Shown here piece after piece: positions 1-64,000 of a stretch of 64,000 nt of DNA. The notes beneath the pieces were generated by a model, which saw only the letters and a program-made list of their open reading frames with translations, did no database searches and was not told the DNA's origin. A program made the position numbers and the translations under genes. Every line of letters starts with the position of its first letter. The first letter of the stretch is position 1. Location of the stretch: contig CANRGH010000005.1 in assembly GCA_947630135.1 (NCBI GenBank), forward strand, positions 1 to 64,000, in the 5' to 3' direction. This stretch comes from an uncultured Monoglobus sp. (GTDB lineage Bacteria > Bacillota > Clostridia > Monoglobales > Monoglobaceae).

Positions 1-914
1 TCGGTCGAGAACGACGCGCCCGCGGGGAATATGCCCTTCTTGTCCTTGCCCTCGCTCTCGCCGTAGAGCTGCTTCCACCACTCGATAAAGTACTGAAGCT
101 CGGGCTCGTAGTTGACGAGCATCTCTATCGTCTTGCCCTTCTGGAGCAGAATGTTTCTGATCGCCGCATACTGATAGCACTCGTTATCCTTAAGGTCAGC
201 GCTCATATACATTTCTCTCGCGTCGGCCGCGCCCTGCATCATAGCGTCAATGTCCGCGCCCGATACAGCGATCGGCAGCAGGCCGACCGCGGTCAGAACG
301 GAATATCTTCCGCCAACGTCGTCCGGAACAACGAAGGTCTGATAGCCTTCCTCGTCGGCCAGATTTTTGAGCGCGCCGCGCGCCTTGTCGGTCGTGGCGT
401 AAATGCGCGACTTAGCCTCTTCCTTGCCGTATTTCTCCTCAACATAATTCTTGAGGATGCGGAACGCGATCGCGGGCTCCGTCGTGGTGCCCGACTTTGA
501 GATAATGTTGACCGAAACGTCCTTGCCCTCGATCGTCTTTAAAACGGCGTTTAAGTAGTTGGGGCTGATGTTGTTGCCGCAGAAGATGATCTGGGGCTTC
601 TCGGTCATATTATAAAACGGACCGCCCAAAAAGTCACAGGCAGCCTTCGCACCGAGATATGAACCGCCGATGCCGACAACCAGAAGCACGTCGCTGTCGC
701 TTCTGATCTTCTCGGCGGCCTTTTTAATTCTTGCAAACTCGTCCTTGTCATAGTCGACCGGAAGATCTATCCAGCCGAGGAAGTCATTTCCCGCGCCGCT
801 CTTGCTCATAAGAACCTTGTCGACCGCGGAGATCTGAGCCTGCATGTTGTCGATCTCCTCCTGAGAGAAGAAACCGAGCGCTCTGCGATAGTTGAAAGTT
901 ACATTCTTTTTCAT
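1..914 (-). CDS. pgi: Glucose-6-phosphate isomerase (3' end beyond window)
   Basis: Interconverts glucose 6-phosphate and fructose 6-phosphate in cytoplasmic glycolysis and gluconeogenesis. About 304 N-terminal codons are present; the gene leaves the window on the left, so roughly a third of the usual 450 residues is missing. The translation begins [20 protein letters not shown] and contains the sugar-phosphate-binding SIS-domain stretches [28 protein letters not shown] and [16 protein letters not shown], which are diagnostic for bacterial PGI. The start at 914 is supported by AGGAGAT about 7 bases upstream and by a good vegetative promoter at 959-987. No operon partner is visible upstream; the divergent neighbour is a spore protein gene. 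Confidence 0.95.
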
Positions 915-958
915 AGGTATATCTCCTTTTGTTTAGTTTAAATAATTTCACTAAAAAT

Positions 959-987
959 ATTTTACCATAATCGTAAAATTTGTGCAA
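959..987 (-). promoter_or_regulatory. Vegetative (sigma-A type) promoter of pgi
   Basis: On the minus strand TTGCAC (987-982) is followed after exactly 17 bases by TAAAAT (964-959). The base pair TG lies one base before the -10, giving an extended -10. It is placed about 45 bases before the pgi start codon. Inferred from consensus only. Confidence 0.6.
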
Positions 988-1119
988 TACCTATTATAAA
1001 ATTTTTTTAAATTTTTTGCGCGCTTTTCACCGACACTGCCGCGCCGATGTCGGGTTTTGCGCGCCGAAACGCGATATTCCACGGCACCTGCCCGAAATTT
1101 TAAATTTGAAAAAATTGCT

Positions 1120-1150
1120 TGTATATATTGTCGTTTGTTTTCACAAAATA
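1120..1150 (+). promoter_or_regulatory. Candidate forespore (sigma-G-like) promoter of the spore protein gene
   Basis: TGTATA at 1120-1125 and CAAAATA at 1144-1150 are 18 bases apart, resembling the sigma-G pattern TGNATA-N18-CATNNTA with one mismatch in the -10. The position, about 70 bases before the SASP start codon, fits the forespore expression expected of that gene family. The rest of 915-1221 shows only a short AT-rich inverted repeat near 1170 and no gene. Confidence 0.4.
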
Positions 1151-1221
1151 CTATTGCAGCACATGAGAATTAAATATTTAATATTTAAGAAATGTGAATA
1201 AGACAAAGGAGTGAAATAAAA

Positions 1222-1437
1222 ATGGCTAATTCAAACAGTTCTAACAAGCTGGTTGTACCTCAGGCGAAGGCCGCTATGGATCAGTTCAAAATGGAGGCTG
1301 CGTCCGAGGTTGGCGTAACTCTTAACAAGGGCTACAACGGCGACCTGACATCAAGACAGGCCGGAAGCATCGGCGGTCAGATGGTCAAGAAGATGATCGA
1401 GAAGTATGAGAAGGATGCCACGAACCAGCAGGGCTAA
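1222..1437 (+). CDS. Alpha/beta-type small acid-soluble spore protein
   Basis: A 71-residue DNA-binding protein that coats and protects the chromosome in the dormant spore core and is degraded by the GPR protease at germination. The family signatures are clear: an N-terminal half with KAAMDQFKMEAASEVGV, which includes the region where GPR cleaves, and a C-terminal GDLTSRQAGSIGGQMVKKM helix matching the second SASP motif. Length is typical for the family. The start codon has AAAGGAGTG 8 bases upstream. The gene is monocistronic, with a sigma-G-like promoter before it and a strong hairpin terminator after it. It is direct evidence that the organism makes endospores. Confidence 0.97.
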   Translation: MANSNSSNKLVVPQAKAAMDQFKMEAASEVGVTLNKGYNGDLTSRQAGSIGGQMVKKMIEKYEKDATNQQG

Positions 1438-1514
1438 CAAGCCGAAAAAAACAGTAAATCCTCTTTACTGGAAATTTATATCATACGACGAAAATCCGTA
1501 AGGACGCGTCGGAT

Positions 1515-1537
1515 AAGGCGGCTATCTGCCGCCTTTT
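1515..1537 (+). terminator. Intrinsic terminator after the spore protein gene
   Basis: An 8-bp stem, AAGGCGGC (1515-1522) with GCCGCCTT (1528-1535), closes a 5-base loop and runs into TTTT. It lies about 80 bases after the SASP stop codon and before the promoter of the Rrf2 gene. Confidence 0.85.
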
Positions 1538-1579
1538 ACATATTTATTGAGGATTTTTTAAATTTTTGTTGATTTTTGC

Positions 1580-1608
1580 TTGAAAACCTATAAAAACTAT
1601 GTTAAAAT
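1580..1608 (+). promoter_or_regulatory. Vegetative promoter of the Rrf2-type regulator
   Basis: TTGAAA (1580-1585), a 17-base spacer and TAAAAT (1603-1608), with TG one base before the -10. The predicted transcription start near 1615 leaves only about 14 bases of leader containing the ribosome-binding site. Rrf2 regulators often repress themselves, so an operator may overlap this site; I cannot identify it. Confidence 0.6.
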
Positions 1609-1628
1609 AGTGATTAGAGGTGATAAAA

Positions 1629-2066
1629 GTGAAAATTTCAACCAAGGGAAGATATGCGCTCCGTATGCTGCTCGACATGGCGGAGCACCAAAGCGACGGC
1701 TTCATATCACTCAAAGACATAGCCGACAGGCAGAACATTTCAAAAAAATACCTCGAGCAGATCATCGCGCTGTTCAACAACACCGGGATCCTGCGCTCAA
1801 GCCGCGGCTTCAAGGGTGGCTACAGGCTCGCGCGCGACCCGGAGAATTACACGGTCGGCGAGATATTGAGAATAACCGAGGGCAGCCTTGCCCCGATCTC
1901 CTGCCTTGAGTTTCAGCCAAATCTGTGCGAACGCAGCGCGGACTGCAAGACGCTCTTTGTCTGGGAGGGACTTTATAAGGTCATAATCGACTACCTTGAC
2001 GGAATAACGATAAAGGACATAATGGATAAAGACCCGTCGCTCACCGGGAACGATTACGTTATCTGA
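1629..2066 (+). CDS. Rrf2/IscR-family transcriptional regulator
   Basis: A 145-residue winged-helix repressor. The N-terminus MKISTKGRYALRMLLDMAEH and the recognition helix region DIADRQNISKKYLEQII are typical of Rrf2 proteins. Three cysteines in the C-terminal half (ISC-x7-C-x5-C, about residues 89-103) resemble the Fe-S ligand trio of IscR, whose spacing is C-x5-C-x5-C, so the protein may carry a [2Fe-2S] cluster and sense iron-sulfur or redox state. CymR-type members lack these cysteines. I chose the GTG at 1629 because AGAGGTGAT lies just upstream and because it gives the canonical family N-terminus; the upstream in-frame GTG at 1620 falls inside the ribosome-binding site. No iscS/iscU genes are adjacent, so the target is unknown. 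Confidence 0.88.
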   Translation: MKISTKGRYALRMLLDMAEHQSDGFISLKDIADRQNISKKYLEQIIALFNNTGILRSSRGFKGGYRLARDPENYTVGEILRITEGSLAPISCLEFQPNLCERSADCKTLFVWEGLYKVIIDYLDGITIKDIMDKDPSLTGNDYVI

Positions 2067-2086
2067 TCCGCCGCGGTTTAATTGTA

Positions 2087-2113
2087 ACAAATTGTCAAAT
2101 CTGCCATAGAATA
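2087..2113 (+). promoter_or_regulatory. Candidate late mother-cell (sigma-K-like) promoter
   Basis: AC at 2087-2088, a 16-base spacer, and CATAGAATA at 2105-2113 match the AC-N16/17-CATANNNTA pattern of sigma-K promoters. It sits about 45 bases before the cysteine-rich protein gene. If real, it places that gene in the coat-assembly stage of sporulation. Confidence 0.45.
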
Positions 2114-2157
2114 TATTGAAACGGCCTTGAGCCGCAAAAAATTCAGGAGGTTTGAAT

Positions 2158-3075
2158 ATGAGTTACAATAATACTTACCACAGAAAAAACAACGGCTGCT
2201 GCTGCGATGAGGCAAAGGATCCCGACGCCGCCGGTATCGCCGCCGACTGCAAAGCCGAGGCTGAGGATACGCGCGAAAGACGCTGCGACGACTTTTCGGA
2301 TCCTATCTGCATAAACGCCAAAAAGATCTACGACTCGTGCAGAGAAAGAAACTGCGTTACCGACTCGAGAGTTTATCTCACTGCCGACAATCAGCAGCTC
2401 GTCGAGGACGCGATCAACGTCAAGCTCAAAAAGGCCGAGATCATCTGGGTCTACACCGACATTGAGCCTCTGCTCTATAACTCGGGCTACTATTCGGTTG
2501 ACATAAAGTTCTTTATCGACGTCACTCTTGAGGTGTTCACCGGCCTTTGCGCTCCCGAGGAGATACACGGCCTTACGACCTATGACAAGCGCATTGTGCT
2601 CTACGGCAGCGAGGGCAGGACAAAGACCTTCACCTCAACGCTCGAGCCCGGCGAGGAGATCGAAAAGGTTTGGAAGTCCACCAACCTTCCCACCGTCACG
2701 ATCGAGGCGGTTGACCCGATCGCGCTCGGCGCGAAGCTTGTTGACAAGGACTGTTGCTGCGAAAGCTGCGCCGCGATCCCTCAGAACATCTGCTCGTGCT
2801 ACGGCGGCGAGTTCGTGACCGACAGCGACGCGCGTCAGGTTCAAGTCAGCTTCGGTCTGTTCACGATCGCGAAGATCGAGAGAGAGGTATCGCTGCTTGT
2901 TGACGCGGTTGACTTCTGCATACCCGAGAGCGTTTGCTCGGCCGCGACCGACGACGATCCCTGCGGTCTGTTCAACACGATCCGCTTCCCGATCGACGAG
3001 TTCTATCCGCCCGCGTCGGAGAATGACAACGACAATCCCTACTGCGAGGGAAAGGGCTGCGGCTGCCGCGGTTAA
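2158..3075 (+). CDS. Cysteine-rich acidic protein, probable spore coat component
   Basis: A 305-residue protein I do not assign to a named family. It begins with a short tail ending in NGCCCDEA, has a middle cluster DKDCCCESC, and ends GKGCGCRG; about 20 cysteines are scattered throughout. Between them are two similar beta-rich stretches (around VDIKFFIDVTLEVF and VQVSFGLFTIAKIEREVSLL), suggesting an internally duplicated fold. There is no signal peptide or membrane segment. Cysteine clusters at both ends are common in cross-linked spore coat proteins, and a sigma-K-like promoter lies upstream, so a coat or outer-layer role is my inference. The ATG at 2158 has AGGAGG 7 bases upstream; an alternative TTG at 2152 is too close to it. 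A strong terminator follows. Confidence 0.7.
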   Translation: MSYNNTYHRKNNGCCCDEAKDPDAAGIAADCKAEAEDTRERRCDDFSDPICINAKKIYDSCRERNCVTDSRVYLTADNQQLVEDAINVKLKKAEIIWVYTDIEPLLYNSGYYSVDIKFFIDVTLEVFTGLCAPEEIHGLTTYDKRIVLYGSEGRTKTFTSTLEPGEEIEKVWKSTNLPTVTIEAVDPIALGAKLVDKDCCCESCAAIPQNICSCYGGEFVTDSDARQVQVSFGLFTIAKIEREVSLLVDAVDFCIPESVCSAATDDDPCGLFNTIRFPIDEFYPPASENDNDNPYCEGKGCGCRG

Positions 3076-3090
3076 AATTTAAGACAAAAA

Positions 3091-3117
3091 AATATGGCGC
3101 ACCCGCGCCATATTTTT
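3091..3117. terminator. Bidirectional terminator between convergent genes
   Basis: A 10-bp perfect stem, AATATGGCGC (3091-3100) with GCGCCATATT (3105-3114), and a 4-base loop, with A and T runs on both sides. It serves the cysteine-rich gene on the plus strand and the DUF378 gene on the minus strand. Confidence 0.9.
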
Positions 3118-3127
3118 GTTGTGCTTG

Positions 3128-3343
3128 TTATCTGCTTTCCTCGGCTGTGTATCTTGAGAGAATACGGTCGCGGAAGAAAAACGTGATCGACCATATCGCG
3201 CCAAGACTGACCAGCGTATAGACTATGCGGCTTAAAATGCTCATGCTTCCGAAGATGAACGAGACAAGGTTAAAGTCGAACAAGCCGACCAAACCCCAGT
3301 TAAGACCGCCTATTATCAACAAAATTAAAGCAACTATATCCAT
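3128..3343 (-). CDS. DUF378 (YuzA-like) small membrane protein
   Basis: A 71-residue membrane protein with two hydrophobic segments (about residues 3-22 and 33-57). The conserved GGLNWGLVGLFDFNLV motif near the N-terminus identifies the DUF378 family, of unknown function. The start has AGGAGAC at proper spacing. About 60 bases upstream on the minus strand the sequence TGAATA (3408-3403) is followed by CAATAATA, loosely like forespore sigma-F/G promoters; given the sporulation genes next door this is worth noting but weak. The gene ends at the shared bidirectional terminator. Confidence 0.88.
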   Translation of the reverse strand: MDIVALILLIIGGLNWGLVGLFDFNLVSFIFGSMSILSRIVYTLVSLGAIWSITFFFRDRILSRYTAEESR

Positions 3344-3416
3344 AATATTAAGTCTCCTTTTTATTTTGGATTTATCAATATTATTGCCGCTTTAAAAAAT
3401 TTTATTCATAAAAAAA

Positions 3417-4265
3417 TTATTTCATGTGTTTTTTGGAGGCGGTGACGGTGTTGCGCATCAGCATCGCGACGGTCATGGGGCCGACTCCGCCTGGGACGGG
3501 GGTTATCGCGTGGGCAAGCGGCTCTACCTCTTCAAAGTCAACGTCGCCGCACAGCTTGCCGTTTTCGTCTCTGTCCATTCCGACGTCGATCACGACCGCA
3601 CCGGGCTTCACCATGTCGCCCTTGACAAATTTTGCAATTCCGACGGCCGCGACCAGAATATCGGCGCGAGACGTTATCTTTTTAAGATTTTTCGTGTGCG
3701 AATGGCAGGTCGTGACCGTGCCGTTCTCGTGCAGCAGCAGCATAGACATCGGCTTGCCGACAATATTGCTGCGTCCGATAACAACGCATTCCTTGCCGTC
3801 AACATCGACGCCGCTCTCATGTATTAGCTCCATAATTCCCGCCGGAGTGCAGGGCAGGAAGTCATAGTCGCCGATCATTATCTTTCCCACGTTCACCGGA
3901 TGGAACGCGTCAACGTCCTTGTCGGGGCGGATGTTGTTTATGATAACGCTGTCGTCAAGATGCTTCGGCAGCGGGAGCTGAACCAGAATTCCGTCGATTT
4001 TATCGTCGGCGTTCAGCCTGTCCACCAGAGCGAGCAGCTCCTCCTCCGTCGTGTTTTCGGGCAGGCGGTGCATCTCGGAATAGATCCCGGTCTCCTCGCA
4101 GGCCTTTTCCTTGTTGCGGACGTAAACCTTAGACGCCGGATCGTCGCCCACCAGAACCACCGCGAGACCTGTGGTCTTGCCGTTTTTCTGAAGCTCCGCG
4201 ACTTCCGCCTTAAGCTCTTCCTTTACCCTTGCCGACACTGTTTTTCCGCTGAGAATTTTTGCCAT
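3417..4265 (-). CDS. folD: Bifunctional methylenetetrahydrofolate dehydrogenase / cyclohydrolase
   Basis: A 282-residue cytoplasmic enzyme that oxidises 5,10-methylene-THF to methenyl-THF with NADP and hydrolyses it to 10-formyl-THF, the one-carbon donor for PurN and AICAR transformylase encoded later in this window. Family motifs are intact: [11 protein letters not shown] with the catalytic lysine, [10 protein letters not shown], the Rossmann region [17 protein letters not shown], and the C-terminal [14 protein letters not shown]. Length is typical. The 5' end overlaps the 3' end of the YgiQ-family gene by 56 bases, so the two are translationally close and probably share a transcript. A GGAGG-type site lies before the ATG within the upstream coding tail. 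Confidence 0.96.
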
Positions 4266-6096
4266 TTTTGTTGTTCCTCCTTGTATTATGGTTGTTATTA
4301 TACGGTTTGATCAGACATTTTTTGTCATATCCGATAAGGTCGCCGCGTCCCGCCTTGATCAGCGCGCGGTACACGAGCTTATAATTCTTCGGGTCGCGGT
4401 ACTGAAGCAGCGCCCGCTGCATCTGCTTTTCCTCATACGATTTGGGGACGTAGACCGGACGCATTGTGCGCGGGTCGATCCCGGTGTGGTACATGCAGGT
4501 CGAAACGCTGCCGGGCGTGGGATAAAAATCCTGCACCTGCTCGGGATTGCAGCCTGTGTCGCGCAGATACTCCGCGAGGCGCACCGCGTCTTTTAAGGTG
4601 CAGCCCGGGTGCGACGACATCAGATACGGCACAAGGTACTGATCCTTGCCGAGCTCGCGGTTCAGCCTTTCAAATTTCTTCCTGAATTTTTCATAAACGT
4701 CGTGCGCGGGCTTTCCCATGTGCCTGAGCGCGTTGTCCGAAACGTGCTCGGGCGCAACTCTGAGCTGTCCGCTGATGTGGTGCTTTATCAGCTCGCGCAG
4801 GAACTCGTCGCTCTCGTCCGCCATAACGTAGTCAAACCTTATCCCGCTGCGCACAAATACCTTCTTGACACCCGGCAGGGCGCGGAGCTCGCGCAGCAGC
4901 TCGGTGTAATCGCTGTGGTCCGCGATGAGCTTCGGGCAGGGCTTCGGGAAAAGGCACTGCCTCTCTTTGCACACGCCGCGCTTTTCCTGTTCTTTGCATG
5001 ACGGGAACCTGAAATTCGCCGTCGGGCCGCCCACGTCGTGGATATAGCCCTTGAAATTCTTTTGCTTTGTGAGAAGCTCCGCCTCTCTTAAGATAGACTC
5101 GCGGCTGCGCGCCGTGACCGTTCTCCCCTGGTGGAACGTGAGCGCGCAGAAATTGCAGCCGCCGAAGCAGCCGCGGCACGAGGTTATCGAAAACTCGACC
5201 TCTTTTATCGCCGGGACGCCGCCCAAGCTCTCATAGGACGGATGATACGTCCGCGCGTAGGGCAGCTCGTAAACGTCGTCAAGCTCCTGGGTTGAAAGCG
5301 GGGCCGCGGGCGGGTTCTGCACAACATAGCGCCTGTCGTCAAGCTGGATAAGCGGCTTTCCGCGCACATGGTCCTGCTCCTCGTACTGTATCTTTGCGGC
5401 GAGCGCGTAGCTCGTCTTGTCGTCTCTCACCTCTTCAAACGAGGGGAGCGTTATCCCGTCAAAAGGCAGCGCGGCGGGGTCGCTCTCGAGGTACATAGTG
5501 CCGTCAACGCCCTTGATCTGCGACGCGGGAACGCCCGCATCAAGCAGAGCGGCGATCTCGGTCACGGCCCTCTCGCCCATGCCGTAAATCAGCAGGTCGG
5601 CGCTGCTGTCGATCAATATGCTTCGGCGAACTTTGTCACTGTGGTAGTCATAGTGCGCGAACCGCCTAAGGCTGGCCTCAATGCCGCCTATTATGATCGG
5701 AACATCACCGTAGGCCTCGCGGATTCTGTTGCAGTAAACTATCGTCGCGCGGTCGGGGCGCATGCCCGCCCTGCCGCCCGGGGAATAGAGATCGGTATTG
5801 CGCACCTTTTTCGCGGCGGTGTAGCGGTTGACCATCGGGTCAATGTTCCCCGACATGACCAAAAAGCCCAGCCGGGGCCTGCCAAGACGGGTGAAGTCGT
5901 CGCTGTCCCGCCACCGGGGCTGTGAGATTATGCCGACGCTGAACCCCGCGCGCTCAAGCACCCGCGAAATTATCGCGTGGCCGAAGCTCGGATGGTCAAC
6001 GTAGGCGTCGCCGATAACGTAAACAAAATCAAGCGTGTCAATGCCGCGCGCCGCCATGTCAGCCCTTGACACGGGCAAAAAATCAAAATTATCCAT
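4210..6096 (-). CDS. YgiQ-family radical SAM protein
   Basis: A 628-residue member of the UPF0313/YgiQ family of unknown function. The N-terminal domain carries the family signature [11 protein letters not shown]; the radical SAM core has the ligand motif [10 protein letters not shown] at about residue 310, binding a [4Fe-4S] cluster for S-adenosylmethionine cleavage. A further cysteine set ([15 protein letters not shown]) is also conserved in the family. The last about 30 residues are low-complexity, basic and Asn-rich, and encode the region overlapping folD. A consensus vegetative promoter ends only six bases before the ATG at 6096 and there is no ribosome-binding site, so the message may be leaderless. 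The N-terminus from [14 protein letters not shown] aligns with homologues as I remember them, which argues against a later start. Confidence 0.93.
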
Positions 6097-6102
6097 AGCC
6101 GT

Positions 6103-6131
6103 ATTATAACACCAAGAATGTTATTAGTCAA
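6103..6131 (-). promoter_or_regulatory. Near-consensus sigma-A promoter abutting the ygiQ-family start codon
   Basis: On the minus strand TTGACT (6131-6126), a 17-base spacer and TATAAT (6108-6103). Only six bases separate the -10 from the ATG at 6096, so transcription should begin at or within a base or two of the initiator A. It lies back to back with the ABC exporter promoter at 6140-6169. Confidence 0.8.
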
Positions 6132-6139
6132 ATTTTATC

Positions 6140-6169
6140 TTGAAAAAATAAGTAAAAATATGTTAAAAT
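6140..6169 (+). promoter_or_regulatory. Promoter of the ABC exporter operon
   Basis: TTGAAA (6140-6145), an 18-base spacer and TAAAAT (6164-6169) with TG at 6161-6162 forming an extended -10. The predicted start near 6176 leaves a very short leader containing GAGGTG before the ATG at 6191. Confidence 0.6.
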
Positions 6170-6190
6170 ATTATCGAGGTGAAAAATTCA

Positions 6191-7933
6191 ATGTGGAAAT
6201 ACATACGGCCTTATTTGCCTTACGCGGTTTTTGCGGCGCTTTGCATGGTGGGCGAGGTCTCGATGGATCTGCTTCAGCCCGACATAATGAGCCGCCTTGT
6301 TGACGAGGGCGTGCTCGGCATTTCAAACGGCGGCGTTCCCGACATAAACATGGTGCTTGTGACGGGCGCGGCAATGCTCGGCATAGCGCTGCTCGGTTGC
6401 CTGTTCGGCTCGACCAACAACGTTTTCGTGCAGTACGCGGGCCAGAGCGTGGGCAACTTCATGCGCAGGGACTGCTTTAAAAATATCATGCGGTTCTCGT
6501 TCCCGCAGGTCGAGCGGTTCGGCACCGGCTCGCTGATCACACGCGTCACCAACGACATCACGCAGGTGCAGGGCTTTGTCAGCATGTTTGTGCGCGGCCT
6601 TATAAGGACATCGCTGCTCACGATAGGAAGCGTTTTCTTTCTGTTCAGGCTGAACACCGCGTTCGGCCTTATTTCGCTCTGCGCCGCACCGCTCATACTC
6701 GCGATCATAATAATATGTATACTCAGGACGAACCCGCTGTTCCCGAAGCTCCAGCAAAAACTCGACAACATAAACTCGATCATGCAGGAGGACATCTCGG
6801 GCATACGCGTGATAAAGGCCTGCGTGCGCGAGGTTTACGAAAAGCTGCGCTTCGGCAAAGCGAACGACGAGCTCATAAAGACCCAGCTTAAAATTTTGAT
6901 AATCTTCGCGTTTATGAACCCGCTGATGAACGCGCTGCTTTACGCCGCGATAGTGCTTATCCTGTTTTCGGGCTCGGCTCAGGTCTCCGCGGGGACCTCG
7001 AGCCCCGGCGCGATAATGGCAGCGATAACCTACGCGACGCAGCTCTTAAACGGAATACTTATGCTTGTCATGCTGTTCCAGACGATCTCAAGGGGCTATG
7101 CCTCGTGGAAGAGAGTGCGCGAGGTAATCGACGCCGAACCCGAGCTGAAGGACGGCCCGTTCGGCGGCGAAACCGAAACCAAGGGCGAGGTAGAATTCCG
7201 CGGCGCGTCGTTCGGCTTTCCCGACAGCGACGACGACGTTTTAAGCGGCATTGACCTCAAGATCAGCCGCGGCGAGACGCTCGCGATTATGGGCGCCACG
7301 GGCTGCGGCAAATCGTCGCTCGTAAATCTTATCCCGAGGTTTTACAACGTGAGCGGCGGAGCCGTGCTGGTCGACGGGATCGACGTCCGCGAATACAAGC
7401 AAAACGCGCTCAGAAATAAAATCTCGGTCGCTCTTCAAAAGAGCGAGCTTTTCAGCGTGACGATAAAGGAAAACATCGCGTGGGGCATGCCGAACGCCAC
7501 CGACGACGAGATACGCGAGGCCGCGGAGATCGCGCAGGCCGCCGAGTTTATCGAAAGGACTCCGAACGGCTATGACACGGTCGTGGCCGAGCGCGGCGCG
7601 AGCCTTTCGGGCGGACAGAAGCAGCGTATCGCGATCGCCCGCGCCGTCCTGCGCCCTGCCGAGATACTGATTTTTGACGACGCGACCTCGGCGCTCGATC
7701 TCAAGACCGAGGCCGACCTTTACGCGGCGCTCAAACAGCGCAGGCCCGATATGACAAAGATAATCGTGGTGCAGCGCATTGCCTCGGCTCGAAACGCCGA
7801 CAGGATCGCCGTGATAGAAAACGGCGCGGTCGCGGCCTGCGGCGCTCACGACGAGCTGCTTAAAACATGCGAGGCGTACCGCGAAATTTATAATTCGCAG
7901 ATGTCCGACGCGGAAGGGGGCGAGGGCGAATGA
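6191..7933 (+). CDS. ABC exporter half-transporter (degenerate ATP site subunit)
   Basis: A 580-residue fusion of a six-helix exporter membrane domain (about residues 10-310) and an ATPase domain. Walker A is GATGCGKSS, the signature is LSGGQKQR and Walker B is ILIFDDATSALD. Two catalytic positions are changed: the glutamate after Walker B is Asp (FDD instead of DE), and the H-loop histidine is Gln (VVQRIASA). This pattern is known from one partner of heterodimeric exporters of the BmrC/BmrD or TM287/288 kind. The ATG at 6191 is preferred over GTG at 6179 because GAGGTG (6176-6181) is its ribosome-binding site. The stop overlaps the next gene's start by 4 bases. Substrate is unknown; drug or lipid-like compounds are common in this family. 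Confidence 0.92.
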   Translation: MWKYIRPYLPYAVFAALCMVGEVSMDLLQPDIMSRLVDEGVLGISNGGVPDINMVLVTGAAMLGIALLGCLFGSTNNVFVQYAGQSVGNFMRRDCFKNIMRFSFPQVERFGTGSLITRVTNDITQVQGFVSMFVRGLIRTSLLTIGSVFFLFRLNTAFGLISLCAAPLILAIIIICILRTNPLFPKLQQKLDNINSIMQEDISGIRVIKACVREVYEKLRFGKANDELIKTQLKILIIFAFMNPLMNALLYAAIVLILFSGSAQVSAGTSSPGAIMAAITYATQLLNGILMLVMLFQTISRGYASWKRVREVIDAEPELKDGPFGGETETKGEVEFRGASFGFPDSDDDVLSGIDLKISRGETLAIMGATGCGKSSLVNLIPRFYNVSGGAVLVDGIDVREYKQNALRNKISVALQKSELFSVTIKENIAWGMPNATDDEIREAAEIAQAAEFIERTPNGYDTVVAERGASLSGGQKQRIAIARAVLRPAEILIFDDATSALDLKTEADLYAALKQRRPDMTKIIVVQRIASARNADRIAVIENGAVAACGAHDELLKTCEAYREIYNSQMSDAEGGEGE

Positions 7934-9753
7934 GCAACGGAACCGCAAATCAAAGGATCGTTGTTGAGAAAAAGATACCCGGCAGGAACCGCGGCAACCG
8001 CTTCGCGGAGGTCGAGCATGCCGACAACGCCGCCGCGACCCTAAAGCGCGTGTGGAAATACTTCGCGAAGGAAAAGGCCATGGTTATCTCCATGCTTGTT
8101 ATCGTTGTTTTCGGCACTTTATGCGGCGTGTACGCGCCGAGCGTTCAGAGCCGCGCGATCGACATAATCGCGGGCTCGGCAGCGGGAAATCTCGCCGCGA
8201 CGCTCGCGCTAATGCTCGGGGTTTATCTGATATACAGTCTGTGCCAGCTTTTTCAGGGCGTGTTCAGCGCGCGGCTCAGTCAGAGGATAGTCGCGCGGAT
8301 GCGCGGCGAGCTGTTCGGAAAGGTGATCGACCTGCCTGTCAAGTATCTTGACGACCACAGCCACGGCGACGTTATGAGCCGCATGACCAACGACATCGAG
8401 AACATTTCGAACACGGTGTCACAGTCGCTGCCCTCGCTGTTTTCGGGCGTGCTGACCGTGGCAGGAACCGCGGCGGTGATGCTGTGGTTCTGCGCGAGGC
8501 TGGCGCTTTTGAGCTTTCTGACCGTGATACTCACTCTGCTCGCCACAAAATTTTTGTCAAAGCGAGTGCGCAAATTCTCGCGCGAGCGGCAGCGGCTCCT
8601 CGGCGAGATGAACGGCACTGTCGAGGAAATGGTCGCGGGCTACCGCTCGGTCGTTGCGTACAATCATCAGGACGCCACAACCGAAAGCTTTAACTCGACC
8701 TCCGACTTGCTGACCTCGGCAGGAATAAGAACCGAGATTTTCAGCGGCGTTATGGGCCCGATCATGAACTGCATCGGCAACATCGGCTTTGTTATCATAG
8801 CCGCATTCGGCTGCTTCTTCGCGATCAAGGGGATAATCTCGGTCGGCGTGATCTCGGCGTTCATCATATACGCCAAACAGTTCAGCCGCCCGATAAACGA
8901 GATCGCGCAGCTCTACGGCCAGCTCCAGACGGCGGTCGCGGGCGCGGAGCGCGTGTTCGTCGTGCTTGATGAGCAGCCCGAGGACATGGGCGGCGAGCCG
9001 CTCGGCGAGCTTGAGTCGGCCGAGGTGGAGTTCAAAAACGTGAACTTTTCGTATGTGGCGGGAAAGCCCGTGCTGCGCGACTTCAGCCTCACGGTGCCGA
9101 GCGGTAAAAAGGTCGCGCTTGTCGGCGCGACGGGCAGCGGCAAGACCACCGTCGTCAACCTTCTGATGAGGTTCTATGACATTGACAGCGGCGAGATACT
9201 GATAAACGGCAGAAATATCGCCGACATCTCGCGCGAGTCGCTGCGCAAAAACGCGGCGATCGTGCTCCAGGACACCGTGCTGTTTTCCGACACGGTCGAA
9301 AACAATCTGAAATACGGCAATCCCGACGCGGACGAAAATCTTCTTGCCTCCGCTATAAAAATGAGCCGCAGCGAGGGAATGATCCGCCGCATGAAAAAGG
9401 GCGTGAAAACGCTGCTGACCGCCTCGGGCTCAAATGTCAGCCAAGGCCAGCGGCAGCTACTCGCGATCGCGAGGGCGTTTGTCGCGGACCCGAAAATACT
9501 TATTCTCGACGAGGCGACCTCGAACGTTGACACCCGAACCGAAAAAGCGATCCAGGACGCGATGCACACCGTTATGAAAAACCGCACAAGCATAATAATC
9601 GCGCACCGCCTCTCGACGATCCGCGACGCCGATCTGATCGTGGTAATGGATCACGGAAAAATCGTCGAAAGCGGAACGCACGACGAGCTGCTCGCCCGCG
9701 GCGGCAAGTACCGCGATCTGTACATGACCCAGTTCGCGGGCTTCGCGACATAA
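7930..9753 (+). CDS. ABC exporter half-transporter (catalytic ATP site subunit)
   Basis: A 607-residue partner of the preceding gene, with an N-terminal cytoplasmic extension of about 40 residues, a six-helix membrane domain and an ATPase domain. It keeps Walker A GATGSGKTT, Walker B with catalytic glutamate (ILILDEATSNVD) and the H-loop histidine (IIAHRLSTI), but its signature is VSQGQRQL instead of LSGGQ. Paired with the first subunit this gives one fully canonical ATP site (its own Walker motifs plus the partner's LSGGQ) and one degenerate site, the expected architecture of an asymmetric heterodimer. ATGA overlap with the upstream gene implies translational coupling. Confidence 0.93.
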   Translation: MSNGTANQRIVVEKKIPGRNRGNRFAEVEHADNAAATLKRVWKYFAKEKAMVISMLVIVVFGTLCGVYAPSVQSRAIDIIAGSAAGNLAATLALMLGVYLIYSLCQLFQGVFSARLSQRIVARMRGELFGKVIDLPVKYLDDHSHGDVMSRMTNDIENISNTVSQSLPSLFSGVLTVAGTAAVMLWFCARLALLSFLTVILTLLATKFLSKRVRKFSRERQRLLGEMNGTVEEMVAGYRSVVAYNHQDATTESFNSTSDLLTSAGIRTEIFSGVMGPIMNCIGNIGFVIIAAFGCFFAIKGIISVGVISAFIIYAKQFSRPINEIAQLYGQLQTAVAGAERVFVVLDEQPEDMGGEPLGELESAEVEFKNVNFSYVAGKPVLRDFSLTVPSGKKVALVGATGSGKTTVVNLLMRFYDIDSGEILINGRNIADISRESLRKNAAIVLQDTVLFSDTVENNLKYGNPDADENLLASAIKMSRSEGMIRRMKKGVKTLLTASGSNVSQGQRQLLAIARAFVADPKILILDEATSNVDTRTEKAIQDAMHTVMKNRTSIIIAHRLSTIRDADLIVVMDHGKIVESGTHDELLARGGKYRDLYMTQFAGFAT

Positions 9754-9760
9754 TATTTAC

Positions 9761-9789
9761 TTGACGCTTCGGAAAAAATAAAGTATAAT
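9761..9789 (+). promoter_or_regulatory. Consensus promoter of the flavoprotein-rubredoxin gene
   Basis: TTGACG (9761-9766), a 17-base spacer and TATAAT (9784-9789), about 40 bases before the ATG at 9832 and just after the exporter operon. No operator is recognisable. Confidence 0.8.
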
Positions 9790-9831
9790 TTAGATATGGT
9801 TAATTTATCAAAAATCAACGGAGGTGTAATT

Positions 9832-10449
9832 ATGGACAAAAACGCTGTTTACAAGGTTGGCTACGGGCTCTACGTCCTGTCCGCAAACGACGGCGGCAGG
9901 GACAGCGGCTGCATAATAAACACGGTCATGCAGATAACCTCAAACGAGCCCTCAAAGTTTATCATCTCGGTAAACAAACAGAACTTCACGCATGATATGG
10001 TCTTGCGCGGCGGCAAATTCAACGTCTCGATACTGACCGAGGAAACGCCGTTTTCGGTGTTTCAAACCTTCGGCTTCAAAAGCGGCAGAGACTCCGACAA
10101 ATTCGCGGAGATCGACTTCGCGAAGCGCGCGGAAAACGGACTGCTCTATCTTGACAAGTACGCGAACGCGTATCTCTCGTTCAAGCTGATCGACACGGTC
10201 GACTGCGACACCCACACGATATTTATCGCAGAGCTGACCGACGCTGTCTCGCTCACTGGCGGCGAGAGCCTGACCTACGCGTACTATCACAAGCACATCA
10301 AGCCCCAGCCGCAAAAGACAGAGAAAAAAGTCACAGGCTGGCGATGCAGGATATGCGGCTATATCTATGAGGGTGAGGAGCTGCCGCCCGATTTTGTCTG
10401 CCCGCTGTGCAAGCACGGCGCGGCCGACTTTGAAAAAATTGAAGCATAG
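9832..10449 (+). CDS. Flavin reductase-like domain fused to rubredoxin (high-molecular-weight rubredoxin type)
   Basis: A 205-residue cytoplasmic electron carrier. Residues 1 to about 150 form a flavin reductase-like (split-barrel FMN) domain, beginning with the typical KVGYGLYVLSAND and containing QITSNEPSKFIISVNK. A C-terminal rubredoxin domain (about residues 163-203) has the two metal-binding pairs CRICGYIYEG and CPLCKHG. The architecture matches Moorella Hrb, which passes electrons from NADH to flavodiiron proteins that reduce O2 or NO, so a role in oxygen or nitrosative stress defence is likely. I use ATG 9832, which has GGAGGTG at ideal spacing, rather than the upstream ATG at 9796. 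It has its own promoter and terminator. Confidence 0.9.
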   Translation: MDKNAVYKVGYGLYVLSANDGGRDSGCIINTVMQITSNEPSKFIISVNKQNFTHDMVLRGGKFNVSILTEETPFSVFQTFGFKSGRDSDKFAEIDFAKRAENGLLYLDKYANAYLSFKLIDTVDCDTHTIFIAELTDAVSLTGGESLTYAYYHKHIKPQPQKTEKKVTGWRCRICGYIYEGEELPPDFVCPLCKHGAADFEKIEA

Positions 10450-10450
10450 C

Positions 10451-10480
10451 AAAAAGCCGGAGCCCCGCTCCGGCTTTTTT
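10451..10480 (+). terminator. Intrinsic terminator after the flavoprotein-rubredoxin gene
   Basis: A 9-bp GC-rich stem, AGCCGGAGC (10455-10463) with GCTCCGGCT (10467-10475), three-base loop, A-run before and T6 after. It also works for the convergent antitoxin gene on the minus strand. Confidence 0.92.
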
Positions 10481-10488
10481 GATAACCG

Positions 10489-10695
10489 CTATTCTAAGCT
10501 GTCAAGAGGTATAAAACCGCCTTTTTTGTATTCCTGCCTGCCCTCCGCAACAACAGCTTTTTCCTCATCAGTTAAATCCGTTTCAATTTGCACAGAGTCA
10601 TCCGCAAGCAACATCAAGATCGGCTGCAAGGCCTCAAGTTTACTGTCGGATATTTCGTCAATATAGTTTAAGATTTCTTTGCGTATCGCAGTCAT
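10489..10695 (-). CDS. Putative antitoxin of a type II toxin-antitoxin pair
   Basis: A 68-residue acidic protein without a recognisable DNA-binding motif. Its N-terminal part is helical (IRKEILNYIDEISDSKLEALQPILML) and its C-terminal part (DLTDEEKAVVAEGRQEYKKG) is charged and probably flexible, like the toxin-wrapping tails of small antitoxins. ATG 10695 has AGGAG 8 bases upstream; an earlier GTG lies inside that site. It starts 14 bases after the toxin gene, the reverse of the usual antitoxin-first order. The assignment rests mainly on this neighbour. Confidence 0.7.
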   Translation of the reverse strand: MTAIRKEILNYIDEISDSKLEALQPILMLLADDSVQIETDLTDEEKAVVAEGRQEYKKGGFIPLDSLE

Positions 10696-10709
10696 AACAA
10701 TCACTCCTA

Positions 10710-10952
10710 TTATTTATAGATCTGGCCTCTGGAATTAATGTCATATATTATTATTTTATCATCAGTAATGTCAAATAATGCACGAAATTTTCCAATTCTT
10801 AATCTAAAGCCGTCTTTCCCCTGCATTTTTTTAATATCACCTTGCGGTGGATCTTTTTCAAGATTTTTAAACGCTTTTATTATTCTGTTTTTTGTATTAC
10901 TATCAAGTTTTAGTAAGTATTTCGCCGCTTTGGGCGACAGCTCTGTCATCAT
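10710..10952 (-). CDS. RelE/ParE-superfamily toxin
   Basis: An 80-residue basic protein with the RelE/ParE fold pattern: N-terminal helices (KAAKYLLKLDSNTKNRIIKAFKNL), a central PPQGDIKKMQGKDGFRLRIGKFRALFDI sheet with the family's RLRIGKFR core, and the C-terminal IIIYDINSRGQIYK strand. RelE-type members cleave mRNA on the ribosome, ParE-type members poison gyrase; the sequence alone does not separate them, though the IYDINSRGQIYK ending is nearer to RelE. AGGTGAT precedes the ATG. It is the first gene of a two-gene unit with the antitoxin. Confidence 0.85.
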   Translation of the reverse strand: MMTELSPKAAKYLLKLDSNTKNRIIKAFKNLEKDPPQGDIKKMQGKDGFRLRIGKFRALFDITDDKIIIYDINSRGQIYK

Positions 10953-10972
10953 AAGATCACCTGTTATACAAT

Positions 10973-13900
10973 TTATTTAGCCAGCGGCTCTATTGTGTCG
11001 GTGCTGCTCCAGATAAAGGCTTTGGCAGAGCCGCCTTCGGGAACGGGGACGTCAAATCCGTCGAGGATCATGCCGATCATGGGGATACTCGAAGAGGTCA
11101 CGATCTTCGCCTGCATGCCGCTCAAAGCGCCGTCCGCGTCATACGCCGCGGCTATAACGGTCACGCTTTCGCTTTCCGGAACCGAATGCACAGCGGCCGT
11201 TACCGCGGTGATTTTTCCATCTTCAACGACCGCCGTCGCGTCCGTGAACGGGGTGTCGGCGACAACATGAACGTTGAACGTGATCATCTCGCCGCTGTCC
11301 GTGACCGCGGTCAGAGTTGTGTCACCGATCTTCACGCCGTATATCAGACCCGAAGCCGTGCCGTTTGTGACCGCCGCGCCGCGGGTGTCGCTTATAAGCA
11401 CCGATCTGTTGCCCGAAACAAAGCTCACGAGCGAGGTCGTGTCCGCGGGCTCAACGCTGACCGGAACCTCAAGCTCCGCGCCGAGCGGAACCGTGATGTC
11501 GCCGCTTATTTCCGAATTGATCGAAGTCGCGGGTCTTCCCTCCTCCGTCTGCGTGAACGCGAGGTTGCGGATAGTGAAGGTAACCTCAACTTTTGTCGGC
11601 TTCTCAATATTTTTAAAGCTCATAATATGCTTATCTTTATCGGTAACGGTATGATCGTCGCTGACGGCGGAACCGTCCCATGCGTTGAACGGATCGTTTG
11701 TATCAAATATGCCGCTGTCTTTGATAGCAGATTTATAATCATTCTTTGTAATCGTCAGCGGTTCACCGTTCACTTTGATCTCGTCGTATTTGATTTCGCA
11801 GGTGTCCACCGGGGTTTTAAGCGCGCCGCTTGTGTCGACATCATAATCCTTAAGATAAATCGCAACAAAATCTTTTATATCCGAAACACCTGCTTTTTTG
11901 CCCGCGTCGGAAAGATCCTTCGTGAGATCGAACTCGGCCTTATATTGTCCGTCGGAGGTTATCCGCACCGCCGGACCTCTTTCGGTTCCCGCGTAGCTGC
12001 CGCCGTATAAAACATTAAGCGCGACATTTATACTGGTGTCGGATGAAGCCTCGGTCACAATTACGGGAACGGTATATGTGGTTCCGCTCTCCGCGGCGAT
12101 CGTTATATATGCCGCGCCGGGTCCGGCGCCGACCACTTTGCCGAACGCGTTGACGGTTGCAACATTCTCGTTTGATGTGTAGTAATAAAGCTTTTCGCCG
12201 TTGTCCGCAGCCGCATCGATATATAAATATTTATTCTGCATAAGCTCATATCCGTTTTGAGCCACGGTTATGCTTTGAGCAGGACTTGTCGACTCTTTCG
12301 CCTTAACAATTACCTTTATCACGGCCTGCGCCTCGCCGCTCTGCGAATACGCCGTCACGTTTGCCGTGCCGATCTTTACGCCTTGGATAAGTCCGTTATA
12401 TGCCGTCGCGACATCATCGTTGTCGGATTTCCAGATCACAACGTCATTGTTTTCCGCAGGCTGAACCGAAACGTTTATTTTCTCGCTTCCTCCGATCTCC
12501 ATTTCAACCACGGTCTTATCCGGAACGATCTCGGTTATCGGTGTCACTTCGGGGTTAATAACTATATCCTTCATGTCATACCCCATGTTCGACGAGGAAG
12601 GTTTGACAAACATGCCGCGCATCATCGCGTCGGTTATGCTCTTGAATATCGGCTTTTTGCCCTCTCTGTTCCAAACTGACCAAGACGAGTCGGGGGATTG
12701 GGTCATATCGAACCAGCCCTGGTCCCACACGCAGGGAACGACCTTGGCGACTTGGCAGGCCCGGGTCACGATCTCGTCAAAATATGCGCGGTCGTAATCA
12801 TTAAATCCGCTCGGATTATTTTTGTTAAGCTTGTTGCGGTTGCCGTACTCACCAAGGATCATGGGATAATTTTTAAATTTATTACTCATTTTTCTTAGCT
12901 GGTCAACAACCTCATATACTTCACTGTATGTCCATGTCGCGTTTGAGCTGTTTTTGTAAATATGAGCGGCGAACATGAGACGCGTGTCGGTGTTATAGCT
13001 GTCGGTCGGCATTTTGAAGGCGCTGTCCGTTCCCGCATTGGCAAAATGCGATACGGCCGAGATCCAGCGTTTAGCGTTGTTTGAGCCGGTTGAGCGCACA
13101 ACATTGACGCATATCTGGTTGAGGTTCATGATCAGCGGAATATCATAGTTTTTGACATTCGTGTCATTTTTATTACCCGAATCATGCGTGGTGCTTGTAA
13201 GCTCATTGGCAGCCTCAAAAATCAAATGCTCATCATAATCTTTGAATTTCTCGGCAATATGCCGCCACACATTCTCATATTTCTCATAAACATAATCAAG
13301 GTCGTCAAAGCCGACGGAAAGCCATCCGTCCGCGCCGTCGTGGTGAATGTTGATTATCGCGTACATATCAAGCTCAACGCAGTAATCGACTATGTCCTGT
13401 ACACGATTTATCCACGCGTCGTTTATGGCATATCCGTTTTCATCGTCGATCATGTCGCCCCAGGTCACCGGAATGCGAACCGTGTTAAAACCCGCGTCAT
13501 GAACCGAGCGAATCATATCCTTTGTCGTGGCAACGGACTGCCAGATCGTCTCGCCCGGATGGAAGGCGTTGTGGCCGTCCATCGTGTTGCCGAGGTTCCA
13601 GCCCACGCCCATTTCACTGACCGTGTCCTGCGGCGAAAGAACGCGAAACGGCTGCGGATCACCCGGCTCGGTGCTGTCCTTGAACAAAAGATTTGACTTC
13701 GCTGCCTCAAGATTTTTTCTTGCTGCCTCAAGCTGCGAATCTGTGGCCGACGCATTGTTTAAAACGCCCTCGGCGGTCGTTATTGCGCTCTGAAACGTCT
13801 TAAACGACTCGTCCTGATATTTTGCGGGATCTAAGGCCTTTGAGTAGTTTATCGAATACTCAAGCCAGCCTCTTTTCGTCTCGGGCAGGCCGCTCGGCTG

Positions 13901-14410
13901 CGATAAATAAGCGTAATCCGTCAGAGTAACAACAACTCCTTCGGGAGGCTCGACAAACGAAATGTTTATGCCTTGAGCGACAAAATCATCTTTACTTCCT
14001 TTAAACGAGGCAATAACATCGGCTGTGCGCACATAGGCAGTATATACTCCGTTTTCCGAAACGGAGCCTCCTATCGTTATAAAATTATTCTGCCATCCGC
14101 TCCATTCCGTCACTTCGTAGGGCTGCAGCGTGAACAAATCGGCGTCATCGGCAACAGAACCCGTCACCGTATATGTCACCTTGATATAGTCCGACGTCAA
14201 AAACTCCTTTGTCGTCATGCTTTGTATATAGCCGTCAAAACTCCCGTCCTCGCGCGGCTTCAAATCGGTTGTGCTTATTTGTTTTTCAATAACGCTCGTT
14301 TCATTAAGGCCGCTTACATCGGGCGCCTCCGCGGCGCTCGCCGTTATGCCGACAAGCGGCAGAACCATCGCGCAGACAATAAATAACGCGAGTATTCTTT
14401 TGATTTTCAT
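10973..14410 (-). CDS. Secreted multidomain GH5 glycanase (cellulase/endoglucanase type)
   Basis: A 1145-residue extracellular polysaccharide hydrolase. Residues 1-26 are a signal peptide ending ASAA. An N-terminal beta-rich domain (about 30-185) looks like a carbohydrate-binding module, followed by a short helical FIVAR-like segment (about 190-245). The GH5 domain spans about 265-620 and has MGVGWNLGNTMDG, the acid/base glutamate in FEAANELTS (near residue 399) and the nucleophile in MILGEYGN (near 520). Two BIG2-type Ig-like domains follow (about 640-790), then a second probable carbohydrate-binding domain (about 795-960) and further Ig-like sequence. There is no dockerin, SLH domain or LPXTG, so it is probably released. 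AGGAGGT lies before the ATG. Exact substrate cannot be read from sequence. Confidence 0.92.
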   Translation of the reverse strand: MKIKRILALFIVCAMVLPLVGITASAAEAPDVSGLNETSVIEKQISTTDLKPREDGSFDGYIQSMTTKEFLTSDYIKVTYTVTGSVADDADLFTLQPYEVTEWSGWQNNFITIGGSVSENGVYTAYVRTADVIASFKGSKDDFVAQGINISFVEPPEGVVVTLTDYAYLSQPSGLPETKRGWLEYSINYSKALDPAKYQDESFKTFQSAITTAEGVLNNASATDSQLEAARKNLEAAKSNLLFKDSTEPGDPQPFRVLSPQDTVSEMGVGWNLGNTMDGHNAFHPGETIWQSVATTKDMIRSVHDAGFNTVRIPVTWGDMIDDENGYAINDAWINRVQDIVDYCVELDMYAIINIHHDGADGWLSVGFDDLDYVYEKYENVWRHIAEKFKDYDEHLIFEAANELTSTTHDSGNKNDTNVKNYDIPLIMNLNQICVNVVRSTGSNNAKRWISAVSHFANAGTDSAFKMPTDSYNTDTRLMFAAHIYKNSSNATWTYSEVYEVVDQLRKMSNKFKNYPMILGEYGNRNKLNKNNPSGFNDYDRAYFDEIVTRACQVAKVVPCVWDQGWFDMTQSPDSSWSVWNREGKKPIFKSITDAMMRGMFVKPSSSNMGYDMKDIVINPEVTPITEIVPDKTVVEMEIGGSEKINVSVQPAENNDVVIWKSDNDDVATAYNGLIQGVKIGTANVTAYSQSGEAQAVIKVIVKAKESTSPAQSITVAQNGYELMQNKYLYIDAAADNGEKLYYYTSNENVATVNAFGKVVGAGPGAAYITIAAESGTTYTVPVIVTEASSDTSINVALNVLYGGSYAGTERGPAVRITSDGQYKAEFDLTKDLSDAGKKAGVSDIKDFVAIYLKDYDVDTSGALKTPVDTCEIKYDEIKVNGEPLTITKNDYKSAIKDSGIFDTNDPFNAWDGSAVSDDHTVTDKDKHIMSFKNIEKPTKVEVTFTIRNLAFTQTEEGRPATSINSEISGDITVPLGAELEVPVSVEPADTTSLVSFVSGNRSVLISDTRGAAVTNGTASGLIYGVKIGDTTLTAVTDSGEMITFNVHVVADTPFTDATAVVEDGKITAVTAAVHSVPESESVTVIAAAYDADGALSGMQAKIVTSSSIPMIGMILDGFDVPVPEGGSAKAFIWSSTDTIEPLAK

Positions 14411-14425
14411 AGTTGTACCTCCTAT

Positions 14426-14454
14426 ATTTTACAATATCCCAAAAAATCAAGCAA
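14426..14454 (-). promoter_or_regulatory. Candidate promoter of the GH5 gene
   Basis: On the minus strand TTGCTT (14454-14449), a 17-base spacer and TAAAAT (14431-14426). The expected transcription start would fall within or just before the AGGAGGT site, giving a leader of only about 9 bases, so either the start point is shifted or the gene is also read from the upstream small gene. Confidence 0.4.
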
Positions 14455-14458
14455 AATT

Positions 14459-14725
14459 TTAGGCAATCATACCACCTCCGGAACGGGCAAATTCCCAGAT
14501 AAGCGAATCGTTATCTCGCGCGTATTCTTTGAGATCCATGATCTCATCCTCCGAAAAGCCGAAGGATTTAGATATTGTGCCGCACGGAAGCTCCATATCA
14601 AGAAAGTCAAAACCGTTTTCGCTCGGGCGTTCAAAATGAAGCTTAATGATCTCAAACCCGTCTTTTTCGATTACCTCGCTGTGGTTCAGTGTTATTCCGT
14701 TGACCGTTGAATAATAATAGCTCAT
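14459..14725 (-). CDS. Small hypothetical protein
   Basis: An 88-residue acidic protein that I do not recognise. It starts MSYYYSTVNGITLNHSEV, has a beta-rich first half and a helical second half (SEDEIMDLKEYARDNDSLIWEFAR) and ends GGGMIA. No signal peptide or membrane segment. AAGGAGCGTG precedes the ATG, supporting real translation. It lies 48 bases upstream of the GH5 gene in the same direction and could be co-transcribed with it, but nothing in the sequence links it to polysaccharide breakdown. Confidence 0.65.
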   Translation of the reverse strand: MSYYYSTVNGITLNHSEVIEKDGFEIIKLHFERPSENGFDFLDMELPCGTISKSFGFSEDEIMDLKEYARDNDSLIWEFARSGGGMIA

Positions 14726-14832
14726 ATTATCACGCTCCTTATCACTTATTTTACTAAAAATTTATCCAAAATTCAAGTAGTTTTTGCATTTTATTTGGCT
14801 TAATTAAAATTTAAAAAAATTATAAAAAAATA

Positions 14833-14861
14833 TTGCAATTTCTGTAATGTTAATGTAAACT
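14833..14861 (+). promoter_or_regulatory. Candidate promoter of purD-carB
   Basis: TTGCAA (14833-14838), a 17-base spacer and TAAACT (14856-14861), about 47 bases before the purD start, in an AT-rich intergenic stretch. No purine riboswitch or PurBox pair could be recognised between it and the start codon. Confidence 0.4.
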
Positions 14862-14908
14862 ATATTTAAGTATGTATAAAATTAACTATAGCGAGGAGAC
14901 TGAATTTT

Positions 14909-16168
14909 ATGAAGGTATTGGTTATCGGCAGCGGCGGCAGAGAACACGCGATCGTGTGGAAGCTCGCGCAGAGCGATAAGGTTGACAAAATCTACTGCGC
15001 TCCGGGTAACGGCGGCATATCCGAGCTCGCCGAATGCGTCGACATCGGGGTTATGGATTTTGAGAAGCAGACCGCTTTCGCCAAAGAAAATAATATAGAC
15101 CTGACGGTAGTCGCTCCCGACGATCCGCTGGCTGCGGGCGCCGTTGACGCGTTTGAGGCGGCGGGTCTTAAAGCGTTCGGCCCGAACAAGGCGGCGGCGA
15201 TCATTGAGGGCAGCAAGGCCTTTTCAAAGGATCTGATGAAAAAATACGGCATACCCACGGCGGCTTATGAGATTTTCGACTCAAGCTCCGCTGCGATAGA
15301 TTACATCAAATTACGGAACCAATTTCCCGTGGTTGTCAAGGCGGACGGACTTGCGCTCGGCAAAGGCGTTATAATCGCCAAAACCCTTGACGAGGCCGAG
15401 ACTGCCGTTCATGACATTATGGACGACAAGATCTTCGGCGCGGCGGGCGGCAAGGTCGTTATCGAGGAGTTCCTGACCGGTCCCGAGATCTCAGTGCTCG
15501 CGTTCACCGACGGAAAGACAATGAAGCCCATGGTTTCGGCGCAGGACCACAAGCGCGCCTATGACAACGACGAGGGCCCCAACACAGGCGGAATGGGCAC
15601 GTTCTCGCCCAGCCGTGTCTACACACCCGAGGTTGCCGACGAGTGCATGAACAACATCTTCCTGCCCACAATGAAGGCCATGAACGCCGAGGGCAGGACG
15701 TTCAAAGGCGTGCTATATTTCGGTCTTATGAAAACGGCGGACGGCGTTAAGGTCATTGAGTACAACTGCCGCTTCGGAGACCCCGAGACGCAGGTTGTGC
15801 TGCCGAGGCTCAAGACCGATCTGTTTGATATAATGAGCGCGGTCGTTGACGAAAGGCTCACCGATATCGAGATAGAGTGGTCTGACGAGGCCTGCGTCTG
15901 CGTCGTTATGGCCTCGGGCGGCTATCCTAAGTCATATCAAAAGGGATATAAGATCGACGGCATCAAGCAAGCCGAGTCTTTGGGCGCGACCGTGTTCCAC
16001 GCGGGAACCAAGCTCGACGGAACCGACGTGCTGACAAACGGCGGCAGGGTCCTTGGCGTTACCGCTATGGGCGAAACACTTGACGAGGCGATAAAAAAGG
16101 CCTACGGATATGTGGACGTTATTCATTTTAAGGACGCCCACTTCAGACACGACATAGGAATTAAATAA
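14909..16168 (+). CDS. purD: Phosphoribosylamine-glycine ligase (GAR synthetase)
   Basis: A 419-residue ATP-grasp enzyme that joins glycine to phosphoribosylamine, the second step of de novo purine synthesis. The N-terminus MKVLVIGSGGREHAIVWKL is diagnostic, followed by VVAPDDPLAAGAVD, the ATP-grasp region PVVVKADGLALGKGVI, and the conserved EYNCRFGDPETQVVLPRL near residue 290. Length is normal. GAGGAG lies 9 bases before the ATG. The downstream carB starts 25 bases after the stop, an unusual pairing of a purine gene with carbamoyl-phosphate synthesis. The rest of the purine genes in the window are 40 kb away on the other strand. Confidence 0.97.
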   Translation: MKVLVIGSGGREHAIVWKLAQSDKVDKIYCAPGNGGISELAECVDIGVMDFEKQTAFAKENNIDLTVVAPDDPLAAGAVDAFEAAGLKAFGPNKAAAIIEGSKAFSKDLMKKYGIPTAAYEIFDSSSAAIDYIKLRNQFPVVVKADGLALGKGVIIAKTLDEAETAVHDIMDDKIFGAAGGKVVIEEFLTGPEISVLAFTDGKTMKPMVSAQDHKRAYDNDEGPNTGGMGTFSPSRVYTPEVADECMNNIFLPTMKAMNAEGRTFKGVLYFGLMKTADGVKVIEYNCRFGDPETQVVLPRLKTDLFDIMSAVVDERLTDIEIEWSDEACVCVVMASGGYPKSYQKGYKIDGIKQAESLGATVFHAGTKLDGTDVLTNGGRVLGVTAMGETLDEAIKKAYGYVDVIHFKDAHFRHDIGIK

Positions 16169-16193
16169 ATTTGCATAAAGGAGAAAGCTGAAA

Positions 16194-19100
16194 ATGGAAA
16201 ATCTTAAAAAACGTGAGGATATACATAAGGTCCTGATTATCGGCTCGGGCCCGATCATAATTGGACAGGCCTGCGAGTTCGACTATTCGGGCACCCAGGC
16301 CTGCAAGGCGCTGAAAAAGCTCGGCTACGAGATCGTTTTGGTCAACTCGAACCCCGCCACGATCATGACCGACCCCGAGACCGCCGACGTGACCTATATC
16401 GAACCCCTCAACCTTGAGCGGCTCACGCAGATAATCGAAAAAGAGCGCCCCGACGCGCTGCTGCCGAACCTCGGCGGCCAGTCGGGTCTCAACCTCTGCT
16501 CCGAGCTCGCAAAGGCGGGCGTGCTTGACAAGTACGGCGTTAAGGTTATCGGCGTTCAGGTGGACGCGATCGACCGCGGCGAGGACAGGATAGAGTTTAA
16601 GAACACAATGAATTCCCTCGGCATAGAGATGGCGCGCAGCGAGGTCGCCTACTCGGTCGACGAGGCGCTGAAGATCGCCGACGAGCTCGGCTATCCCGTC
16701 GTTTTAAGACCCGCCTACACCATGGGCGGCGCGGGCGGCGGCCTTGTCTATAACACCGAGGAGCTTAAGGTCGTGTGCGAGCGCGGCCTTCAGGCCAGCC
16801 TGGTCGGACAGGTTCTGGTTGAGGAGTCGGTCCTCGGCTGGGAGGAGCTTGAGCTTGAGGTCGTGCGCGACGCGGCAGGCAACATGATAACCGTCTGCTT
16901 TATCGAGAATATCGACCCGCTCGGCGTTCACACGGGCGATTCGTTCTGCTCCGCACCCATGCTGACTATTCCCGAAGACGTGCAGGCCGAGCTTCAGCGG
17001 CAGGCCTACAAGATCGTCGAGGCCATTCAGGTTATCGGCGGCACCAACGTGCAGTTCGCGCGCAACCCCGAGGACGGCAGGATCATCGTTATCGAGATCA
17101 ACCCCAGAACGTCGCGCTCGTCGGCCCTCGCCTCAAAGGCGACCGGCTTCCCGATCGCGCTCGTTTCGGCAATGCTCGCTTCGGGCCTCAACCTCAGCGA
17201 CATTCCATGCGGAAAATATGGCACTCTTGACAAATATTACCCCGACGGCGACTATGTTGTGATCAAGTTCGCGCGCTGGGCGTTTGAAAAGTTCAAGGGC
17301 GCCGAGGACAAGCTGGGCACCCAGATGCGCGCCGTCGGCGAGGTCATGAGCATAGGCAAGACCTACAAAGAGGCCTTCCAGAAGGCGATCCGCAGCCTTG
17401 AGATCGGCAGATACGGTCTCGGCGGCGCGAAGGACTTCGGCGAAAAGTCAAAAGAGCAGCTGCTTAAAATGCTCAAAACCCCCACCAGCGAGCGCCAGTT
17501 CATCATGTATGAGGCGCTGCGCAAAGGCGCGGAGGTCGAGGAAATATACCAAATCACAAAAATCAAGCATTATTTTATCAAGCAGATGAAAGAGCTTGTC
17601 GAGGAAGAAGAAAACCTTAAACAGTATAAGGGCAGCGTTCCTCCGACAGATGTTCTCGGAACCGCCAAAAAGGACGGCTTCTCCGACAGATATTTGAGCG
17701 AGCTTCTTGATGTGCCCGAGGAGAATATAAGAAACGCGAGGATCGCCGCGGGCATCACCGAGGCTTGGGAGGGCGTCCACGTCAGCGGCACGCAGGACTC
17801 GGCCTACTATTACTCTTCCTACAACATGAAGGACGAGAGCAAGGTGAACACAGACAAGCCCAAGATCATGATCTTAGGCGGCGGCCCCAACAGGATCGGA
17901 CAGGGCATAGAGTTTGACTACTGCTGCGTTCACGCGGCGATAGCGCTCAAAAAGCTCGGCTTTGAGACGATCATAGTCAACTGCAACCCCGAGACTGTCT
18001 CGACCGACTATGACACCTCTGACAAGCTTTATTTCGAGCCGCTGACCCTTGAGGACGTTCTGAGCATACACGAGAAGGAAAAGCCGGTCGGCGTTATCGC
18101 GCAGTTCGGCGGCCAGACGCCGCTGAACCTTGCGGCCGAGCTCAAGAAAAACGGCGTTAACATACTCGGCACCACGCCCGAGACGATCGACCTTGCCGAG
18201 GATAGGGACCTCTTCCGCGAGATGATGGACAAGCTCGGTATCCCCATGCCCCAGTCGGGCATGGCCGTCAATGTTGACGAGGCTATCGCGATCGCCGAGG
18301 AGATCGGCTATCCGGTCATGGTGCGTCCCTCCTACGTTCTGGGCGGACGCGGAATGGAGGTCGTTCACGACGAGGAGAGCCTGCGCGTCTACATGGCGGC
18401 GGCGGTTGGCGTGACGCCCGACAGACCGATACTTATCGACAGGTTCCTGAACCACGCCACCGAGTGCGAGGCCGACGCGATCAGCGACGGCGAGAACGTG
18501 TTCGTGCCCGCGGTAATGGAGCATATCGAGCTCGCCGGAATACACTCGGGCGACTCGGCCTGCATACTGCCGTCGATGAACATTCCCGAAAAGCATGTAA
18601 GCACTATAAAGGAATACACGAGAAAAATCGCGAGAGAGATGAACGTGCGCGGACTGATGAACATGCAGTACGCAATCGAGAACGACAAGGTTTATGTTCT
18701 TGAGGCCAACCCGAGAGCGTCAAGAACCGTGCCGCTGGTTTCAAAGGTGTGCAACATACGCATGGTTCCGCTCGCGACCGACATCATAACCTCGCCTCTG
18801 ACCGGCAGAAAATCACCGATCGCCGATCTTAAAGAAAAGAAGATACCGCACTACGGCGTTAAAGAGGCCGTGTTCCCGTTCAATATGTTCCAGGAGGTCG
18901 ACCCGGTGCTCGGCCCCGAGATGCGCTCAACCGGCGAGGTCCTCGGCATGGCTCCGACATTCGGCGAAGCCTTCCTCAAGGCACAGGAAGCCACGCAGAT
19001 CAAGTTCCCCACAAGCGGCAAGGTGCTGATCAGCGTCAACGACCGCGACAAGGACGAGCTCGTAGAGGTCGCGCAGGGCTTTAAGGACTGCGGATTTGAA

Positions 19101-19424
19101 ATTCTGGCCACCGAGGGCACCGGAAAGATACTCAAGGACAACGGCATAGACGTAAAGATCGTCGCCAAGCTCGGCGAGGGCCGCCCCAACGTACTCGATG
19201 TGATAACAAACGGCGAGGTCAACATTGTCATCAACACTCCCACCGACAAGAAGGGAGCCGCCGACGACAGCTACATCCGAAAGGGCGTTATAAAAGGCAG
19301 GATCTCATACGTCACCACAATGGCCGAGGCCAAGGCCGCTATCGCTGGCCTCAAAACTATGAAAGACGCAACAGGCGACGTGAAATCCCTGCAAGAGCTC
19401 CACGCCGAGATCACAGAAGAATAA
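16194..19424 (+). CDS. carB: Carbamoyl-phosphate synthase large subunit
   Basis: A 1076-residue enzyme that makes carbamoyl phosphate for pyrimidines and arginine from bicarbonate, ATP and ammonia delivered by the small subunit CarA. The two homologous ATP-grasp halves are evident: GSGPIIIGQACEFDYSG and RPAYTMGGAGGG in the first, GGGPNRIGQGIEFDYCCVHA and RPSYVLGGRGMEVV in the second. The C-terminal MGS-like allosteric domain (about 940-1076) is present. Length matches the family. No carA gene is in the window, so the partner must be encoded elsewhere. AAGGAGAAAG precedes the ATG. Its terminator region is interrupted by an IS-end-like sequence. Confidence 0.97.
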   Translation: MENLKKREDIHKVLIIGSGPIIIGQACEFDYSGTQACKALKKLGYEIVLVNSNPATIMTDPETADVTYIEPLNLERLTQIIEKERPDALLPNLGGQSGLNLCSELAKAGVLDKYGVKVIGVQVDAIDRGEDRIEFKNTMNSLGIEMARSEVAYSVDEALKIADELGYPVVLRPAYTMGGAGGGLVYNTEELKVVCERGLQASLVGQVLVEESVLGWEELELEVVRDAAGNMITVCFIENIDPLGVHTGDSFCSAPMLTIPEDVQAELQRQAYKIVEAIQVIGGTNVQFARNPEDGRIIVIEINPRTSRSSALASKATGFPIALVSAMLASGLNLSDIPCGKYGTLDKYYPDGDYVVIKFARWAFEKFKGAEDKLGTQMRAVGEVMSIGKTYKEAFQKAIRSLEIGRYGLGGAKDFGEKSKEQLLKMLKTPTSERQFIMYEALRKGAEVEEIYQITKIKHYFIKQMKELVEEEENLKQYKGSVPPTDVLGTAKKDGFSDRYLSELLDVPEENIRNARIAAGITEAWEGVHVSGTQDSAYYYSSYNMKDESKVNTDKPKIMILGGGPNRIGQGIEFDYCCVHAAIALKKLGFETIIVNCNPETVSTDYDTSDKLYFEPLTLEDVLSIHEKEKPVGVIAQFGGQTPLNLAAELKKNGVNILGTTPETIDLAEDRDLFREMMDKLGIPMPQSGMAVNVDEAIAIAEEIGYPVMVRPSYVLGGRGMEVVHDEESLRVYMAAAVGVTPDRPILIDRFLNHATECEADAISDGENVFVPAVMEHIELAGIHSGDSACILPSMNIPEKHVSTIKEYTRKIAREMNVRGLMNMQYAIENDKVYVLEANPRASRTVPLVSKVCNIRMVPLATDIITSPLTGRKSPIADLKEKKIPHYGVKEAVFPFNMFQEVDPVLGPEMRSTGEVLGMAPTFGEAFLKAQEATQIKFPTSGKVLISVNDRDKDELVEVAQGFKDCGFEILATEGTGKILKDNGIDVKIVAKLGEGRPNVLDVITNGEVNIVINTPTDKKGAADDSYIRKGVIKGRISYVTTMAEAKAAIAGLKTMKDATGDVKSLQELHAEITEE

Positions 19425-19427
19425 CAC

Positions 19428-19573
19428 AAAAGCCCCGCGGAAATTGATATGCACCCCCAAAAGTTAGACACTTTTGGAGGTGCATATTTTATGAGCAAAA
19501 AAAGTACTCGCCTGAATTCAATATTCTTTGCTGTCTTTCTTAACTTAATAACATTGCCGGTCCGGGGGCTTTT
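19428..19573 (+). mobile_element. IS-end-like remnant splitting a probable carB terminator
   Basis: AAAAGCCCC (19428-19436), just after carB, is complementary to GGGGCTTTT (19565-19573), as in an ordinary terminator, but 128 bases lie between the arms. Inside is an 18-bp near-perfect inverted repeat (19447-19464 with 19470-19487, one mismatch, 5-base loop) containing CAAAAGTTAGACACTTTTGG, which resembles terminal sequences of IS3-family elements, followed by TTTT and an ATG starting a short MSKKST-like reading frame without transposase similarity beyond that. I read this as a degraded insertion-sequence end. The inner hairpin plus TTTT may itself terminate carB. Family assignment is from memory and moderately sure. 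Confidence 0.5.
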
Positions 19574-19585
19574 GTTACGCGTATT

Positions 19586-20230
19586 TTATTTTTCGGCCGC
19601 AAGCGTTGACGGAATTATGTAGTCAAACACTTCGGGCTCAACGCCGAGAATATCTTTGATCCGTTTCACGGAAAATGCCACATATTCGTCATCGTTAAAA
19701 TCGGGTATTCTCGGAACACGGACATGAAGCTTTGATGCGTCAACGCATTCCCCTATTCTGTACAGATTCTTTGAAAGATTGCGTATACCGACGCCCGTAT
19801 ATTCCTTATATATTTTCATGTCCATATCCTTGACGTCAATGATCCACTCGTCAATATCATCGATCAGAGGCTCAACGCATCTCCACGGAACATTCAATGA
19901 GGTCTCGATCCGCATTTTCCATTCCGGATCGGCTATGCGGCAAACCTCGTGAATAAACGCGGACTGCAAAAGCGGCTCGCCGCCTCCGAACGTTATTCCG
20001 CCTCCGGACATTTTGTAATAAATATCATCCTTTTTCAGCACGTCCAAAAGCTCCTCGGGCGTGTATGAATATCTGGGTATGCCTCCGAATTTGACCACGC
20101 CCTCATGGCAAAAATTGTTTATGCAGTATTTGCAGTGCAGAGGACAATCAAAAAAAGCAACCAAAGTAACAACTCCGCGGCCGTCCGTTCCCATTCTCAA
20201 GCGTGAAACGCTCATAATATCGCCAATCAT
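19586..20230 (-). CDS. Radical SAM protein, activase-like
   Basis: A 214-residue radical SAM enzyme with the cluster motif CPLHCKYC (about residues 29-36), the following glycine-rich motif GGITFGGGEPLLQ and compact length typical of glycyl-radical-enzyme activases such as PflA/NrdG. Unlike many activases it has no extra ferredoxin-like cysteine insert. No glycyl radical enzyme is encoded in the window, so the substrate is probably the product of the overlapping upstream gene or something elsewhere. Its start overlaps the 330-residue protein's stop by 4 bases, showing tight coupling. Coordinates start at ATG 20230; an internal ATG (MSVSRLRMG) six codons later is possible. Confidence 0.85.
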   Translation of the reverse strand: MIGDIMSVSRLRMGTDGRGVVTLVAFFDCPLHCKYCINNFCHEGVVKFGGIPRYSYTPEELLDVLKKDDIYYKMSGGGITFGGGEPLLQSAFIHEVCRIADPEWKMRIETSLNVPWRCVEPLIDDIDEWIIDVKDMDMKIYKEYTGVGIRNLSKNLYRIGECVDASKLHVRVPRIPDFNDDEYVAFSVKRIKDILGVEPEVFDYIIPSTLAAEK

Positions 20231-21219
20231 AGTCCCACCTCCGACTCAGCGTCAAACTCGGGATAAACCCGCTTTTCGCGAGGAATTTTTTCCAATGCTT
20301 CTCTCAGGAAATCCGCCTCTCTGTCACATTTTTCGCATGTGCCCGCGCACGGCCCGACAGATGGACATTCCTCGCTTTCAAAAGGTATATTGTTCGCCGC
20401 CGCAAGCTTTAGCCGCTGATCCCGCAAAATATTGCAGATCTTTTTTCCGTCAAAACGTGCGACCGGTCTCTCAACGCGGTCTTTCACATATTCACTGTCA
20501 TCCGGATAAAACGGATCGGCAATCAGTCCAAGCGTGGATATGCTTCTTGCCAAAGGAAATTCCGGCTCGGTCGCAAGTTGGCGGCTGTTTGTTATGTCAA
20601 TATCATCAAATCCGCCTTCAAGTGAAACATATTTCATTGAGGCAAAGTCGAAAAAGCACGGAGGTTCATTTATGTGATGTATCCCGTTTAAGATATGCGG
20701 CAGCATATTTCCCAAATCGTCGGTTACAAACCCGAGAAAATCGTCAAGGCCTTTGCCTTTGTCAAACTTATCAAGCTTTTTGTTTATATCGTAAAACAAA
20801 AACGAGTCAAGATTTGAAAGGTCGGAAACCAATTCTTTAAAGGCAGTGGTTTTTGCGTTTACTTCAAACCTCAGCGGCGGCATCGCAACAAGATGAAGAT
20901 GATTATATTCGCTAATATCTTTTAAGGCATAATACGGATAAAGCGTGCTCGGCTCGTTGTCGGCAAGAAAAACAATATCCTCGTGATAACCTATCATAAG
21001 CTTTTTCGCGACGGACGCCAACGCTTTAAACCTGCCGCTTTCAATGCCGACATTGTCCATCCCCAGTCCGACAGGCTTATAAGGCGAGACAAAACATTCA
21101 TATTTGTCGGTCACCTTTTTCCCGTCAAGACAAACCACCGTCAGAATATCCTTATATTTTTCCAAAAACGGATTGTCCTTGTTCCAGATCATTCCCGTGT
21201 CGGTTATCAAAATCCTCAT
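20227..21219 (-). CDS. Unknown protein with C-terminal cysteine cluster, coupled to radical SAM gene
   Basis: A 330-residue protein I do not recognise. The N-terminal half (MRILITDTGMIWNK onward) looks like an alpha/beta fold; the C-terminus has four clustered cysteines in EECPSVGPCAGTCEKCDRE (about residues 292-310), likely ligands for an Fe-S cluster or zinc. It is mostly soluble and has no signal peptide. The ATG at 21219 has AAGGAG 8 bases upstream; the GTG nine bases earlier is inside that site. The 4-base overlap with the radical SAM gene suggests it is the substrate, partner or electron donor of that enzyme. This is inference from context. Confidence 0.7.
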   Translation of the reverse strand: MRILITDTGMIWNKDNPFLEKYKDILTVVCLDGKKVTDKYECFVSPYKPVGLGMDNVGIESGRFKALASVAKKLMIGYHEDIVFLADNEPSTLYPYYALKDISEYNHLHLVAMPPLRFEVNAKTTAFKELVSDLSNLDSFLFYDINKKLDKFDKGKGLDDFLGFVTDDLGNMLPHILNGIHHINEPPCFFDFASMKYVSLEGGFDDIDITNSRQLATEPEFPLARSISTLGLIADPFYPDDSEYVKDRVERPVARFDGKKICNILRDQRLKLAAANNIPFESEECPSVGPCAGTCEKCDREADFLREALEKIPREKRVYPEFDAESEVGL

Positions 21220-21231
21220 ATCAATCACTCC

Positions 21232-21462
21232 TTACCTGTTTTTTAAAACTTTTTCAAACTGCTTCGGATAATATACTTTGGAAATTAATATGATTATATC
21301 ATAACACATGTGTAATAAAACGTACAGTGCACTGTTAAAATAATAAAAGTTTTCCGAGGCGCCCGCACGTTTCCCGTCTTGTTTTACCGGATTGTCAAAG
21401 TCGGTGTCGGGCGGCACGCTGTTTATATATTCCTCTGTCAAAATATGCCTGTATTTGTCCAC
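21232..21462 (-). pseudogene. Unrecognised coding fragment
   Basis: A 76-codon open frame beginning at a GTG (DKYRHILTEEYINSVPPDTD) and ending with a hydrophobic stretch (YVLLHMCYDIIILISKVYY) and basic tail. There is no ribosome-binding site before it, and the frame continues upstream without a proper start until it runs into the terminator hairpin at 21488-21514. It therefore looks like the 3' end of a gene that has lost its beginning. I see no family. Confidence 0.35.
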
Positions 21463-21486
21463 TTCGGCTTTATATCGTTGAACGCT

Positions 21487-21515
21487 GAAGCCCCGCGGAT
21501 TTTCCGCGGGGCTTT
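21487..21515. terminator. Strong terminator hairpin within the decayed region
   Basis: A 12-bp perfect stem, AAGCCCCGCGGA (21488-21499) with TCCGCGGGGCTT (21503-21514), three-base loop. The left arm resembles the arm after carB (AAAGCCCCGCGGA). It separates the DUF/radical SAM pair from the broken genes to its right and would stop any read-through from the GTPase operon. Confidence 0.8.
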
Positions 21516-21541
21516 CACATTAACATTATTATATTTTGCGA

Positions 21542-21759
21542 TTATACTTCGATCCTTATCCACCAACCGCCCCTGTTTCTAAATCCGTTCCTTTTCATAA
21601 ACGGTTCCAAAAGACGGACGCCATCCTTCGTAAGCTCCGCGCCGTATCGCTCGGTCACATAGTAGTAAAGAAAGGTGCGAATCACCTCATAGGCTCCGGT
21701 TCCGTCCGTGATCGCATGCAAAACATCCATTCGAGATGATAGTCCTTTGCTTTATGCAT
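21542..21759 (-). pseudogene. Fragment resembling an HxxxDG acyltransferase, frameshifted
   Basis: A weak start at 21759 opens MHKAKDYHLEWMFCM and soon hits a stop, while a second frame gives LHAITDGTGAYEVIRTFLYYY and runs to 21542. HAITDG fits the HxxxDG catalytic motif of condensation-domain-like acyltransferases, and the flanking TGA..FL.TL pattern is similar to Firmicutes members of that group. The two frames joined would read through the motif, so I interpret it as a frameshifted, truncated remnant. The match is short; a chance resemblance is possible. Confidence 0.35.
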
Positions 21760-21772
21760 TCCTGTAAATATA

Positions 21773-22743
21773 TTACTCCTGAACATCATCTTTATAGCCG
21801 AAATGTTCCTTAACCTTTTTATATGTTGTTTTATCCGTCAGCGTATATGCTACCAGCGGCACACTTGTCATACCTTTTTCCCAATATCCATCTGTGGGAT
21901 CACTTACAAATTTTTTCCATTTGACTCTAATGAATATTTCTTTTTTCCGATCAAGTTTTGCCTTCGCATCTTCAGAATTCCACGAAGCCGATGTCACCGG
22001 CATGGGTGTGCCGTTTACTTCAACTGTAAATTCAGCCATCGGAACCGCTGTGGCAAGACATTCTCCAATGCCTACAAATCCGCTGCCCGCAATATGACAG
22101 AACACAGTATCCCCTGCCTGAACGTTATACAAAAACCTGCCGCTGCCGCCGATATTAGCCGAAAGAAATCCATATTTCAAAGCGTCCGACCAACTGCGGT
22201 CGGCATATCCAACTGTAAACTCCTGTCCCTTTGTATTTTTGAAAAATTCCTTCTCCTCATCATCTGACCAGCCACCGGCGAGTTCCTTAATATCTGTCGG
22301 ATTCCAAATATCACCTGCCATTTTAAGATAAATTTCAGCGCGATCGGCGATACTCTGCTTTTTAAAATGATCGATCGGTTTAAAACCATAGCGGTCAGCT
22401 ACATTGGTCAGAAACTGCGGGTTGTTATGGTAAGCGTTCCGATTTAGGGCTTGCACCAGAATATTATCACCGGTATATTTCCGCACTTTCTCGGAATACT
22501 TCCTCATATCCGGAAGTAAGTTTGGACCGCGCTTTCCTTCACGCAGTGTCTCTGCATATTTTGCGCGCAGCCAAATTGATATAAACTCCACATCTTCCGT
22601 ATTTACCATTCCGCTGGAATTGTACGAGGACGCACTTTTTATTCTGTTAATGTTATCTTGCCACTGCTGGTTTACCTCAATGCTGTAAACCGACGACCGC
22701 TTAGGATTTTCCTAAGGGTATCTGTTTTGTCAATCTTTTGCAC
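21773..22743 (-). pseudogene. EVE/PUA-like domain protein with frameshift near the start
   Basis: The main frame (21773-22609, 278 codons) has a C-terminal domain with RSWSDALKYGFLSANIGG, GDTVFCHIAGSGFVGIGECL and a final basic strand region, the pattern of EVE/PUA-like modified-base-binding domains found at the C-terminus of many nuclease-associated proteins. It has no ribosome-binding site at its first ATG. Instead AAAGGAGGG at 22751-22759, directly after the phosphoesterase stop, leads into GTG 22743 and MQKIDKTDTLRKILSGRRF, which stops at 22672. The main frame is open upstream to about 22710, so a one-base shift joins them into a protein of about 320 residues. TLRKILSGRRF is reminiscent of DUF262 N-termini, but that is only suggestive. 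A sequencing error is an alternative to a real lesion. Confidence 0.55.
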
Positions 22744-22759
22744 AAGCTTTCCCTCCTTT

Positions 22760-23563
22760 TTACTGCAAGGTTTCCAATATTATGAACGTATCCGTAAAAG
22801 TTTTTTCGTTATGTATACCTTTCACAATTACGGAAACTCCGCCTTCTTTTATCTCAAGCGTTATAACATTGCCCTGTTGGGTTTTATTGACGCCGTTTTT
22901 AGTTGACGTCGGACATATGCTGCCGTCGTTGATATACAGATTATTATGTGACGCGTCAAATTCAATATCGGGAGATACATGGGTATGTCCCGATATGAAA
23001 ATAACTTTTTTGTTTTCATCAATTATTTTTTGGAGGCGCTCATTCTGCTCCGCCGCGATATACGAAGTCATATTCGCTGTTCGCTGGGGATTATGCGCAA
23101 TAAGCGGCGGATGACACATAACTATATGGTATTCGGCTTTGCTTTCATTCAGCTTTTTCCGCAAAAAAGCCAATTGCTCTCCTTTGTTTGAGAAGAAAAA
23201 TAATTTTTGGTGATACACGGGATTCAACCCGATCAAGTCGACATTATCATTTATGTATTTGTAAAAACCCCCGCTTTCATCAACAGCGGTTTTATACTCG
23301 GGATTGATCATTGTTTCAAACTTTCTGTAAGCGGTATCATCTCTCGCGGGATTATCATGATTACCGGAAACACAATACACGGGCACAGAAACAAAATACT
23401 CGCTTATCAAATTCGCGGCAATATCATATTGATTTTCCTGCGCACGGTCCGCTATATCTCCGACGATCAAAACAATATCCGAATCCCGCAATTTTGAGAG
23501 AGCATGTTTTAAATTAATTGTTTTATTATATAAATGAAGATCGCTCATAATGCCGATTTTCAC
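22760..23563 (-). CDS. Calcineurin-like metallophosphoesterase
   Basis: A 267-residue cytoplasmic phosphoesterase. All five metal-binding motifs are in order: DLHLY (D and H), GDIADR, GNHDN, the histidine of MCHPP and GHTH. The arrangement is like the Icc/CpdA-type cyclic nucleotide phosphodiesterases and small nucleases of this superfamily, but specificity cannot be predicted. I chose GTG 23563, which has AGGTG five bases upstream and gives MKIGIMSDLHLYN; the longer TTG start has no site. It is the last intact gene of the GTPase operon, 35 bases after the previous gene. Confidence 0.88.
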   Translation of the reverse strand: MKIGIMSDLHLYNKTINLKHALSKLRDSDIVLIVGDIADRAQENQYDIAANLISEYFVSVPVYCVSGNHDNPARDDTAYRKFETMINPEYKTAVDESGGFYKYINDNVDLIGLNPVYHQKLFFFSNKGEQLAFLRKKLNESKAEYHIVMCHPPLIAHNPQRTANMTSYIAAEQNERLQKIIDENKKVIFISGHTHVSPDIEFDASHNNLYINDGSICPTSTKNGVNKTQQGNVITLEIKEGGVSVIVKGIHNEKTFTDTFIILETLQ

Positions 23564-23598
23564 AAGCACACCTCGCAATACATTTCTTTTTATACATC

Positions 23599-24081
23599 TT
23601 AGTCTGTGATCTCATAACGCGTCGTTCCAACGCGGTAAAGACGAAACGGTCCGGTAAAATTGCCGTCTTTATTTATCAGCGAATACAGGATCACCTCGGG
23701 ATCGCTTGTGCCGCCGAACCCGTCCTCGTCTTCCCAATAACGTCCGTCGGGCTGAACCGTCCAATACATCACATACTCATCTTTGTATCTTTCAAAACAG
23801 CTTCCGTATTCAGCATACGGTTTCAAATCAAAATCACTGCTCAGATATTTTTTTATTTCCTGTTCATTCTCAATTCCCGGAAAGTCATAAATTCTATGCT
23901 TTTCATCCACTATCACCTTAGACGCGCCGGTTTCCTCATTCATAAACAAAACCGGTGTGTGTCTTTCAATATGCCATTTACTGAACGGATAACATATTTT
24001 CTCTTCTTCCGAAGATAAGGCTGCGTTATTTTTACTCCATAAATCTAAAATATTTTTTATTTTCGAAAAAAACACCGCCAT
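23599..24081 (-). CDS. Hypothetical protein of the GTPase operon
   Basis: A 160-residue acidic, soluble protein with no recognised domain. It is rich in aromatic residues in the C-terminal half (YVMYWTVQPDGRYWEDEDGFGG). No membrane segment. GAGGAG lies immediately before the ATG. It sits between the active M48 peptidase gene and the phosphoesterase gene with short gaps, so it most likely belongs to the same transcript. It might be an immunity-like or adaptor protein, but nothing in the sequence shows that. Confidence 0.65.
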   Translation of the reverse strand: MAVFFSKIKNILDLWSKNNAALSSEEEKICYPFSKWHIERHTPVLFMNEETGASKVIVDEKHRIYDFPGIENEQEIKKYLSSDFDLKPYAEYGSCFERYKDEYVMYWTVQPDGRYWEDEDGFGGTSDPEVILYSLINKDGNFTGPFRLYRVGTTRYEITD

Positions 24082-24141
24082 CTCTCCTCATATCCGCGCA
24101 AGGCATAAAGTGATTTGTTTTTATGATTATTTGCTTTTTAA

Positions 24142-24972
24142 TCAGACACTTTCTGCCGCGCTTATCAATTTTTCATATTGCTCCGTTTTTGACCATTCAT
24201 CCGCTTTTTTTATTCTTTCAATGGTCCACGGATGATCTATCATCACCGTCTGCATTATATAAATAAGCTTTCCTACAACATTTCCGTTTATAGTGCTAAA
24301 ATCATCATACTGGTCAAGTATGCTCTCCAGTGAAAAGTCAATATACTTTCCGCAGTCGCTTCTTCCCATGATGCGTTGACAGAACGAATATAATGCTTCG
24401 CTGCCGCCCGCGGCTATCATTCCGGCTCTGTCGGCAGTTAATTCGGATTTTCTCTGCCAATCGTAGAGCGCAAACATCAGACTGCTTGTTACTAAATGAG
24501 AGTATACTTTAAACACCCCTTCAAGACCGCTCTTGAGAAGCTGCGCAAGCATATGATATTTAAGATGTCCGCTCTTGATATGACCGAGCTCATGGCCGAG
24601 AATATAGAGAAGCTCATCATCGTCAACATCCTGAATGCAAGAAGAATTAATAACAATAAACGTATCGTTTATGCCGCTCGTGAATGCATTATAATCATAT
24701 TCGAGCTTGATAAAAAGCTGTGGTTCGACATGCATATTAAGTCGTTTTAACGCAATCTCATAAATATCGTATATATGAGGCGCTGTTTCCTTGGTGACGC
24801 GGCAGCAGTTGCCAACCGTTTCAAGATATGAAGAGCTTTTTATCGAAAAATCGACAGCCGCACCCACCAATTTGTCAACAAACGGAACTTTTCTGAGTAC
24901 CTCAAGAGCCGCTTTGTCCAATGGGTGTTCATATTCTGTCGGTTTTAAACCGTTCGGATCATAGTTAATCAT
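24142..24972 (-). CDS. M48-family zinc metallopeptidase (active-site copy)
   Basis: A 276-residue protein with the M48 zinc motif HELGH (LLYILGHELGHIKSGHL, about residues 136-152) and the downstream SELTADRAGM motif whose acidic residue completes the site. Unlike HtpX-type members it lacks clear multiple membrane helices; a moderately hydrophobic segment (about 160-185) may touch the membrane. It is the third of three tandem homologues that share the opening pattern Y-x2-P-x-DKAAL...KVP and the RVT...AP.IYDIY block. Only this copy keeps the catalytic residues. Its ATG overlaps the preceding stop by 4 bases with GGAGGAG upstream. Confidence 0.9.
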   Translation of the reverse strand: MINYDPNGLKPTEYEHPLDKAALEVLRKVPFVDKLVGAAVDFSIKSSSYLETVGNCCRVTKETAPHIYDIYEIALKRLNMHVEPQLFIKLEYDYNAFTSGINDTFIVINSSCIQDVDDDELLYILGHELGHIKSGHLKYHMLAQLLKSGLEGVFKVYSHLVTSSLMFALYDWQRKSELTADRAGMIAAGGSEALYSFCQRIMGRSDCGKYIDFSLESILDQYDDFSTINGNVVGKLIYIMQTVMIDHPWTIERIKKADEWSKTEQYEKLISAAESV

Positions 24973-25757
24973 AAAAGCTCCTCCTTTACTTTGCTGTACA
25001 AGCCGGATTCTACCCAGTTAAACAACTGCACCGCTCTATCGGCATTCCACGGAGCATCATTATCCAGCGTCTTGGCGCTTCGCGATACCTGTGAGAAGCC
25101 GCCCATACTGCGAAATTCCTCGCTTTGAACCATACGCTCCTCGATCGTTCGCGCGTTCATACCGGGCGCTGTTTCGGGAATATTTCCGTAATCTATCAGT
25201 TTCATAACGAGCTCGTAATCATCGCTGTATATCATTCTTGCCCTGTCATATGTATAGTATCTCTGTTTTGACCAGTAATACAGCGGAGCCGCAAGAAGCG
25301 CTTTCGGAACAGGCAAAGCGCCGCCATATGAATTGACCACCATCTGGAGCATTGACATGACCCCGTGACCCGCTTTTATCCCGGCAATATCTGAAACAAG
25401 GAAAACTTCCAATTCTCTTTCGCTCATTTCCTCAAAAGCAGTCGAACTAATCAGGATTTTAGGGGTCTCCACCCCGAAAACGTTAGTTTTTATATAATAA
25501 TTCCTTGTAACATATATATCGGGTATTTTTTTTACATCAAAGCGCTCGCATATTTTTCGGTAGATATCATATACCTTTGGAGCGTTTTTCTCGGTTATTT
25601 TCAGCATCGACGAGAAAAGCATAAAGTCATAAAACCTTTCTATGCCGTTCTTCGACACAAATTTCATCAATTTCCCTATCCCCGGCACCTTGTTAATGCG
25701 GTCCAAAGCGGCCTTATCCTCGGGATAAAGATATGATTCAACAGGTATTGTGCTCAT
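24969..25757 (-). CDS. M48-like protein without catalytic motif (paralogue 2)
   Basis: A 262-residue homologue of the next gene. It starts MSTIPVESYLYPEDKAALD and has the same middle and C-terminal layout, but the position of HELGH reads SDIAG (EVFLVSDIAGIKAGHG) and the downstream motif is TYDRARM instead of TADRAGM. Zinc binding and proteolysis are therefore not expected; it may be a regulatory or scaffold subunit of the active copy. ATG 25757 has AAGGATG at correct spacing; the ATG at 25766 overlaps that site. It is coupled to the active copy by a 4-base overlap. Confidence 0.82.
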   Translation of the reverse strand: MSTIPVESYLYPEDKAALDRINKVPGIGKLMKFVSKNGIERFYDFMLFSSMLKITEKNAPKVYDIYRKICERFDVKKIPDIYVTRNYYIKTNVFGVETPKILISSTAFEEMSERELEVFLVSDIAGIKAGHGVMSMLQMVVNSYGGALPVPKALLAAPLYYWSKQRYYTYDRARMIYSDDYELVMKLIDYGNIPETAPGMNARTIEERMVQSEEFRSMGGFSQVSRSAKTLDNDAPWNADRAVQLFNWVESGLYSKVKEELL

Positions 25758-25806
25758 AATAATCATCCTTTCTATGTTATGGAAACAAGCTCAGCTTGTC
25801 CTTTAA

Positions 25807-26613
25807 TTAAGTGTGAGCCGCAATAACGCGGCCGTATTCACCGGAATTATACCAGTTGAACAGCTCGACAAAACGCTCGTTTGCCCATGACCTTCTTCCG
25901 CTAAGCAAGGTATTGTTAACGTGTCCGACATTCTCGGGTAGCGACTTCTTTCTCTCGGTTTCAAGCGTGATCTGCTCCGCCCGGTCGTTAATATCAATAT
26001 CATTGATATATCTGAAAGGAATACCGGACAGCAGACCAATATATTTCATAGCCGCCTCATAGTCCTGACAGGCCAGCAATCCGCCGCGGTCTATTGTCAT
26101 TTGCGATTTTCTACGCCACTGTCCCAGCGGATACAAAAGAGCTTTTCCGGCAATCGGAATAGCATTCGTAAAATTAACAAGCGAATCGGACAGCTTGAAC
26201 ATTTTCAGCATGCCGCCCTTCAACATTGTTATTCCCTGTCCGAAAAGAAATAAAATCATCTCGTCGGAAAATTTTTTAATAATAATATCGGAAATCAACA
26301 CCATCGGGACATCGATCCCGGCGACTTCAATGCGCGGTTTATAAGACCTCGTGCAGAATAAGTCAATGTCGCCGTCATAATCAAGAACGGTTTTGGCTGT
26401 ATCCATAAGCTTAAAAATTCTCGGCGCATTATCCGGCGTCAGCCTGACACAGCTGCCCAGATATTCAATTCTGTCATTATATTTGCTTTCAAATTTTTCC
26501 ATCCATTCGCCTAATTTCCCGGCCGGAAGAACATTTTCGACAGCTTTAAAGGCCTTCTCATCCTCGCTGTGGCGATATTCCGAAACCTCTAATCCTTTTA
26601 AAGCAACCGGCAT
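25807..26613 (-). CDS. M48-like protein without catalytic motif (paralogue 1)
   Basis: A 268-residue homologue of the two following genes, recognised by YRHSEDEKAFKAV at the start, the YLGSCVRLTPDNAPRIF block and the RRKSQMTIDRGGLLA segment that corresponds to RKSELTADRAGM of the active copy. The HELGH position is GQGIT (LFLFGQGITMLKGG), so it is also predicted to be inactive. It is the most diverged of the three. The gene begins 3 bases after the stop of the tail-anchored protein gene, with a G-rich ribosome-binding site. Confidence 0.8.
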   Translation of the reverse strand: MPVALKGLEVSEYRHSEDEKAFKAVENVLPAGKLGEWMEKFESKYNDRIEYLGSCVRLTPDNAPRIFKLMDTAKTVLDYDGDIDLFCTRSYKPRIEVAGIDVPMVLISDIIIKKFSDEMILFLFGQGITMLKGGMLKMFKLSDSLVNFTNAIPIAGKALLYPLGQWRRKSQMTIDRGGLLACQDYEAAMKYIGLLSGIPFRYINDIDINDRAEQITLETERKKSLPENVGHVNNTLLSGRRSWANERFVELFNWYNSGEYGRVIAAHT

Positions 26614-26616
26614 TTG

Positions 26617-27612
26617 TTAACCCCCCTTTTTTATCTTAAATATCAAAACTATCAGTACTATCACCAGCACGGCAATTATTGCGGCGGCAGCGCGAAGAAA
26701 ACTTTTGCTTTTTGAAAGTTCTTTTGCAAGTCTGCGTATTTCATTTTCGGCCGCATAAACCTTTTTTTTCAATTCGTTTGCCATCATTTCCGATGCTTTA
26801 AGAGTTTCATTCAACTTATCATTACTTTTCTGAGCGTCTTCAACGGTCGGTTTTTTTTTCGCGGTGATTTCTGTGAAAGCTTTGCCGACATTGGAATTTA
26901 TGTTCGCATCTTGTACATTTTCCGGTTTTAACACATTTCCTTTAGCGCCGCTGTCCGCCGTTTTAGCGGATCGAACCGCGTCCCCGAAACTGTTTTTGCT
27001 ATTCATTATAAGATTTTTGTACTCATTGTAGGAAATTAAAACGTTGGGTTTCAACAGCTTGTTAACTTTATTTTGCTCACAGAAGTAAGCCCAGTCCGCG
27101 TCAAGCGCGACAGCGCTAACTTGTTTGTCAAAATTCACTTTATAGCTTGACACGTTCATTTTTCCGGCGTTTACGCATTCCTCTATCAGACGCTCAAGCA
27201 AATCAAAATTAACGGTATATCCCGCTGTGTTGCGGCAAAGCTCCAGCATGTCACACATCATACGTGCGGCCGCGTTATAGTATTTCAAAAAACCCTCGGC
27301 AAGATACTTCAATTCAAGAGCGTCGCCGTCACCTCCGCTGAAAGCGCAGTTCATATATACCTTTCTGCCAAGCTCATCCAACTGCTTTTGGGGATTTGTG
27401 TAATCAATGCTCTTAAAAACAACATAGTTCATGTCCGTGGCGGCTCGTCCCGCGATAAACGTCGCTCCGCTGTGTGTCCACAAATTCGAAATGATCTCGG
27501 GAATAACTCTGCGGCTGCTGTGAATGACCTCCCGTTTTTCGCGGTCGACATATGTCATCTGGTATCCGACAGCCGAACCGTTGTAGGAACAATATAAATA
27601 AACTTTGATCAT
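26617..27612 (-). CDS. Tail-anchored protein with LYCSYN N-terminal domain and coiled coil
   Basis: A 331-residue protein of unknown family. Residues 1 to about 200 form a domain that starts IKVYLYCSYNGSAVGYQ and is related to the N-terminus of the upstream gene's product. A polar linker follows, then a predicted coiled coil (about 255-300, NDKLNETLKASEMMANELKKK) and a single C-terminal membrane helix (FLRAAAAIIAVLVIVLIVLI) with a KIKKGG tail, so the bulk faces the cytoplasm. ATGA overlap with the upstream gene and an AAAGGA site support the start. It may recruit the operon's soluble GTPases or peptidases to the membrane. Confidence 0.72.
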   Translation of the reverse strand: MIKVYLYCSYNGSAVGYQMTYVDREKREVIHSSRRVIPEIISNLWTHSGATFIAGRAATDMNYVVFKSIDYTNPQKQLDELGRKVYMNCAFSGGDGDALELKYLAEGFLKYYNAAARMMCDMLELCRNTAGYTVNFDLLERLIEECVNAGKMNVSSYKVNFDKQVSAVALDADWAYFCEQNKVNKLLKPNVLISYNEYKNLIMNSKNSFGDAVRSAKTADSGAKGNVLKPENVQDANINSNVGKAFTEITAKKKPTVEDAQKSNDKLNETLKASEMMANELKKKVYAAENEIRRLAKELSKSKSFLRAAAAIIAVLVIVLIVLIFKIKKGG

Positions 27613-28418
27613 GCGTAAAATTCCTTTCTTTTTCTCTTTTTTCTTCTAATGTGTTTGATCACCTTGTAACCGCATAATAATCCGCCGAAGGCCACAGAGC
27701 CGACGAGTATTTCATTTCGATGATTATCGGCGAAATCGTGCACGTCATCCAGCAAACCGTTTTTCTCATTCGATTTTACGCCCGCGGCCTTGCTATGATG
27801 CGCTCGGCCGCTTCCAAACATTTCATTAAAATACTTCATATCATGTTCCGGTATTACAAACTCATAAGTTTTTGAAATTTTCCTTTCGGACAGTAATTCA
27901 AATGCCGCGGAAAGCTCTTCATCCGTGCAGCCGTAAGGCCCGCTCACAAAGTGCGCCGTTTTGGTTTCCTCAAACTTCGCAAACCTTTTCGCCGACTCCT
28001 CCGAAAGTTCATTCAGCGAATTTATATCTATCAAAAACGGCGCGTTTCCGTCTGACACAGACAGCGAATTTACAATAATGTCCGTAAAACGGTCAAAATC
28101 CGTGTACGCGAAATAGATCAGCGCGCATAGACTGTCAAGATCGCCGCTGTCCGCTCTGACTCCAAAGTTAACGTACCATATGCGCCCCGGAGTGTCGAGG
28201 GATTTTTCTTCGTCAATCGCTTTTATGTTTTTAAGAACCATATAATAGCTTGACAAATCACATCCGAATGCCGAATTTGCTCCCGCGACAGTCATCAGTT
28301 TTCCCACAACGCCGTCGTCGGAATATATCTCCCTTTGAGTTCCGCTTGACAAATCAGCCTCAACACGGCGAAATCCCGTTGGCGATAAATTATAAGAACA
28401 ATATAAATCAAATTTCAT
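27609..28418 (-). CDS. LYCSYN-domain protein with C-terminal basic membrane segment
   Basis: A 269-residue relative of the following gene: MKFDLYCSYNLSPTGFRR parallels IKVYLYCSYNGSAVGYQ, and later blocks (YYMVLKNI, GRIWYVNFG) align too. The C-terminus has one short hydrophobic segment (EILVGSVAFGGLLCGYKVI) and a strongly basic end (RRKKRKRKEF), suggesting peripheral or tail-anchored membrane attachment. I start it at ATG 28418 with GGAGATG at good spacing; an ATG at 28442 has no site. I cannot name the family; the GTPase-associated context resembles computationally described GTPase conflict systems, which is inference. Confidence 0.7.
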   Translation of the reverse strand: MKFDLYCSYNLSPTGFRRVEADLSSGTQREIYSDDGVVGKLMTVAGANSAFGCDLSSYYMVLKNIKAIDEEKSLDTPGRIWYVNFGVRADSGDLDSLCALIYFAYTDFDRFTDIIVNSLSVSDGNAPFLIDINSLNELSEESAKRFAKFEETKTAHFVSGPYGCTDEELSAAFELLSERKISKTYEFVIPEHDMKYFNEMFGSGRAHHSKAAGVKSNEKNGLLDDVHDFADNHRNEILVGSVAFGGLLCGYKVIKHIRRKKRKRKEFYA

Positions 28419-28431
28419 ATTATCATCTCCA

Positions 28432-29514
28432 TTAAATATCATACGGATTTTGAATTATTTTATAACCGTCGCCGGATTTTTTTAATCCCTTGATTGCAAT
28501 ATCATACGATTTGGAAAAAATCTTGTTCCTTAAAAACCATACGCCGATCAGAGTAACCACTAAATTGAAACAAGCAGAAACAGCAGTCAGCAGTATCTTT
28601 ATCGAAGTATTTAATCCATTGTTTTTCGTATTTTTCTTCACCATGTTTCCCACGAAAGCAAGTATGTATAAAATCGGCTGTTCACAATACTTCGGCGAGA
28701 AATAACATGGTTTTTCATAAAATTTATAATACGTCACTTCCGGTCTGTTGCTTAATCCTTTCTCGTTCGAGTTCCTGATTAAACATATATTGTCGTTTTC
28801 ATCCCTCTTAAAATCGTCAAACACAATGGTCCCCATAGTGAGAATAGGTGTAACGGCAATGGTTATTCTGTCTTTTTTGGTGCCGATTTTTAAATAATCG
28901 ATCAGCTTTCCGTAACTGTCCTCGATCTTTTCTGTAACTTCATCCATCCTGTTCTGATAATAGTATTTTTCACATTTCAGCGGGGCAAACAGCAAAAGTT
29001 TGGGCCCATTTTCGCCAAAACCGGATTTCTGCAATAAATTTATAAGCGTACCCACATTGTTAAACACTTGAGAAATCGCCGGTTCTACCTCCATAAGATA
29101 TACTGTGTCAATAGCCACTATTATCACGTCCGCATTTTGGAGCAGGCGGGTCGTTTTGGGATCATGTTGTATGAAAGCCTCACCCCTGACATCATGGAAT
29201 ATAAGATTTGTGATCTTTTTAAGCTTTCTTTTTTGCTGAAGTTCAAGAGAAAACTCATATGTATCATCTTTAGAAGTGGGATTATCGTCCATGGGAAATC
29301 TTTTAGCATTAATATATTCCTGATTTTGATATATCCCTCTTAGTTCAAGCTGCTTATCCTCTATATGTTTTCTCGTTTTATTAATCGCGCTAAGCCTAAA
29401 AGCCGTATGATCACGAATGTCGCTGAAGTTATCGATCATCGAGGCAAGAGTACTTGATTTTCCTGCGCGGCGGGCGCCGTACATTACTACATTAATTACT
29501 CTTTTGTTTTGCAT
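28432..29514 (-). CDS. P-loop GTPase-like protein, paralogue A
   Basis: A 360-residue protein with Walker A GARRAGKSS near residue 13 and a Walker B-like HDVRGE. Family blocks shared with the two upstream paralogues are AIDTVYLME, FAPLKCEKYYY, TPILTMG, YCEQPILYILAF and the terminal DGYKI. No NKxD is seen; KCEKY may take its place. A hydrophobic stretch near residues 305-330 (LTAVSACFNLVVTLIGVWFL) probably crosses the membrane and is absent or weaker in the other two copies. The layout recalls TRAFAC-type double-GTPase families, an assignment that needs a profile search. AGGAGG precedes the ATG; the gene overlaps the upstream one by 23 bases. Confidence 0.8.
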   Translation of the reverse strand: MQNKRVINVVMYGARRAGKSSTLASMIDNFSDIRDHTAFRLSAINKTRKHIEDKQLELRGIYQNQEYINAKRFPMDDNPTSKDDTYEFSLELQQKRKLKKITNLIFHDVRGEAFIQHDPKTTRLLQNADVIIVAIDTVYLMEVEPAISQVFNNVGTLINLLQKSGFGENGPKLLLFAPLKCEKYYYQNRMDEVTEKIEDSYGKLIDYLKIGTKKDRITIAVTPILTMGTIVFDDFKRDENDNICLIRNSNEKGLSNRPEVTYYKFYEKPCYFSPKYCEQPILYILAFVGNMVKKNTKNNGLNTSIKILLTAVSACFNLVVTLIGVWFLRNKIFSKSYDIAIKGLKKSGDGYKIIQNPYDI

Positions 29515-30673
29515 TACCGAATCCTCCTATGTTTAAATGGTCATTAAGTATTTTATAACCATCGCCGGATGTCTTAATTCTTCCCGCGACTTTACTGAGC
29601 TCATGTTCTAAAGATATTCCGTCAGGAGCAATCTTAAGCGCGCTGAGCATGCTGTTTAAGATGCCTTTGTTCCAACCGCTTTTTTCGCTAACTTTAAGGA
29701 TATATGCGAAAACATATATAAGCGGCTGGTCGCAAAATCTCGGTGTATATCTGGCGTAATTACTTCCGATAATTTTCTTTATTTTTTCCGGGTAGTTGTT
29801 ATATTGGCCGGTATAGTGAAATTTCTCCAATTCGCCCGGATTATTACAGTTTTCTTTATTATCAAAATTAAAAAGCTCTATGCCGCCAATGGTCAGTATC
29901 GGCGTAATTGCCGTTGTGCAGTTGCTTTTAAAATAATCTGATTGTGTCAGCGAATCAATAAGCTTTTTATAACCGTTTATCACGGTTTCGTCAACCATCG
30001 TCACCTCATCGGGCAGGCCATAACCGTCGTCTCTTGACATTTGGCCGCGATAATAATACTTTTCGCACTTTATCGGCACAAATAAAACCATTCTGTCTTT
30101 TATATCATCAGTTGTCATTTCGCTTGTGATAAGAAGTTCAATAATATCGGGCTTGTTCATCTGTCCGTGATATTTTCCAAAACGGTTATTTTTTTCGTAC
30201 TGCTCCATAAGACAAGGCGTGTCTATCGCAATCATTATCACATGGCTTTTTTTGATCAATGTTTTGACAAGTTCTCGGTTACCGCTCGTATCCTCGGGTG
30301 AATTGGTCAAAAATTCTCCGGGAAAATCAATAAAATTGACCGCTATTTTTGTGTATTGCGAGCCGATGTTAAGCCCGAATTTATACTCCTTTTTATCAAA
30401 GGTCGGCGCTTGGTCAGCTTTAAAAAACCTGTTTGGATCTATTTGCGTGAAATAATCCATAGTCAAATTATTGCTGATACCATCAAGCTTTGTCTCAAGA
30501 ATAGGATCTAAATTCAGCACAAGGCTCGTTCCGTTAAACGTATTGTTTATATTTTTGTACATAGACGACAAAAGCGTTGATTTTCCGCAGCGCTGAGCAC
30601 CTATCATAAGAACATTGATATTGTGTTCCCCAATTTGTTTCCCAAAATTAAATATCTTATCAATAATCTCCAT
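29492..30673 (-). CDS. P-loop GTPase-like protein, paralogue B
   Basis: A 393-residue paralogue with Walker A GAQRCGKST (about residues 23-31), Walker B FIDFPGEF, AIDTPCLME, FVPIKCEKYYY, TPILTIG, FCDQPLIYVFAY and SGDGYKI near the C-terminus. It has an insertion after KCEKYYY (DDGYGLPDEV) not found in the others. The IDxPGE motif is close to a classical G3 motif (DxxG). It is probably cytoplasmic. AGGAGAT lies before the ATG. Position in the middle of the operon, between two paralogues, argues for a shared complex. Confidence 0.82.
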   Translation of the reverse strand: MEIIDKIFNFGKQIGEHNINVLMIGAQRCGKSTLLSSMYKNINNTFNGTSLVLNLDPILETKLDGISNNLTMDYFTQIDPNRFFKADQAPTFDKKEYKFGLNIGSQYTKIAVNFIDFPGEFLTNSPEDTSGNRELVKTLIKKSHVIMIAIDTPCLMEQYEKNNRFGKYHGQMNKPDIIELLITSEMTTDDIKDRMVLFVPIKCEKYYYRGQMSRDDGYGLPDEVTMVDETVINGYKKLIDSLTQSDYFKSNCTTAITPILTIGGIELFNFDNKENCNNPGELEKFHYTGQYNNYPEKIKKIIGSNYARYTPRFCDQPLIYVFAYILKVSEKSGWNKGILNSMLSALKIAPDGISLEHELSKVAGRIKTSGDGYKILNDHLNIGGFGNAKQKSN

Positions 30674-30745
30674 ATTATATTATCTCCTTTTCATATTATC
30701 GTTTTGTATAATTGTTTAATTTAACTCTGCGGAAATTTCAGATAA

Positions 30746-31852
30746 TTAAACCAGATATCCTCCGCATATGATCCTGTATCCGTCTTTGTCCATGACTTTT
30801 TTTCTCGAGAACTTGCTTATTGCCATAAGCAATCCCGGGTCATCGGGAAATAGTTTAAAGAGCGCCGCCATTTTTGCGAAAAATCCCGTCGAAGATGCCG
30901 CTCCGGTTGATGACTCCCTGTGATAGAGCTTTGTTATAAAAGAAAGCAGGTAACATAGCGGCTGTTCACAGTACATTGGTTTATACTCGGCATTTTTTTT
31001 GCTATATATATATTCGGGCGACATCGGTATTTTCTCGCATTCCCCGTTGGGCCATACCATTTCCGTCGTTATTATTTCGCCGTTTTCGTCGGTTTTAAAG
31101 CCTCTGAATATAATTTCACCAACGGTAAATATAGGAGTCACGACCGCGGCCACATGGGTTTTCAGCTGCGCGCCGCCAAGAAATTCAATAAGTTCCGAAT
31201 AAGCCTTAATGACAGCGTCTGTCACCTCATCCATTCTTCCCTCTTTATTATATTTTTCGCATTTCAAAGGCACAAACAGCACCAACTTGTCGCTTTCAAG
31301 ATTGCTAAAAGCGTCCTTTATAAACTTTGTAACAATCGAAACAGTATTTTTTGCCTCGTTATACCTGCCGTTTTCTTCCATAAGATGCGGTGTGTCTATC
31401 GCGATAATGATCGCGTTTGAATTGTCAACAAACTCTCTCACCTTCTCAGTCTCTGATATAATAAACTCTCCCGGATAGTCTTTCACCACAAGGTCGATCC
31501 TGACATTTTTTCCTTTCACGCCGAATTGGAAATTATAGTCGCGCTCCTCCATGCTTGCTTGTATTCCGGCAGTAGTCACAACATCCGATGTACCGGATTC
31601 GCTGAACATTTTCTGAAGCTCATCTTTTTTCTTCAATATCGCGTCCTCAGTCATGTCAAACTCACTTTCACCCTTAAATGTAGTGAGATACAGCTCTGAC
31701 GTAGAATTCACCTCATTCAAATTATTGAACATCGATGTAAGAATACTTGTCTTTCCAACACCTCTGGCACCCATCATGCAAACCTGCATTTTGGCGTTTT
31801 CCTGCTTTGAGCTGCCGCTGATGAATTGTTTTATTTTATTAAATATAGGCAT
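30746..31852 (-). CDS. P-loop GTPase-like protein, paralogue C
   Basis: A 368-residue paralogue with Walker A GARGVGKTS, Walker B-like KDYPGEF, AIDTPHLME, FVPLKCEKY, TPIFTVG, YCEQPLCYLLSF and DGYRI. A slightly amphipathic N-terminus (MPIFNKIKQFIS) and a charged segment precede the P-loop. It starts 30 bases after the dynamin-like gene, with AAGGAGG at ideal distance from the ATG. It is the best-conserved of the three in G1 and G3 and is a good representative for structure prediction. Confidence 0.82.
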   Translation of the reverse strand: MPIFNKIKQFISGSSKQENAKMQVCMMGARGVGKTSILTSMFNNLNEVNSTSELYLTTFKGESEFDMTEDAILKKKDELQKMFSESGTSDVVTTAGIQASMEERDYNFQFGVKGKNVRIDLVVKDYPGEFIISETEKVREFVDNSNAIIIAIDTPHLMEENGRYNEAKNTVSIVTKFIKDAFSNLESDKLVLFVPLKCEKYNKEGRMDEVTDAVIKAYSELIEFLGGAQLKTHVAAVVTPIFTVGEIIFRGFKTDENGEIITTEMVWPNGECEKIPMSPEYIYSKKNAEYKPMYCEQPLCYLLSFITKLYHRESSTGAASSTGFFAKMAALFKLFPDDPGLLMAISKFSRKKVMDKDGYRIICGGYLV

Positions 31853-31882
31853 TGATCCATCCTCCTTCCGCTAGGTCTGATT

Positions 31883-34261
31883 TTATTTGATGCTCATAAT
31901 AAAGTTCGCACGTTTATTATATTCGTTAAGACTTTCCAGACAATTGGTCCAGTTTCTAAAATTATTCTCTTTCTGCGCATTTTCCGCGATTTTGTCATAC
32001 CATATATTTCCCACGTTTTCACTGTATAATTCAATCCACTCTTCTCTGACACCATCGGCTCTCGTAATTCGGTCAAAGAACTCGTCAGACACCGCGAACA
32101 TTGCCTCGTTAGGCGAGATATAAAACGATTTCATGGCAAACTGAAGATCATTGTTAACATTATTAACAGCGACCATCAGATGATAATATATCGCATCAAA
32201 CATGTCGCCGCTGAAATCCACGTTGGCGAGCTGGGCCGGATTTGCTGTGCTTATCGAATAAAGCGCAGTGCGCACCTTATTCATCATTGTTCCTCTAACC
32301 GTGAACGAAAAACTATACAGGAAGTCAAAAGCGATGATCAGCTGCTTATAATCGCCCATCGCAAGTTGGTTTTCCTTAAACTCCTTAAGCCATTCAAACG
32401 TTTCCCCGCTGTCGGGTTCCGGAATGATCTTGCCCAACAAGCCTTTATCAATAAGAATTTTCGTGATCTTATTCTTAAATTCATTGATAAGTTCGTCGAT
32501 CGACGCGTCGACCTCTATAAACCGCCTTGTGATCTCGGATCTTATCACATCAAGAAAATGACTGTAAATCTCGGTTATTGCCGCAGATCCGTGATTGTTA
32601 TAATATTCCTTGATCGTCTCCTTATCCGGCACAATGGCCAGCATATTGTTCGTGTCGACGATCGCGTCGATCTTCTCTTTGAGAATATCGCAGATCTCGC
32701 CCTTATTGTCGCCCATATCCTTATTCATTTTTCTTAACGCGGGCGTCAATTCGCCGTCGTATGTTTCGTTGATCAAATTATATATAAACGCGGGCCCCTT
32801 TCCGCTTCCGCTTACGCTGTTTTTGATAATATCCGAAACAATGCGACAAATATTTCTGTAAGCGTCATAAGCAGCCTCGGCGTCATCCTTAATGTCCTTG
32901 ACTCTCATATCATCTATCAAGGGCAGATTAATCGTTATCTCGTTGAGCATCGGTATCAGATATTTTTCACGCACATCATCCTCATTTGAGGCGTCAACTA
33001 TTACCCTCATAAAACTGTTGTCTTTCGCTATCTCGTCGAGTTCTTTCTTTATGTACTCGCAGTAATTATTCTGTGTTTCATCACCGTTGACTTTGTTAAT
33101 AAGCATTGACATCCATTTTTCTATATTTCGTTTTTTGAATTCTGTGGTGACTCTGGACAACATATTCGTTTCACCGGCACTAAGTTTCTTGCCTCTCTCC
33201 TGCCTCGGCCTTATAAAGTAGATGATCGAATCGCTTTTATCTCCTATGACCTCGTACATCTTTTTCTCGTCACCCAATGCGGTATCTCCGAGTCCGACCG
33301 TGTCAATAAACCTTATTTTTCCCGCGTCATCGTAATTGAATTTCTTCTTTATACGCGCCTGTTTTACAGCTATATATTTGTAAAATTTTTTATAATCAGA
33401 CTCTTCTTTTCCTTTTTGCATTTTTCCGTTATTCTGCGCAACGAATGTCATAATTTCATCCTCGTCCGTAAGCGTTATCGGCTCACTGCCGATATATTTC
33501 TTCCATTCGCTGTAATTGTCCACATATCTTTCTCTAAAATTATTTTTAAGAGAATTCTTATGAGTGTCTCCAACATCTAAACCGGAAACCTTGTTATAAT
33601 AATCCGCGATCCCGTTAAGCGACATTATACGGCTGTCGGGGCCGGATATCTCTTTAACGTATTCATTTATCTCCTCAAGCAACTCGTATTCGCTTTTAAA
33701 CGTGAAAATAACCTCAACTCCTTTACCTACGGCGCCGCTGTTCTCGATTGTGGAGCTTGCGCCCGTGCAGTGATCTCCGCTGAATGAGGGGATACATCTG
33801 TTGTCGAGACCCGTAAGTGATTGGAGCAGCCTGCTCTTTCCCGCGCCCGCCTCGCCGACAACCGAAATGTTTATATAATCCTTGTCGAAACGCCGCTCAA
33901 GCTCACGGTATTTTTCAAGCAGACTGTCGGCTTTTTCCGTAAACGAGTCGGTTGAAAGGGCGCGCAATCCGACAGCCATCTCGGGATTATCCTTGAAAAG
34001 CTTGTAATACTTAGAATTTTTGTTAGGCTCTCCCTTTTCATCCAGCACATCGACCTTAAGCCGATCAAGTTCCTCGACTTTTTCGATCGCTTCCGTGATG
34101 GCCTTAATTTTATTCCGGATCTGCGGCAGCAGCGTTTCTTTACGAGTTTTGATTATCTTATCGATTTTCTCGGTTATTGTTTTCTCCAATTCAGTTCTCG
34201 TGCCCGCAGAACTTGCGCCGTTGACTGTTTCATTTACACTCGTTATCGTTTTCTCATCCAT
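31883..34261 (-). CDS. Dynamin-like large GTPase
   Basis: A 792-residue protein with an N-terminal helical region (about 20-130), a GTPase domain (about 130-430) and a long helical C-terminal half. G1 is GEAGAGKSR, the probable G2 threonine is in HCTGASSTIE, G3 is DTVGLGDT and G4 is INKVNGDE. The helix-GTPase-helix layout is that of bacterial dynamin-like proteins, which bend or fuse membranes, and some of which protect against phage or membrane damage. No clear membrane helix is present, so it would bind lipid peripherally or via partners. AGGAGAG precedes the ATG. It follows the DUF445 gene by 110 bases and leads the three small GTPases. Confidence 0.8.
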   Translation of the reverse strand: MDEKTITSVNETVNGASSAGTRTELEKTITEKIDKIIKTRKETLLPQIRNKIKAITEAIEKVEELDRLKVDVLDEKGEPNKNSKYYKLFKDNPEMAVGLRALSTDSFTEKADSLLEKYRELERRFDKDYINISVVGEAGAGKSRLLQSLTGLDNRCIPSFSGDHCTGASSTIENSGAVGKGVEVIFTFKSEYELLEEINEYVKEISGPDSRIMSLNGIADYYNKVSGLDVGDTHKNSLKNNFRERYVDNYSEWKKYIGSEPITLTDEDEIMTFVAQNNGKMQKGKEESDYKKFYKYIAVKQARIKKKFNYDDAGKIRFIDTVGLGDTALGDEKKMYEVIGDKSDSIIYFIRPRQERGKKLSAGETNMLSRVTTEFKKRNIEKWMSMLINKVNGDETQNNYCEYIKKELDEIAKDNSFMRVIVDASNEDDVREKYLIPMLNEITINLPLIDDMRVKDIKDDAEAAYDAYRNICRIVSDIIKNSVSGSGKGPAFIYNLINETYDGELTPALRKMNKDMGDNKGEICDILKEKIDAIVDTNNMLAIVPDKETIKEYYNNHGSAAITEIYSHFLDVIRSEITRRFIEVDASIDELINEFKNKITKILIDKGLLGKIIPEPDSGETFEWLKEFKENQLAMGDYKQLIIAFDFLYSFSFTVRGTMMNKVRTALYSISTANPAQLANVDFSGDMFDAIYYHLMVAVNNVNNDLQFAMKSFYISPNEAMFAVSDEFFDRITRADGVREEWIELYSENVGNIWYDKIAENAQKENNFRNWTNCLESLNEYNKRANFIMSIK

Positions 34262-34371
34262 AATATTCTCTCCTTCATAATATATTAATCAGCCGTTTAT
34301 ACGGCCAAAAACTCGGTTTTTACATATTTTTATTGATCCGATCATATTTGTGTTTCGTCAGCGGCGGCCAA

Positions 34372-35271
34372 CTATAACAGCAGCACGTTGACAAAACCCA
34401 GCAGAAATCCCAGCAGCGCTCCGAGATAAACTATAGCGCGAAGCTCTTTTTTCATAATGCCGAAAATCATTTTCTCGAGCTCCGCCGCATCAAATTCCGC
34501 GACCTTTTTATAAACAATTTCCGCAATGTCGATGGCGCTTATGATCTTTTTAATATTTTCGCCGACAATTTTTTTATAAAGCTCTATAATCTTTTCTATA
34601 ATTTCCGGTATCTTATCTCTGTATTTATCATATATGTCACAGAGTCTTGTCCGCATAATGTTATCCCCGAATTTCAGGAGCTCGGACTCTATAATGCCGG
34701 GAGCCTCTTCCGTAATTTTTTGATTGATAATCGAGCCAAGTTTGTCTTCGATCTGCGCCGCTAAATCACCGCCAATCATGCTTCCCATCATTCCGCCGCC
34801 AAGTTTGCCTGTTATTCCGTCTATCGCCTTCTTAACTATCTCGGTGCCAATATCGGCTTCTAATATTTTGCTCATTATAAAATTGGAAACAGACCTTGCG
34901 AGCCCGTAGACAGACATTTCGATTTTATCCGGCTCCGCAAACTGACATGCGAACTCCTTGACGGTCCGCGTATCGGTTTCAAACTGCTTTATCGTCTCCT
35001 CAAGTTTCTGATAAATCGTGTTAACAGTACTTTCGGAAACCACAGTGCTTTTGATAGTTTCCGCATCTAAAAGCTGAGTGCTGATCACGTTGCCGATTGA
35101 ACGCGCTACTCTGTCTTTTTGCTGCGGGATCAGTCCGGGTGTAAACGGGACCCTGAATTTACCGATATATATTGGGTTTCTCGGCCGAAACAACATTTTA
35201 ATCGCTATATCATTTGTTATATATCCTATTATTCCACCCAAAATCGGCGCTACTAAAATTCCAAACTGCAT
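34372..35271 (-). CDS. DUF445 (YheB-like) membrane protein
   Basis: A 299-residue protein with a hydrophobic segment at each end (ILVAPILGGIIGYITNDIAIKM and VYLGALLGFLLGFVNVLLL) and a long amphipathic helical middle. The N-terminal signature GYITNDIAIKMLFRP followed by PFTPGLIPQQKDRVARSIG identifies DUF445. The middle may form a membrane-spanning or periplasm-facing rod. Family function is unknown; a relative in Bacillus is spore-associated. It is the first gene of the GTPase operon, so it could be the membrane receptor of the system. AGAGGTAAG lies before the ATG. Confidence 0.88.
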   Translation of the reverse strand: MQFGILVAPILGGIIGYITNDIAIKMLFRPRNPIYIGKFRVPFTPGLIPQQKDRVARSIGNVISTQLLDAETIKSTVVSESTVNTIYQKLEETIKQFETDTRTVKEFACQFAEPDKIEMSVYGLARSVSNFIMSKILEADIGTEIVKKAIDGITGKLGGGMMGSMIGGDLAAQIEDKLGSIINQKITEEAPGIIESELLKFGDNIMRTRLCDIYDKYRDKIPEIIEKIIELYKKIVGENIKKIISAIDIAEIVYKKVAEFDAAELEKMIFGIMKKELRAIVYLGALLGFLLGFVNVLLL

Positions 35272-35340
35272 TTTATCTTACCTCTTTTTATAATAATAAC
35301 TTTTTATATCAAAATAATATATTTTATAATTTTTAATGAA

Positions 35341-35367
35341 TTATAGATTAAACTCGACAATTACAAT
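35341..35367 (-). promoter_or_regulatory. Candidate promoter of the GTPase operon
   Basis: On the minus strand TATAAT (35346-35341) preceded at a short 15-base spacing by TTGTAA (35367-35362), about 70 bases before the DUF445 start. The -10 is perfect, the -35 and spacing are poor, so activation by another factor is possible. Confidence 0.4.
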
Positions 35368-35402
35368 TTCTTTTAAAACTTTAGTTTTTGTGCAAAATAA
35401 AT

Positions 35403-35642
35403 TTATTCGTATTCTGACATATTATAACACAATTGAACAAAAAATACAATAATTTTTATGAAATTTTGTTTGTCTAATTTATATAATTTTGTCAAATTAT
35501 TTTGTGCAAAATGCATCTGAAAGCCAGAGAGGTAAATTGAGATATGAAATATCAGACCGGCATGCATATTTCTTGAAGCTGCAGCCAAGTTAAGCGTATC
35601 TATAGCCAGTTGTGTATCAATATGATCAGACACCTTGGTTTT
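35403..35642 (-). pseudogene. IS3-family transposase fragment
   Basis: The frame reads VSDHIDTQLAIDTLNLAAASRN followed by AGLIFH and then loses similarity. This corresponds to the conserved DHIDTQLVIDALNMAI-(R)RN..PGLIFHSDRG block in the catalytic part of IS3-family OrfB transposases, including the residues just before the second catalytic aspartate, which is gone. No inverted repeats or other transposase parts remain nearby. The remaining DNA of 35272-35862 holds only the operon promoter and a terminator. Confidence 0.6.
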
Positions 35643-35733
35643 AAGTTTCTAATGCGTGACATCCACGTTGTTTTTGGCTGCTGTTTACAAGGCTCTGTTT
35701 TTTCATTATAAATGTTTAAAATCAAATAAACCA

Positions 35734-35766
35734 AAAGAGCGTATCCTTTTCATTGATACGCTCTTT
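35734..35766 (-). terminator. Terminator of the giant surface protein gene
   Basis: A 12-bp perfect stem, AAAGAGCGTATC (35734-35745) with GATACGCTCTTT (35755-35766), 9-base loop, followed by T-rich sequence on the minus strand. It is about 100 bases after the stop codon. Confidence 0.85.
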
Positions 35767-35862
35767 CATAACCCCGTTTTGACAGCCTATCGTAAAATTA
35801 TTGATTATACTGAATAATGTCATGCCATCAAATCAGGTGGTATTTTTTAATTAACTCGGCTT

Positions 35863-38800
35863 TTAAATTTCAAGCGACGCCCAATCCATAACCGGACGCA
35901 GAGACGTCCAAATCTCATAGCCGCCGTCACCGCGCTCGCTGTAGTGCGAGTTGGTGGCCTCCTGGACATCGGCGTAGTACCACTTGGTCTTGTCGCTGTT
36001 GTCGGGCCATACTATCATGTCGTCAAGCATGTGATCCGCCGAGGGCTTTCTCTCAAGAACCCTGTTGACAAGAGCCATAGCCTCGGCTCTCGTGATGCTT
36101 TGATCGGGCTTGAATGTTCCGTCCTCATAGCCGTTGATCCAGCCGCGCTCGGCCGCTCTGTTAATATGCTCGCTCGCCCAATGCTCGCCGGTGTCACTGA
36201 ATTTATCGGGGCCGTCATATGCGGATGAGTCAAAGTTGGCCGCGATCACCGCGAACTCGGCGCGGGTAATCGGATCGTCGCCGCGGAAGGTTCCGTCCTC
36301 ATAGCCGTGAACTATATCGGCCGCCGCCATAGTTGAAACCGCGGTGTTGAACCATTTGCCGACCGAAACGTCGCTGAACTTGTTGCCCTTGGTCATATAT
36401 CTGTCGCGCGAGCTTTCGGACAGCATTCTGAAGAATATTGTCGCGACCTCGGCTCTTGTGATAGTTCCCTCGGGCTGAACGGTGCCGTCCTCATATCCTA
36501 CTATATATGCGTAATGGTCGTCGTAATTCAAAGTAGGCAGATCATCGGGAGCCTTTCCTCCCGAACCGCCGCCTCCGTTCGGCGGAGCGACCACAACGCT
36601 CTCATCATAGGAGTTAACAACTTTGTAACCGCCGGAGATCGACTCATACTTTGGAGCATAATGGTTGACAGCTTCTTCGATCACCGTGTAATCGGTTCCG
36701 GTTTTCAGATTTGAGAATGTGTGCTGCCAATTATTTTCGGCCGAAAGCACGCATTGGTCAACCGCGTTGCCGTTTTGCATGAGTTTTATTGTTATGGACG
36801 TGGGTCTCTCGCCTCGGCTGTTGTTGTCATCATCCCACTCTTTCACTACGCGGACCGAAGCGGTGCCGAAGCCTCCGCCGCCACCGCCGCCTCCGCTGCC
36901 GCCACTGCCGCCGCCCGGCTTTTTAGTCGGGGACGGAGACGGGGACTCCGAAGCTGCGGGCTCCGGCGTGCTTGTCGCAGGAGCGTCCGTCGGTTCTGCG
37001 GTGGGCTCGCTTGTCGCAGGAGCATCTGTCGGCTCCGCGGTGGGTGTGCTTGTCGCGGGAGCGTCCGTCGGTTCCGCGGTGGGCTCGCTTGTCGGCGAGG
37101 GAGACGGCTGAGGCTGATATTTCGACCACTGCGCCACAAACACAATTCCGTCGTCGGGCATTGTGAAGCTGCTGTTTACGCCGCCGTATCTGTAGACGGG
37201 GCCGTCGGTTCCTTTCACTGTCCAGCCGTCGAAAACGTAGCCTTCGCGGACGGGCTCGCGGGCGGGTATTTCGTATACCTCGCCGCGCTCTCCGGTGATC
37301 GCGTCGGGCATATCAGTCACGGTTGCGGCCGCGCCGTCGTCAACGCCGTCGTCAAATATCGCCTGAACATAATCAGCTGTGCCGTCGCCGTTCTCATCCT
37401 TCGCCCATACCGCGTACAAATTCATATATCCGCTCGCGGGCGGGCTGTCGATCCTTGTATGATCCTCCAAAATTCCCGCGTTTTCAGCGTCAAATCTCGT
37501 GACAACCACATTATTCGCCTTTTTGCTCCAGCCGAGGAAGGCCGCGCCTTCCTTGACGAGCTCAGGCTCACCGTCGTTGCCGAGGACGGGAACATTGTCG
37601 GTGCCGTCAATAACATACTTGTTATCATCAAACGGAACAACGCCGTAAGTCGCGTGGTTCTCGCGATAGATCACGCCGTATTCGTCGGGAGGAACTATCG
37701 CTTCCCAAACCGCGTAGAGCACATCCGGGCCGGCCGACTTCCTGAACGCGCTTTCGCCGATCGGATCGCCGTCCGGATCGTTGAGGCTCCAGCCGAGGAA
37801 GTTGTAGCCCTCTCTTACGGGCTCGCTCGGCTTGATGTCAACATCGGTTCCGTCAATATAGCTGTTTGTGTCAGCCTCGGGCATGCCCGAAACCTCCTCG
37901 CGGCCCGCGTTTGAATTATAGAACACCTGATAGTAATCGGCTGTTCCGTCCTCAACCACGGTGTGCGTGCCGTCGGTTATATCAATTCCCCATACCGCGA
38001 ACAACGTCATAACCGAGCTGTTGTCTCCAAGATCAAGCGGAAGGATCTCACCCGCGGGCAAAATTCTCTCCGAAAGCTCATCCTGGGTCATGATTATCTG
38101 CTCGTGCGCGTTCTTCGACCAGCCGAGGAATACCGCGCCTTCTCTCGTCATTTCGCCTCTGTCCATAAGCTGAACGCCGCCGCCTATCGGATAGGTCTTT
38201 TCGTCAATCGGAACGCTGTCGTTTCCGCCGTTGGCGTTATAAACGACTCCGTATTCCGCAATAGGAATTTTCTTCCATACCGCGTAGACCGTAACATCCG
38301 CTCCCGCGATCGTGACGCTTTCCTTGACAACGCCGTCGGGAACTTCAGTAAAGATCATCGGGCTGCCGCTTTCATCGGTGACGGCGATCTTGTCGTCGCA
38401 CCAGCCGAGGAACTCACATCCCGTCATAGTCGGCGCGGCCTCTCTGTCAAGGGTGACAACGTCGCCGTCAAGCAGGCCGGTCACGGGCTCGGGAACCGAT
38501 CCGTCGCCGCCGTTGGGGTCATATGTCAGCGTGTAAGTCTTTTCCTCGTAATCCGGCACGCTGTTGCCATTCTCATCCGCGGCCCACAGCGCGTATACCG
38601 TTATGTCGCTGTCCGCGAACGTGAGGTAAGCGCTGTCAGCGGAAAGTTCCGCAAGCTCCGCCGCGGAAGCCACGAGCTCGCTGTGGGGCGTTTTGCCCCA
38701 TCCGACCAAAACGGCTCCGCTGCGCATCACGCGCTGTCTGCCTTCATCAATCGAGATCAGTTCCGCGGTCTGGCCGCTGAGTCTGTAGCGGGTGTAATCC

Positions 38801-41800
38801 TCAAGGAATATGCCGTTTGTTGTATTCGGGAAGGTTCCGCCGTTTGTGTGGTACTTCACAAGATACATATTGTCGGCGTAATCGGGAACATTGTCGCCGT
38901 TCTTGTCCTCGGCCCATACCGCGTAAACCGTCTTGTCGCCGTTTTGCATCGCGACGCTTGTGATGATCGTTCCGTAATCCGGAGGCGCGGTCAGCGCGTC
39001 ATTTACCACCGTCTCGCTCCAGCCGACAAACACAACATCGTCCTTTGTCGGTCTTTCGTCCGCGAGCGGGATATAGAGAGCGGCGTTCTCGCCAAAGGCG
39101 TAGATCTTGCCCGCATATTCATCGGGAACCGTTCCGCTTCCTCCGTTCATGTCATAGACAACATGGTACCTCTCAGCGCTCCATACGGCGTAAAGCGTCA
39201 CGTTCGCGCTGTTTATCCGAACCTCGCCGCCGACCGCTATAATATCTCCGCCGGCTGCGCTCACGCTCCAGCCGAGGAAGTAATGCTTCACTCCGCTTTC
39301 GTCCGTGTAATAGCGTCCGTTTGTATCGGCCTCAAGGCCTTCGGTTATGTCGCCCGCCTTGATAGACGCGTTGTACGCGAGGCCGGTCTGCGCGTCGGGC
39401 ATCTTAACGCTGTCGGGCGCGCCGTTCGCGTTATACGAAACAGTGTAACCCTCATTATAATCGGGGGTGCCGTTGTTGTTCTTATCCGCCGCCCATACCG
39501 CGTAAACCGTCACATCATTGGTGGTTATCGTCACGCTGTCGGTGATTGTGCCGCTTTCGGGCGCGGTGTCGAAAATTTTCGCGCTGCCGTTCTCATCTTG
39601 AACCGCCGCCTTATTTTCGCTCCAACCGATGAACACAGCGTCGGCAAGCCTCATGTCGGCGCCCGGCTGAACAAGCCTTATAACGCTTCCGGTCGAATAT
39701 TTGTTAGTGTCAACGGGCTCGCTTCCCTCTGCTCCGTTTTTGTCGTACGTCACCGTATAGCGGCCGTAATCGGGTACGTTGTCGCCGTTTGAATCCGCGG
39801 CGTAAAGCGCGAATACCGTGACGTCATCAAAGCCCATTGTGTAGGTGTCATTCTTTATTCTCAGCGCGGCCTCTTCCTCTGCGCTTGTCATAAGCTTTGG
39901 ATACTTTGTCAGGCTCCAGCCGACAAATACTCCGCCGCTCTTGGTAAGTCCGGACGCCATGTCAAGTCTGACATCCGTGCCGGGAAGCAGATCGGGCACC
40001 GCCGAGGGAACCGTTCCCTCGCCGTCATTGGCGTTATAGCTCAAAGTATGCGGCTTCTCGTTATAATCGGGCATACCGTTATGGTTAGTGTCCGCCGCCC
40101 ATACCGCATAGACGGTAACATTTTGATCATCGATCTTAACCGTGTCTGAAAGCACACCGTCATGCGGAGCGGCATCGGTGAAAATCTTCGCGCTGCCGTC
40201 CTCGTTTTGAACGGCCGCTTTTTCCGCGCTCCAGCCGATAAACATCGCGTCGGTCATGGTGAGCCCGGGATTTTTCTCAAGCTCAACACTGTTGCCCGTA
40301 AGCAGATTTTCACGCGCAGCGGGAACGCTTCCCTCGCCGCCGTTGGGATCATAGCTCAATGTATATCTGCTTTCGCTGTAATCGGGTTTGCCGTTGCCGT
40401 TCTCATCCGCGGCCCACAGAGCGTAAACCGTTATATTATCGCTGCCGAACGTGAGATATGCGTTATCCGCAAGCAGTCCCGCAAGCTCCTCATCCGATTT
40501 CACAAGCTCACCGTGAGCCTCCTTGCCCCAGCCGACCAATACCGCGCCTTCCAGCGAAACGCGTTGTCTGCCTTCGGTTTCAAAATCAATAAGCTCGGCC
40601 GCGGCGCCTGTGATGTAGTATCTTGTATAGTCGGCAAAGAAGATGTGATCCTCGGGATCCGGGAAGCCGCCGTTTGAATGATACTTAACAAGGTACATGC
40701 TGTCGGCGTAGTCCGGGATTTTGTCTCCGTCTTTATCCTCGGCCCATACCGCGTAAACCGGAACATCTCGGTTCGGGATATTCACGCTCGTAACCAGCGT
40801 TCCAGCGGCGGGAACTTCGGTGAGCACCTTTTCTGCGGTTCCTTTGTTGTCCGTCCAGCCGGCGAACACGGTTCCCGCGGCGCCCGCGGGGAGCTGCGCC
40901 TCGCTGACGGGCATCCACAAAGCGGCCGTCTCAGCGTAAACGTATGTTTTTCCGCGGAAGTCATCGCTCACATATTTGGAGTCAAGCTCGCCGCCGATGT
41001 AATACAGAACCTTAAATCTGTCGGCTCTCCAAACGGCATGCAGCGTAACATTCGCGCTGTTTAAGCTAAGATATTTTCCGGGCGCCAGATCCGCGTCAGC
41101 CTTTTCGGCATGAGCGTCCTTGCTCCAACCCTCGAAATATACTTTAACCCCGTTTCCGTCGGTATAATATCTTCCCTCGCCGTCTGTCGAAAGTCCTTCC
41201 GTTATATCTTTTATTTGAATTATTCCGTTGTGCGCGAGTCCGGTGTGGGCGGTCGGCGCTTTAATGCTGTCGGGAGCGCCGTTTGTGTCATAGTCGACCG
41301 TGTAGAATTCGTCATAGTCCGGAACGCCGTTGTTGTTGGCGTCCGCGGCCCATACCGCGTAGACCGTCACATTCGCGCTGCCGATCATAACCTCGGTCTC
41401 GACAATTCCGTCCGCGGGCGCCTCGGTAAATATCATCGGTTTGCCGCCGCTCGCGCTCACGGCGTTTTTGTTCGAGCTCCAGCCGATGAACATCGCGCCC
41501 GGCAATGTCATGTTCGCGGCGGGGGTTTTAAGTGTTACCGCAGTTCCCGTCGAGTACAAATTATTGTCGGTCGGCGCCTCTCCGCTTTCGGCTCCGTTCT
41601 TGTCATACAGGACCTTAAATCTGCCGTAGTCGGCTTCGCCGTTATGGTCAAGATCGGCCGCGTAAAGAGCGTAAACGGTCACGTTTTGATCGCCCATTGT
41701 GTATTCGTCGATCCTGAGCGCGTTCTCCTCCTCAAGGCTCGTGATAAGCTTTGAGTATTCTGTCAGGCTCCAGCCAACAAATTTTGCGTTCTCTTTGGTG

Positions 41801-44800
41801 AGATCAACGTTATCCTCACTTTCAAGGGCAATGCTGATTCCCGGCAGGACCGTCACGGGATCGGGCACCTTTCCGCTTCCGCCGTTCGCGTCATAAGTCA
41901 GAGTGTGCGGCGTCTCGTTGTAATCGGGAACTCCGTTATGGTTAGTATCAGCCGCCCATGCCGCGTAAACGATGATCTCGTTCTCATCGTCATCGGCAAC
42001 GGTCACACTCTCCGTGATCACGCCCTCATCCGGAGCGGATTTAAAGATCACGGGGTTGCCTTCCGCGCTGACAACGCTCTGCTGTCTGCTCCAGCCTATG
42101 AATACGGCGTCGGTCAGCGTTATAGCGGGAGTCTTTTCAAGCTCAACACTGTCGCCCGGAAGCAGGCCGCCCACGGAGGCGGGAGCCTCGCCGCTTCCAC
42201 CGTTTTTGTCATATTTCAGAGTGCGCGGATTTTCTTTGTAATCCGGCACGCCGTTGCTGTTCTCATCCGCGGCCCACAACGCGTAAACCGTGATGTCGCT
42301 TTCCGCGAACGTGAGGTACACGCTGTCGGCGGAAAGTTCCGCAAGCTCCGCCGCGGAGGCCACAAGCTCGCTGTGAGGCGTTTTGCCCCAGCCGACCAAA
42401 ACGGCTCCGCCGCGCATCACGCGTTGTCTGCCTTCATCGATCGAGATCAGCTCCGCGGTCTGGCCGCTGAGTCTATAGCGGCTGTAATCCTCAAGGAATA
42501 TGCCGTTTGTTGTAATCGGGAATGTTCCGCCGTTTGTATGGTACTTCACAAGATACATATTGTCGGCGTAGTCGGGAACCTTGTCGCCGTCCTTATCTTC
42601 GGCCCATACCGCGTAAACAGTCTTGTCGGCGTTCTGAAGCTCGACGCTTGTGACGATCGTTCCGTAATCCGGAGACGCGGTCAGCGCGTCATTTACCGCC
42701 GTCTCGCTCCAGCCGACAAACACAACATCATTTTTTGTCGGTCTTTCGTCCGCGAGCGGGATATAGAGCGCGGCGTTTTCGCCAAAGCCATAGGTCTTGC
42801 CCGCGTATTCGTCAGGAACTGTTCCGCTTCCTCCGTTCAAGTCATATACAACGCGATATCTGTCCGCGCTCCAGACAGCATAGAGCGTCATATCACCCGT
42901 TATTTTTATCTTAGAGTTTACCTTATGATCGCCGCCAACGGGATACTCGGGCTCCGGCTGATACATATTAGCGCTCCAGCCCATAAAGTAGCGTTTAACG
43001 CCGCGGTCATCCGTATAATACAGACCCTGCTCATCCTCGGAGAGCTGCGTTCCGTCAGGTCCCGACGGACATTCCGCTATAGCGTACTCAATATCATAAT
43101 AGAGCTTATCCTGTATCTTGGGCGCTGTTACCTTATCGCTGTCCGCGCCGTTTATGTCATAAGTTATGGCGTGGCCCTCGGTAACGGCGACATACAAGTC
43201 GCCTACAAATTCCTCTTTGGCTCTGTATCTGAACTTGACGCTTCTCTCTCCGGACTTATCCGCCTTGAGCTCAAGCGTCTCAACATCGGGACCGGCTGAA
43301 TACGCGAAGTGAGTTCCGACTCCGTTTGTTCTGGTGACATACTTGCTGTTCTCGTCGGAATTATCAAGAGTCAGAGTCATCTCATAAACGCTTTCCTCAA
43401 AGTTAGAAATTACAATATTACCCGTGCCGTTATCCTTATCATCATGCGCCGGAACATTTGGATCCGTGAGCTCCGAACCGTTGGGCTGCATGATGACTTC
43501 CTTAACATCCGACAGCGAAAATCCGCTGATAAGGGGCTCGTCAAGGTCATACACGCCGTTTCTGTTCGCGTCGTTGTATACCTTGATATTCACGATCGCG
43601 GGAACGATCTTTCTCCAAATGGCATAGAACGTGTCGGGTCTGCCCGCGCTCTTTTCAAAGCTGTAGTCCCTTCCGAGGCCGTTTGTGGGTCCCGCGTAGA
43701 ACAAGCCGTTCGGCGCCTTGCCGGTCGAGCCTGACGGATCGTTACGGCTCCAGCCGTCAAATGCGTAGCCTTTAACAGCGAGAGAGCTTGATCTGATGTA
43801 CGCCTTGGCATTGGGATCCGGCAATTCCGCGGGACTTTGCAGACCTTTGCCGGTGTAGTCCCTCTCGACTATGCCGGCAGCGTCGGTACCGCTGAATGTT
43901 CCGAGAACATCACTGTCCAATGTATACTTGCCGTCCGTGCCGTATGTCACGGGGTCTGTGTTAAGACTTCCGCTGATCTCGGCGTCCGTCGGCGGATTGA
44001 ATTCATAGAACACCTGCAGATAGTCCGCAATTCCGTCGCTCTCATGTTTGCGCAGCGCTCCGTGCTTTGGATTTCCGCCGCTGTCGACGCAGCCGCTGTG
44101 CGCGTCTCCGTAATACAAGTTCGGAGTGTCACAGCCTGTGCCGTCGCTGTCAACCAATCTGCCGCGGGTGTCCTCGGCCCAAACAGCGTAAACCGTGTTG
44201 GCGGTCAGCATCTGTATTGAGCTGAGCAGGCTGTCCTTAATAAGGTTATAATCATTGACAAGACCGCCGACAGGCGTCAATGACCAGCCGACAAACACAG
44301 CGTTTTCTCGGGTGATGTTCGGAACGTTATACTTATCCTGATCTTGAACTCCGGGCCAGTTGGTAGTCTCATCAAGAGGAACATATGTGTCCTTATCGGA
44401 TACCAGAACATAATGGTTTTCATCTATTAATGTTCCGACATTATCTGTTCCGGACTCAAATGTGCCGCCGTTTGAATCTAATGTCAGCGGATACTGCGAA
44501 AATCCTCTGTTCCATACCGCGTACAAGGTGAGGTCTCCGGCGGTCATATTATAGAAAGACTTTCCTCTGTTTGATCCTCCTTGCGCGAGTTCGGCCGCTG
44601 TCACACCTTCATCGGGCGCGGCTGCCGTCGGATCAACAGACCAGCCGAGGAACCTATGCGGAATTCCGGCCGAGTCAGTGAAAACGTATCCTCCGTTTCC
44701 GTCTGATACCATTGTGTCGTTTAAGTCGTCGGGGCCGAGTATTTCGACCTTTCCGTCGTATACTCGGTTCGGATTTACGGTCGTATCGGTATAATACTCG

Positions 44801-47800
44801 CCGTCGCCGTCATGATAAGCATAATCCTTATCGGGAACCGCCTCTTCCTTTAATCCCACCTCGACCGGAGCGCCGTTCATGTTGTAGATCACATCATAGG
44901 GACGTGTCACGCCGTAGCGTATTGCTCCGGAGTAGTCCTCATACGGGATCGTGATATCCTGATTTATCGTCAGCTTTGTTCCCTCGAGTTTTGTTGTTAT
45001 CGTTCCCTGCTCGTCTCCCAGCGCGTAGTTTACGCCGGTGTATCTGTCGTAAGCGTCAAACTGCTGCTCGTCTATCGTGACGGTGAGTGTGTACTCTCCC
45101 GGCTTCAACCTCTCCTTTGTGAACTGAACGCCGCCGCCTTCGATTCGGGCTTCACTCTCGACCGCCTCGCCGCCGTTTTTAGGCGTCATAATAACTTTCT
45201 CGGCGGATATATTCAGCAGAGCGCCGTCGCCCTCGTACACGCCGTCATTGTTCAAATCGTCAAACACTTGAATTATAAGCGACTGCTCGTTCTTCGCCCA
45301 CTGCGCGTAGAAAAGATCAAGCTTATTTGTTTTTGGACCCCAGAGCATACCGGGCTGATAGTAGATCGTGCCGTCGGTCGGTGTCTCAACATCGGTCCAG
45401 CCGAGGAAGCGATAGCCGTCAAGGCTCGGAGCCGTCAAAAGAGACACATAAGACTCGCCGGGTATATATTCGTTTCCGTCAACAGGAACGCCGACAACCT
45501 CTTGGTCAGCATCCGCCGGTCTGTTGCCTCTGTACGCTACCTGCTTGAAGTCGGGAATTCCGTCGCTCGTCTCCGGGCCGGGAGTCGCCGTGGGAGACGG
45601 CGTGGCATCGGGATCAGCCGTGGGCCTCGGCGTTTCATCCGGGCCGAGCGTGGGCTCGGACGGAGGCAATACCTGACCGCCGTGCGTGTCACCTGCCCAT
45701 ACCGCATACACGGTGAGGATCTTTCTGCCGTCTTCTCTTGTCTTTATTAAGTCGGTATTTTTCATCAATTCCTCGGTAAGATTAATTGATGAAATAAGTC
45801 CGGACAAATTTTCTCTTGAGAACACGCCGGGATACGCATCCACTACCGGTGTTTCTATATAAGAGCTTGCGAGGCTCCAGCCGATAAACGCGGGATTGCC
45901 GCTGTCAGGCAGACTTAGTTTTACATCCTTTCCGTTTACCGTTACGATATTTCCCTTGTGGCTCAGAAAGTCCGCTTCGGTGCCTGCGACATGGTGATGC
46001 GCGCATGTATAGAGTATTTTATTATCTTTGTCGACATACTCGGTTTCGGGATCAACGACCGCGTTTCCTATATAATACTCAACGCTGTATCCATCTTCAT
46101 CGTAGTCCGGAATATTGTTACCATTTGCGTCGATCGCCCATACCGCATAGAGGATCGCGTTAGCATCGGGCATTGTGAATATGTTATTTTCAATATTGCC
46201 GGGATCTTCATCGGTTCCGTCATCATCGGCCGACAGAATATTCAGCGTTTTCGCCTTCTCGGCATCCTCCGCCGTGAGCGCGGCATTCCTTTCCTCATCG
46301 GTATAAGAGCCGCCATCTTTCTCGTAAGTACTCCAGCCGACAAACATCTCTCCCGGATTACGAGTAAGGGTTCCCTCGGTTTTATAAACCGTAATTTCAG
46401 TGTCCTTTTCGTACTCGGCCTGAGGCGGAAGATTTTCACTGCCCGAAAGAGCGCCGTTGGGATTATAATTCAGTGTGTGCTGCTGCGTATAGCTGTTCAC
46501 AAACACAATATCCGTTGTTTTGATATTATTATCTTCACGGTCTTTATATCCTTCCGGCATATGGGTATCGTCAAGGCTTTCGTCAAATACGCTGCTCCAC
46601 GAAGCGCCGAGCGAGCTTCTCCACTGAACCGACGGAGTAATTTTCATATTGCCATGTAAATCATCCTCAACATCAAGTGTCAGCTTATACTGATAGGTAT
46701 CGTATGTATAGCCGTCCTCTCCGTCGATACCGTCCTCAGCGGGCGTTACCTCGCGGATAAGATACTCGTATGTTCCCTCGCTGTCAAACATTAACCTGGT
46801 GCCGTTAAGCTTTGTGCTGTCAACTTCATACGAATTGTCATGTTCATCAAACACAAAATTGCCGCTTGCGTCAATATTGAATGTGACATATCCGTCCTCA
46901 TTGTTAAATCCGGGAGGCAGCTGGCTGTTGCTGCTGTTGAAGGGCTCAAGTTTTACTTTGAACTGACCTTCGGTAAACTTCGGAGCGTCAACATTCTGCG
47001 TAGTCACCTTTTTGATAATTTTTAAGCTATCCAAATTGCTTAAATCAAATTCGCTGCCTTTCGCATTGTATGTGTTTACAAATGTATAGTCAATGTTGGC
47101 GTCTTGATATTCGCTGTGTTTTTCGGCTATTTTAGTAATATCCTCGGCATCGTTCAGCGCCACGTTCACATACTGAGTGTCACCCATTGTGTCATCCGTA
47201 AGCATATAAACGCTCAGGAAGATATAACGATCGTCCGAATCATAGGTAACGCCGCCGCGATTTTCATTGTTTTCTTTAATTTTATAGATATAAACCTTGG
47301 CATTTGCTTTAGTGGTGCCCGCGTCCTCAGACTCAAATGTCATGTTTTTAAGGTCGATCAGACCGGTGCTGTCGATATAGAAAATTTTGCTTGCCTCGGT
47401 GTATTGCTTGCCGACCTTGGGCATAGGCATATTCGCCTCGGAACTGTATTCTCCGTCGCCGCTCTGAGTTCCGGGCTTGAATTCCGTTAAGGTTTCCGGG
47501 TTGGACAGATCAACAGATCCTATCGGTGTCAGCGTGAAGCCGAAACCTTGATTCATATTCTCGGTGCCCTCCGCCGTTCCGAAGAATGTCGTGAAGTCAC
47601 GGTTAAATGACTTGTTCGCCGAAAGAGGCACATCGATCCTGTTGGGGTCATAATTATTAGTGAATTCAAGCTCGGGCATTGCAGCCGTACTTCCATTCAG
47701 CAGCACACCATCCGGCTGTTCATCCGTGATCTTATAAAGATCAATTCCGGTCTTGCTTTTGCTGCTTTCCTTGTCAAGCACTAACTTGCCTTGTGTTGTC

Positions 47801-50800
47801 TCATCCTTGACATACACACAGAGTCTGTACCTTGTGCCGTCATAGCTGATTCCGGGCAGCGCCGTAACCGACGCATCACCGTAAGGATTCAGCTCCCTGA
47901 TCGTGTATTCATAATACGGCTTATCTTTGGTGTTCGCCTCGGTGAATTCGATCTTATCAACATTTTCAAACCGAATATCTGTCTTTTCGGTTGTACCAAT
48001 ATCTTCACCCTCGGGCCTAAATATAAGCACTCCCGCGGGTCTGCCGTCTGCGCCTCCGGAAATGGCGGGCGCGCCGTTCTCGGGCTCAATGACAAATCTG
48101 AACTCGTCGCCGTCCTTAAATTTGCGGCTTGAGTCTTCCTTTGATATAAGCGTCTTTTTGAGCTTGAGACCGAGTGAATTATCTCCCGACAGCGAAAGCT
48201 CAAGATTTTTGGCGGTGTACGAGTTAGTAAACGCAAATCCGCTTGTGGAATTGCCGTCCGCGTCACACTGGAGCGCGTGAACGATTTGATAGAACTGACC
48301 CTCATGTTTCGGATCCGGATCGGCCACAACCTCTTTATATACGCGCACATATACGTCCTGCTTTTTCGTGTCATACTCAACGCTCGGCTTCGCTGTGCCG
48401 TCCTCGGGCTTGATCTCGCTGATCTGATAATGATAAATCATCGCGCTTGCTTCATCTTCACCGGCATCATCCTCGGTGAAGGTAATGGGATCAAACTTAA
48501 TATTATTGGTACCGGTCGCGGCGGTATTCCACGTTGTGTCCGATTCGGGTGTAGGCATGGAAGCAATCACATCAGGAGTTTTGTTTTCTGTGTGACCGAT
48601 TACATATCTTCCCACGGGCTCGATCTTAAACTCAAACTCTTTATCTCCCAGCGCTCTGCCATTTAAGATCTTGGTGCCCTCAAACGCCACCTCAGGCGGC
48701 GTCAGATCATACGTGTTATTGAACACAAGCATCGACTTGCCTTGTTTGGCGCCGAAGCTTTCGCCAAAAACAGGCGGCTTGTTCATATTTTGAGTTGGAG
48801 CTGCTGTGTTGGCGCCTATTATCGGCGTGTTCCACTGACTATCCCAATCATCAATTCTACCCGCAGTACCCAAATCAAACGATCCCGTTTTGGCGCGCCA
48901 GAAATAACTGCTGACAACTAAATGACCGGTGTTCGCATCGTCTGTCACGTCAATATAAAGCTTATATGAATCATCTGAATATTTTACGCCGGCTATAGGT
49001 TCAATATTGTCTGTGGTGAACGGCTTTCTTTCACGCAGCACGTATGAATAAACACCGGGCTGTGTAAAAGTCATGGTATAGCTTTTGTCAAATTTGACTT
49101 CCGTCTCATTGCCGCCGTCTTCGGTTATATTGGTATCAATAGTTGTATGCGTAATCTTAGAACCCGGCTCCATTACCACATCGGGCGATAAACCTTCTTG
49201 AAGTGTATGGATTTCATTGTCCGGTTGTCCGGTTGTTTCTCTCACAAACCATGTGGAAGGTTCGAGAGCCAAACCGAATTCATCGGATTTTTTAAACTCA
49301 CGGCCGCCCAGGAGTACCCTTGCATTAATATTAATTAAATTATGATTGGTTCCCACTACAATTTCGGGATCAAGCGAGAGATCAGTATCACCCGCGTACG
49401 CTGTAACTTGGAGCGGCTGATACTTATTTGTAAAGTTAATAAACGCTGTGCGGGCCGTTTCCGAAATCTCACCTTTGCGTGACAGCTTATTATTAAGCGC
49501 GGGGGAGATACTGAAGCCTGTCGCCATGTTCTTCTTGCGCTCAAAAACTCTCAAAAGTTCATTTCTTGTTGTTTCCGTTGAACCGGGAGCAAGCTCGGGG
49601 AATTCCTCGTCATTAATTTTTTCAATTTCATCTTGAGTCATTCCCGCCAAAAGCGGATCCTTATCGAGCTCCGTTACAGTGTATTTTGTTCCGTTCGGCA
49701 AGTTGCCGATCGTTATGCGCTCTCCGGCTTTCAAGGTAAATACAGCCGACGGATCCGCGTCGCCATCACGCTTTTTGAAGTGCAGCTTTTTGTTGTTATT
49801 ACCAACGCCTTCAACACCGTTCGGATTCGTGACCGCGTCCTCAACCGGAATAACAATCTCAGCCTCATCTTCACCTTCGGGAATCAAAATATTGCTGAGC
49901 GAAATTTTGTACGCGAACAGCGAGGGCGCGACATATTTGTTTATTGCTTCCTCCGTCGTGTTATAGGGCTCAACGTTTTTAAATATCGAAAGTCCCGCCA
50001 TGTAGGAATATGCCGCGCGCGACTTAATTGAAGTATCACCTGTAGCGTTTGCGGGAACATCAATATACTGCACGATCTGATTATTTTCCGGGTCATAACT
50101 TGCCGTTATCGTGCTTGCGCCGCTCAAACCATCGGGAAGCCCATCACCGGTAAAAGCCGCGGTATTATAGGTGCTTCCGGGCGGAAGCGTTATTGTAACT
50201 TTGTATCTGCCGGCGATCAAGCCGTGAATGCCCTGACTCTTTTCGTCATCGTCAGCGGGCGCTTCCTCTGTGTATGTATTATCTTCGGGGTTATATGCAT
50301 ACGGCTTGTTGATCACATTTCCGTCTTTGTCAGTGATAAAGACAGTGTTTTCGGCGTCAATTTTTATCGGATCGAGGATCCACTCATCAGCTGAAGAGGT
50401 TGGGCTTGGATTTTTCTTTACCCTTTCGAACTCGCTCATATAATATTCGGGATTATTTGCTTCTCCGTCTATATTCGCCAAGCGCTTGGCAATTTGTATG
50501 CGCGCTCCCTCGATGCCCTGTTCGCCCTCGTCTATTACGGTGTTATGGTTCGCGTCATACCAAACTGTCTCGTTAAGAACTGAAGGTTCGGTATTAATAG
50601 TGAAATCCCAGTTATCATAGTTTTTGGTGGAACCGGCGCTGTACATGTTTCTTGAAAGTCCAACGCTGCTCGCGGGGGCGTCGCCATTATAGAACACTCT
50701 GTAAACTATTTTCTGATCGGCAACAATACTGCTTTTTTCGCCTTCTTTTTGAATTTTAAAAGTTGTGCCCGGCAGATCCTCGATCGTGGAAATTGCCGAA

Positions 50801-53800
50801 AGCTTAAAATCAAGCGTTATGTCTGTCTTTTTATAAACACAATTTTCTTCTTTCTCAAAAAATTGTTTGATTTCTTGAAGCTCTTCAACGGTGAGTTTTT
50901 GATATTTTCCCGAAACACTTGGGCAAATATATTGATTTTTGTCATCAGCGTCACTGAGACTCAATTCTTTGTCAAGCAATTTTTGTATCTTCGAATTATC
51001 TTGAATTTTACTGAGATAAACACCGTACACGCTAAAATTCGCCGCCATAGACATATCCTTGAGGCAGTCCGGCGTCCAATCGGCATGAACGCGCAAAGAC
51101 GTCGAGGGATTTATAACATATCCCACATCTTCGGCGTATATTTCTTTTAAGGCTGTTCTATCATTTTTATCTTTTTGATATAAATTAATCGTTTGAACGC
51201 TGACATTAGCAGTATCACCGACATTTTGAGATTGAACCAAATTTCTTTTAACAACGTTGTCTTTATATGTGCCATCGTGATCCGTTGTGATTTGGTGGGT
51301 GATGACTGAATCACCGGCTTTGCTGTCGGAATATTTTACCGTAATTTTTACAGACATTTCAGTGTCGCTCGGATCAAAAGCGGCCATATTAATAGGTATG
51401 CTGTAATATCCGTTGGAATTTGTGGCAGTTGTATAAACAACCGGCGAATCATCTCTCGTATCACCTTTGTCAATATTGGATTTCTTTCCGTACTCTGCCA
51501 CGACCGTTGCCCCGGGCAGTTCGCGGTCGTCTGTCAATTTGTCATATCTGCCATGGCCGTTGGCGGCGTTTGTCGTGTCAAGGAAAACAAAACCGGTTAT
51601 GACCTTCTGATTATCAAGACCGTTTATTGTAACAGAATTTTTAAGTTCTACTTGGTAACCCTTGCTTGCGGGCGCTGTTATATAGGACCACAAATCAACA
51701 ACACCGTGGTCACAGCCCCTGGTTGCATTTTGTTGTCCCTCAATATTAGTATCAGTGCCACAAGATGGAAATTGTGAAGCCTTTTTTGTCGGCTTTCTCT
51801 CTTCTACGCTGCCCGAACTGCCCCCGGCGGCATTATACTCGTAACTGGCGACGCCCTCGATGCTTTTATCCTCAAAGGTGGCACCCTCGGTTACCCAGGT
51901 CCTGTTTAGCTTTTCTTCATTATAATGTGTTCCGTTTTCGCCTTTTCTTCCTATCTGACCGCTTTTGGAATTTAACATATTATTGGGAAGGTTCCAATAC
52001 CAAGCGTTATTTCCCCAAGAAGTGGCATTAGTGTAATTGCCGTCATTTGTATCTCCGGCGCCTTCGTTCGGCATATTTTTCACAGTGAAGTCACGGAGTA
52101 AGCTTTGGTCAAAGTTATTATAATATATTTTTGAACGCGCCGTTATCTGTTCGCTCGCGGAGGGCGTTTTGTTCTCATACAGCCAGTCGGTCGCTGAATC
52201 AGGATTCTCAAGCCAAATCGCAACACCGTTGTCCATATTCTCAACATCGCCGAGGGGGAAGTGTATCTCGCCGGCTTTGGGCTCGGCGTATACCTTGCCT
52301 CTGCCGGTTGAACCGAAATAAGAGCCGATGGGCAGGATCCTGCCGTACTGATCGCGTCCGTCCCATTTGATTCTGTTTACTCCGTCAACGGCAGCGTTGC
52401 CCAGCATGATCTTTCCGAGGGATTTATACCCCGCATCCGAAAGCGCTTCCTGAGTGCCACTATCACTGCTCGGGTCTCCTGTGATACCATCAATATCTAC
52501 ATTTTCATAAGTAACATACCTATCCATTGCCTCCACTGTGCCGGTGTCATCAGTATTTGTTGGGTGTCGATTAGTTTTATCATTGTTTCCGGTTTTTATA
52601 GTATACCAATTTCCATTTGCATAATAGATAAAATTATTGTCGGTATCGGTGCTGAGGCAAATCTCCTCATCATGCTCGTTGCCGTATTTTTCCTGATCTT
52701 CATCAAATTTTTTATTGTCTACCGTTTCGCCATGATAATTTTTGGCATACATATTACTCATATCAATAATAATTTGATATGATGTGACTCCCTTGGTATT
52801 AACTTCAAAATATCCGCCGACGCCCGCGAAACCGTCGTCATTTTCTGTCTTTGTGCCCGTATCATCCTCATCACCGGATTTTCCGTCATAACGTATGCTT
52901 TCCACCCTGCCGAGAGACTGAGGAACCGACTGCACAATACTGTCAGACACAGTGGTGTCTGGATAATTTAAAAACATATGATAGGGCGAGTCGATATCTG
53001 TGACCTCGTTATCGGGTCCGAGTATCAATATTCCGTCCGGATTTCCGTTTTTATCCTTAAGATTCTTGTAAGCGTTGAATCCGGTATAATTTGTCAGCGG
53101 CGAGTGGATCGAATGATAGGCCGAAGCGTTAGTGCCGCTGCCTATACCACCTCTTGAGTTTGCGTACATTGCAAATGTATTTGGAGAAATTCCGTTTAGG
53201 CTGAATCTCCAGATATATCCGTCACGAGTAACGCAGTAAAGGTCGCCGTATACGCCTCCCATATTCTGCATGGCGATCGCGTCCATCCACACGCGTCCGT
53301 TAACAGCCACATAATGTGTTATATCATCACCCGATTTTTGAGGCTGCGCCACGGTTACGTCCCATGCGATAACATGGGCTTTTGAATGAGCGCCGTCTAA
53401 CTCTGTACTAAATCTAATATCTCCAGCAGTGTTACTGCCATTTGCCGCTGAAGTTGTAGCTTTAATTGTATTCGTATAAAACTCAAGAACATAAACACCG
53501 GAAATCGGAATATCATATTTATAAGCGGTATATCTGTTTGTGTCGCTATTATCATATTCAATACTTCCGGTACGAACAGTTTCAGCTTTGGGAAGCCAAA
53601 TTGACTTGCCATCTTCGGCCTTCGGACCCGCCTTTTCGTTTGCTGACGTTTTAATAAAGCCCTCATCTGTTTTAAGATCAACATTTACAACACTTCCGTC
53701 CGGTTGAGTCATCTTAATATCAACAGAATTATCAACCTCGTTTGAAGCAAGAAATACTGTCTCGCCCTCAAAGGCATAAAACTTTATCTTTTGCTGCCGA

Positions 53801-54024
53801 TTAACGCCCATAAAGTTGCCGCTTTGAGACATAAGCGACCAACGAGCTTGATTTGCGCCTGTTGTTCCGTCACTACTGGTAACAGCTTTATAATTTTCGG
53901 CCGAGGTACGAACCAAGTCCCTCGATCCTTCGGCGTGGACCGCGGCTGTGCCGCACAAAAGCGTCGCGGCGCATACAAGCGCCATAATGATCGTGATTAA
54001 AATTCCGTTGCGTGTCTTACCCAT
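35863..54024 (-). CDS. Giant SLH-anchored, repeat-rich surface protein (6053 residues)
   Basis: One uninterrupted 18.2-kb frame. Order of parts (approximate residues): signal peptide 1-31; unassigned beta-rich N-terminal region 32-810, probably the ligand-binding head; SdrD_B/Cna_B-like domains 818-1290; five FctA/Spy0128-like pilin-type domains 1540-2508, a type often closed by isopeptide bonds; then many InlB B-repeats (NGG...F.GWS...YAVWA) to about 5629, interrupted by a PT-rich linker near 2780-2830 and two SdrD_B-like domains near 2921 and 3478. After a Pro/Thr linker (5638-5705) and a Gly run comes a Cna_B domain (5720-5808) and three SLH domains (5835-6020) for binding cell-wall polymer. 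Many repeats end in DxNxNGxPDY, a calcium-type loop. No LPXTG. AAAGGAG precedes the ATG. Likely an adhesin or S-layer-associated stalk. Confidence 0.93.
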   Translation of the reverse strand: MGKTRNGILITIIMALVCAATLLCGTAAVHAEGSRDLVRTSAENYKAVTSSDGTTGANQARWSLMSQSGNFMGVNRQQKIKFYAFEGETVFLASNEVDNSVDIKMTQPDGSVVNVDLKTDEGFIKTSANEKAGPKAEDGKSIWLPKAETVRTGSIEYDNSDTNRYTAYKYDIPISGVYVLEFYTNTIKATTSAANGSNTAGDIRFSTELDGAHSKAHVIAWDVTVAQPQKSGDDITHYVAVNGRVWMDAIAMQNMGGVYGDLYCVTRDGYIWRFSLNGISPNTFAMYANSRGGIGSGTNASAYHSIHSPLTNYTGFNAYKNLKDKNGNPDGILILGPDNEVTDIDSPYHMFLNYPDTTVSDSIVQSVPQSLGRVESIRYDGKSGDEDDTGTKTENDDGFAGVGGYFEVNTKGVTSYQIIIDMSNMYAKNYHGETVDNKKFDEDQEKYGNEHDEEICLSTDTDNNFIYYANGNWYTIKTGNNDKTNRHPTNTDDTGTVEAMDRYVTYENVDIDGITGDPSSDSGTQEALSDAGYKSLGKIMLGNAAVDGVNRIKWDGRDQYGRILPIGSYFGSTGRGKVYAEPKAGEIHFPLGDVENMDNGVAIWLENPDSATDWLYENKTPSASEQITARSKIYYNNFDQSLLRDFTVKNMPNEGAGDTNDGNYTNATSWGNNAWYWNLPNNMLNSKSGQIGRKGENGTHYNEEKLNRTWVTEGATFEDKSIEGVASYEYNAAGGSSGSVEERKPTKKASQFPSCGTDTNIEGQQNATRGCDHGVVDLWSYITAPASKGYQVELKNSVTINGLDNQKVITGFVFLDTTNAANGHGRYDKLTDDRELPGATVVAEYGKKSNIDKGDTRDDSPVVYTTATNSNGYYSIPINMAAFDPSDTEMSVKITVKYSDSKAGDSVITHQITTDHDGTYKDNVVKRNLVQSQNVGDTANVSVQTINLYQKDKNDRTALKEIYAEDVGYVINPSTSLRVHADWTPDCLKDMSMAANFSVYGVYLSKIQDNSKIQKLLDKELSLSDADDKNQYICPSVSGKYQKLTVEELQEIKQFFEKEENCVYKKTDITLDFKLSAISTIEDLPGTTFKIQKEGEKSSIVADQKIVYRVFYNGDAPASSVGLSRNMYSAGSTKNYDNWDFTINTEPSVLNETVWYDANHNTVIDEGEQGIEGARIQIAKRLANIDGEANNPEYYMSEFERVKKNPSPTSSADEWILDPIKIDAENTVFITDKDGNVINKPYAYNPEDNTYTEEAPADDDEKSQGIHGLIAGRYKVTITLPPGSTYNTAAFTGDGLPDGLSGASTITASYDPENNQIVQYIDVPANATGDTSIKSRAAYSYMAGLSIFKNVEPYNTTEEAINKYVAPSLFAYKISLSNILIPEGEDEAEIVIPVEDAVTNPNGVEGVGNNNKKLHFKKRDGDADPSAVFTLKAGERITIGNLPNGTKYTVTELDKDPLLAGMTQDEIEKINDEEFPELAPGSTETTRNELLRVFERKKNMATGFSISPALNNKLSRKGEISETARTAFINFTNKYQPLQVTAYAGDTDLSLDPEIVVGTNHNLININARVLLGGREFKKSDEFGLALEPSTWFVRETTGQPDNEIHTLQEGLSPDVVMEPGSKITHTTIDTNITEDGGNETEVKFDKSYTMTFTQPGVYSYVLRERKPFTTDNIEPIAGVKYSDDSYKLYIDVTDDANTGHLVVSSYFWRAKTGSFDLGTAGRIDDWDSQWNTPIIGANTAAPTQNMNKPPVFGESFGAKQGKSMLVFNNTYDLTPPEVAFEGTKILNGRALGDKEFEFKIEPVGRYVIGHTENKTPDVIASMPTPESDTTWNTAATGTNNIKFDPITFTEDDAGEDEASAMIYHYQISEIKPEDGTAKPSVEYDTKKQDVYVRVYKEVVADPDPKHEGQFYQIVHALQCDADGNSTSGFAFTNSYTAKNLELSLSGDNSLGLKLKKTLISKEDSSRKFKDGDEFRFVIEPENGAPAISGGADGRPAGVLIFRPEGEDIGTTEKTDIRFENVDKIEFTEANTKDKPYYEYTIRELNPYGDASVTALPGISYDGTRYRLCVYVKDETTQGKLVLDKESSKSKTGIDLYKITDEQPDGVLLNGSTAAMPELEFTNNYDPNRIDVPLSANKSFNRDFTTFFGTAEGTENMNQGFGFTLTPIGSVDLSNPETLTEFKPGTQSGDGEYSSEANMPMPKVGKQYTEASKIFYIDSTGLIDLKNMTFESEDAGTTKANAKVYIYKIKENNENRGGVTYDSDDRYIFLSVYMLTDDTMGDTQYVNVALNDAEDITKIAEKHSEYQDANIDYTFVNTYNAKGSEFDLSNLDSLKIIKKVTTQNVDAPKFTEGQFKVKLEPFNSSNSQLPPGFNNEDGYVTFNIDASGNFVFDEHDNSYEVDSTKLNGTRLMFDSEGTYEYLIREVTPAEDGIDGEDGYTYDTYQYKLTLDVEDDLHGNMKITPSVQWRSSLGASWSSVFDESLDDTHMPEGYKDREDNNIKTTDIVFVNSYTQQHTLNYNPNGALSGSENLPPQAEYEKDTEITVYKTEGTLTRNPGEMFVGWSTYEKDGGSYTDEERNAALTAEDAEKAKTLNILSADDDGTDEDPGNIENNIFTMPDANAILYAVWAIDANGNNIPDYDEDGYSVEYYIGNAVVDPETEYVDKDNKILYTCAHHHVAGTEADFLSHKGNIVTVNGKDVKLSLPDSGNPAFIGWSLASSYIETPVVDAYPGVFSRENLSGLISSINLTEELMKNTDLIKTREDGRKILTVYAVWAGDTHGGQVLPPSEPTLGPDETPRPTADPDATPSPTATPGPETSDGIPDFKQVAYRGNRPADADQEVVGVPVDGNEYIPGESYVSLLTAPSLDGYRFLGWTDVETPTDGTIYYQPGMLWGPKTNKLDLFYAQWAKNEQSLIIQVFDDLNNDGVYEGDGALLNISAEKVIMTPKNGGEAVESEARIEGGGVQFTKERLKPGEYTLTVTIDEQQFDAYDRYTGVNYALGDEQGTITTKLEGTKLTINQDITIPYEDYSGAIRYGVTRPYDVIYNMNGAPVEVGLKEEAVPDKDYAYHDGDGEYYTDTTVNPNRVYDGKVEILGPDDLNDTMVSDGNGGYVFTDSAGIPHRFLGWSVDPTAAAPDEGVTAAELAQGGSNRGKSFYNMTAGDLTLYAVWNRGFSQYPLTLDSNGGTFESGTDNVGTLIDENHYVLVSDKDTYVPLDETTNWPGVQDQDKYNVPNITRENAVFVGWSLTPVGGLVNDYNLIKDSLLSSIQMLTANTVYAVWAEDTRGRLVDSDGTGCDTPNLYYGDAHSGCVDSGGNPKHGALRKHESDGIADYLQVFYEFNPPTDAEISGSLNTDPVTYGTDGKYTLDSDVLGTFSGTDAAGIVERDYTGKGLQSPAELPDPNAKAYIRSSSLAVKGYAFDGWSRNDPSGSTGKAPNGLFYAGPTNGLGRDYSFEKSAGRPDTFYAIWRKIVPAIVNIKVYNDANRNGVYDLDEPLISGFSLSDVKEVIMQPNGSELTDPNVPAHDDKDNGTGNIVISNFEESVYEMTLTLDNSDENSKYVTRTNGVGTHFAYSAGPDVETLELKADKSGERSVKFRYRAKEEFVGDLYVAVTEGHAITYDINGADSDKVTAPKIQDKLYYDIEYAIAECPSGPDGTQLSEDEQGLYYTDDRGVKRYFMGWSANMYQPEPEYPVGGDHKVNSKIKITGDMTLYAVWSADRYRVVYDLNGGSGTVPDEYAGKTYGFGENAALYIPLADERPTKNDVVFVGWSETAVNDALTASPDYGTIVTSVELQNADKTVYAVWAEDKDGDKVPDYADNMYLVKYHTNGGTFPITTNGIFLEDYSRYRLSGQTAELISIDEGRQRVMRGGAVLVGWGKTPHSELVASAAELAELSADSVYLTFAESDITVYALWAADENSNGVPDYKENPRTLKYDKNGGSGEAPASVGGLLPGDSVELEKTPAITLTDAVFIGWSRQQSVVSAEGNPVIFKSAPDEGVITESVTVADDDENEIIVYAAWAADTNHNGVPDYNETPHTLTYDANGGSGKVPDPVTVLPGISIALESEDNVDLTKENAKFVGWSLTEYSKLITSLEEENALRIDEYTMGDQNVTVYALYAADLDHNGEADYGRFKVLYDKNGAESGEAPTDNNLYSTGTAVTLKTPAANMTLPGAMFIGWSSNKNAVSASGGKPMIFTEAPADGIVETEVMIGSANVTVYAVWAADANNNGVPDYDEFYTVDYDTNGAPDSIKAPTAHTGLAHNGIIQIKDITEGLSTDGEGRYYTDGNGVKVYFEGWSKDAHAEKADADLAPGKYLSLNSANVTLHAVWRADRFKVLYYIGGELDSKYVSDDFRGKTYVYAETAALWMPVSEAQLPAGAAGTVFAGWTDNKGTAEKVLTEVPAAGTLVTSVNIPNRDVPVYAVWAEDKDGDKIPDYADSMYLVKYHSNGGFPDPEDHIFFADYTRYYITGAAAELIDFETEGRQRVSLEGAVLVGWGKEAHGELVKSDEELAGLLADNAYLTFGSDNITVYALWAADENGNGKPDYSESRYTLSYDPNGGEGSVPAARENLLTGNSVELEKNPGLTMTDAMFIGWSAEKAAVQNEDGSAKIFTDAAPHDGVLSDTVKIDDQNVTVYAVWAADTNHNGMPDYNEKPHTLSYNANDGEGTVPSAVPDLLPGTDVRLDMASGLTKSGGVFVGWSLTKYPKLMTSAEEEAALRIKNDTYTMGFDDVTVFALYAADSNGDNVPDYGRYTVTYDKNGAEGSEPVDTNKYSTGSVIRLVQPGADMRLADAVFIGWSENKAAVQDENGSAKIFDTAPESGTITDSVTITTNDVTVYAVWAADKNNNGTPDYNEGYTVSYNANGAPDSVKMPDAQTGLAYNASIKAGDITEGLEADTNGRYYTDESGVKHYFLGWSVSAAGGDIIAVGGEVRINSANVTLYAVWSAERYHVVYDMNGGSGTVPDEYAGKIYAFGENAALYIPLADERPTKDDVVFVGWSETVVNDALTAPPDYGTIITSVAMQNGDKTVYAVWAEDKNGDNVPDYADNMYLVKYHTNGGTFPNTTNGIFLEDYTRYRLSGQTAELISIDEGRQRVMRSGAVLVGWGKTPHSELVASAAELAELSADSAYLTFADSDITVYALWAADENGNSVPDYEEKTYTLTYDPNGGDGSVPEPVTGLLDGDVVTLDREAAPTMTGCEFLGWCDDKIAVTDESGSPMIFTEVPDGVVKESVTIAGADVTVYAVWKKIPIAEYGVVYNANGGNDSVPIDEKTYPIGGGVQLMDRGEMTREGAVFLGWSKNAHEQIIMTQDELSERILPAGEILPLDLGDNSSVMTLFAVWGIDITDGTHTVVEDGTADYYQVFYNSNAGREEVSGMPEADTNSYIDGTDVDIKPSEPVREGYNFLGWSLNDPDGDPIGESAFRKSAGPDVLYAVWEAIVPPDEYGVIYRENHATYGVVPFDDNKYVIDGTDNVPVLGNDGEPELVKEGAAFLGWSKKANNVVVTRFDAENAGILEDHTRIDSPPASGYMNLYAVWAKDENGDGTADYVQAIFDDGVDDGAAATVTDMPDAITGERGEVYEIPAREPVREGYVFDGWTVKGTDGPVYRYGGVNSSFTMPDDGIVFVAQWSKYQPQPSPSPTSEPTAEPTDAPATSTPTAEPTDAPATSEPTAEPTDAPATSTPEPAASESPSPSPTKKPGGGSGGSGGGGGGGGFGTASVRVVKEWDDDNNSRGERPTSITIKLMQNGNAVDQCVLSAENNWQHTFSNLKTGTDYTVIEEAVNHYAPKYESISGGYKVVNSYDESVVVAPPNGGGGSGGKAPDDLPTLNYDDHYAYIVGYEDGTVQPEGTITRAEVATIFFRMLSESSRDRYMTKGNKFSDVSVGKWFNTAVSTMAAADIVHGYEDGTFRGDDPITRAEFAVIAANFDSSAYDGPDKFSDTGEHWASEHINRAAERGWINGYEDGTFKPDQSITRAEAMALVNRVLERKPSADHMLDDMIVWPDNSDKTKWYYADVQEATNSHYSERGDGGYEIWTSLRPVMDWASLEI
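38290..42870 (-). repeat. Three higher-order tandem repeats (about 1.84 kb each) in the giant gene
   Basis: Reading with the gene, unit 1 runs about 42870-41030, unit 2 about 41030-39180 and unit 3 about 39180-38290 (incomplete). Each starts with a VVYDLNGGSGTV- or VLYYIGG-type InlB repeat, continues with YAVWAEDKDGDKVPDYAD and NMYLVKYHTNGG, and contains five to six InlB repeats. Corresponding points in the units are 1830-1860 bases apart (for instance 42271, 40411 and 38581). The first about 600 bases of units 1 and 3 are nearly identical, while unit 2 is clearly diverged. Confidence 0.85.
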
Positions 54025-54086
54025 AACAAACTCCTTTACAATATTTATATCTAAAGTTTATATATTTACATTTTTGTTTAATAAGC

Positions 54087-54116
54087 ATTATAATGTTAAC
54101 ACGTTCACCCATGAAC
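54087..54116 (-). promoter_or_regulatory. Possible promoter and operator before the giant gene
   Basis: TATAAT on the minus strand (54092-54087) has no good -35 at 17 bases (TTCATG). Overlapping the -35 region is the inverted repeat GTTCATGGGTGAAC (54116-54103), a plausible operator. The start codon is about 63 bases downstream. Weak as a promoter, hence activator-dependent if real. Confidence 0.35.
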
Positions 54117-54172
54117 AAGTCAATAGGTTAAAAGTGATTTTTTTAAAAAATTATTTACAGTAGGTCAGGTAT

Positions 54173-54301
54173 GCAAATGCTGCGGCGTTTCACGTTCGAC
54201 TGTTCTTCGTATGGAGAACAGAGGTCATTTGCCCCGCGCGCGTCGATAAAAATGCAGGGTGCCGTTATTACGATATTTATAACGTGACAAAGGTCCTGCA
54301 T
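54173..54301 (-). other. Structured non-coding region upstream of the giant gene
   Basis: Two nested hairpins: GCAAATG/CATTTGC (54173-54179 with 54226-54232) enclosing CTGTTCT/AGAACAG (54200-54206 with 54215-54221), and ATGCAGG/CCTGCAT (54252-54258 with 54295-54301) enclosing CGTTAT/ATAACG (54263-54268 with 54279-54284). No open frame spans it. It could be part of a structured 5' leader or a small RNA. I compared it in mind with c-di-GMP, lysine, cobalamin and purine riboswitch cores and found no convincing match. Confidence 0.4.
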
Positions 54302-54331
54302 ATTCAATTAATTAAAAACTAAAATAAATTA

Positions 54332-54373
54332 CCCCCCCCGAAAGAAAATTACACAATGCGAAATTTTCTTTCG
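54332..54373. repeat. C8 tract with adjacent 12-bp hairpin
   Basis: Eight cytosines (54332-54339) run into CGAAAGAAAATT (54339-54350), perfectly complementary to AATTTTCTTTCG (54362-54373). The hairpin has an 11-base loop. On the minus strand this lies about 310-350 bases before the giant gene. The rest of 54374-54555 is AT-rich with no gene. Confidence 0.6.
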
Positions 54374-54555
54374 AGAGGGTATAATATACTTATATCGCGC
54401 GAATAATATTATGCCATAAAACAAATATGATTTCAAGTGTTTTTATAACAAAAATTAACGAAAATTTAACATATTTTTATCAAATTGTGTTTTATATCCC
54501 ATATCCACAAAAAAATGCCTATCAATCCTCCCCGCAAACCGCCGGCAAAGCGCGC

Positions 54556-54633
54556 TTCTATTAAGGAAGCGCTTGGTCAAAATCGCAAGCGATTTTGAAA
54601 GGTCGCTTTGAACCCGCAAGCAAGCTTGCTGAT
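54556..54633. repeat. REP-like element, copy 1
   Basis: About 78 bases sharing roughly 85% identity with 58912-58985. It contains the hairpin CAAAATCGC-AA-GCGATTTTG and the palindrome AGCAAGCTTGCT, joined by TTTGAACCCGCAAG. The second copy keeps the hairpin through paired changes. Confidence 0.75.
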
Positions 54634-54641
54634 CAGGGAAA

Positions 54642-54715
54642 AGCGCCGAAGAAGGCGGTCAAAAAAGAATACCTTGCTTGCAAGGTATTCGTAAAGAACC
54701 GCCTTCTTCGGCGCT
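54642..54715 (-). terminator. Nested long inverted repeat abutting the tRNA 3' end
   Basis: An 18-bp perfect inverted repeat (54642-54659 with 54698-54715) encloses a second 11-bp perfect inverted repeat (54667-54677 with 54680-54690). On the minus strand it directly follows the tRNA, and its outer arm ends with the last base of the encoded CCA; a short T-run follows. It can terminate the tRNA transcript, but its length and nesting look more like a MITE-type insertion. Confidence 0.65.
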
Positions 54716-54791
54716 GGTATGCCCGGCGGGATTTGAACCCGCGACCTTCAGAGTCGGAGTCTGACACTCTATCCAACTGAGCTACGGACAC
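54715..54791 (-). tRNA. tRNA-Arg (anticodon CCG)
   Basis: Cloverleaf on the minus strand: acceptor GTGTCCG paired with CGGGCAT, D-stem GCTC/GAGT, anticodon stem TCAGA/TCTGA with loop CTCCGAC giving anticodon CCG for codon CGG, T-arm GCGGG-TTCAAAT-CCCGC, discriminator A and a genome-encoded CCA (54717-54715). All stems pair apart from wobble. An isolated tRNA gene; the long inverted repeat follows immediately. Confidence 0.95.
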
Positions 54792-54855
54792 ATATTCACA
54801 ATATGGTATTATATCACAGGTTTTCGGCTTTTGCAAGCCTTAATTTCAAAAACCT

Positions 54856-54870
54856 GGCGGAAATTCCGCC
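54856..54870 (-). terminator. Probable terminator of the 653-residue SLH protein gene
   Basis: GGCGGAA (54856-54862) pairs with TTCCGCC (54864-54870), and on the minus strand AGGTTTTTG follows. It is a few bases beyond the stop codon at 54878. Confidence 0.6.
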
Positions 54871-54877
54871 CGGCCTT

Positions 54878-56839
54878 TTATTTCTGTAATGTTATTCCCG
54901 AAACATCTACTTCCATTGAGTCCGCATTGCCGCGGAGCGGTTTGTAATTGATAAGGAACTTTGCCGCCTTCTTTGGCGCTTGATAATCGAGGACAGACAT
55001 TACGGTTCTTGTGTCAAGCTCATTTTTTATATTCGAGAGCGTTGTGCTGCCGATCTTCTCGCCGTTTTCATCAAGGGACACGATCTCAAGACCGTCGGCG
55101 CCGAGCATGTTTTCGGGATAGTCCCATGTTATCGACATATCCTCGTGGACGATCGGATCTCTGCCAGCCGCGACTCTGAACTCGCTTCCGTCAAGGTTTT
55201 CAAGATATAACTGTCCGCTTCCGAGCTCCGGGCCGCTAAAACCCTTTTCAATAACATAACGAGCCGAGCAGCCCATAAGATAGGGCTTAACTTCAAGAAT
55301 GTCGTCGAGATAGAGCGCGCCGTTTATAGTCACGTTTTTAAGCTTCAGGTACTCCGAACCCGAAAGGTCGCTCAGGTACAGATCACCGTTTATCACCGCG
55401 TTTTCAAACAGCAGAGATGAGTTTATTATCACGTTTCCGTTATAGTATCTGACCTCGTCGGTGCCGTATTTTAATTCTTTGACGTAATAGTAGGGTGCGA
55501 GCCTGTCCATGATCTCAAACAAATCATTATAGGTAAAGCTTGTTTTTGCGAGATCGGCGCCGCTCAGATAACCCGAGGCGTACATCGCCGAGACAACGGG
55601 CTTTGCCCAATCGGAGATGTTTGACGCTTCGATTGTCGGATCTGTTTCATCTGTCTCTTCAACATAAAACGCTCTGGCGAGCATGGCGTACGCTTCATCG
55701 GGAGCAACCTTGCGGTCGGGCTCGATATATCCGCGGTAACCTGTCATTATGTCATAATAAGTGAGCTTCTGCAAAGCGTCCCTGCGCCAATCGGAGGGCA
55801 TGTCATATATGCCGTCGCTGAACGTGTGGCTAAATCCCATAATATTTGAGAGGACAACGGCGAACTCTCCGCGGTCCATCACGCTGTCCCCGCTCGGCGT
55901 TTCGGAAAATCCCTCAAACGCGCCGCGCGCCGCCCAGCGGTCATACGGCGAGACATAGCTTTCGACCACCGCTTCGTTTTCACGCGCGTCGTCCGCACTC
56001 GGCAGTGAATTAACAGCCTGGTCTGTTTTGATGTTGTGGGGCTCGGGCGTCGCTCCGTTTTTCTTATCATAAGCGTTCTTTAAATAATCAATGTTTTTCA
56101 CTCTTGAGATGCCGCCTGCTCCACTGATGTACTCGGCGTTAAGCATGCGGTAAAACATTTCAAAGAAGCGGCCCCGGGTAATGACCTTATCCGCGTTTGA
56201 GCTGTCGGCGCTGTCGATTATGCCCTTATCATACGCTTCCGCGTATCGTTCATCGACTGTACAGCTGTAATCCGAATACTCTCTGACGCAGCCGTAGGTG
56301 TCGGTCACCGCTCTGACCAAGTAGAGCAGCGCGCTGCCTTCGGTGCAAAGGCCCCTTATGTCAATATCTATCCACTCGGACGGGACCGTGTAGCCTTTCC
56401 GCGTCTCGTAATCAAGCTCGGTGTGCTCGCCGAGCACAAAAAGGCTTGACATGTCCGAGATCATCCCGATTATCGCTTTTTCCTTCTCGGTCAGGTCAGG
56501 GTATTTTCCCTCATAAAGCGTCTTTTCTTCAAATTCGTTCCATTCTCTGTCGATATTGGTCTTGTTGATCTTGAGCCAATCGTCAGAAAGAAAATCCTCA
56601 TCCGGATAGAAACGCCCGTATCGGCAAAGGGCCTCAAGACATTCAATAACTGTCAGCGGCTCGTCAAGCCGCTGTCCGCCGTCCGGGTCAGCTGTTATGA
56701 TACGGTATTTAACAATCTCCGACGCGGCTTCGGTATAGGAATTATCCCCGCCTTCAGCGGCGGACGCAGGCAAAACGCACAGCGCCAAAGCCGCCGCCAA
56801 AAGTAAAGCTATCAGTTTTTTGGGTATTAGTTTTTCCAT
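54878..56839 (-). CDS. Exported SLH-domain protein
   Basis: A 653-residue protein with a signal peptide (MEKLIPKKLIALLLAAALAL...ASA) and several S-layer homology segments: a degenerate first region (SEIVKYRIITADPDGG), AEAYDKGIIDS...ITRGRFFEMFYRML, RGEFAVVLSNIM...FSDGIYDMP and YYDIMTGYRGYIEPDRKVAPDEAYAML. The C-terminal about 200 residues form a beta-rich region (NGNVIINSSLLFENAVINGDLYL) resembling a short beta-helix. SLH domains bind pyruvylated wall polymer, so it is probably displayed on the cell surface. It follows the AICAR transformylase gene by 35 bases with only AGGAGG between, so it may be read from the purine operon, which is odd for a surface protein. Confidence 0.87.
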   Translation of the reverse strand: MEKLIPKKLIALLLAAALALCVLPASAAEGGDNSYTEAASEIVKYRIITADPDGGQRLDEPLTVIECLEALCRYGRFYPDEDFLSDDWLKINKTNIDREWNEFEEKTLYEGKYPDLTEKEKAIIGMISDMSSLFVLGEHTELDYETRKGYTVPSEWIDIDIRGLCTEGSALLYLVRAVTDTYGCVREYSDYSCTVDERYAEAYDKGIIDSADSSNADKVITRGRFFEMFYRMLNAEYISGAGGISRVKNIDYLKNAYDKKNGATPEPHNIKTDQAVNSLPSADDARENEAVVESYVSPYDRWAARGAFEGFSETPSGDSVMDRGEFAVVLSNIMGFSHTFSDGIYDMPSDWRRDALQKLTYYDIMTGYRGYIEPDRKVAPDEAYAMLARAFYVEETDETDPTIEASNISDWAKPVVSAMYASGYLSGADLAKTSFTYNDLFEIMDRLAPYYYVKELKYGTDEVRYYNGNVIINSSLLFENAVINGDLYLSDLSGSEYLKLKNVTINGALYLDDILEVKPYLMGCSARYVIEKGFSGPELGSGQLYLENLDGSEFRVAAGRDPIVHEDMSITWDYPENMLGADGLEIVSLDENGEKIGSTTLSNIKNELDTRTVMSVLDYQAPKKAAKFLINYKPLRGNADSMEVDVSGITLQK

Positions 56840-56874
56840 AATGATCCTCCTAAGAAATATAGATCAAATCCGTA

Positions 56875-58053
56875 TTAATGGTGGAACAGGCGTATGCCGG
56901 TGAACGACATCGCTATGCCGTACTTGTTGCAGGCGTCGATTACGTTGTCGTCCCTGATCGAGCCGCCGGGCTGAGCGATCGCGGTCACGCCCGACTTGTG
57001 GGCGCGCTCGATATTGTCGCCGAACGGGAAGAACGCGTCGCTGCCCAGAGCCACGTCGGTATTCTTTTTGAGCCATTCCTTCTGTTCATCTTTGGTGAAC
57101 ACGGGAGGCTTGGTCTTAAATATCTTCTGCCACTCGCCCTCTTTGAGCACGTCCATATACTCGTCCGAGATATAAACGTCGATAGCGTTGTCGCGGTCGG
57201 CTCTGCGTATGCCGTCAACAAACTCGAGCGCCAGAACCTGCGGCGACTGTCTGAGCCACCAGATGTCGGCCTTGTTTCCCGCGAGGCGGGTGCAGTGTAT
57301 TCTCGACTGCTGACCCGCGCCGATGCCTATCGCCTGACCGTCCTTGACGTAGCACACGCTGTTTGACTGGGTGTATTTGAGCGTGATCAGCGAGATCATC
57401 AGATCGCGCTTCTGCGCCTCGGTCATCTCGGTGTTTTGGGTAACGACGTTCGACAAAAGCTCCTCGTTGATGTCAAGCTCGTTTCTGCCCTGCTCAAATG
57501 TCACGCCGAACACCTGCTTGTGCTCGATAGGGTCGGGAGTGTAGTTTTCGTCAATTTGGATTATGTTGTAGTTTCCGCCGCGCTTGCCCTTTAATATTTC
57601 AAGCGCCTTTTCCTCATAGCCCGGGGCAATCACGCCGTCGCTGACTTCCTTGGCGATAAGCTGCGCCGTGGGAATGTCGCACACGTCCGACAGCGAGATA
57701 AAGTCGCCGAAGGACGACATTCTGTCCGCGCCTCTTGCTCTTGCGTAGGCCGAGGCGAGGGGTGAAAGCTCGATCGACTCGTCGATGAAGTATATCTTTT
57801 TGAGCGTGTCCGAAAGCTCGAGTCCGACGGCCGCGCCGGCGGGCGAAACATGCTTGAACGAGGTCGCGGCCGGAAGGCCGGTCGCCTTTTTGAGTTCCTT
57901 AACGAGCTGCCAGCCGTTCAGCGCGTCCAAAAGGTTGATGTAGCCCGGTTTGCCGCACAGCACGGTTATCGGCAGATCACCGCCGTTTTCCATATACACC
58001 CGCGAGGGCTTCTGATTAGGATTGCAGCCGTATTTTAATTCCATTTCATTCAT
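56875..58053 (-). CDS. purH: Stand-alone AICAR transformylase (PurH C-terminal half type)
   Basis: A 392-residue enzyme that transfers the formyl group from 10-formyl-THF to AICAR, the ninth step of purine synthesis. It matches only the transformylase part of the usual bifunctional PurH: NPNQKPSRVY at the N-terminus, the catalytic KHVSPAGAAVG, GIGAGQQSRIHCTRLA and the C-terminal IAQPGGSIRDDNVIDAC. The N-terminal IMP cyclohydrolase domain is missing, and that job is covered by the preceding purO-like gene. A GGAGGAATTGTT-like site precedes ATG 58053. The enzyme depends on FolD, encoded at 3417-4265, for its cofactor. Confidence 0.95.
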   Translation of the reverse strand: MNEMELKYGCNPNQKPSRVYMENGGDLPITVLCGKPGYINLLDALNGWQLVKELKKATGLPAATSFKHVSPAGAAVGLELSDTLKKIYFIDESIELSPLASAYARARGADRMSSFGDFISLSDVCDIPTAQLIAKEVSDGVIAPGYEEKALEILKGKRGGNYNIIQIDENYTPDPIEHKQVFGVTFEQGRNELDINEELLSNVVTQNTEMTEAQKRDLMISLITLKYTQSNSVCYVKDGQAIGIGAGQQSRIHCTRLAGNKADIWWLRQSPQVLALEFVDGIRRADRDNAIDVYISDEYMDVLKEGEWQKIFKTKPPVFTKDEQKEWLKKNTDVALGSDAFFPFGDNIERAHKSGVTAIAQPGGSIRDDNVIDACNKYGIAMSFTGIRLFHH

Positions 58054-58065
58054 AACAATTCCTCC

Positions 58066-58779
58066 TTATTTATTTTTGTTCACTATTCGGGACTCGGTTT
58101 TGCCTGTGGCTATGTTTATGTATCTCACGAACAGTGAAACCTTGTTGTCCTCGTTGAGGCTTGTCCACAATGTGTCGGTGAACACGTCGATCGAGTTCGG
58201 GATCTCGACTTTCTTGGGCTCGCCCTCAAAGCTCGGCAGCGGATCGCCGTCGCCTTTGTAGGTGTGGATAAAATGTCCGTATCCGCTCTTCGGGTTTGAA
58301 TACGCGAACGTAAATCTCCGGCACGACTCGGGATCGCCGTCGGCGCTTTTTAATATCGACATCGCGTAGTTGTAGGTTCCGTCCGACACCTTCATGACCG
58401 CCGAAATTCTCGGCGTGTAGTTCGGGGCATCGGGCTCGAACTCGCGGCCGCGCAGCGACTGTTCGAACGTCATCTGCTTGTTCATCAGATCATATATCGT
58501 GTCGGTCTGGTCGCCGTTGGTGACGATCGTCTTGTTGCCCAAAACGCGAACCGGCGCGTAGATGATGAGCGACGGGTCCTCGAGCTTTGACTCGTCAAAC
58601 GCTTTGGTCCTGATGCCGTCTCCGTCCTCGACAAACACGCGGTTGCGGCTGTTTGAGCTTCTGCCCATGATAAAGTAGGCGCATACCGCGCTTTTTCCGT
58701 CGGCCGATTTGCCGACGATAATCCCCCGTCCGGGGTATGAGTTGTTTTTCAGCTCGTCGCTGATGTTTATTGTTTTCAT
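58066..58779 (-). CDS. purO: IMP cyclohydrolase, archaeal PurO type
   Basis: A 237-residue protein similar to archaeal-type IMP cyclohydrolases (PurO family), which close FAICAR to IMP, the last step of the pathway. The start MKTINISDELKNNSYPGRGIIVGKSADGKSAV and the following AYFIMGRSSNSRNRVF are characteristic. It has no relation to the N-terminal domain of PurH. It lies 12 bases upstream of the transformylase gene, so the two together replace bifunctional PurH. AGGAGGAATAATC precedes the ATG. Separated from purN by 231 bases of repeats. Confidence 0.92.
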   Translation of the reverse strand: MKTINISDELKNNSYPGRGIIVGKSADGKSAVCAYFIMGRSSNSRNRVFVEDGDGIRTKAFDESKLEDPSLIIYAPVRVLGNKTIVTNGDQTDTIYDLMNKQMTFEQSLRGREFEPDAPNYTPRISAVMKVSDGTYNYAMSILKSADGDPESCRRFTFAYSNPKSGYGHFIHTYKGDGDPLPSFEGEPKKVEIPNSIDVFTDTLWTSLNEDNKVSLFVRYINIATGKTESRIVNKNK

Positions 58780-58804
58780 GATTATTCCTCCATAAATTTT
58801 TAAC

Positions 58805-58870
58805 GCGGGCGGATGATATCCGCCCCTACAAACGCGGGTCTCTCGGGCGGATAATATCCGCCCCTACAAA
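58805..58870. repeat. Two direct copies of a short palindromic repeat
   Basis: GGGCGGATGATATCCGCCCC (core of 58805-58832) and GGGCGGATAATATCCGCCCC (core of 58844-58870), each followed by TACAAA. Both are palindromes of the form GCGGAT-N3-ATCCGC. They lie in the purN-purO gap, where such hairpins can act as partial terminators or RNA stabilisers. Confidence 0.8.
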
Positions 58871-58911
58871 GCAATGATTAGGGAACCCCTCTCCGTCTGC
58901 TTCGCAGCCAG

Positions 58912-58985
58912 CATTAAAGAAGCTCTTGGTCAAAATTGCAAGCAATTTTGAAAGATAGCTTTGAACCCGCAAGGAAGCTTGCTGA
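58912..58985. repeat. REP-like element, copy 2
   Basis: Second copy of the element at 54556-54633, same orientation. The hairpin here is CAAAATTGC-AA-GCAATTTTG: compared with copy 1 a C-G pair has become T-A on both arms, so the stem is preserved. The shared TTTGAACCCGCAAG block and AAGCTTGCTGAT end follow. Confidence 0.75.
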
Positions 58986-59010
58986 TTATCCCCAAGGGGC
59001 GAGCCAATTT

Positions 59011-59604
59011 TTAATCACTGCATAACATTTCAACGGCGCGGGGCAGGATTATCCATTCGGCCTGCTCCATAACGCGCTTTTGCAGAATTTCCGGGGTGTC
59101 GCCGTCTTGAATTTCCACCGCCTTCTGAAGCAGAATTTTTCCGCCGTCGACAACCTCGTTGACAAGGTGCGCGGTGGCTCCGGTCACCTTGACGCCGTAG
59201 TCAAGCGCCGCCTCGTGCACCTTGAGCCCGTACATACCCTCGCCGCAGAACGACGGTATAAGCGACGGGTGAATGTTCACGATTTTGCCCGCGTATTCCT
59301 TGAGCAGCTTTCCGCCGAATATCGCCAAAAATCCCGCAAGCACGATAATATCGACGTTCATTTCCTTCATATATTCGCATATCTTTCGGCTGAACTCGTC
59401 AATATCGCCGCCGCAGTCCGCGTTCTTGCGGATGACCTTTGTCGGGAGCCCTGCTTTTTCGGCTCTCGTCAGTCCGTACGCGCCCACGCTGTTTGAGCAC
59501 ACGCACACGATCCTGCCGCTCTTTATGATCCCGCTTTTCTCGGCGTCGATAAGCGCCTGAAGATTGGTGCCGCCGCCCGAAATCAAAACTCCTATGTTCT
59601 TCAT
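59011..59604 (-). CDS. purN: Phosphoribosylglycinamide formyltransferase
   Basis: A 197-residue enzyme that formylates GAR with 10-formyl-THF, the third step of purine synthesis. The opening [16 protein letters not shown], the catalytic [10 protein letters not shown] with its asparagine and histidine, and [17 protein letters not shown] with the aspartate are all present. Length is standard. Its start overlaps purM's stop by 4 bases (ATGA). Confidence 0.96.
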
Positions 59605-60638
59605 ATTATGTCCACGCCTTTCTCGCCGGCGACTATCCTGCCGACAACATAAGCCTTCTCGCCCGCGGCTTCTATCACCTCAACGGCCTTGTCCGCCTGA
59701 TCTTTGGGCACAACAAACATCATGCCTATTCCCATGTTGTAGGTGTTGAACATATCGTGCTCGGAAACGCCGCCCAGCTTTTGCAGCTTTTTAAATATCG
59801 GCGGAGTCTCAAAGCTGCTCTTGTCGATCTCGCCTCTTGTGCCGTCTTTGAGCATGCGCGGAATATTCTCGTAAAATCCGCCGCCCGTTATGTGCGAGAC
59901 CGCTTTCACGTCGACAGATTCGATAGCCTTGAGCATCGGCTTCACATATATCTTGGTCGGCTCAAGCAGCGTCTCGCCGATCGAGGCGCCAAGCTCGTCA
60001 TCATACTTTTTAAGGGCCTCGGCGCACTCCTCGCTGTCATCAATGTTAAATATCTTTCTGACGAGCGAGTAGCCGTTGCTGTGAACGCCCGAGGACGCAA
60101 TACCGATTATCTTGTCGCCGACTTCTATTCTTTCGCCGTCAATGATCTTATCCTTGTCGACTATGCCAACCGAAAATCCCGCCAGATCATACTCGTCCGG
60201 AGCGTAAAATCCGGGCATCTCGGCCGTTTCGCCGCCGACCAAAGCGCAGCCCGCCTTGACGCAGCCGTCGGCCACTCCTTTTACTATGTCCGCGATCTTC
60301 TCGGGGGTGTTTTTCCCGACCGCTATGTAGTCAAGAAAGAACAGCGGCTTCGCGCCTCCGCACACAATGTCATTGACGCACATCGCCACACAGTCCTGAC
60401 CCACCGTGTCGTGCTTATCCATGATAAACGCGAGCTTAAGTTTGGTTCCGACTCCGTCGGTTCCCGAAACAAGGACGGGATTTTTATATTCCCCACCAAG
60501 CTCGAACAGGCCTCCGAAGCCGCCTATTCCCGAAATAACTCCGGGTATGTTCGTCCTTTTGACGTGCTCCTTGATCAGCTCGACCGATCTGTAGCCCGCC
60601 TCAACGTCAACGCCGGCGTTTTTATACGCTTCGCTCAT
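59601..60638 (-). CDS. purM: Phosphoribosylformylglycinamidine cyclo-ligase (AIR synthetase)
   Basis: A 345-residue ATP-dependent enzyme that closes FGAM to AIR. Diagnostic stretches are [50 protein letters not shown] and [15 protein letters not shown]. Length and order are typical. It starts 12 bases after purE and is coupled to purN. Confidence 0.97.
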
Positions 60639-60650
60639 TACATCGCCTCC

Positions 60651-61151
60651 CTATATATTGTCATAAAGCTCTTTTTGCAATTTTTTGTCTTTTTCGTCAA
60701 CAGCCGCCGCCATGTCGGCCTTGAACCTTTCAAGCGCCTCGGAAAGCTTCCCGTCGCTGAGCGCCAGCATCTGCACGGCCAGAATTCCCGCGTTGTCCGA
60801 GCCGTTCACTCCGACCGTCGCCACAGGGATACCCGTCGGCATCTGGACCATTGAGAGCAGCGAGTCAAGCCCGTCCATAAACGACGATTTGATCGGCAGC
60901 GCTATGACCGGCAGCGTGGTATACGCCGCGATAACTCCGCCCAGATGAGCCGCCTTGCCCGCGGCCGCGATTATCACCTTAACTCCGCTTGCCTTGGCGT
61001 TCTTCGCGAACTCCTCGGCCTTTGCGGGGGTCCTGTGCGCCGAGATCACATGCGCCTCAAAATCAACGCCGAACGATTTAAGCACGTCGATCGCGCCCTT
61101 TACCACCGGCAGATCAGAGTTGCTTCCCATTACGATTGCTACTTTTGCCAT
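60651..61151 (-). CDS. purE: 5-(carboxyamino)imidazole ribonucleotide mutase
   Basis: A 166-residue class I PurE that isomerises N5-CAIR to CAIR. AIVMGSNSDLPVV at the N-terminus and ISAHRTPAKAEEFA are the signature motifs with the catalytic serine and histidine; AAAGKAAHLGGVIAAYT follows. I use ATG 61151 with AGGAGG 9 bases upstream; the open frame extends further but lacks a site and has no PurE similarity there. First gene of the operon behind a consensus promoter. Confidence 0.96.
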   Translation of the reverse strand: MAKVAIVMGSNSDLPVVKGAIDVLKSFGVDFEAHVISAHRTPAKAEEFAKNAKASGVKVIIAAAGKAAHLGGVIAAYTTLPVIALPIKSSFMDGLDSLLSMVQMPTGIPVATVGVNGSDNAGILAVQMLALSDGKLSEALERFKADMAAAVDEKDKKLQKELYDNI

Positions 61152-61181
61152 TAGTTTTCCTCCTTGTCTTATGCTAATTTG

Positions 61182-61210
61182 ATTGTATATCAAATGAATT
61201 GTTTTGTCAA
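61182..61210 (-). promoter_or_regulatory. Consensus promoter of the purine operon
   Basis: On the minus strand TTGACA (61210-61205), a 17-base spacer and TACAAT (61187-61182), about 30 bases before purE. A region of AT-rich DNA separates it from the divergent kinase promoter; no PurBox or guanine riboswitch could be made out. Confidence 0.8.
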
Positions 61211-61309
61211 CATATAACAGCCTTAAAAATACCAAATCCGCCGTATATTTTAATAAAAATCGACCGTTGATTTTTATATAAAATAAACCAAAATAATATT
61301 AAGATATAA

Positions 61310-61338
61310 TTGACTTTTATTGTTCCTTATGATAAAAT
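61310..61338 (+). promoter_or_regulatory. Promoter of the sensor kinase gene
   Basis: TTGACT (61310-61315), a 17-base spacer and TAAAAT (61333-61338), with TG one base upstream of the -10. About 50 bases before the ATG at 61391. Confidence 0.7.
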
Positions 61339-61390
61339 AAATCAAATGTTAATGGGCGGAATTACGCAAACGATTATAAGGAGCGTAAAT

Positions 61391-64000
61391 ATGTTTAAGA
61401 AGAACAAATTCGGCAAAATAATAACGCCGCTTTTACTTTGTCTGCTCGCGGTCGCGGTGCTTTTGATCGGAATTGCATATTTCAATTTTATCTCAAAGAA
61501 GATTTACGAAGACAGCACGGATCATCTTTCCGAGATTTACGATCAGGTCAATCGCTCTTTCGGCGCGTTCGTGGACAGAAACTGGGGCCTGCTTGAAAGC
61601 TGGGACGAGTATTTCGCAAAGGAAAACCCGGATCCCGCCGCGGTCTCGGATTTTATTGCGAAGGAAAAGGAATACTGGGGATTTTCCGACTTCTACTTCC
61701 TCTCGGGCGGCGAGGCGTATATGACGGCCTCGGGCTCCGCGGGGACAATGGATTTGGGGGATGCCAAAACCAACCTGACCGAACAGGGCGAGCCGATCAT
61801 GGCGGGCGACACACTGGCGTCGGGCAGGGACGTTATCGTGTTCGCCGCGCCGGCAGCTCCCGGCAGCTATAACGGATTTGAATACAACGCCGTCGCCGTC
61901 AGCTACAACAACGCCGACATGGCGAGCTCGCTGAACGTTGACGCTTTTTCGGGCAAAGCAAAATGCTTTGTTATACATAACGACGGCAGTGTCCTGCTCT
62001 CCACACAGACCGGCGGAAACGTGTTTGAAAACTTTCTCGTTTACCTCAAAGCCGCGTCGGATATTTCGCCGGACGACCTCGGCCAAATCGGCGGCGATTG
62101 GCAAAACGGCAGATCGGGCCTGCTTCAGTGCAGGATCGGCAATGTTAACTATTGTATTCTTTATCATCCCGTGGGCTATCAGGATTACATACTTTTGAGC
62201 GCCGTGCCGCAAAGCGTGTTAAGCGCGGGATTTTTGTCGGTGCAGAAGGTCACGATGAATGTGCTGATAATTATATTCCTGCTCATCGGCGCGGCCGTGA
62301 TCGCGCTGCTTATTCTGCGCGGCCGCAGACTCTCAAGACTCAATAAGACCGAGCTTCGTTACCGCGAACGCATGTTTGACCTGCTTTCAAACAGCGTTGA
62401 CGATATATTCATCATGCTCGATTCCGCAAATCATAACGTTGACTATATAAGCCCGAACATAGAGCGGCTGCTCGGCATACCGCTCAAGGACGCGCAGGCC
62501 GACATCAAAGTTCTTGAAAAATGCGCGCTCGGCGGCGACATTGTTATTCCGCGCGACGAGCTTGAGGCGATACCGCTTAACGGCAGCAAGCACCGCGATT
62601 ATGAGTACATGCACCAGAGCACGGGCGAGCGCCGCTGGTACAGAATGACGGTCTATCATATGAGCATAGCCGACGTCAGCAAATACATAATCGTGTTGTC
62701 AGACAGGACGCGCGACCAGCTGATGAACCAGAAGCTGCAGGAGGCGCTGGACGCGGCGAAAAGCGCGAACGAGGCCAAGAGCAACTTTCTCTCGAATATG
62801 TCGCACGACATACGAACGCCGATGAACGCTATTGTCGGTTTCTCGGTGCTGCTTGAGAAGGACGCCGACGACCCCGATCTCGTGCGCGAGTATACGCACA
62901 AAATAACCGCGTCAAGCCATCATCTGCTGAGCCTCATCAACGACGTGCTTGACATGAGCAAAATCGAGAGCGGCAAAACGTCGCTTAACGTTGACAGCTT
63001 CAGTCTTCCCGTGCTGCTTGAGGAGCTCGGCATTATACTCATGCCGCAGGCCAAGGCCAAAAAGCAAACATTTAAGACAATCGTCAAGGGCGCCCCGCCC
63101 GAGCAGCTTGTCGGCGACAAGCTTCGCCTTAACCAGATCCTCATCAATCTGCTATCAAACGCGATCAAATACACGCCCGACGGCGGCGAGATAGAATTTA
63201 TAGTGAGCGAGCTTCAAAGCTCAACACCGCAGTTCGCCAAAATAAGGTTCACCGTCCGCGACAACGGAATTGGAATGAGCGAGGAATTTCTTGAGCAGGT
63301 GTTTAATCCGTTCAGCAGGGAAATAAGCTCGGTCACAAACAAAATCCAGGGAACTGGCCTCGGCATGGCAATCACAAAAAATCTTGTTGACCTTATGGGC
63401 GGCATAATCAACGTTGAGAGCTCGCCCGGCAAGGGCAGCACGTTCACCGTCGAGCTTACGTTCACGGTTCCCGACGCCGAGGAGCCAGAAACGTGGCTCC
63501 GCCGAAAAATTCCGAGAATGCTCGTGGCCGACGACGAGGAAGACATATGCCTGAGCATAAAAGAGCTTATGCGCGGCACGGGCGTTGACGTTTCCTTTGC
63601 CACCGACGGAGCCTCCGCCGTCAGCGCGGCGGTCAAGGCGCATAAAAGCGACAGCGGCTTTAACGTTATTCTGCTTGACTGGAAAATGCCCGGAATGGAC
63701 GGCGTTGAGGCCGCGCGCGAAATCCGCGCAGAGATAGGCGCCGATGTGCCGATTTTGGTCCTGACGTCATATGACTGGACGGATATCGAGGCGGAGGCCC
63801 GCAAGGCGGGCATAAACGCCTTTATGCCCAAACCGTTCTTCGTGTCAACGCTTAAACAGACGCTTGAGCCGCTTTTCGCCGACAACGACGGAAGCGCGGC
63901 CGAGCGGGCAGCCGAGGATGACAGGGTTATGGAAGGCCTGCGTTTCCTCGTCGCAGAAGATAACGAGCTTAACGCCGAGATCCTTAAAGAATTGCTCGGC
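61391..64000 (+). CDS. Hybrid sensor histidine kinase with receiver domains (3' end beyond window)
   Basis: 870 codons are present and the frame is open at the window's end. MFKKNKFGKIITP leads into a membrane helix (about 9-31), an extracellular sensing domain of Cache/CHASE4-like length (about 35-280), a second helix (about 285-310), a PAS-like domain (about 325-440), the phosphoacceptor region MSHDIRTPMNAIVGF (His near 472), an ATPase domain with NQILINLLSNAIKYTP, DNGIGMS and GTGLGMAI, and a first receiver domain from about 707 (VADDEEDI, phosphorylated Asp in LLDWKMPGMDG). A second receiver starts near 850 (FLVAEDNELNAEIL). Other output domains may follow. Ligand unknown. AAGGAG lies before the ATG. 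Confidence 0.93.
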   Translation, partial: MFKKNKFGKIITPLLLCLLAVAVLLIGIAYFNFISKKIYEDSTDHLSEIYDQVNRSFGAFVDRNWGLLESWDEYFAKENPDPAAVSDFIAKEKEYWGFSDFYFLSGGEAYMTASGSAGTMDLGDAKTNLTEQGEPIMAGDTLASGRDVIVFAAPAAPGSYNGFEYNAVAVSYNNADMASSLNVDAFSGKAKCFVIHNDGSVLLSTQTGGNVFENFLVYLKAASDISPDDLGQIGGDWQNGRSGLLQCRIGNVNYCILYHPVGYQDYILLSAVPQSVLSAGFLSVQKVTMNVLIIIFLLIGAAVIALLILRGRRLSRLNKTELRYRERMFDLLSNSVDDIFIMLDSANHNVDYISPNIERLLGIPLKDAQADIKVLEKCALGGDIVIPRDELEAIPLNGSKHRDYEYMHQSTGERRWYRMTVYHMSIADVSKYIIVLSDRTRDQLMNQKLQEALDAAKSANEAKSNFLSNMSHDIRTPMNAIVGFSVLLEKDADDPDLVREYTHKITASSHHLLSLINDVLDMSKIESGKTSLNVDSFSLPVLLEELGIILMPQAKAKKQTFKTIVKGAPPEQLVGDKLRLNQILINLLSNAIKYTPDGGEIEFIVSELQSSTPQFAKIRFTVRDNGIGMSEEFLEQVFNPFSREISSVTNKIQGTGLGMAITKNLVDLMGGIINVESSPGKGSTFTVELTFTVPDAEEPETWLRRKIPRMLVADDEEDICLSIKELMRGTGVDVSFATDGASAVSAAVKAHKSDSGFNVILLDWKMPGMDGVEAAREIRAEIGADVPILVLTSYDWTDIEAEARKAGINAFMPKPFFVSTLKQTLEPLFADNDGSAAERAAEDDRVMEGLRFLVAEDNELNAEILKELLG

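Follow-up and report, generated by a model that had tools for sequence, protein, structure and literature searches.

A bacterial dynamin-like GTPase (DYN), a GTPase of a second, DO-GTPase2-like family and a protein with a LYCSYN (LYC) domain appear, from gene order and profile matches, to be a recurring three-gene core that keeps strict order across six phyla, and its presence in so many phyla makes it look like a real, unnamed membrane-linked alarm or repair machine. To this core, peptidase genes seem to have been added in sets that differ between lineages: M48 with DUF445, vWA with subtilase and LRR proteins, or TPR-CHAT. No description of the dynamin, GTPase and LYCSYN combination as a system was found in 5.39 million open papers, in agreement with the initial annotation, which knew of no characterised system of such composition.

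Twelve-gene operon in the window

Twelve open reading frames occupy positions 22760-35271 of the window, the whole 64,000-nucleotide stretch of DNA that was analysed. As the initial annotation had it, all share one strand (the minus strand), and neighbours in the ORF listing overlap or stand no more than 110 bp apart. In order of transcription they encode a DUF445 membrane protein, DYN, GTPases A, B and C, LYC1 and LYC2, three M48 homologues (M48-1, M48-2 and M48-3), a 160-aa protein (U160) and a calcineurin-like metallophosphoesterase. Its assignments for the two end genes were borne out: the DUF445 gene (34372-35271, −) matches PF04286 with an E-value of 4e-40 and encodes two TM segments by prediction, one N-terminal and one C-terminal, and the phosphoesterase gene (22760-23578, −) matches PF00149 with 1.4e-17. 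A same-place orthologue of the DUF445 protein, 42% identical, was found in locus L020.

The last two genes are optional extras, recurring in some loci only. Related systems in L053, L054 and L056 have homologues of U160 (23599-24081, −; family unassigned) on their downstream side, while L020 has a different gene there; phosphoesterase homologues were found in L024, L028 and L032, all M48-type loci. Since U160 and the phosphoesterase recur in only some loci, it is improbable that the core acts through the phosphoesterase as its output.

GC content is ~41% over a block from ~19.6 to 35.9 kb versus 53% and 51% in the flanks, composition being judged on the window alone, and this suggests that the block was acquired. 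A radical SAM gene and genes for proteins of 333 aa and 278 aa at 19586-22609 (−) have the low GC of the operon, and may be part of the same acquired block. The next gene upstream of DUF445, in the same orientation, is a single 6,053-aa ORF (35863-54024, −) for a giant surface protein with many repeats, C-terminal ones being SLH-like. A tRNA-Arg gene (54715-54791, −) lies just past the start of this ORF, ~19 kb from the operon.

Distribution and gene order

GTPase A was not found in any of 59 further genomes from within the class, among them 11 of the 11 congeners searched. A profile of the three GTPases matched strongly in 2 of about 390 genomes of the class. One of these (G392) has the whole ten-gene set of DUF445, DYN, three GTPases (GTP), two LYC and three M48 genes; the other (G313) has DYN-GTP-LYC, then a second GTPase-like gene and vWA and subtilase genes. 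Scanning genomes with the window dynamin sequence alone gave no matches, because this dynamin is divergent. With the DYN profile there was no further strong match (E below 1e-30) among 397 genomes of the phylum, indicating that the system is rare. Occurrence is sporadic on several counts: congeners without GTPase A, few positive members of the class, a GC-poor island, and copies on cyanobacterial plasmids.

A wider profile scan yielded 79 loci from 84,980 species genomes, in Bacillota, Bacteroidota, Cyanobacteriota, Actinomycetota, Synergistota and Pseudomonadota; it rests on a single conserved GTPase motif, so that the sample is biased and its counts are not prevalence. Component profiles were iterated and then mapped on all ORFs of the loci. 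DYN was just upstream of GTP in 69/80 loci (median gap 13 bp) and GTP was followed by LYC in 65/80 (median gap 11 bp), core genes usually being ~10-15 bp apart.

Clostridial genomes repeat the ten-gene set, DUF445 through M48, in the same order and with orthologues position by position, so the window operon is not a chance arrangement. At the clostridial M48 loci, every GTP1, GTP2, GTP3, M48-1, M48-2 and M48-3 has its best match in the copy at the same position elsewhere, down to ~30% identity, and the same mostly holds for LYC1 and LYC2. We infer that such position-wise orthology is more in keeping with a fixed hetero-oligomer than with recent duplication. The initial annotation had named two outcomes that would undo the idea of one system, homologues that do not co-occur and small GTPases from unrelated families; homologues do stand together in conserved order elsewhere, and GTPases A, B and C are of one family.

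Components of the core

The 792-aa DYN protein (31883-34261, −) matches Pfam Dynamin_N weakly (1e-3). Its AlphaFold (AF2) model, with pLDDT 87, was matched by Foldseek to SynDLP (9e-13), BDLP (8e-12) and also IniA and mitofusin, at a probability of 1.0. A G domain of the dynamin superfamily (G1-G3) with a helical bundle or stalk was recognised from invariant residues (A9), the AF2 model, Foldseek and motifs, and the P-loop, CTG and DxxG are retained in 69/80 DYN homologues. The product of gene 2 is therefore modelled as having a dynamin fold, in line with its first reading as a dynamin-like GTPase.

GTPases A (30746-31852, −), B (29492-30673, −) and C (28432-29514, −) are paralogues, ~31% identical, and are orthologous to GTP1, GTP2 and GTP3, respectively, of other triad loci. 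The three P-loop paralogues had been recognised at the outset by the motifs AIDTxxLME, KCEKY and DGYKI, all of which are common to them if the third is written DGY[KR]I. Against a gathering threshold of 27 bits for PF19993 (DO-GTPase2), A scores 29.8 and C 36.3; B, at 18.3, is below the cut-off and is placed by the shared motifs. A Nostoc homologue reaches 35.9 bits. The glutamate after Walker B, the TRAFAC criterion of DO-GTPase2, is present in A, B and C, as DYPGE, DFPGE and DVRGE. GTPase C has a hydrophobic C-terminal segment (hydropathy 2.31 near residue 307). The P-loop is intact in every GTPase of M48-type loci. In the second GTPase-like protein of vWA-S8 loci, GTP' (e.g. in L041, L046, L047 and L054), the P-loop and KC motif are both absent, in 16/16 cases, and GTP' is probably a pseudo-GTPase.

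LYC1 (27609-28442, −) and LYC2 (26617-27612, −) have no Pfam match except the coiled coil of LYC2, and a Pfam search of 62 LYC proteins gave no match. The LYC profile found 85 homologues. The tail anchor initially ascribed to both is clear in LYC2, whose predicted C-terminal TM segment has a hydropathy of 3.2 near residue 309; in LYC1 it is not clear. A C-terminal TM segment of LYC was predicted in 21/30 cases in M48 loci, 19/40 in core-only loci and 0/15 in vWA-S8 loci, where TM segments sit in the vWA proteins instead. Clostridial LYC aligns with LYC of cyanobacteria and others at an hhalign probability of 98.8. One 520-aa protein (L028:11178-12740) has two LYC domains fused.

In the AF2 model of LYC1 (pLDDT 85), an alpha/beta domain whose strands and helices run bb(b)-a-bbb-aa, an order that the longin fold follows, leads into a long C-terminal helix. 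Foldseek matched this model best to the Lst4 longin domain and to the FLCN complex. Among longin/roadblock GTPase regulators (Lst4-FLCN, MglB), the strand/helix order bb-a-bbb-aa of the LYC model is alike, but E-values of 0.05-0.15 and low TM-scores against Lst4-FLCN do not demonstrate homology. Given these weak values, a longin-like GTPase platform is a lead from modelling and not a result. A PDB sequence search with the LYC profile gave nothing useful, with no longin among the matches. The GAP1-N domain was considered as another identity for LYCSYN and rejected, hhalign probabilities against four and then ten GAP1-N2 proteins being below 1 (0.3-0.6).

Peptidases and locus variants

Three M48-like proteins had been noted, with a single active peptidase among them, and both points hold. 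M48-3 (24142-24972, −) has HELGH and matches PF01435 with 2.5e-18, placing it in the M48 family, while genes 8 and 9, for M48-1 (25807-26613, −) and M48-2 (24969-25766, −), are M48 homologues by homology and orthology without HExxH, and presumed catalytically dead. The order in clostridial loci is dead, dead, active, with HExxH retained in M48-3 orthologues and one HExxH copy per triad. No TM segments were predicted in the M48 proteins, sole active copy included, so they are predicted to be cytosolic. A PDB sequence search with the M48 profile gave nothing useful. DUF445 was present in 9/19 M48-type loci versus 0/66 others, a p-value of 2e-7 that is too small because related loci are not independent.

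Clostridial loci of the M48 type (the window, L022, L024, L025, L027, L028 and L032, with L023 cut by a contig end) have three GTP genes and usually two LYC and three M48 genes. In Bacteroidota and one Synergistota locus, the M48 type has two GTP genes together with LYC and M48, and in some of these loci GTP-LYC occurs a second time. The vWA-S8 type of Clostridia reads DYN-GTP-LYC-GTP'-vWA-subtilase, often then a gene for a zinc-ribbon/BspA-LRR protein. Just upstream of vWA-S8 systems, Ser/Thr protein kinases were noted at L048:4073-6865 and L057:5620-7530, one with a NACHT match. A CHAT type occurs in Nonomuraea, where two TPR-CHAT genes are directly upstream; a third CHAT label, on a Stanieria plasmid, is less certain, the CHAT gene being ~9 kb off. 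Many core-only loci are in cyanobacteria and Selenomonadaceae, and some adjoin housekeeping genes. With no attached peptidase recognised in 46/85 loci (some of them cut by contig ends), proteolysis is not obligatory. TM segments are frequent in LYC, DUF445 and vWA proteins.

GTPase-centric (GAP1) conflict systems are marked by effectors that vary strongly even among near relatives. Here, in a sample of loci that are not very closely related, accessory types cluster on the DYN tree, with 10 changes against 32 in shuffles, which argues against a rapid exchange of outputs.

Relation to known systems

DO-GTPases of PF19993 were described in GTPase-centric predicted conflict systems, with a GAP1 partner (Kaur et al. 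2020, PMC7159879). Those systems share with the present loci the DO-GTPase2 Pfam GTPase, the GE after Walker B, paralogous GTPase copies, a GTPase gene followed by that of an adaptor, sometimes with a C-terminal TM segment, and peptidase outputs. They differ in that GAP1-N2, GAP1-M and GAP1-C are absent here, where a dynamin is a regular partner. In the genome of the window, GAP1-N2 was not found and GAP1-M and GAP1-C gave only 13.5 bits, under the cut-off and away from the operon (the search covered N2, M and C), and a known GAP1 system was on these three domains rejected. Neither dynamin nor M48 appears in the main text of PMC7159879, nor dynamin in that of its 2021 sequel (PMC8195603). We count the cassette among GTPase-centred multi-component systems, as a variant, and see a real possibility that it forms a separate class.

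The dynamin fold and G-motifs of gene 2 are common to SynDLP, BDLP, IniA, DynA and LeoABC. Known bacterial dynamin-like proteins work alone or as dynamin pairs; unlike these five, the one dynamin here keeps company with GTPases of another family, with a LYCSYN protein and with peptidases.

OMA1 cleaves OPA1, and the window M48 proteins differ from HtpX and OMA1 in having no predicted TM segments. The mitochondrial OMA1-OPA1 axis couples an M48 peptidase with a dynamin-family GTPase under membrane stress (PMC8027119). The likeness is one of logic only, with no evidence of common descent of the circuits, and here M48-3 is predicted soluble, with two dead partner copies.

Proposed function and alternatives

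We give about an even chance to the cassette being a GTP-driven machine at the membrane, for surveillance or repair, whose output is proteolytic. DYN would assemble on, or be recruited to, a disturbed cytoplasmic membrane, the trigger being perhaps phage infection or envelope damage. The LYCSYN proteins would serve as the membrane platform, binding the switch GTPases and governing which nucleotide state they are in, and GTPase assembly would be relayed to the M48 set, in which the two dead subunits might hold or position the single active M48 until triggered. DUF445 may help to anchor the M48 version of the machine. The M48 substrate would likely be a machine component or a damaged membrane protein, by a logic like that of OMA1 on OPA1. 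Gene order, orthology, the LYC fusion, the dynamin fold, intact P-loops, varied peptidases on the same core, the frequent TM segments of LYC, DUF445 and vWA proteins and the sporadic occurrence, all read from sequences and models, speak for such a machine; the 46/85 loci without a peptidase, M48 without TM segments and the weak LYCSYN fold match (best E 0.05) speak against it. Of the initial annotation's reading, membrane GTPases that switch on a protease remain the best account of the gene set, but the defence part is not supported.

More tentatively, the cassette could be a distinct class of membrane surveillance, with a core of dynamin, DO-GTPase2-like switch and longin-like tail-anchored adaptor, and exchangeable peptidase outputs, among them an M48 complex under pseudo-peptidase control; in its logic it would be a bacterial parallel both to OMA1-OPA1 and to Rag/FLCN-type longin GTPase regulation. 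If the cassette is borne out as a system, bacterial dynamins would gain dedicated partners and an output, a pseudo-peptidase-controlled protease would be open to testing, and GTPase-centred predicted conflict systems would extend beyond the GAP1 type.

A role in envelope homeostasis, with membrane repair or quality control like that of IniA or DynA, M48 as a regulated HtpX/OMA1-like protease and no part in defence, is a credible alternative that we nonetheless lean against. It would account for the coupling of M48 with DUF445 (with the overstated p-value given above), the nearness of the dynamin fold to SynDLP, BDLP and IniA, the stable composition within clades and the housekeeping genes flanking core-only loci; yet the system is rare and sporadic for a housekeeping role, and plasmid carriage and island-like GC also tell against one.

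Somewhat unlikely is an anti-phage or conflict system that would detect infection at the membrane and respond by GTPase assembly, with death or arrest of the cell brought about by the peptidase. The GTPases do fall in PF19993, a family named for predicted conflict systems (PMC7159879), peptidase outputs and a TM adaptor parallel GTPase-centred conflict systems, B. subtilis DynA delays phage lysis (PMC8844932), and the patchy distribution, GC-poor island and plasmid copies favour this reading. The initial annotation had likewise named defence, beside membrane surveillance and stress, as a possible role, and had suggested a look for defence islands. Against this, PADLOC gave no convincing system match at the operon, only weak P-loop or single phosphoesterase matches, and 110 Bacillota flank proteins were not enriched in known defence genes relative to 106 random clostridial proteins, both samples being small; matches were mainly kinase-type in the flanks, and Jet, AbiE and DrmD in the random regions. 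A defence-island context was rejected on this comparison. Phage carriage was rejected too, since no relative was found in 2.9 million viral contigs and no phage record turned up. Accessory types, moreover, are stable within tree clades rather than quickly swapped.

Improbable, though with some points in its favour, is a role in the assembly of surface proteins or vesicles, in which the GTPase module, from the cytoplasm, would power the secretion, sorting or processing of proteins of the cell surface. The SLH-type surface protein of 6,053 aa is directly upstream in the window, vWA-S8 loci encode TM vWA, TM subtilase and zinc-ribbon/BspA-LRR proteins, and toxin release, potentially in vesicles, has been associated with the LeoABC bacterial dynamins (PMC4159319). 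However, giant surface proteins are not recurrent neighbours in other M48 loci, and the M48 proteins are predicted cytosolic. That unrelated genes merely stand side by side is scarcely conceivable, for although genes 11 and 12 are only partly conserved, most of 80 loci, from six phyla, show the core genes in the same order.

Atypical dynamin homologues

In two MAG loci, L068 (Bacillota) and L086 (Hyphomicrobiales), the dynamins group among cyanobacterial ones, a placement due to transfer or misbinning. On the Pseudanabaena plasmid pPg_02 (L110) the dynamin homologue is split; this plasmid has toxin-antitoxin genes, and BREX-6 genes ~10 kb off.
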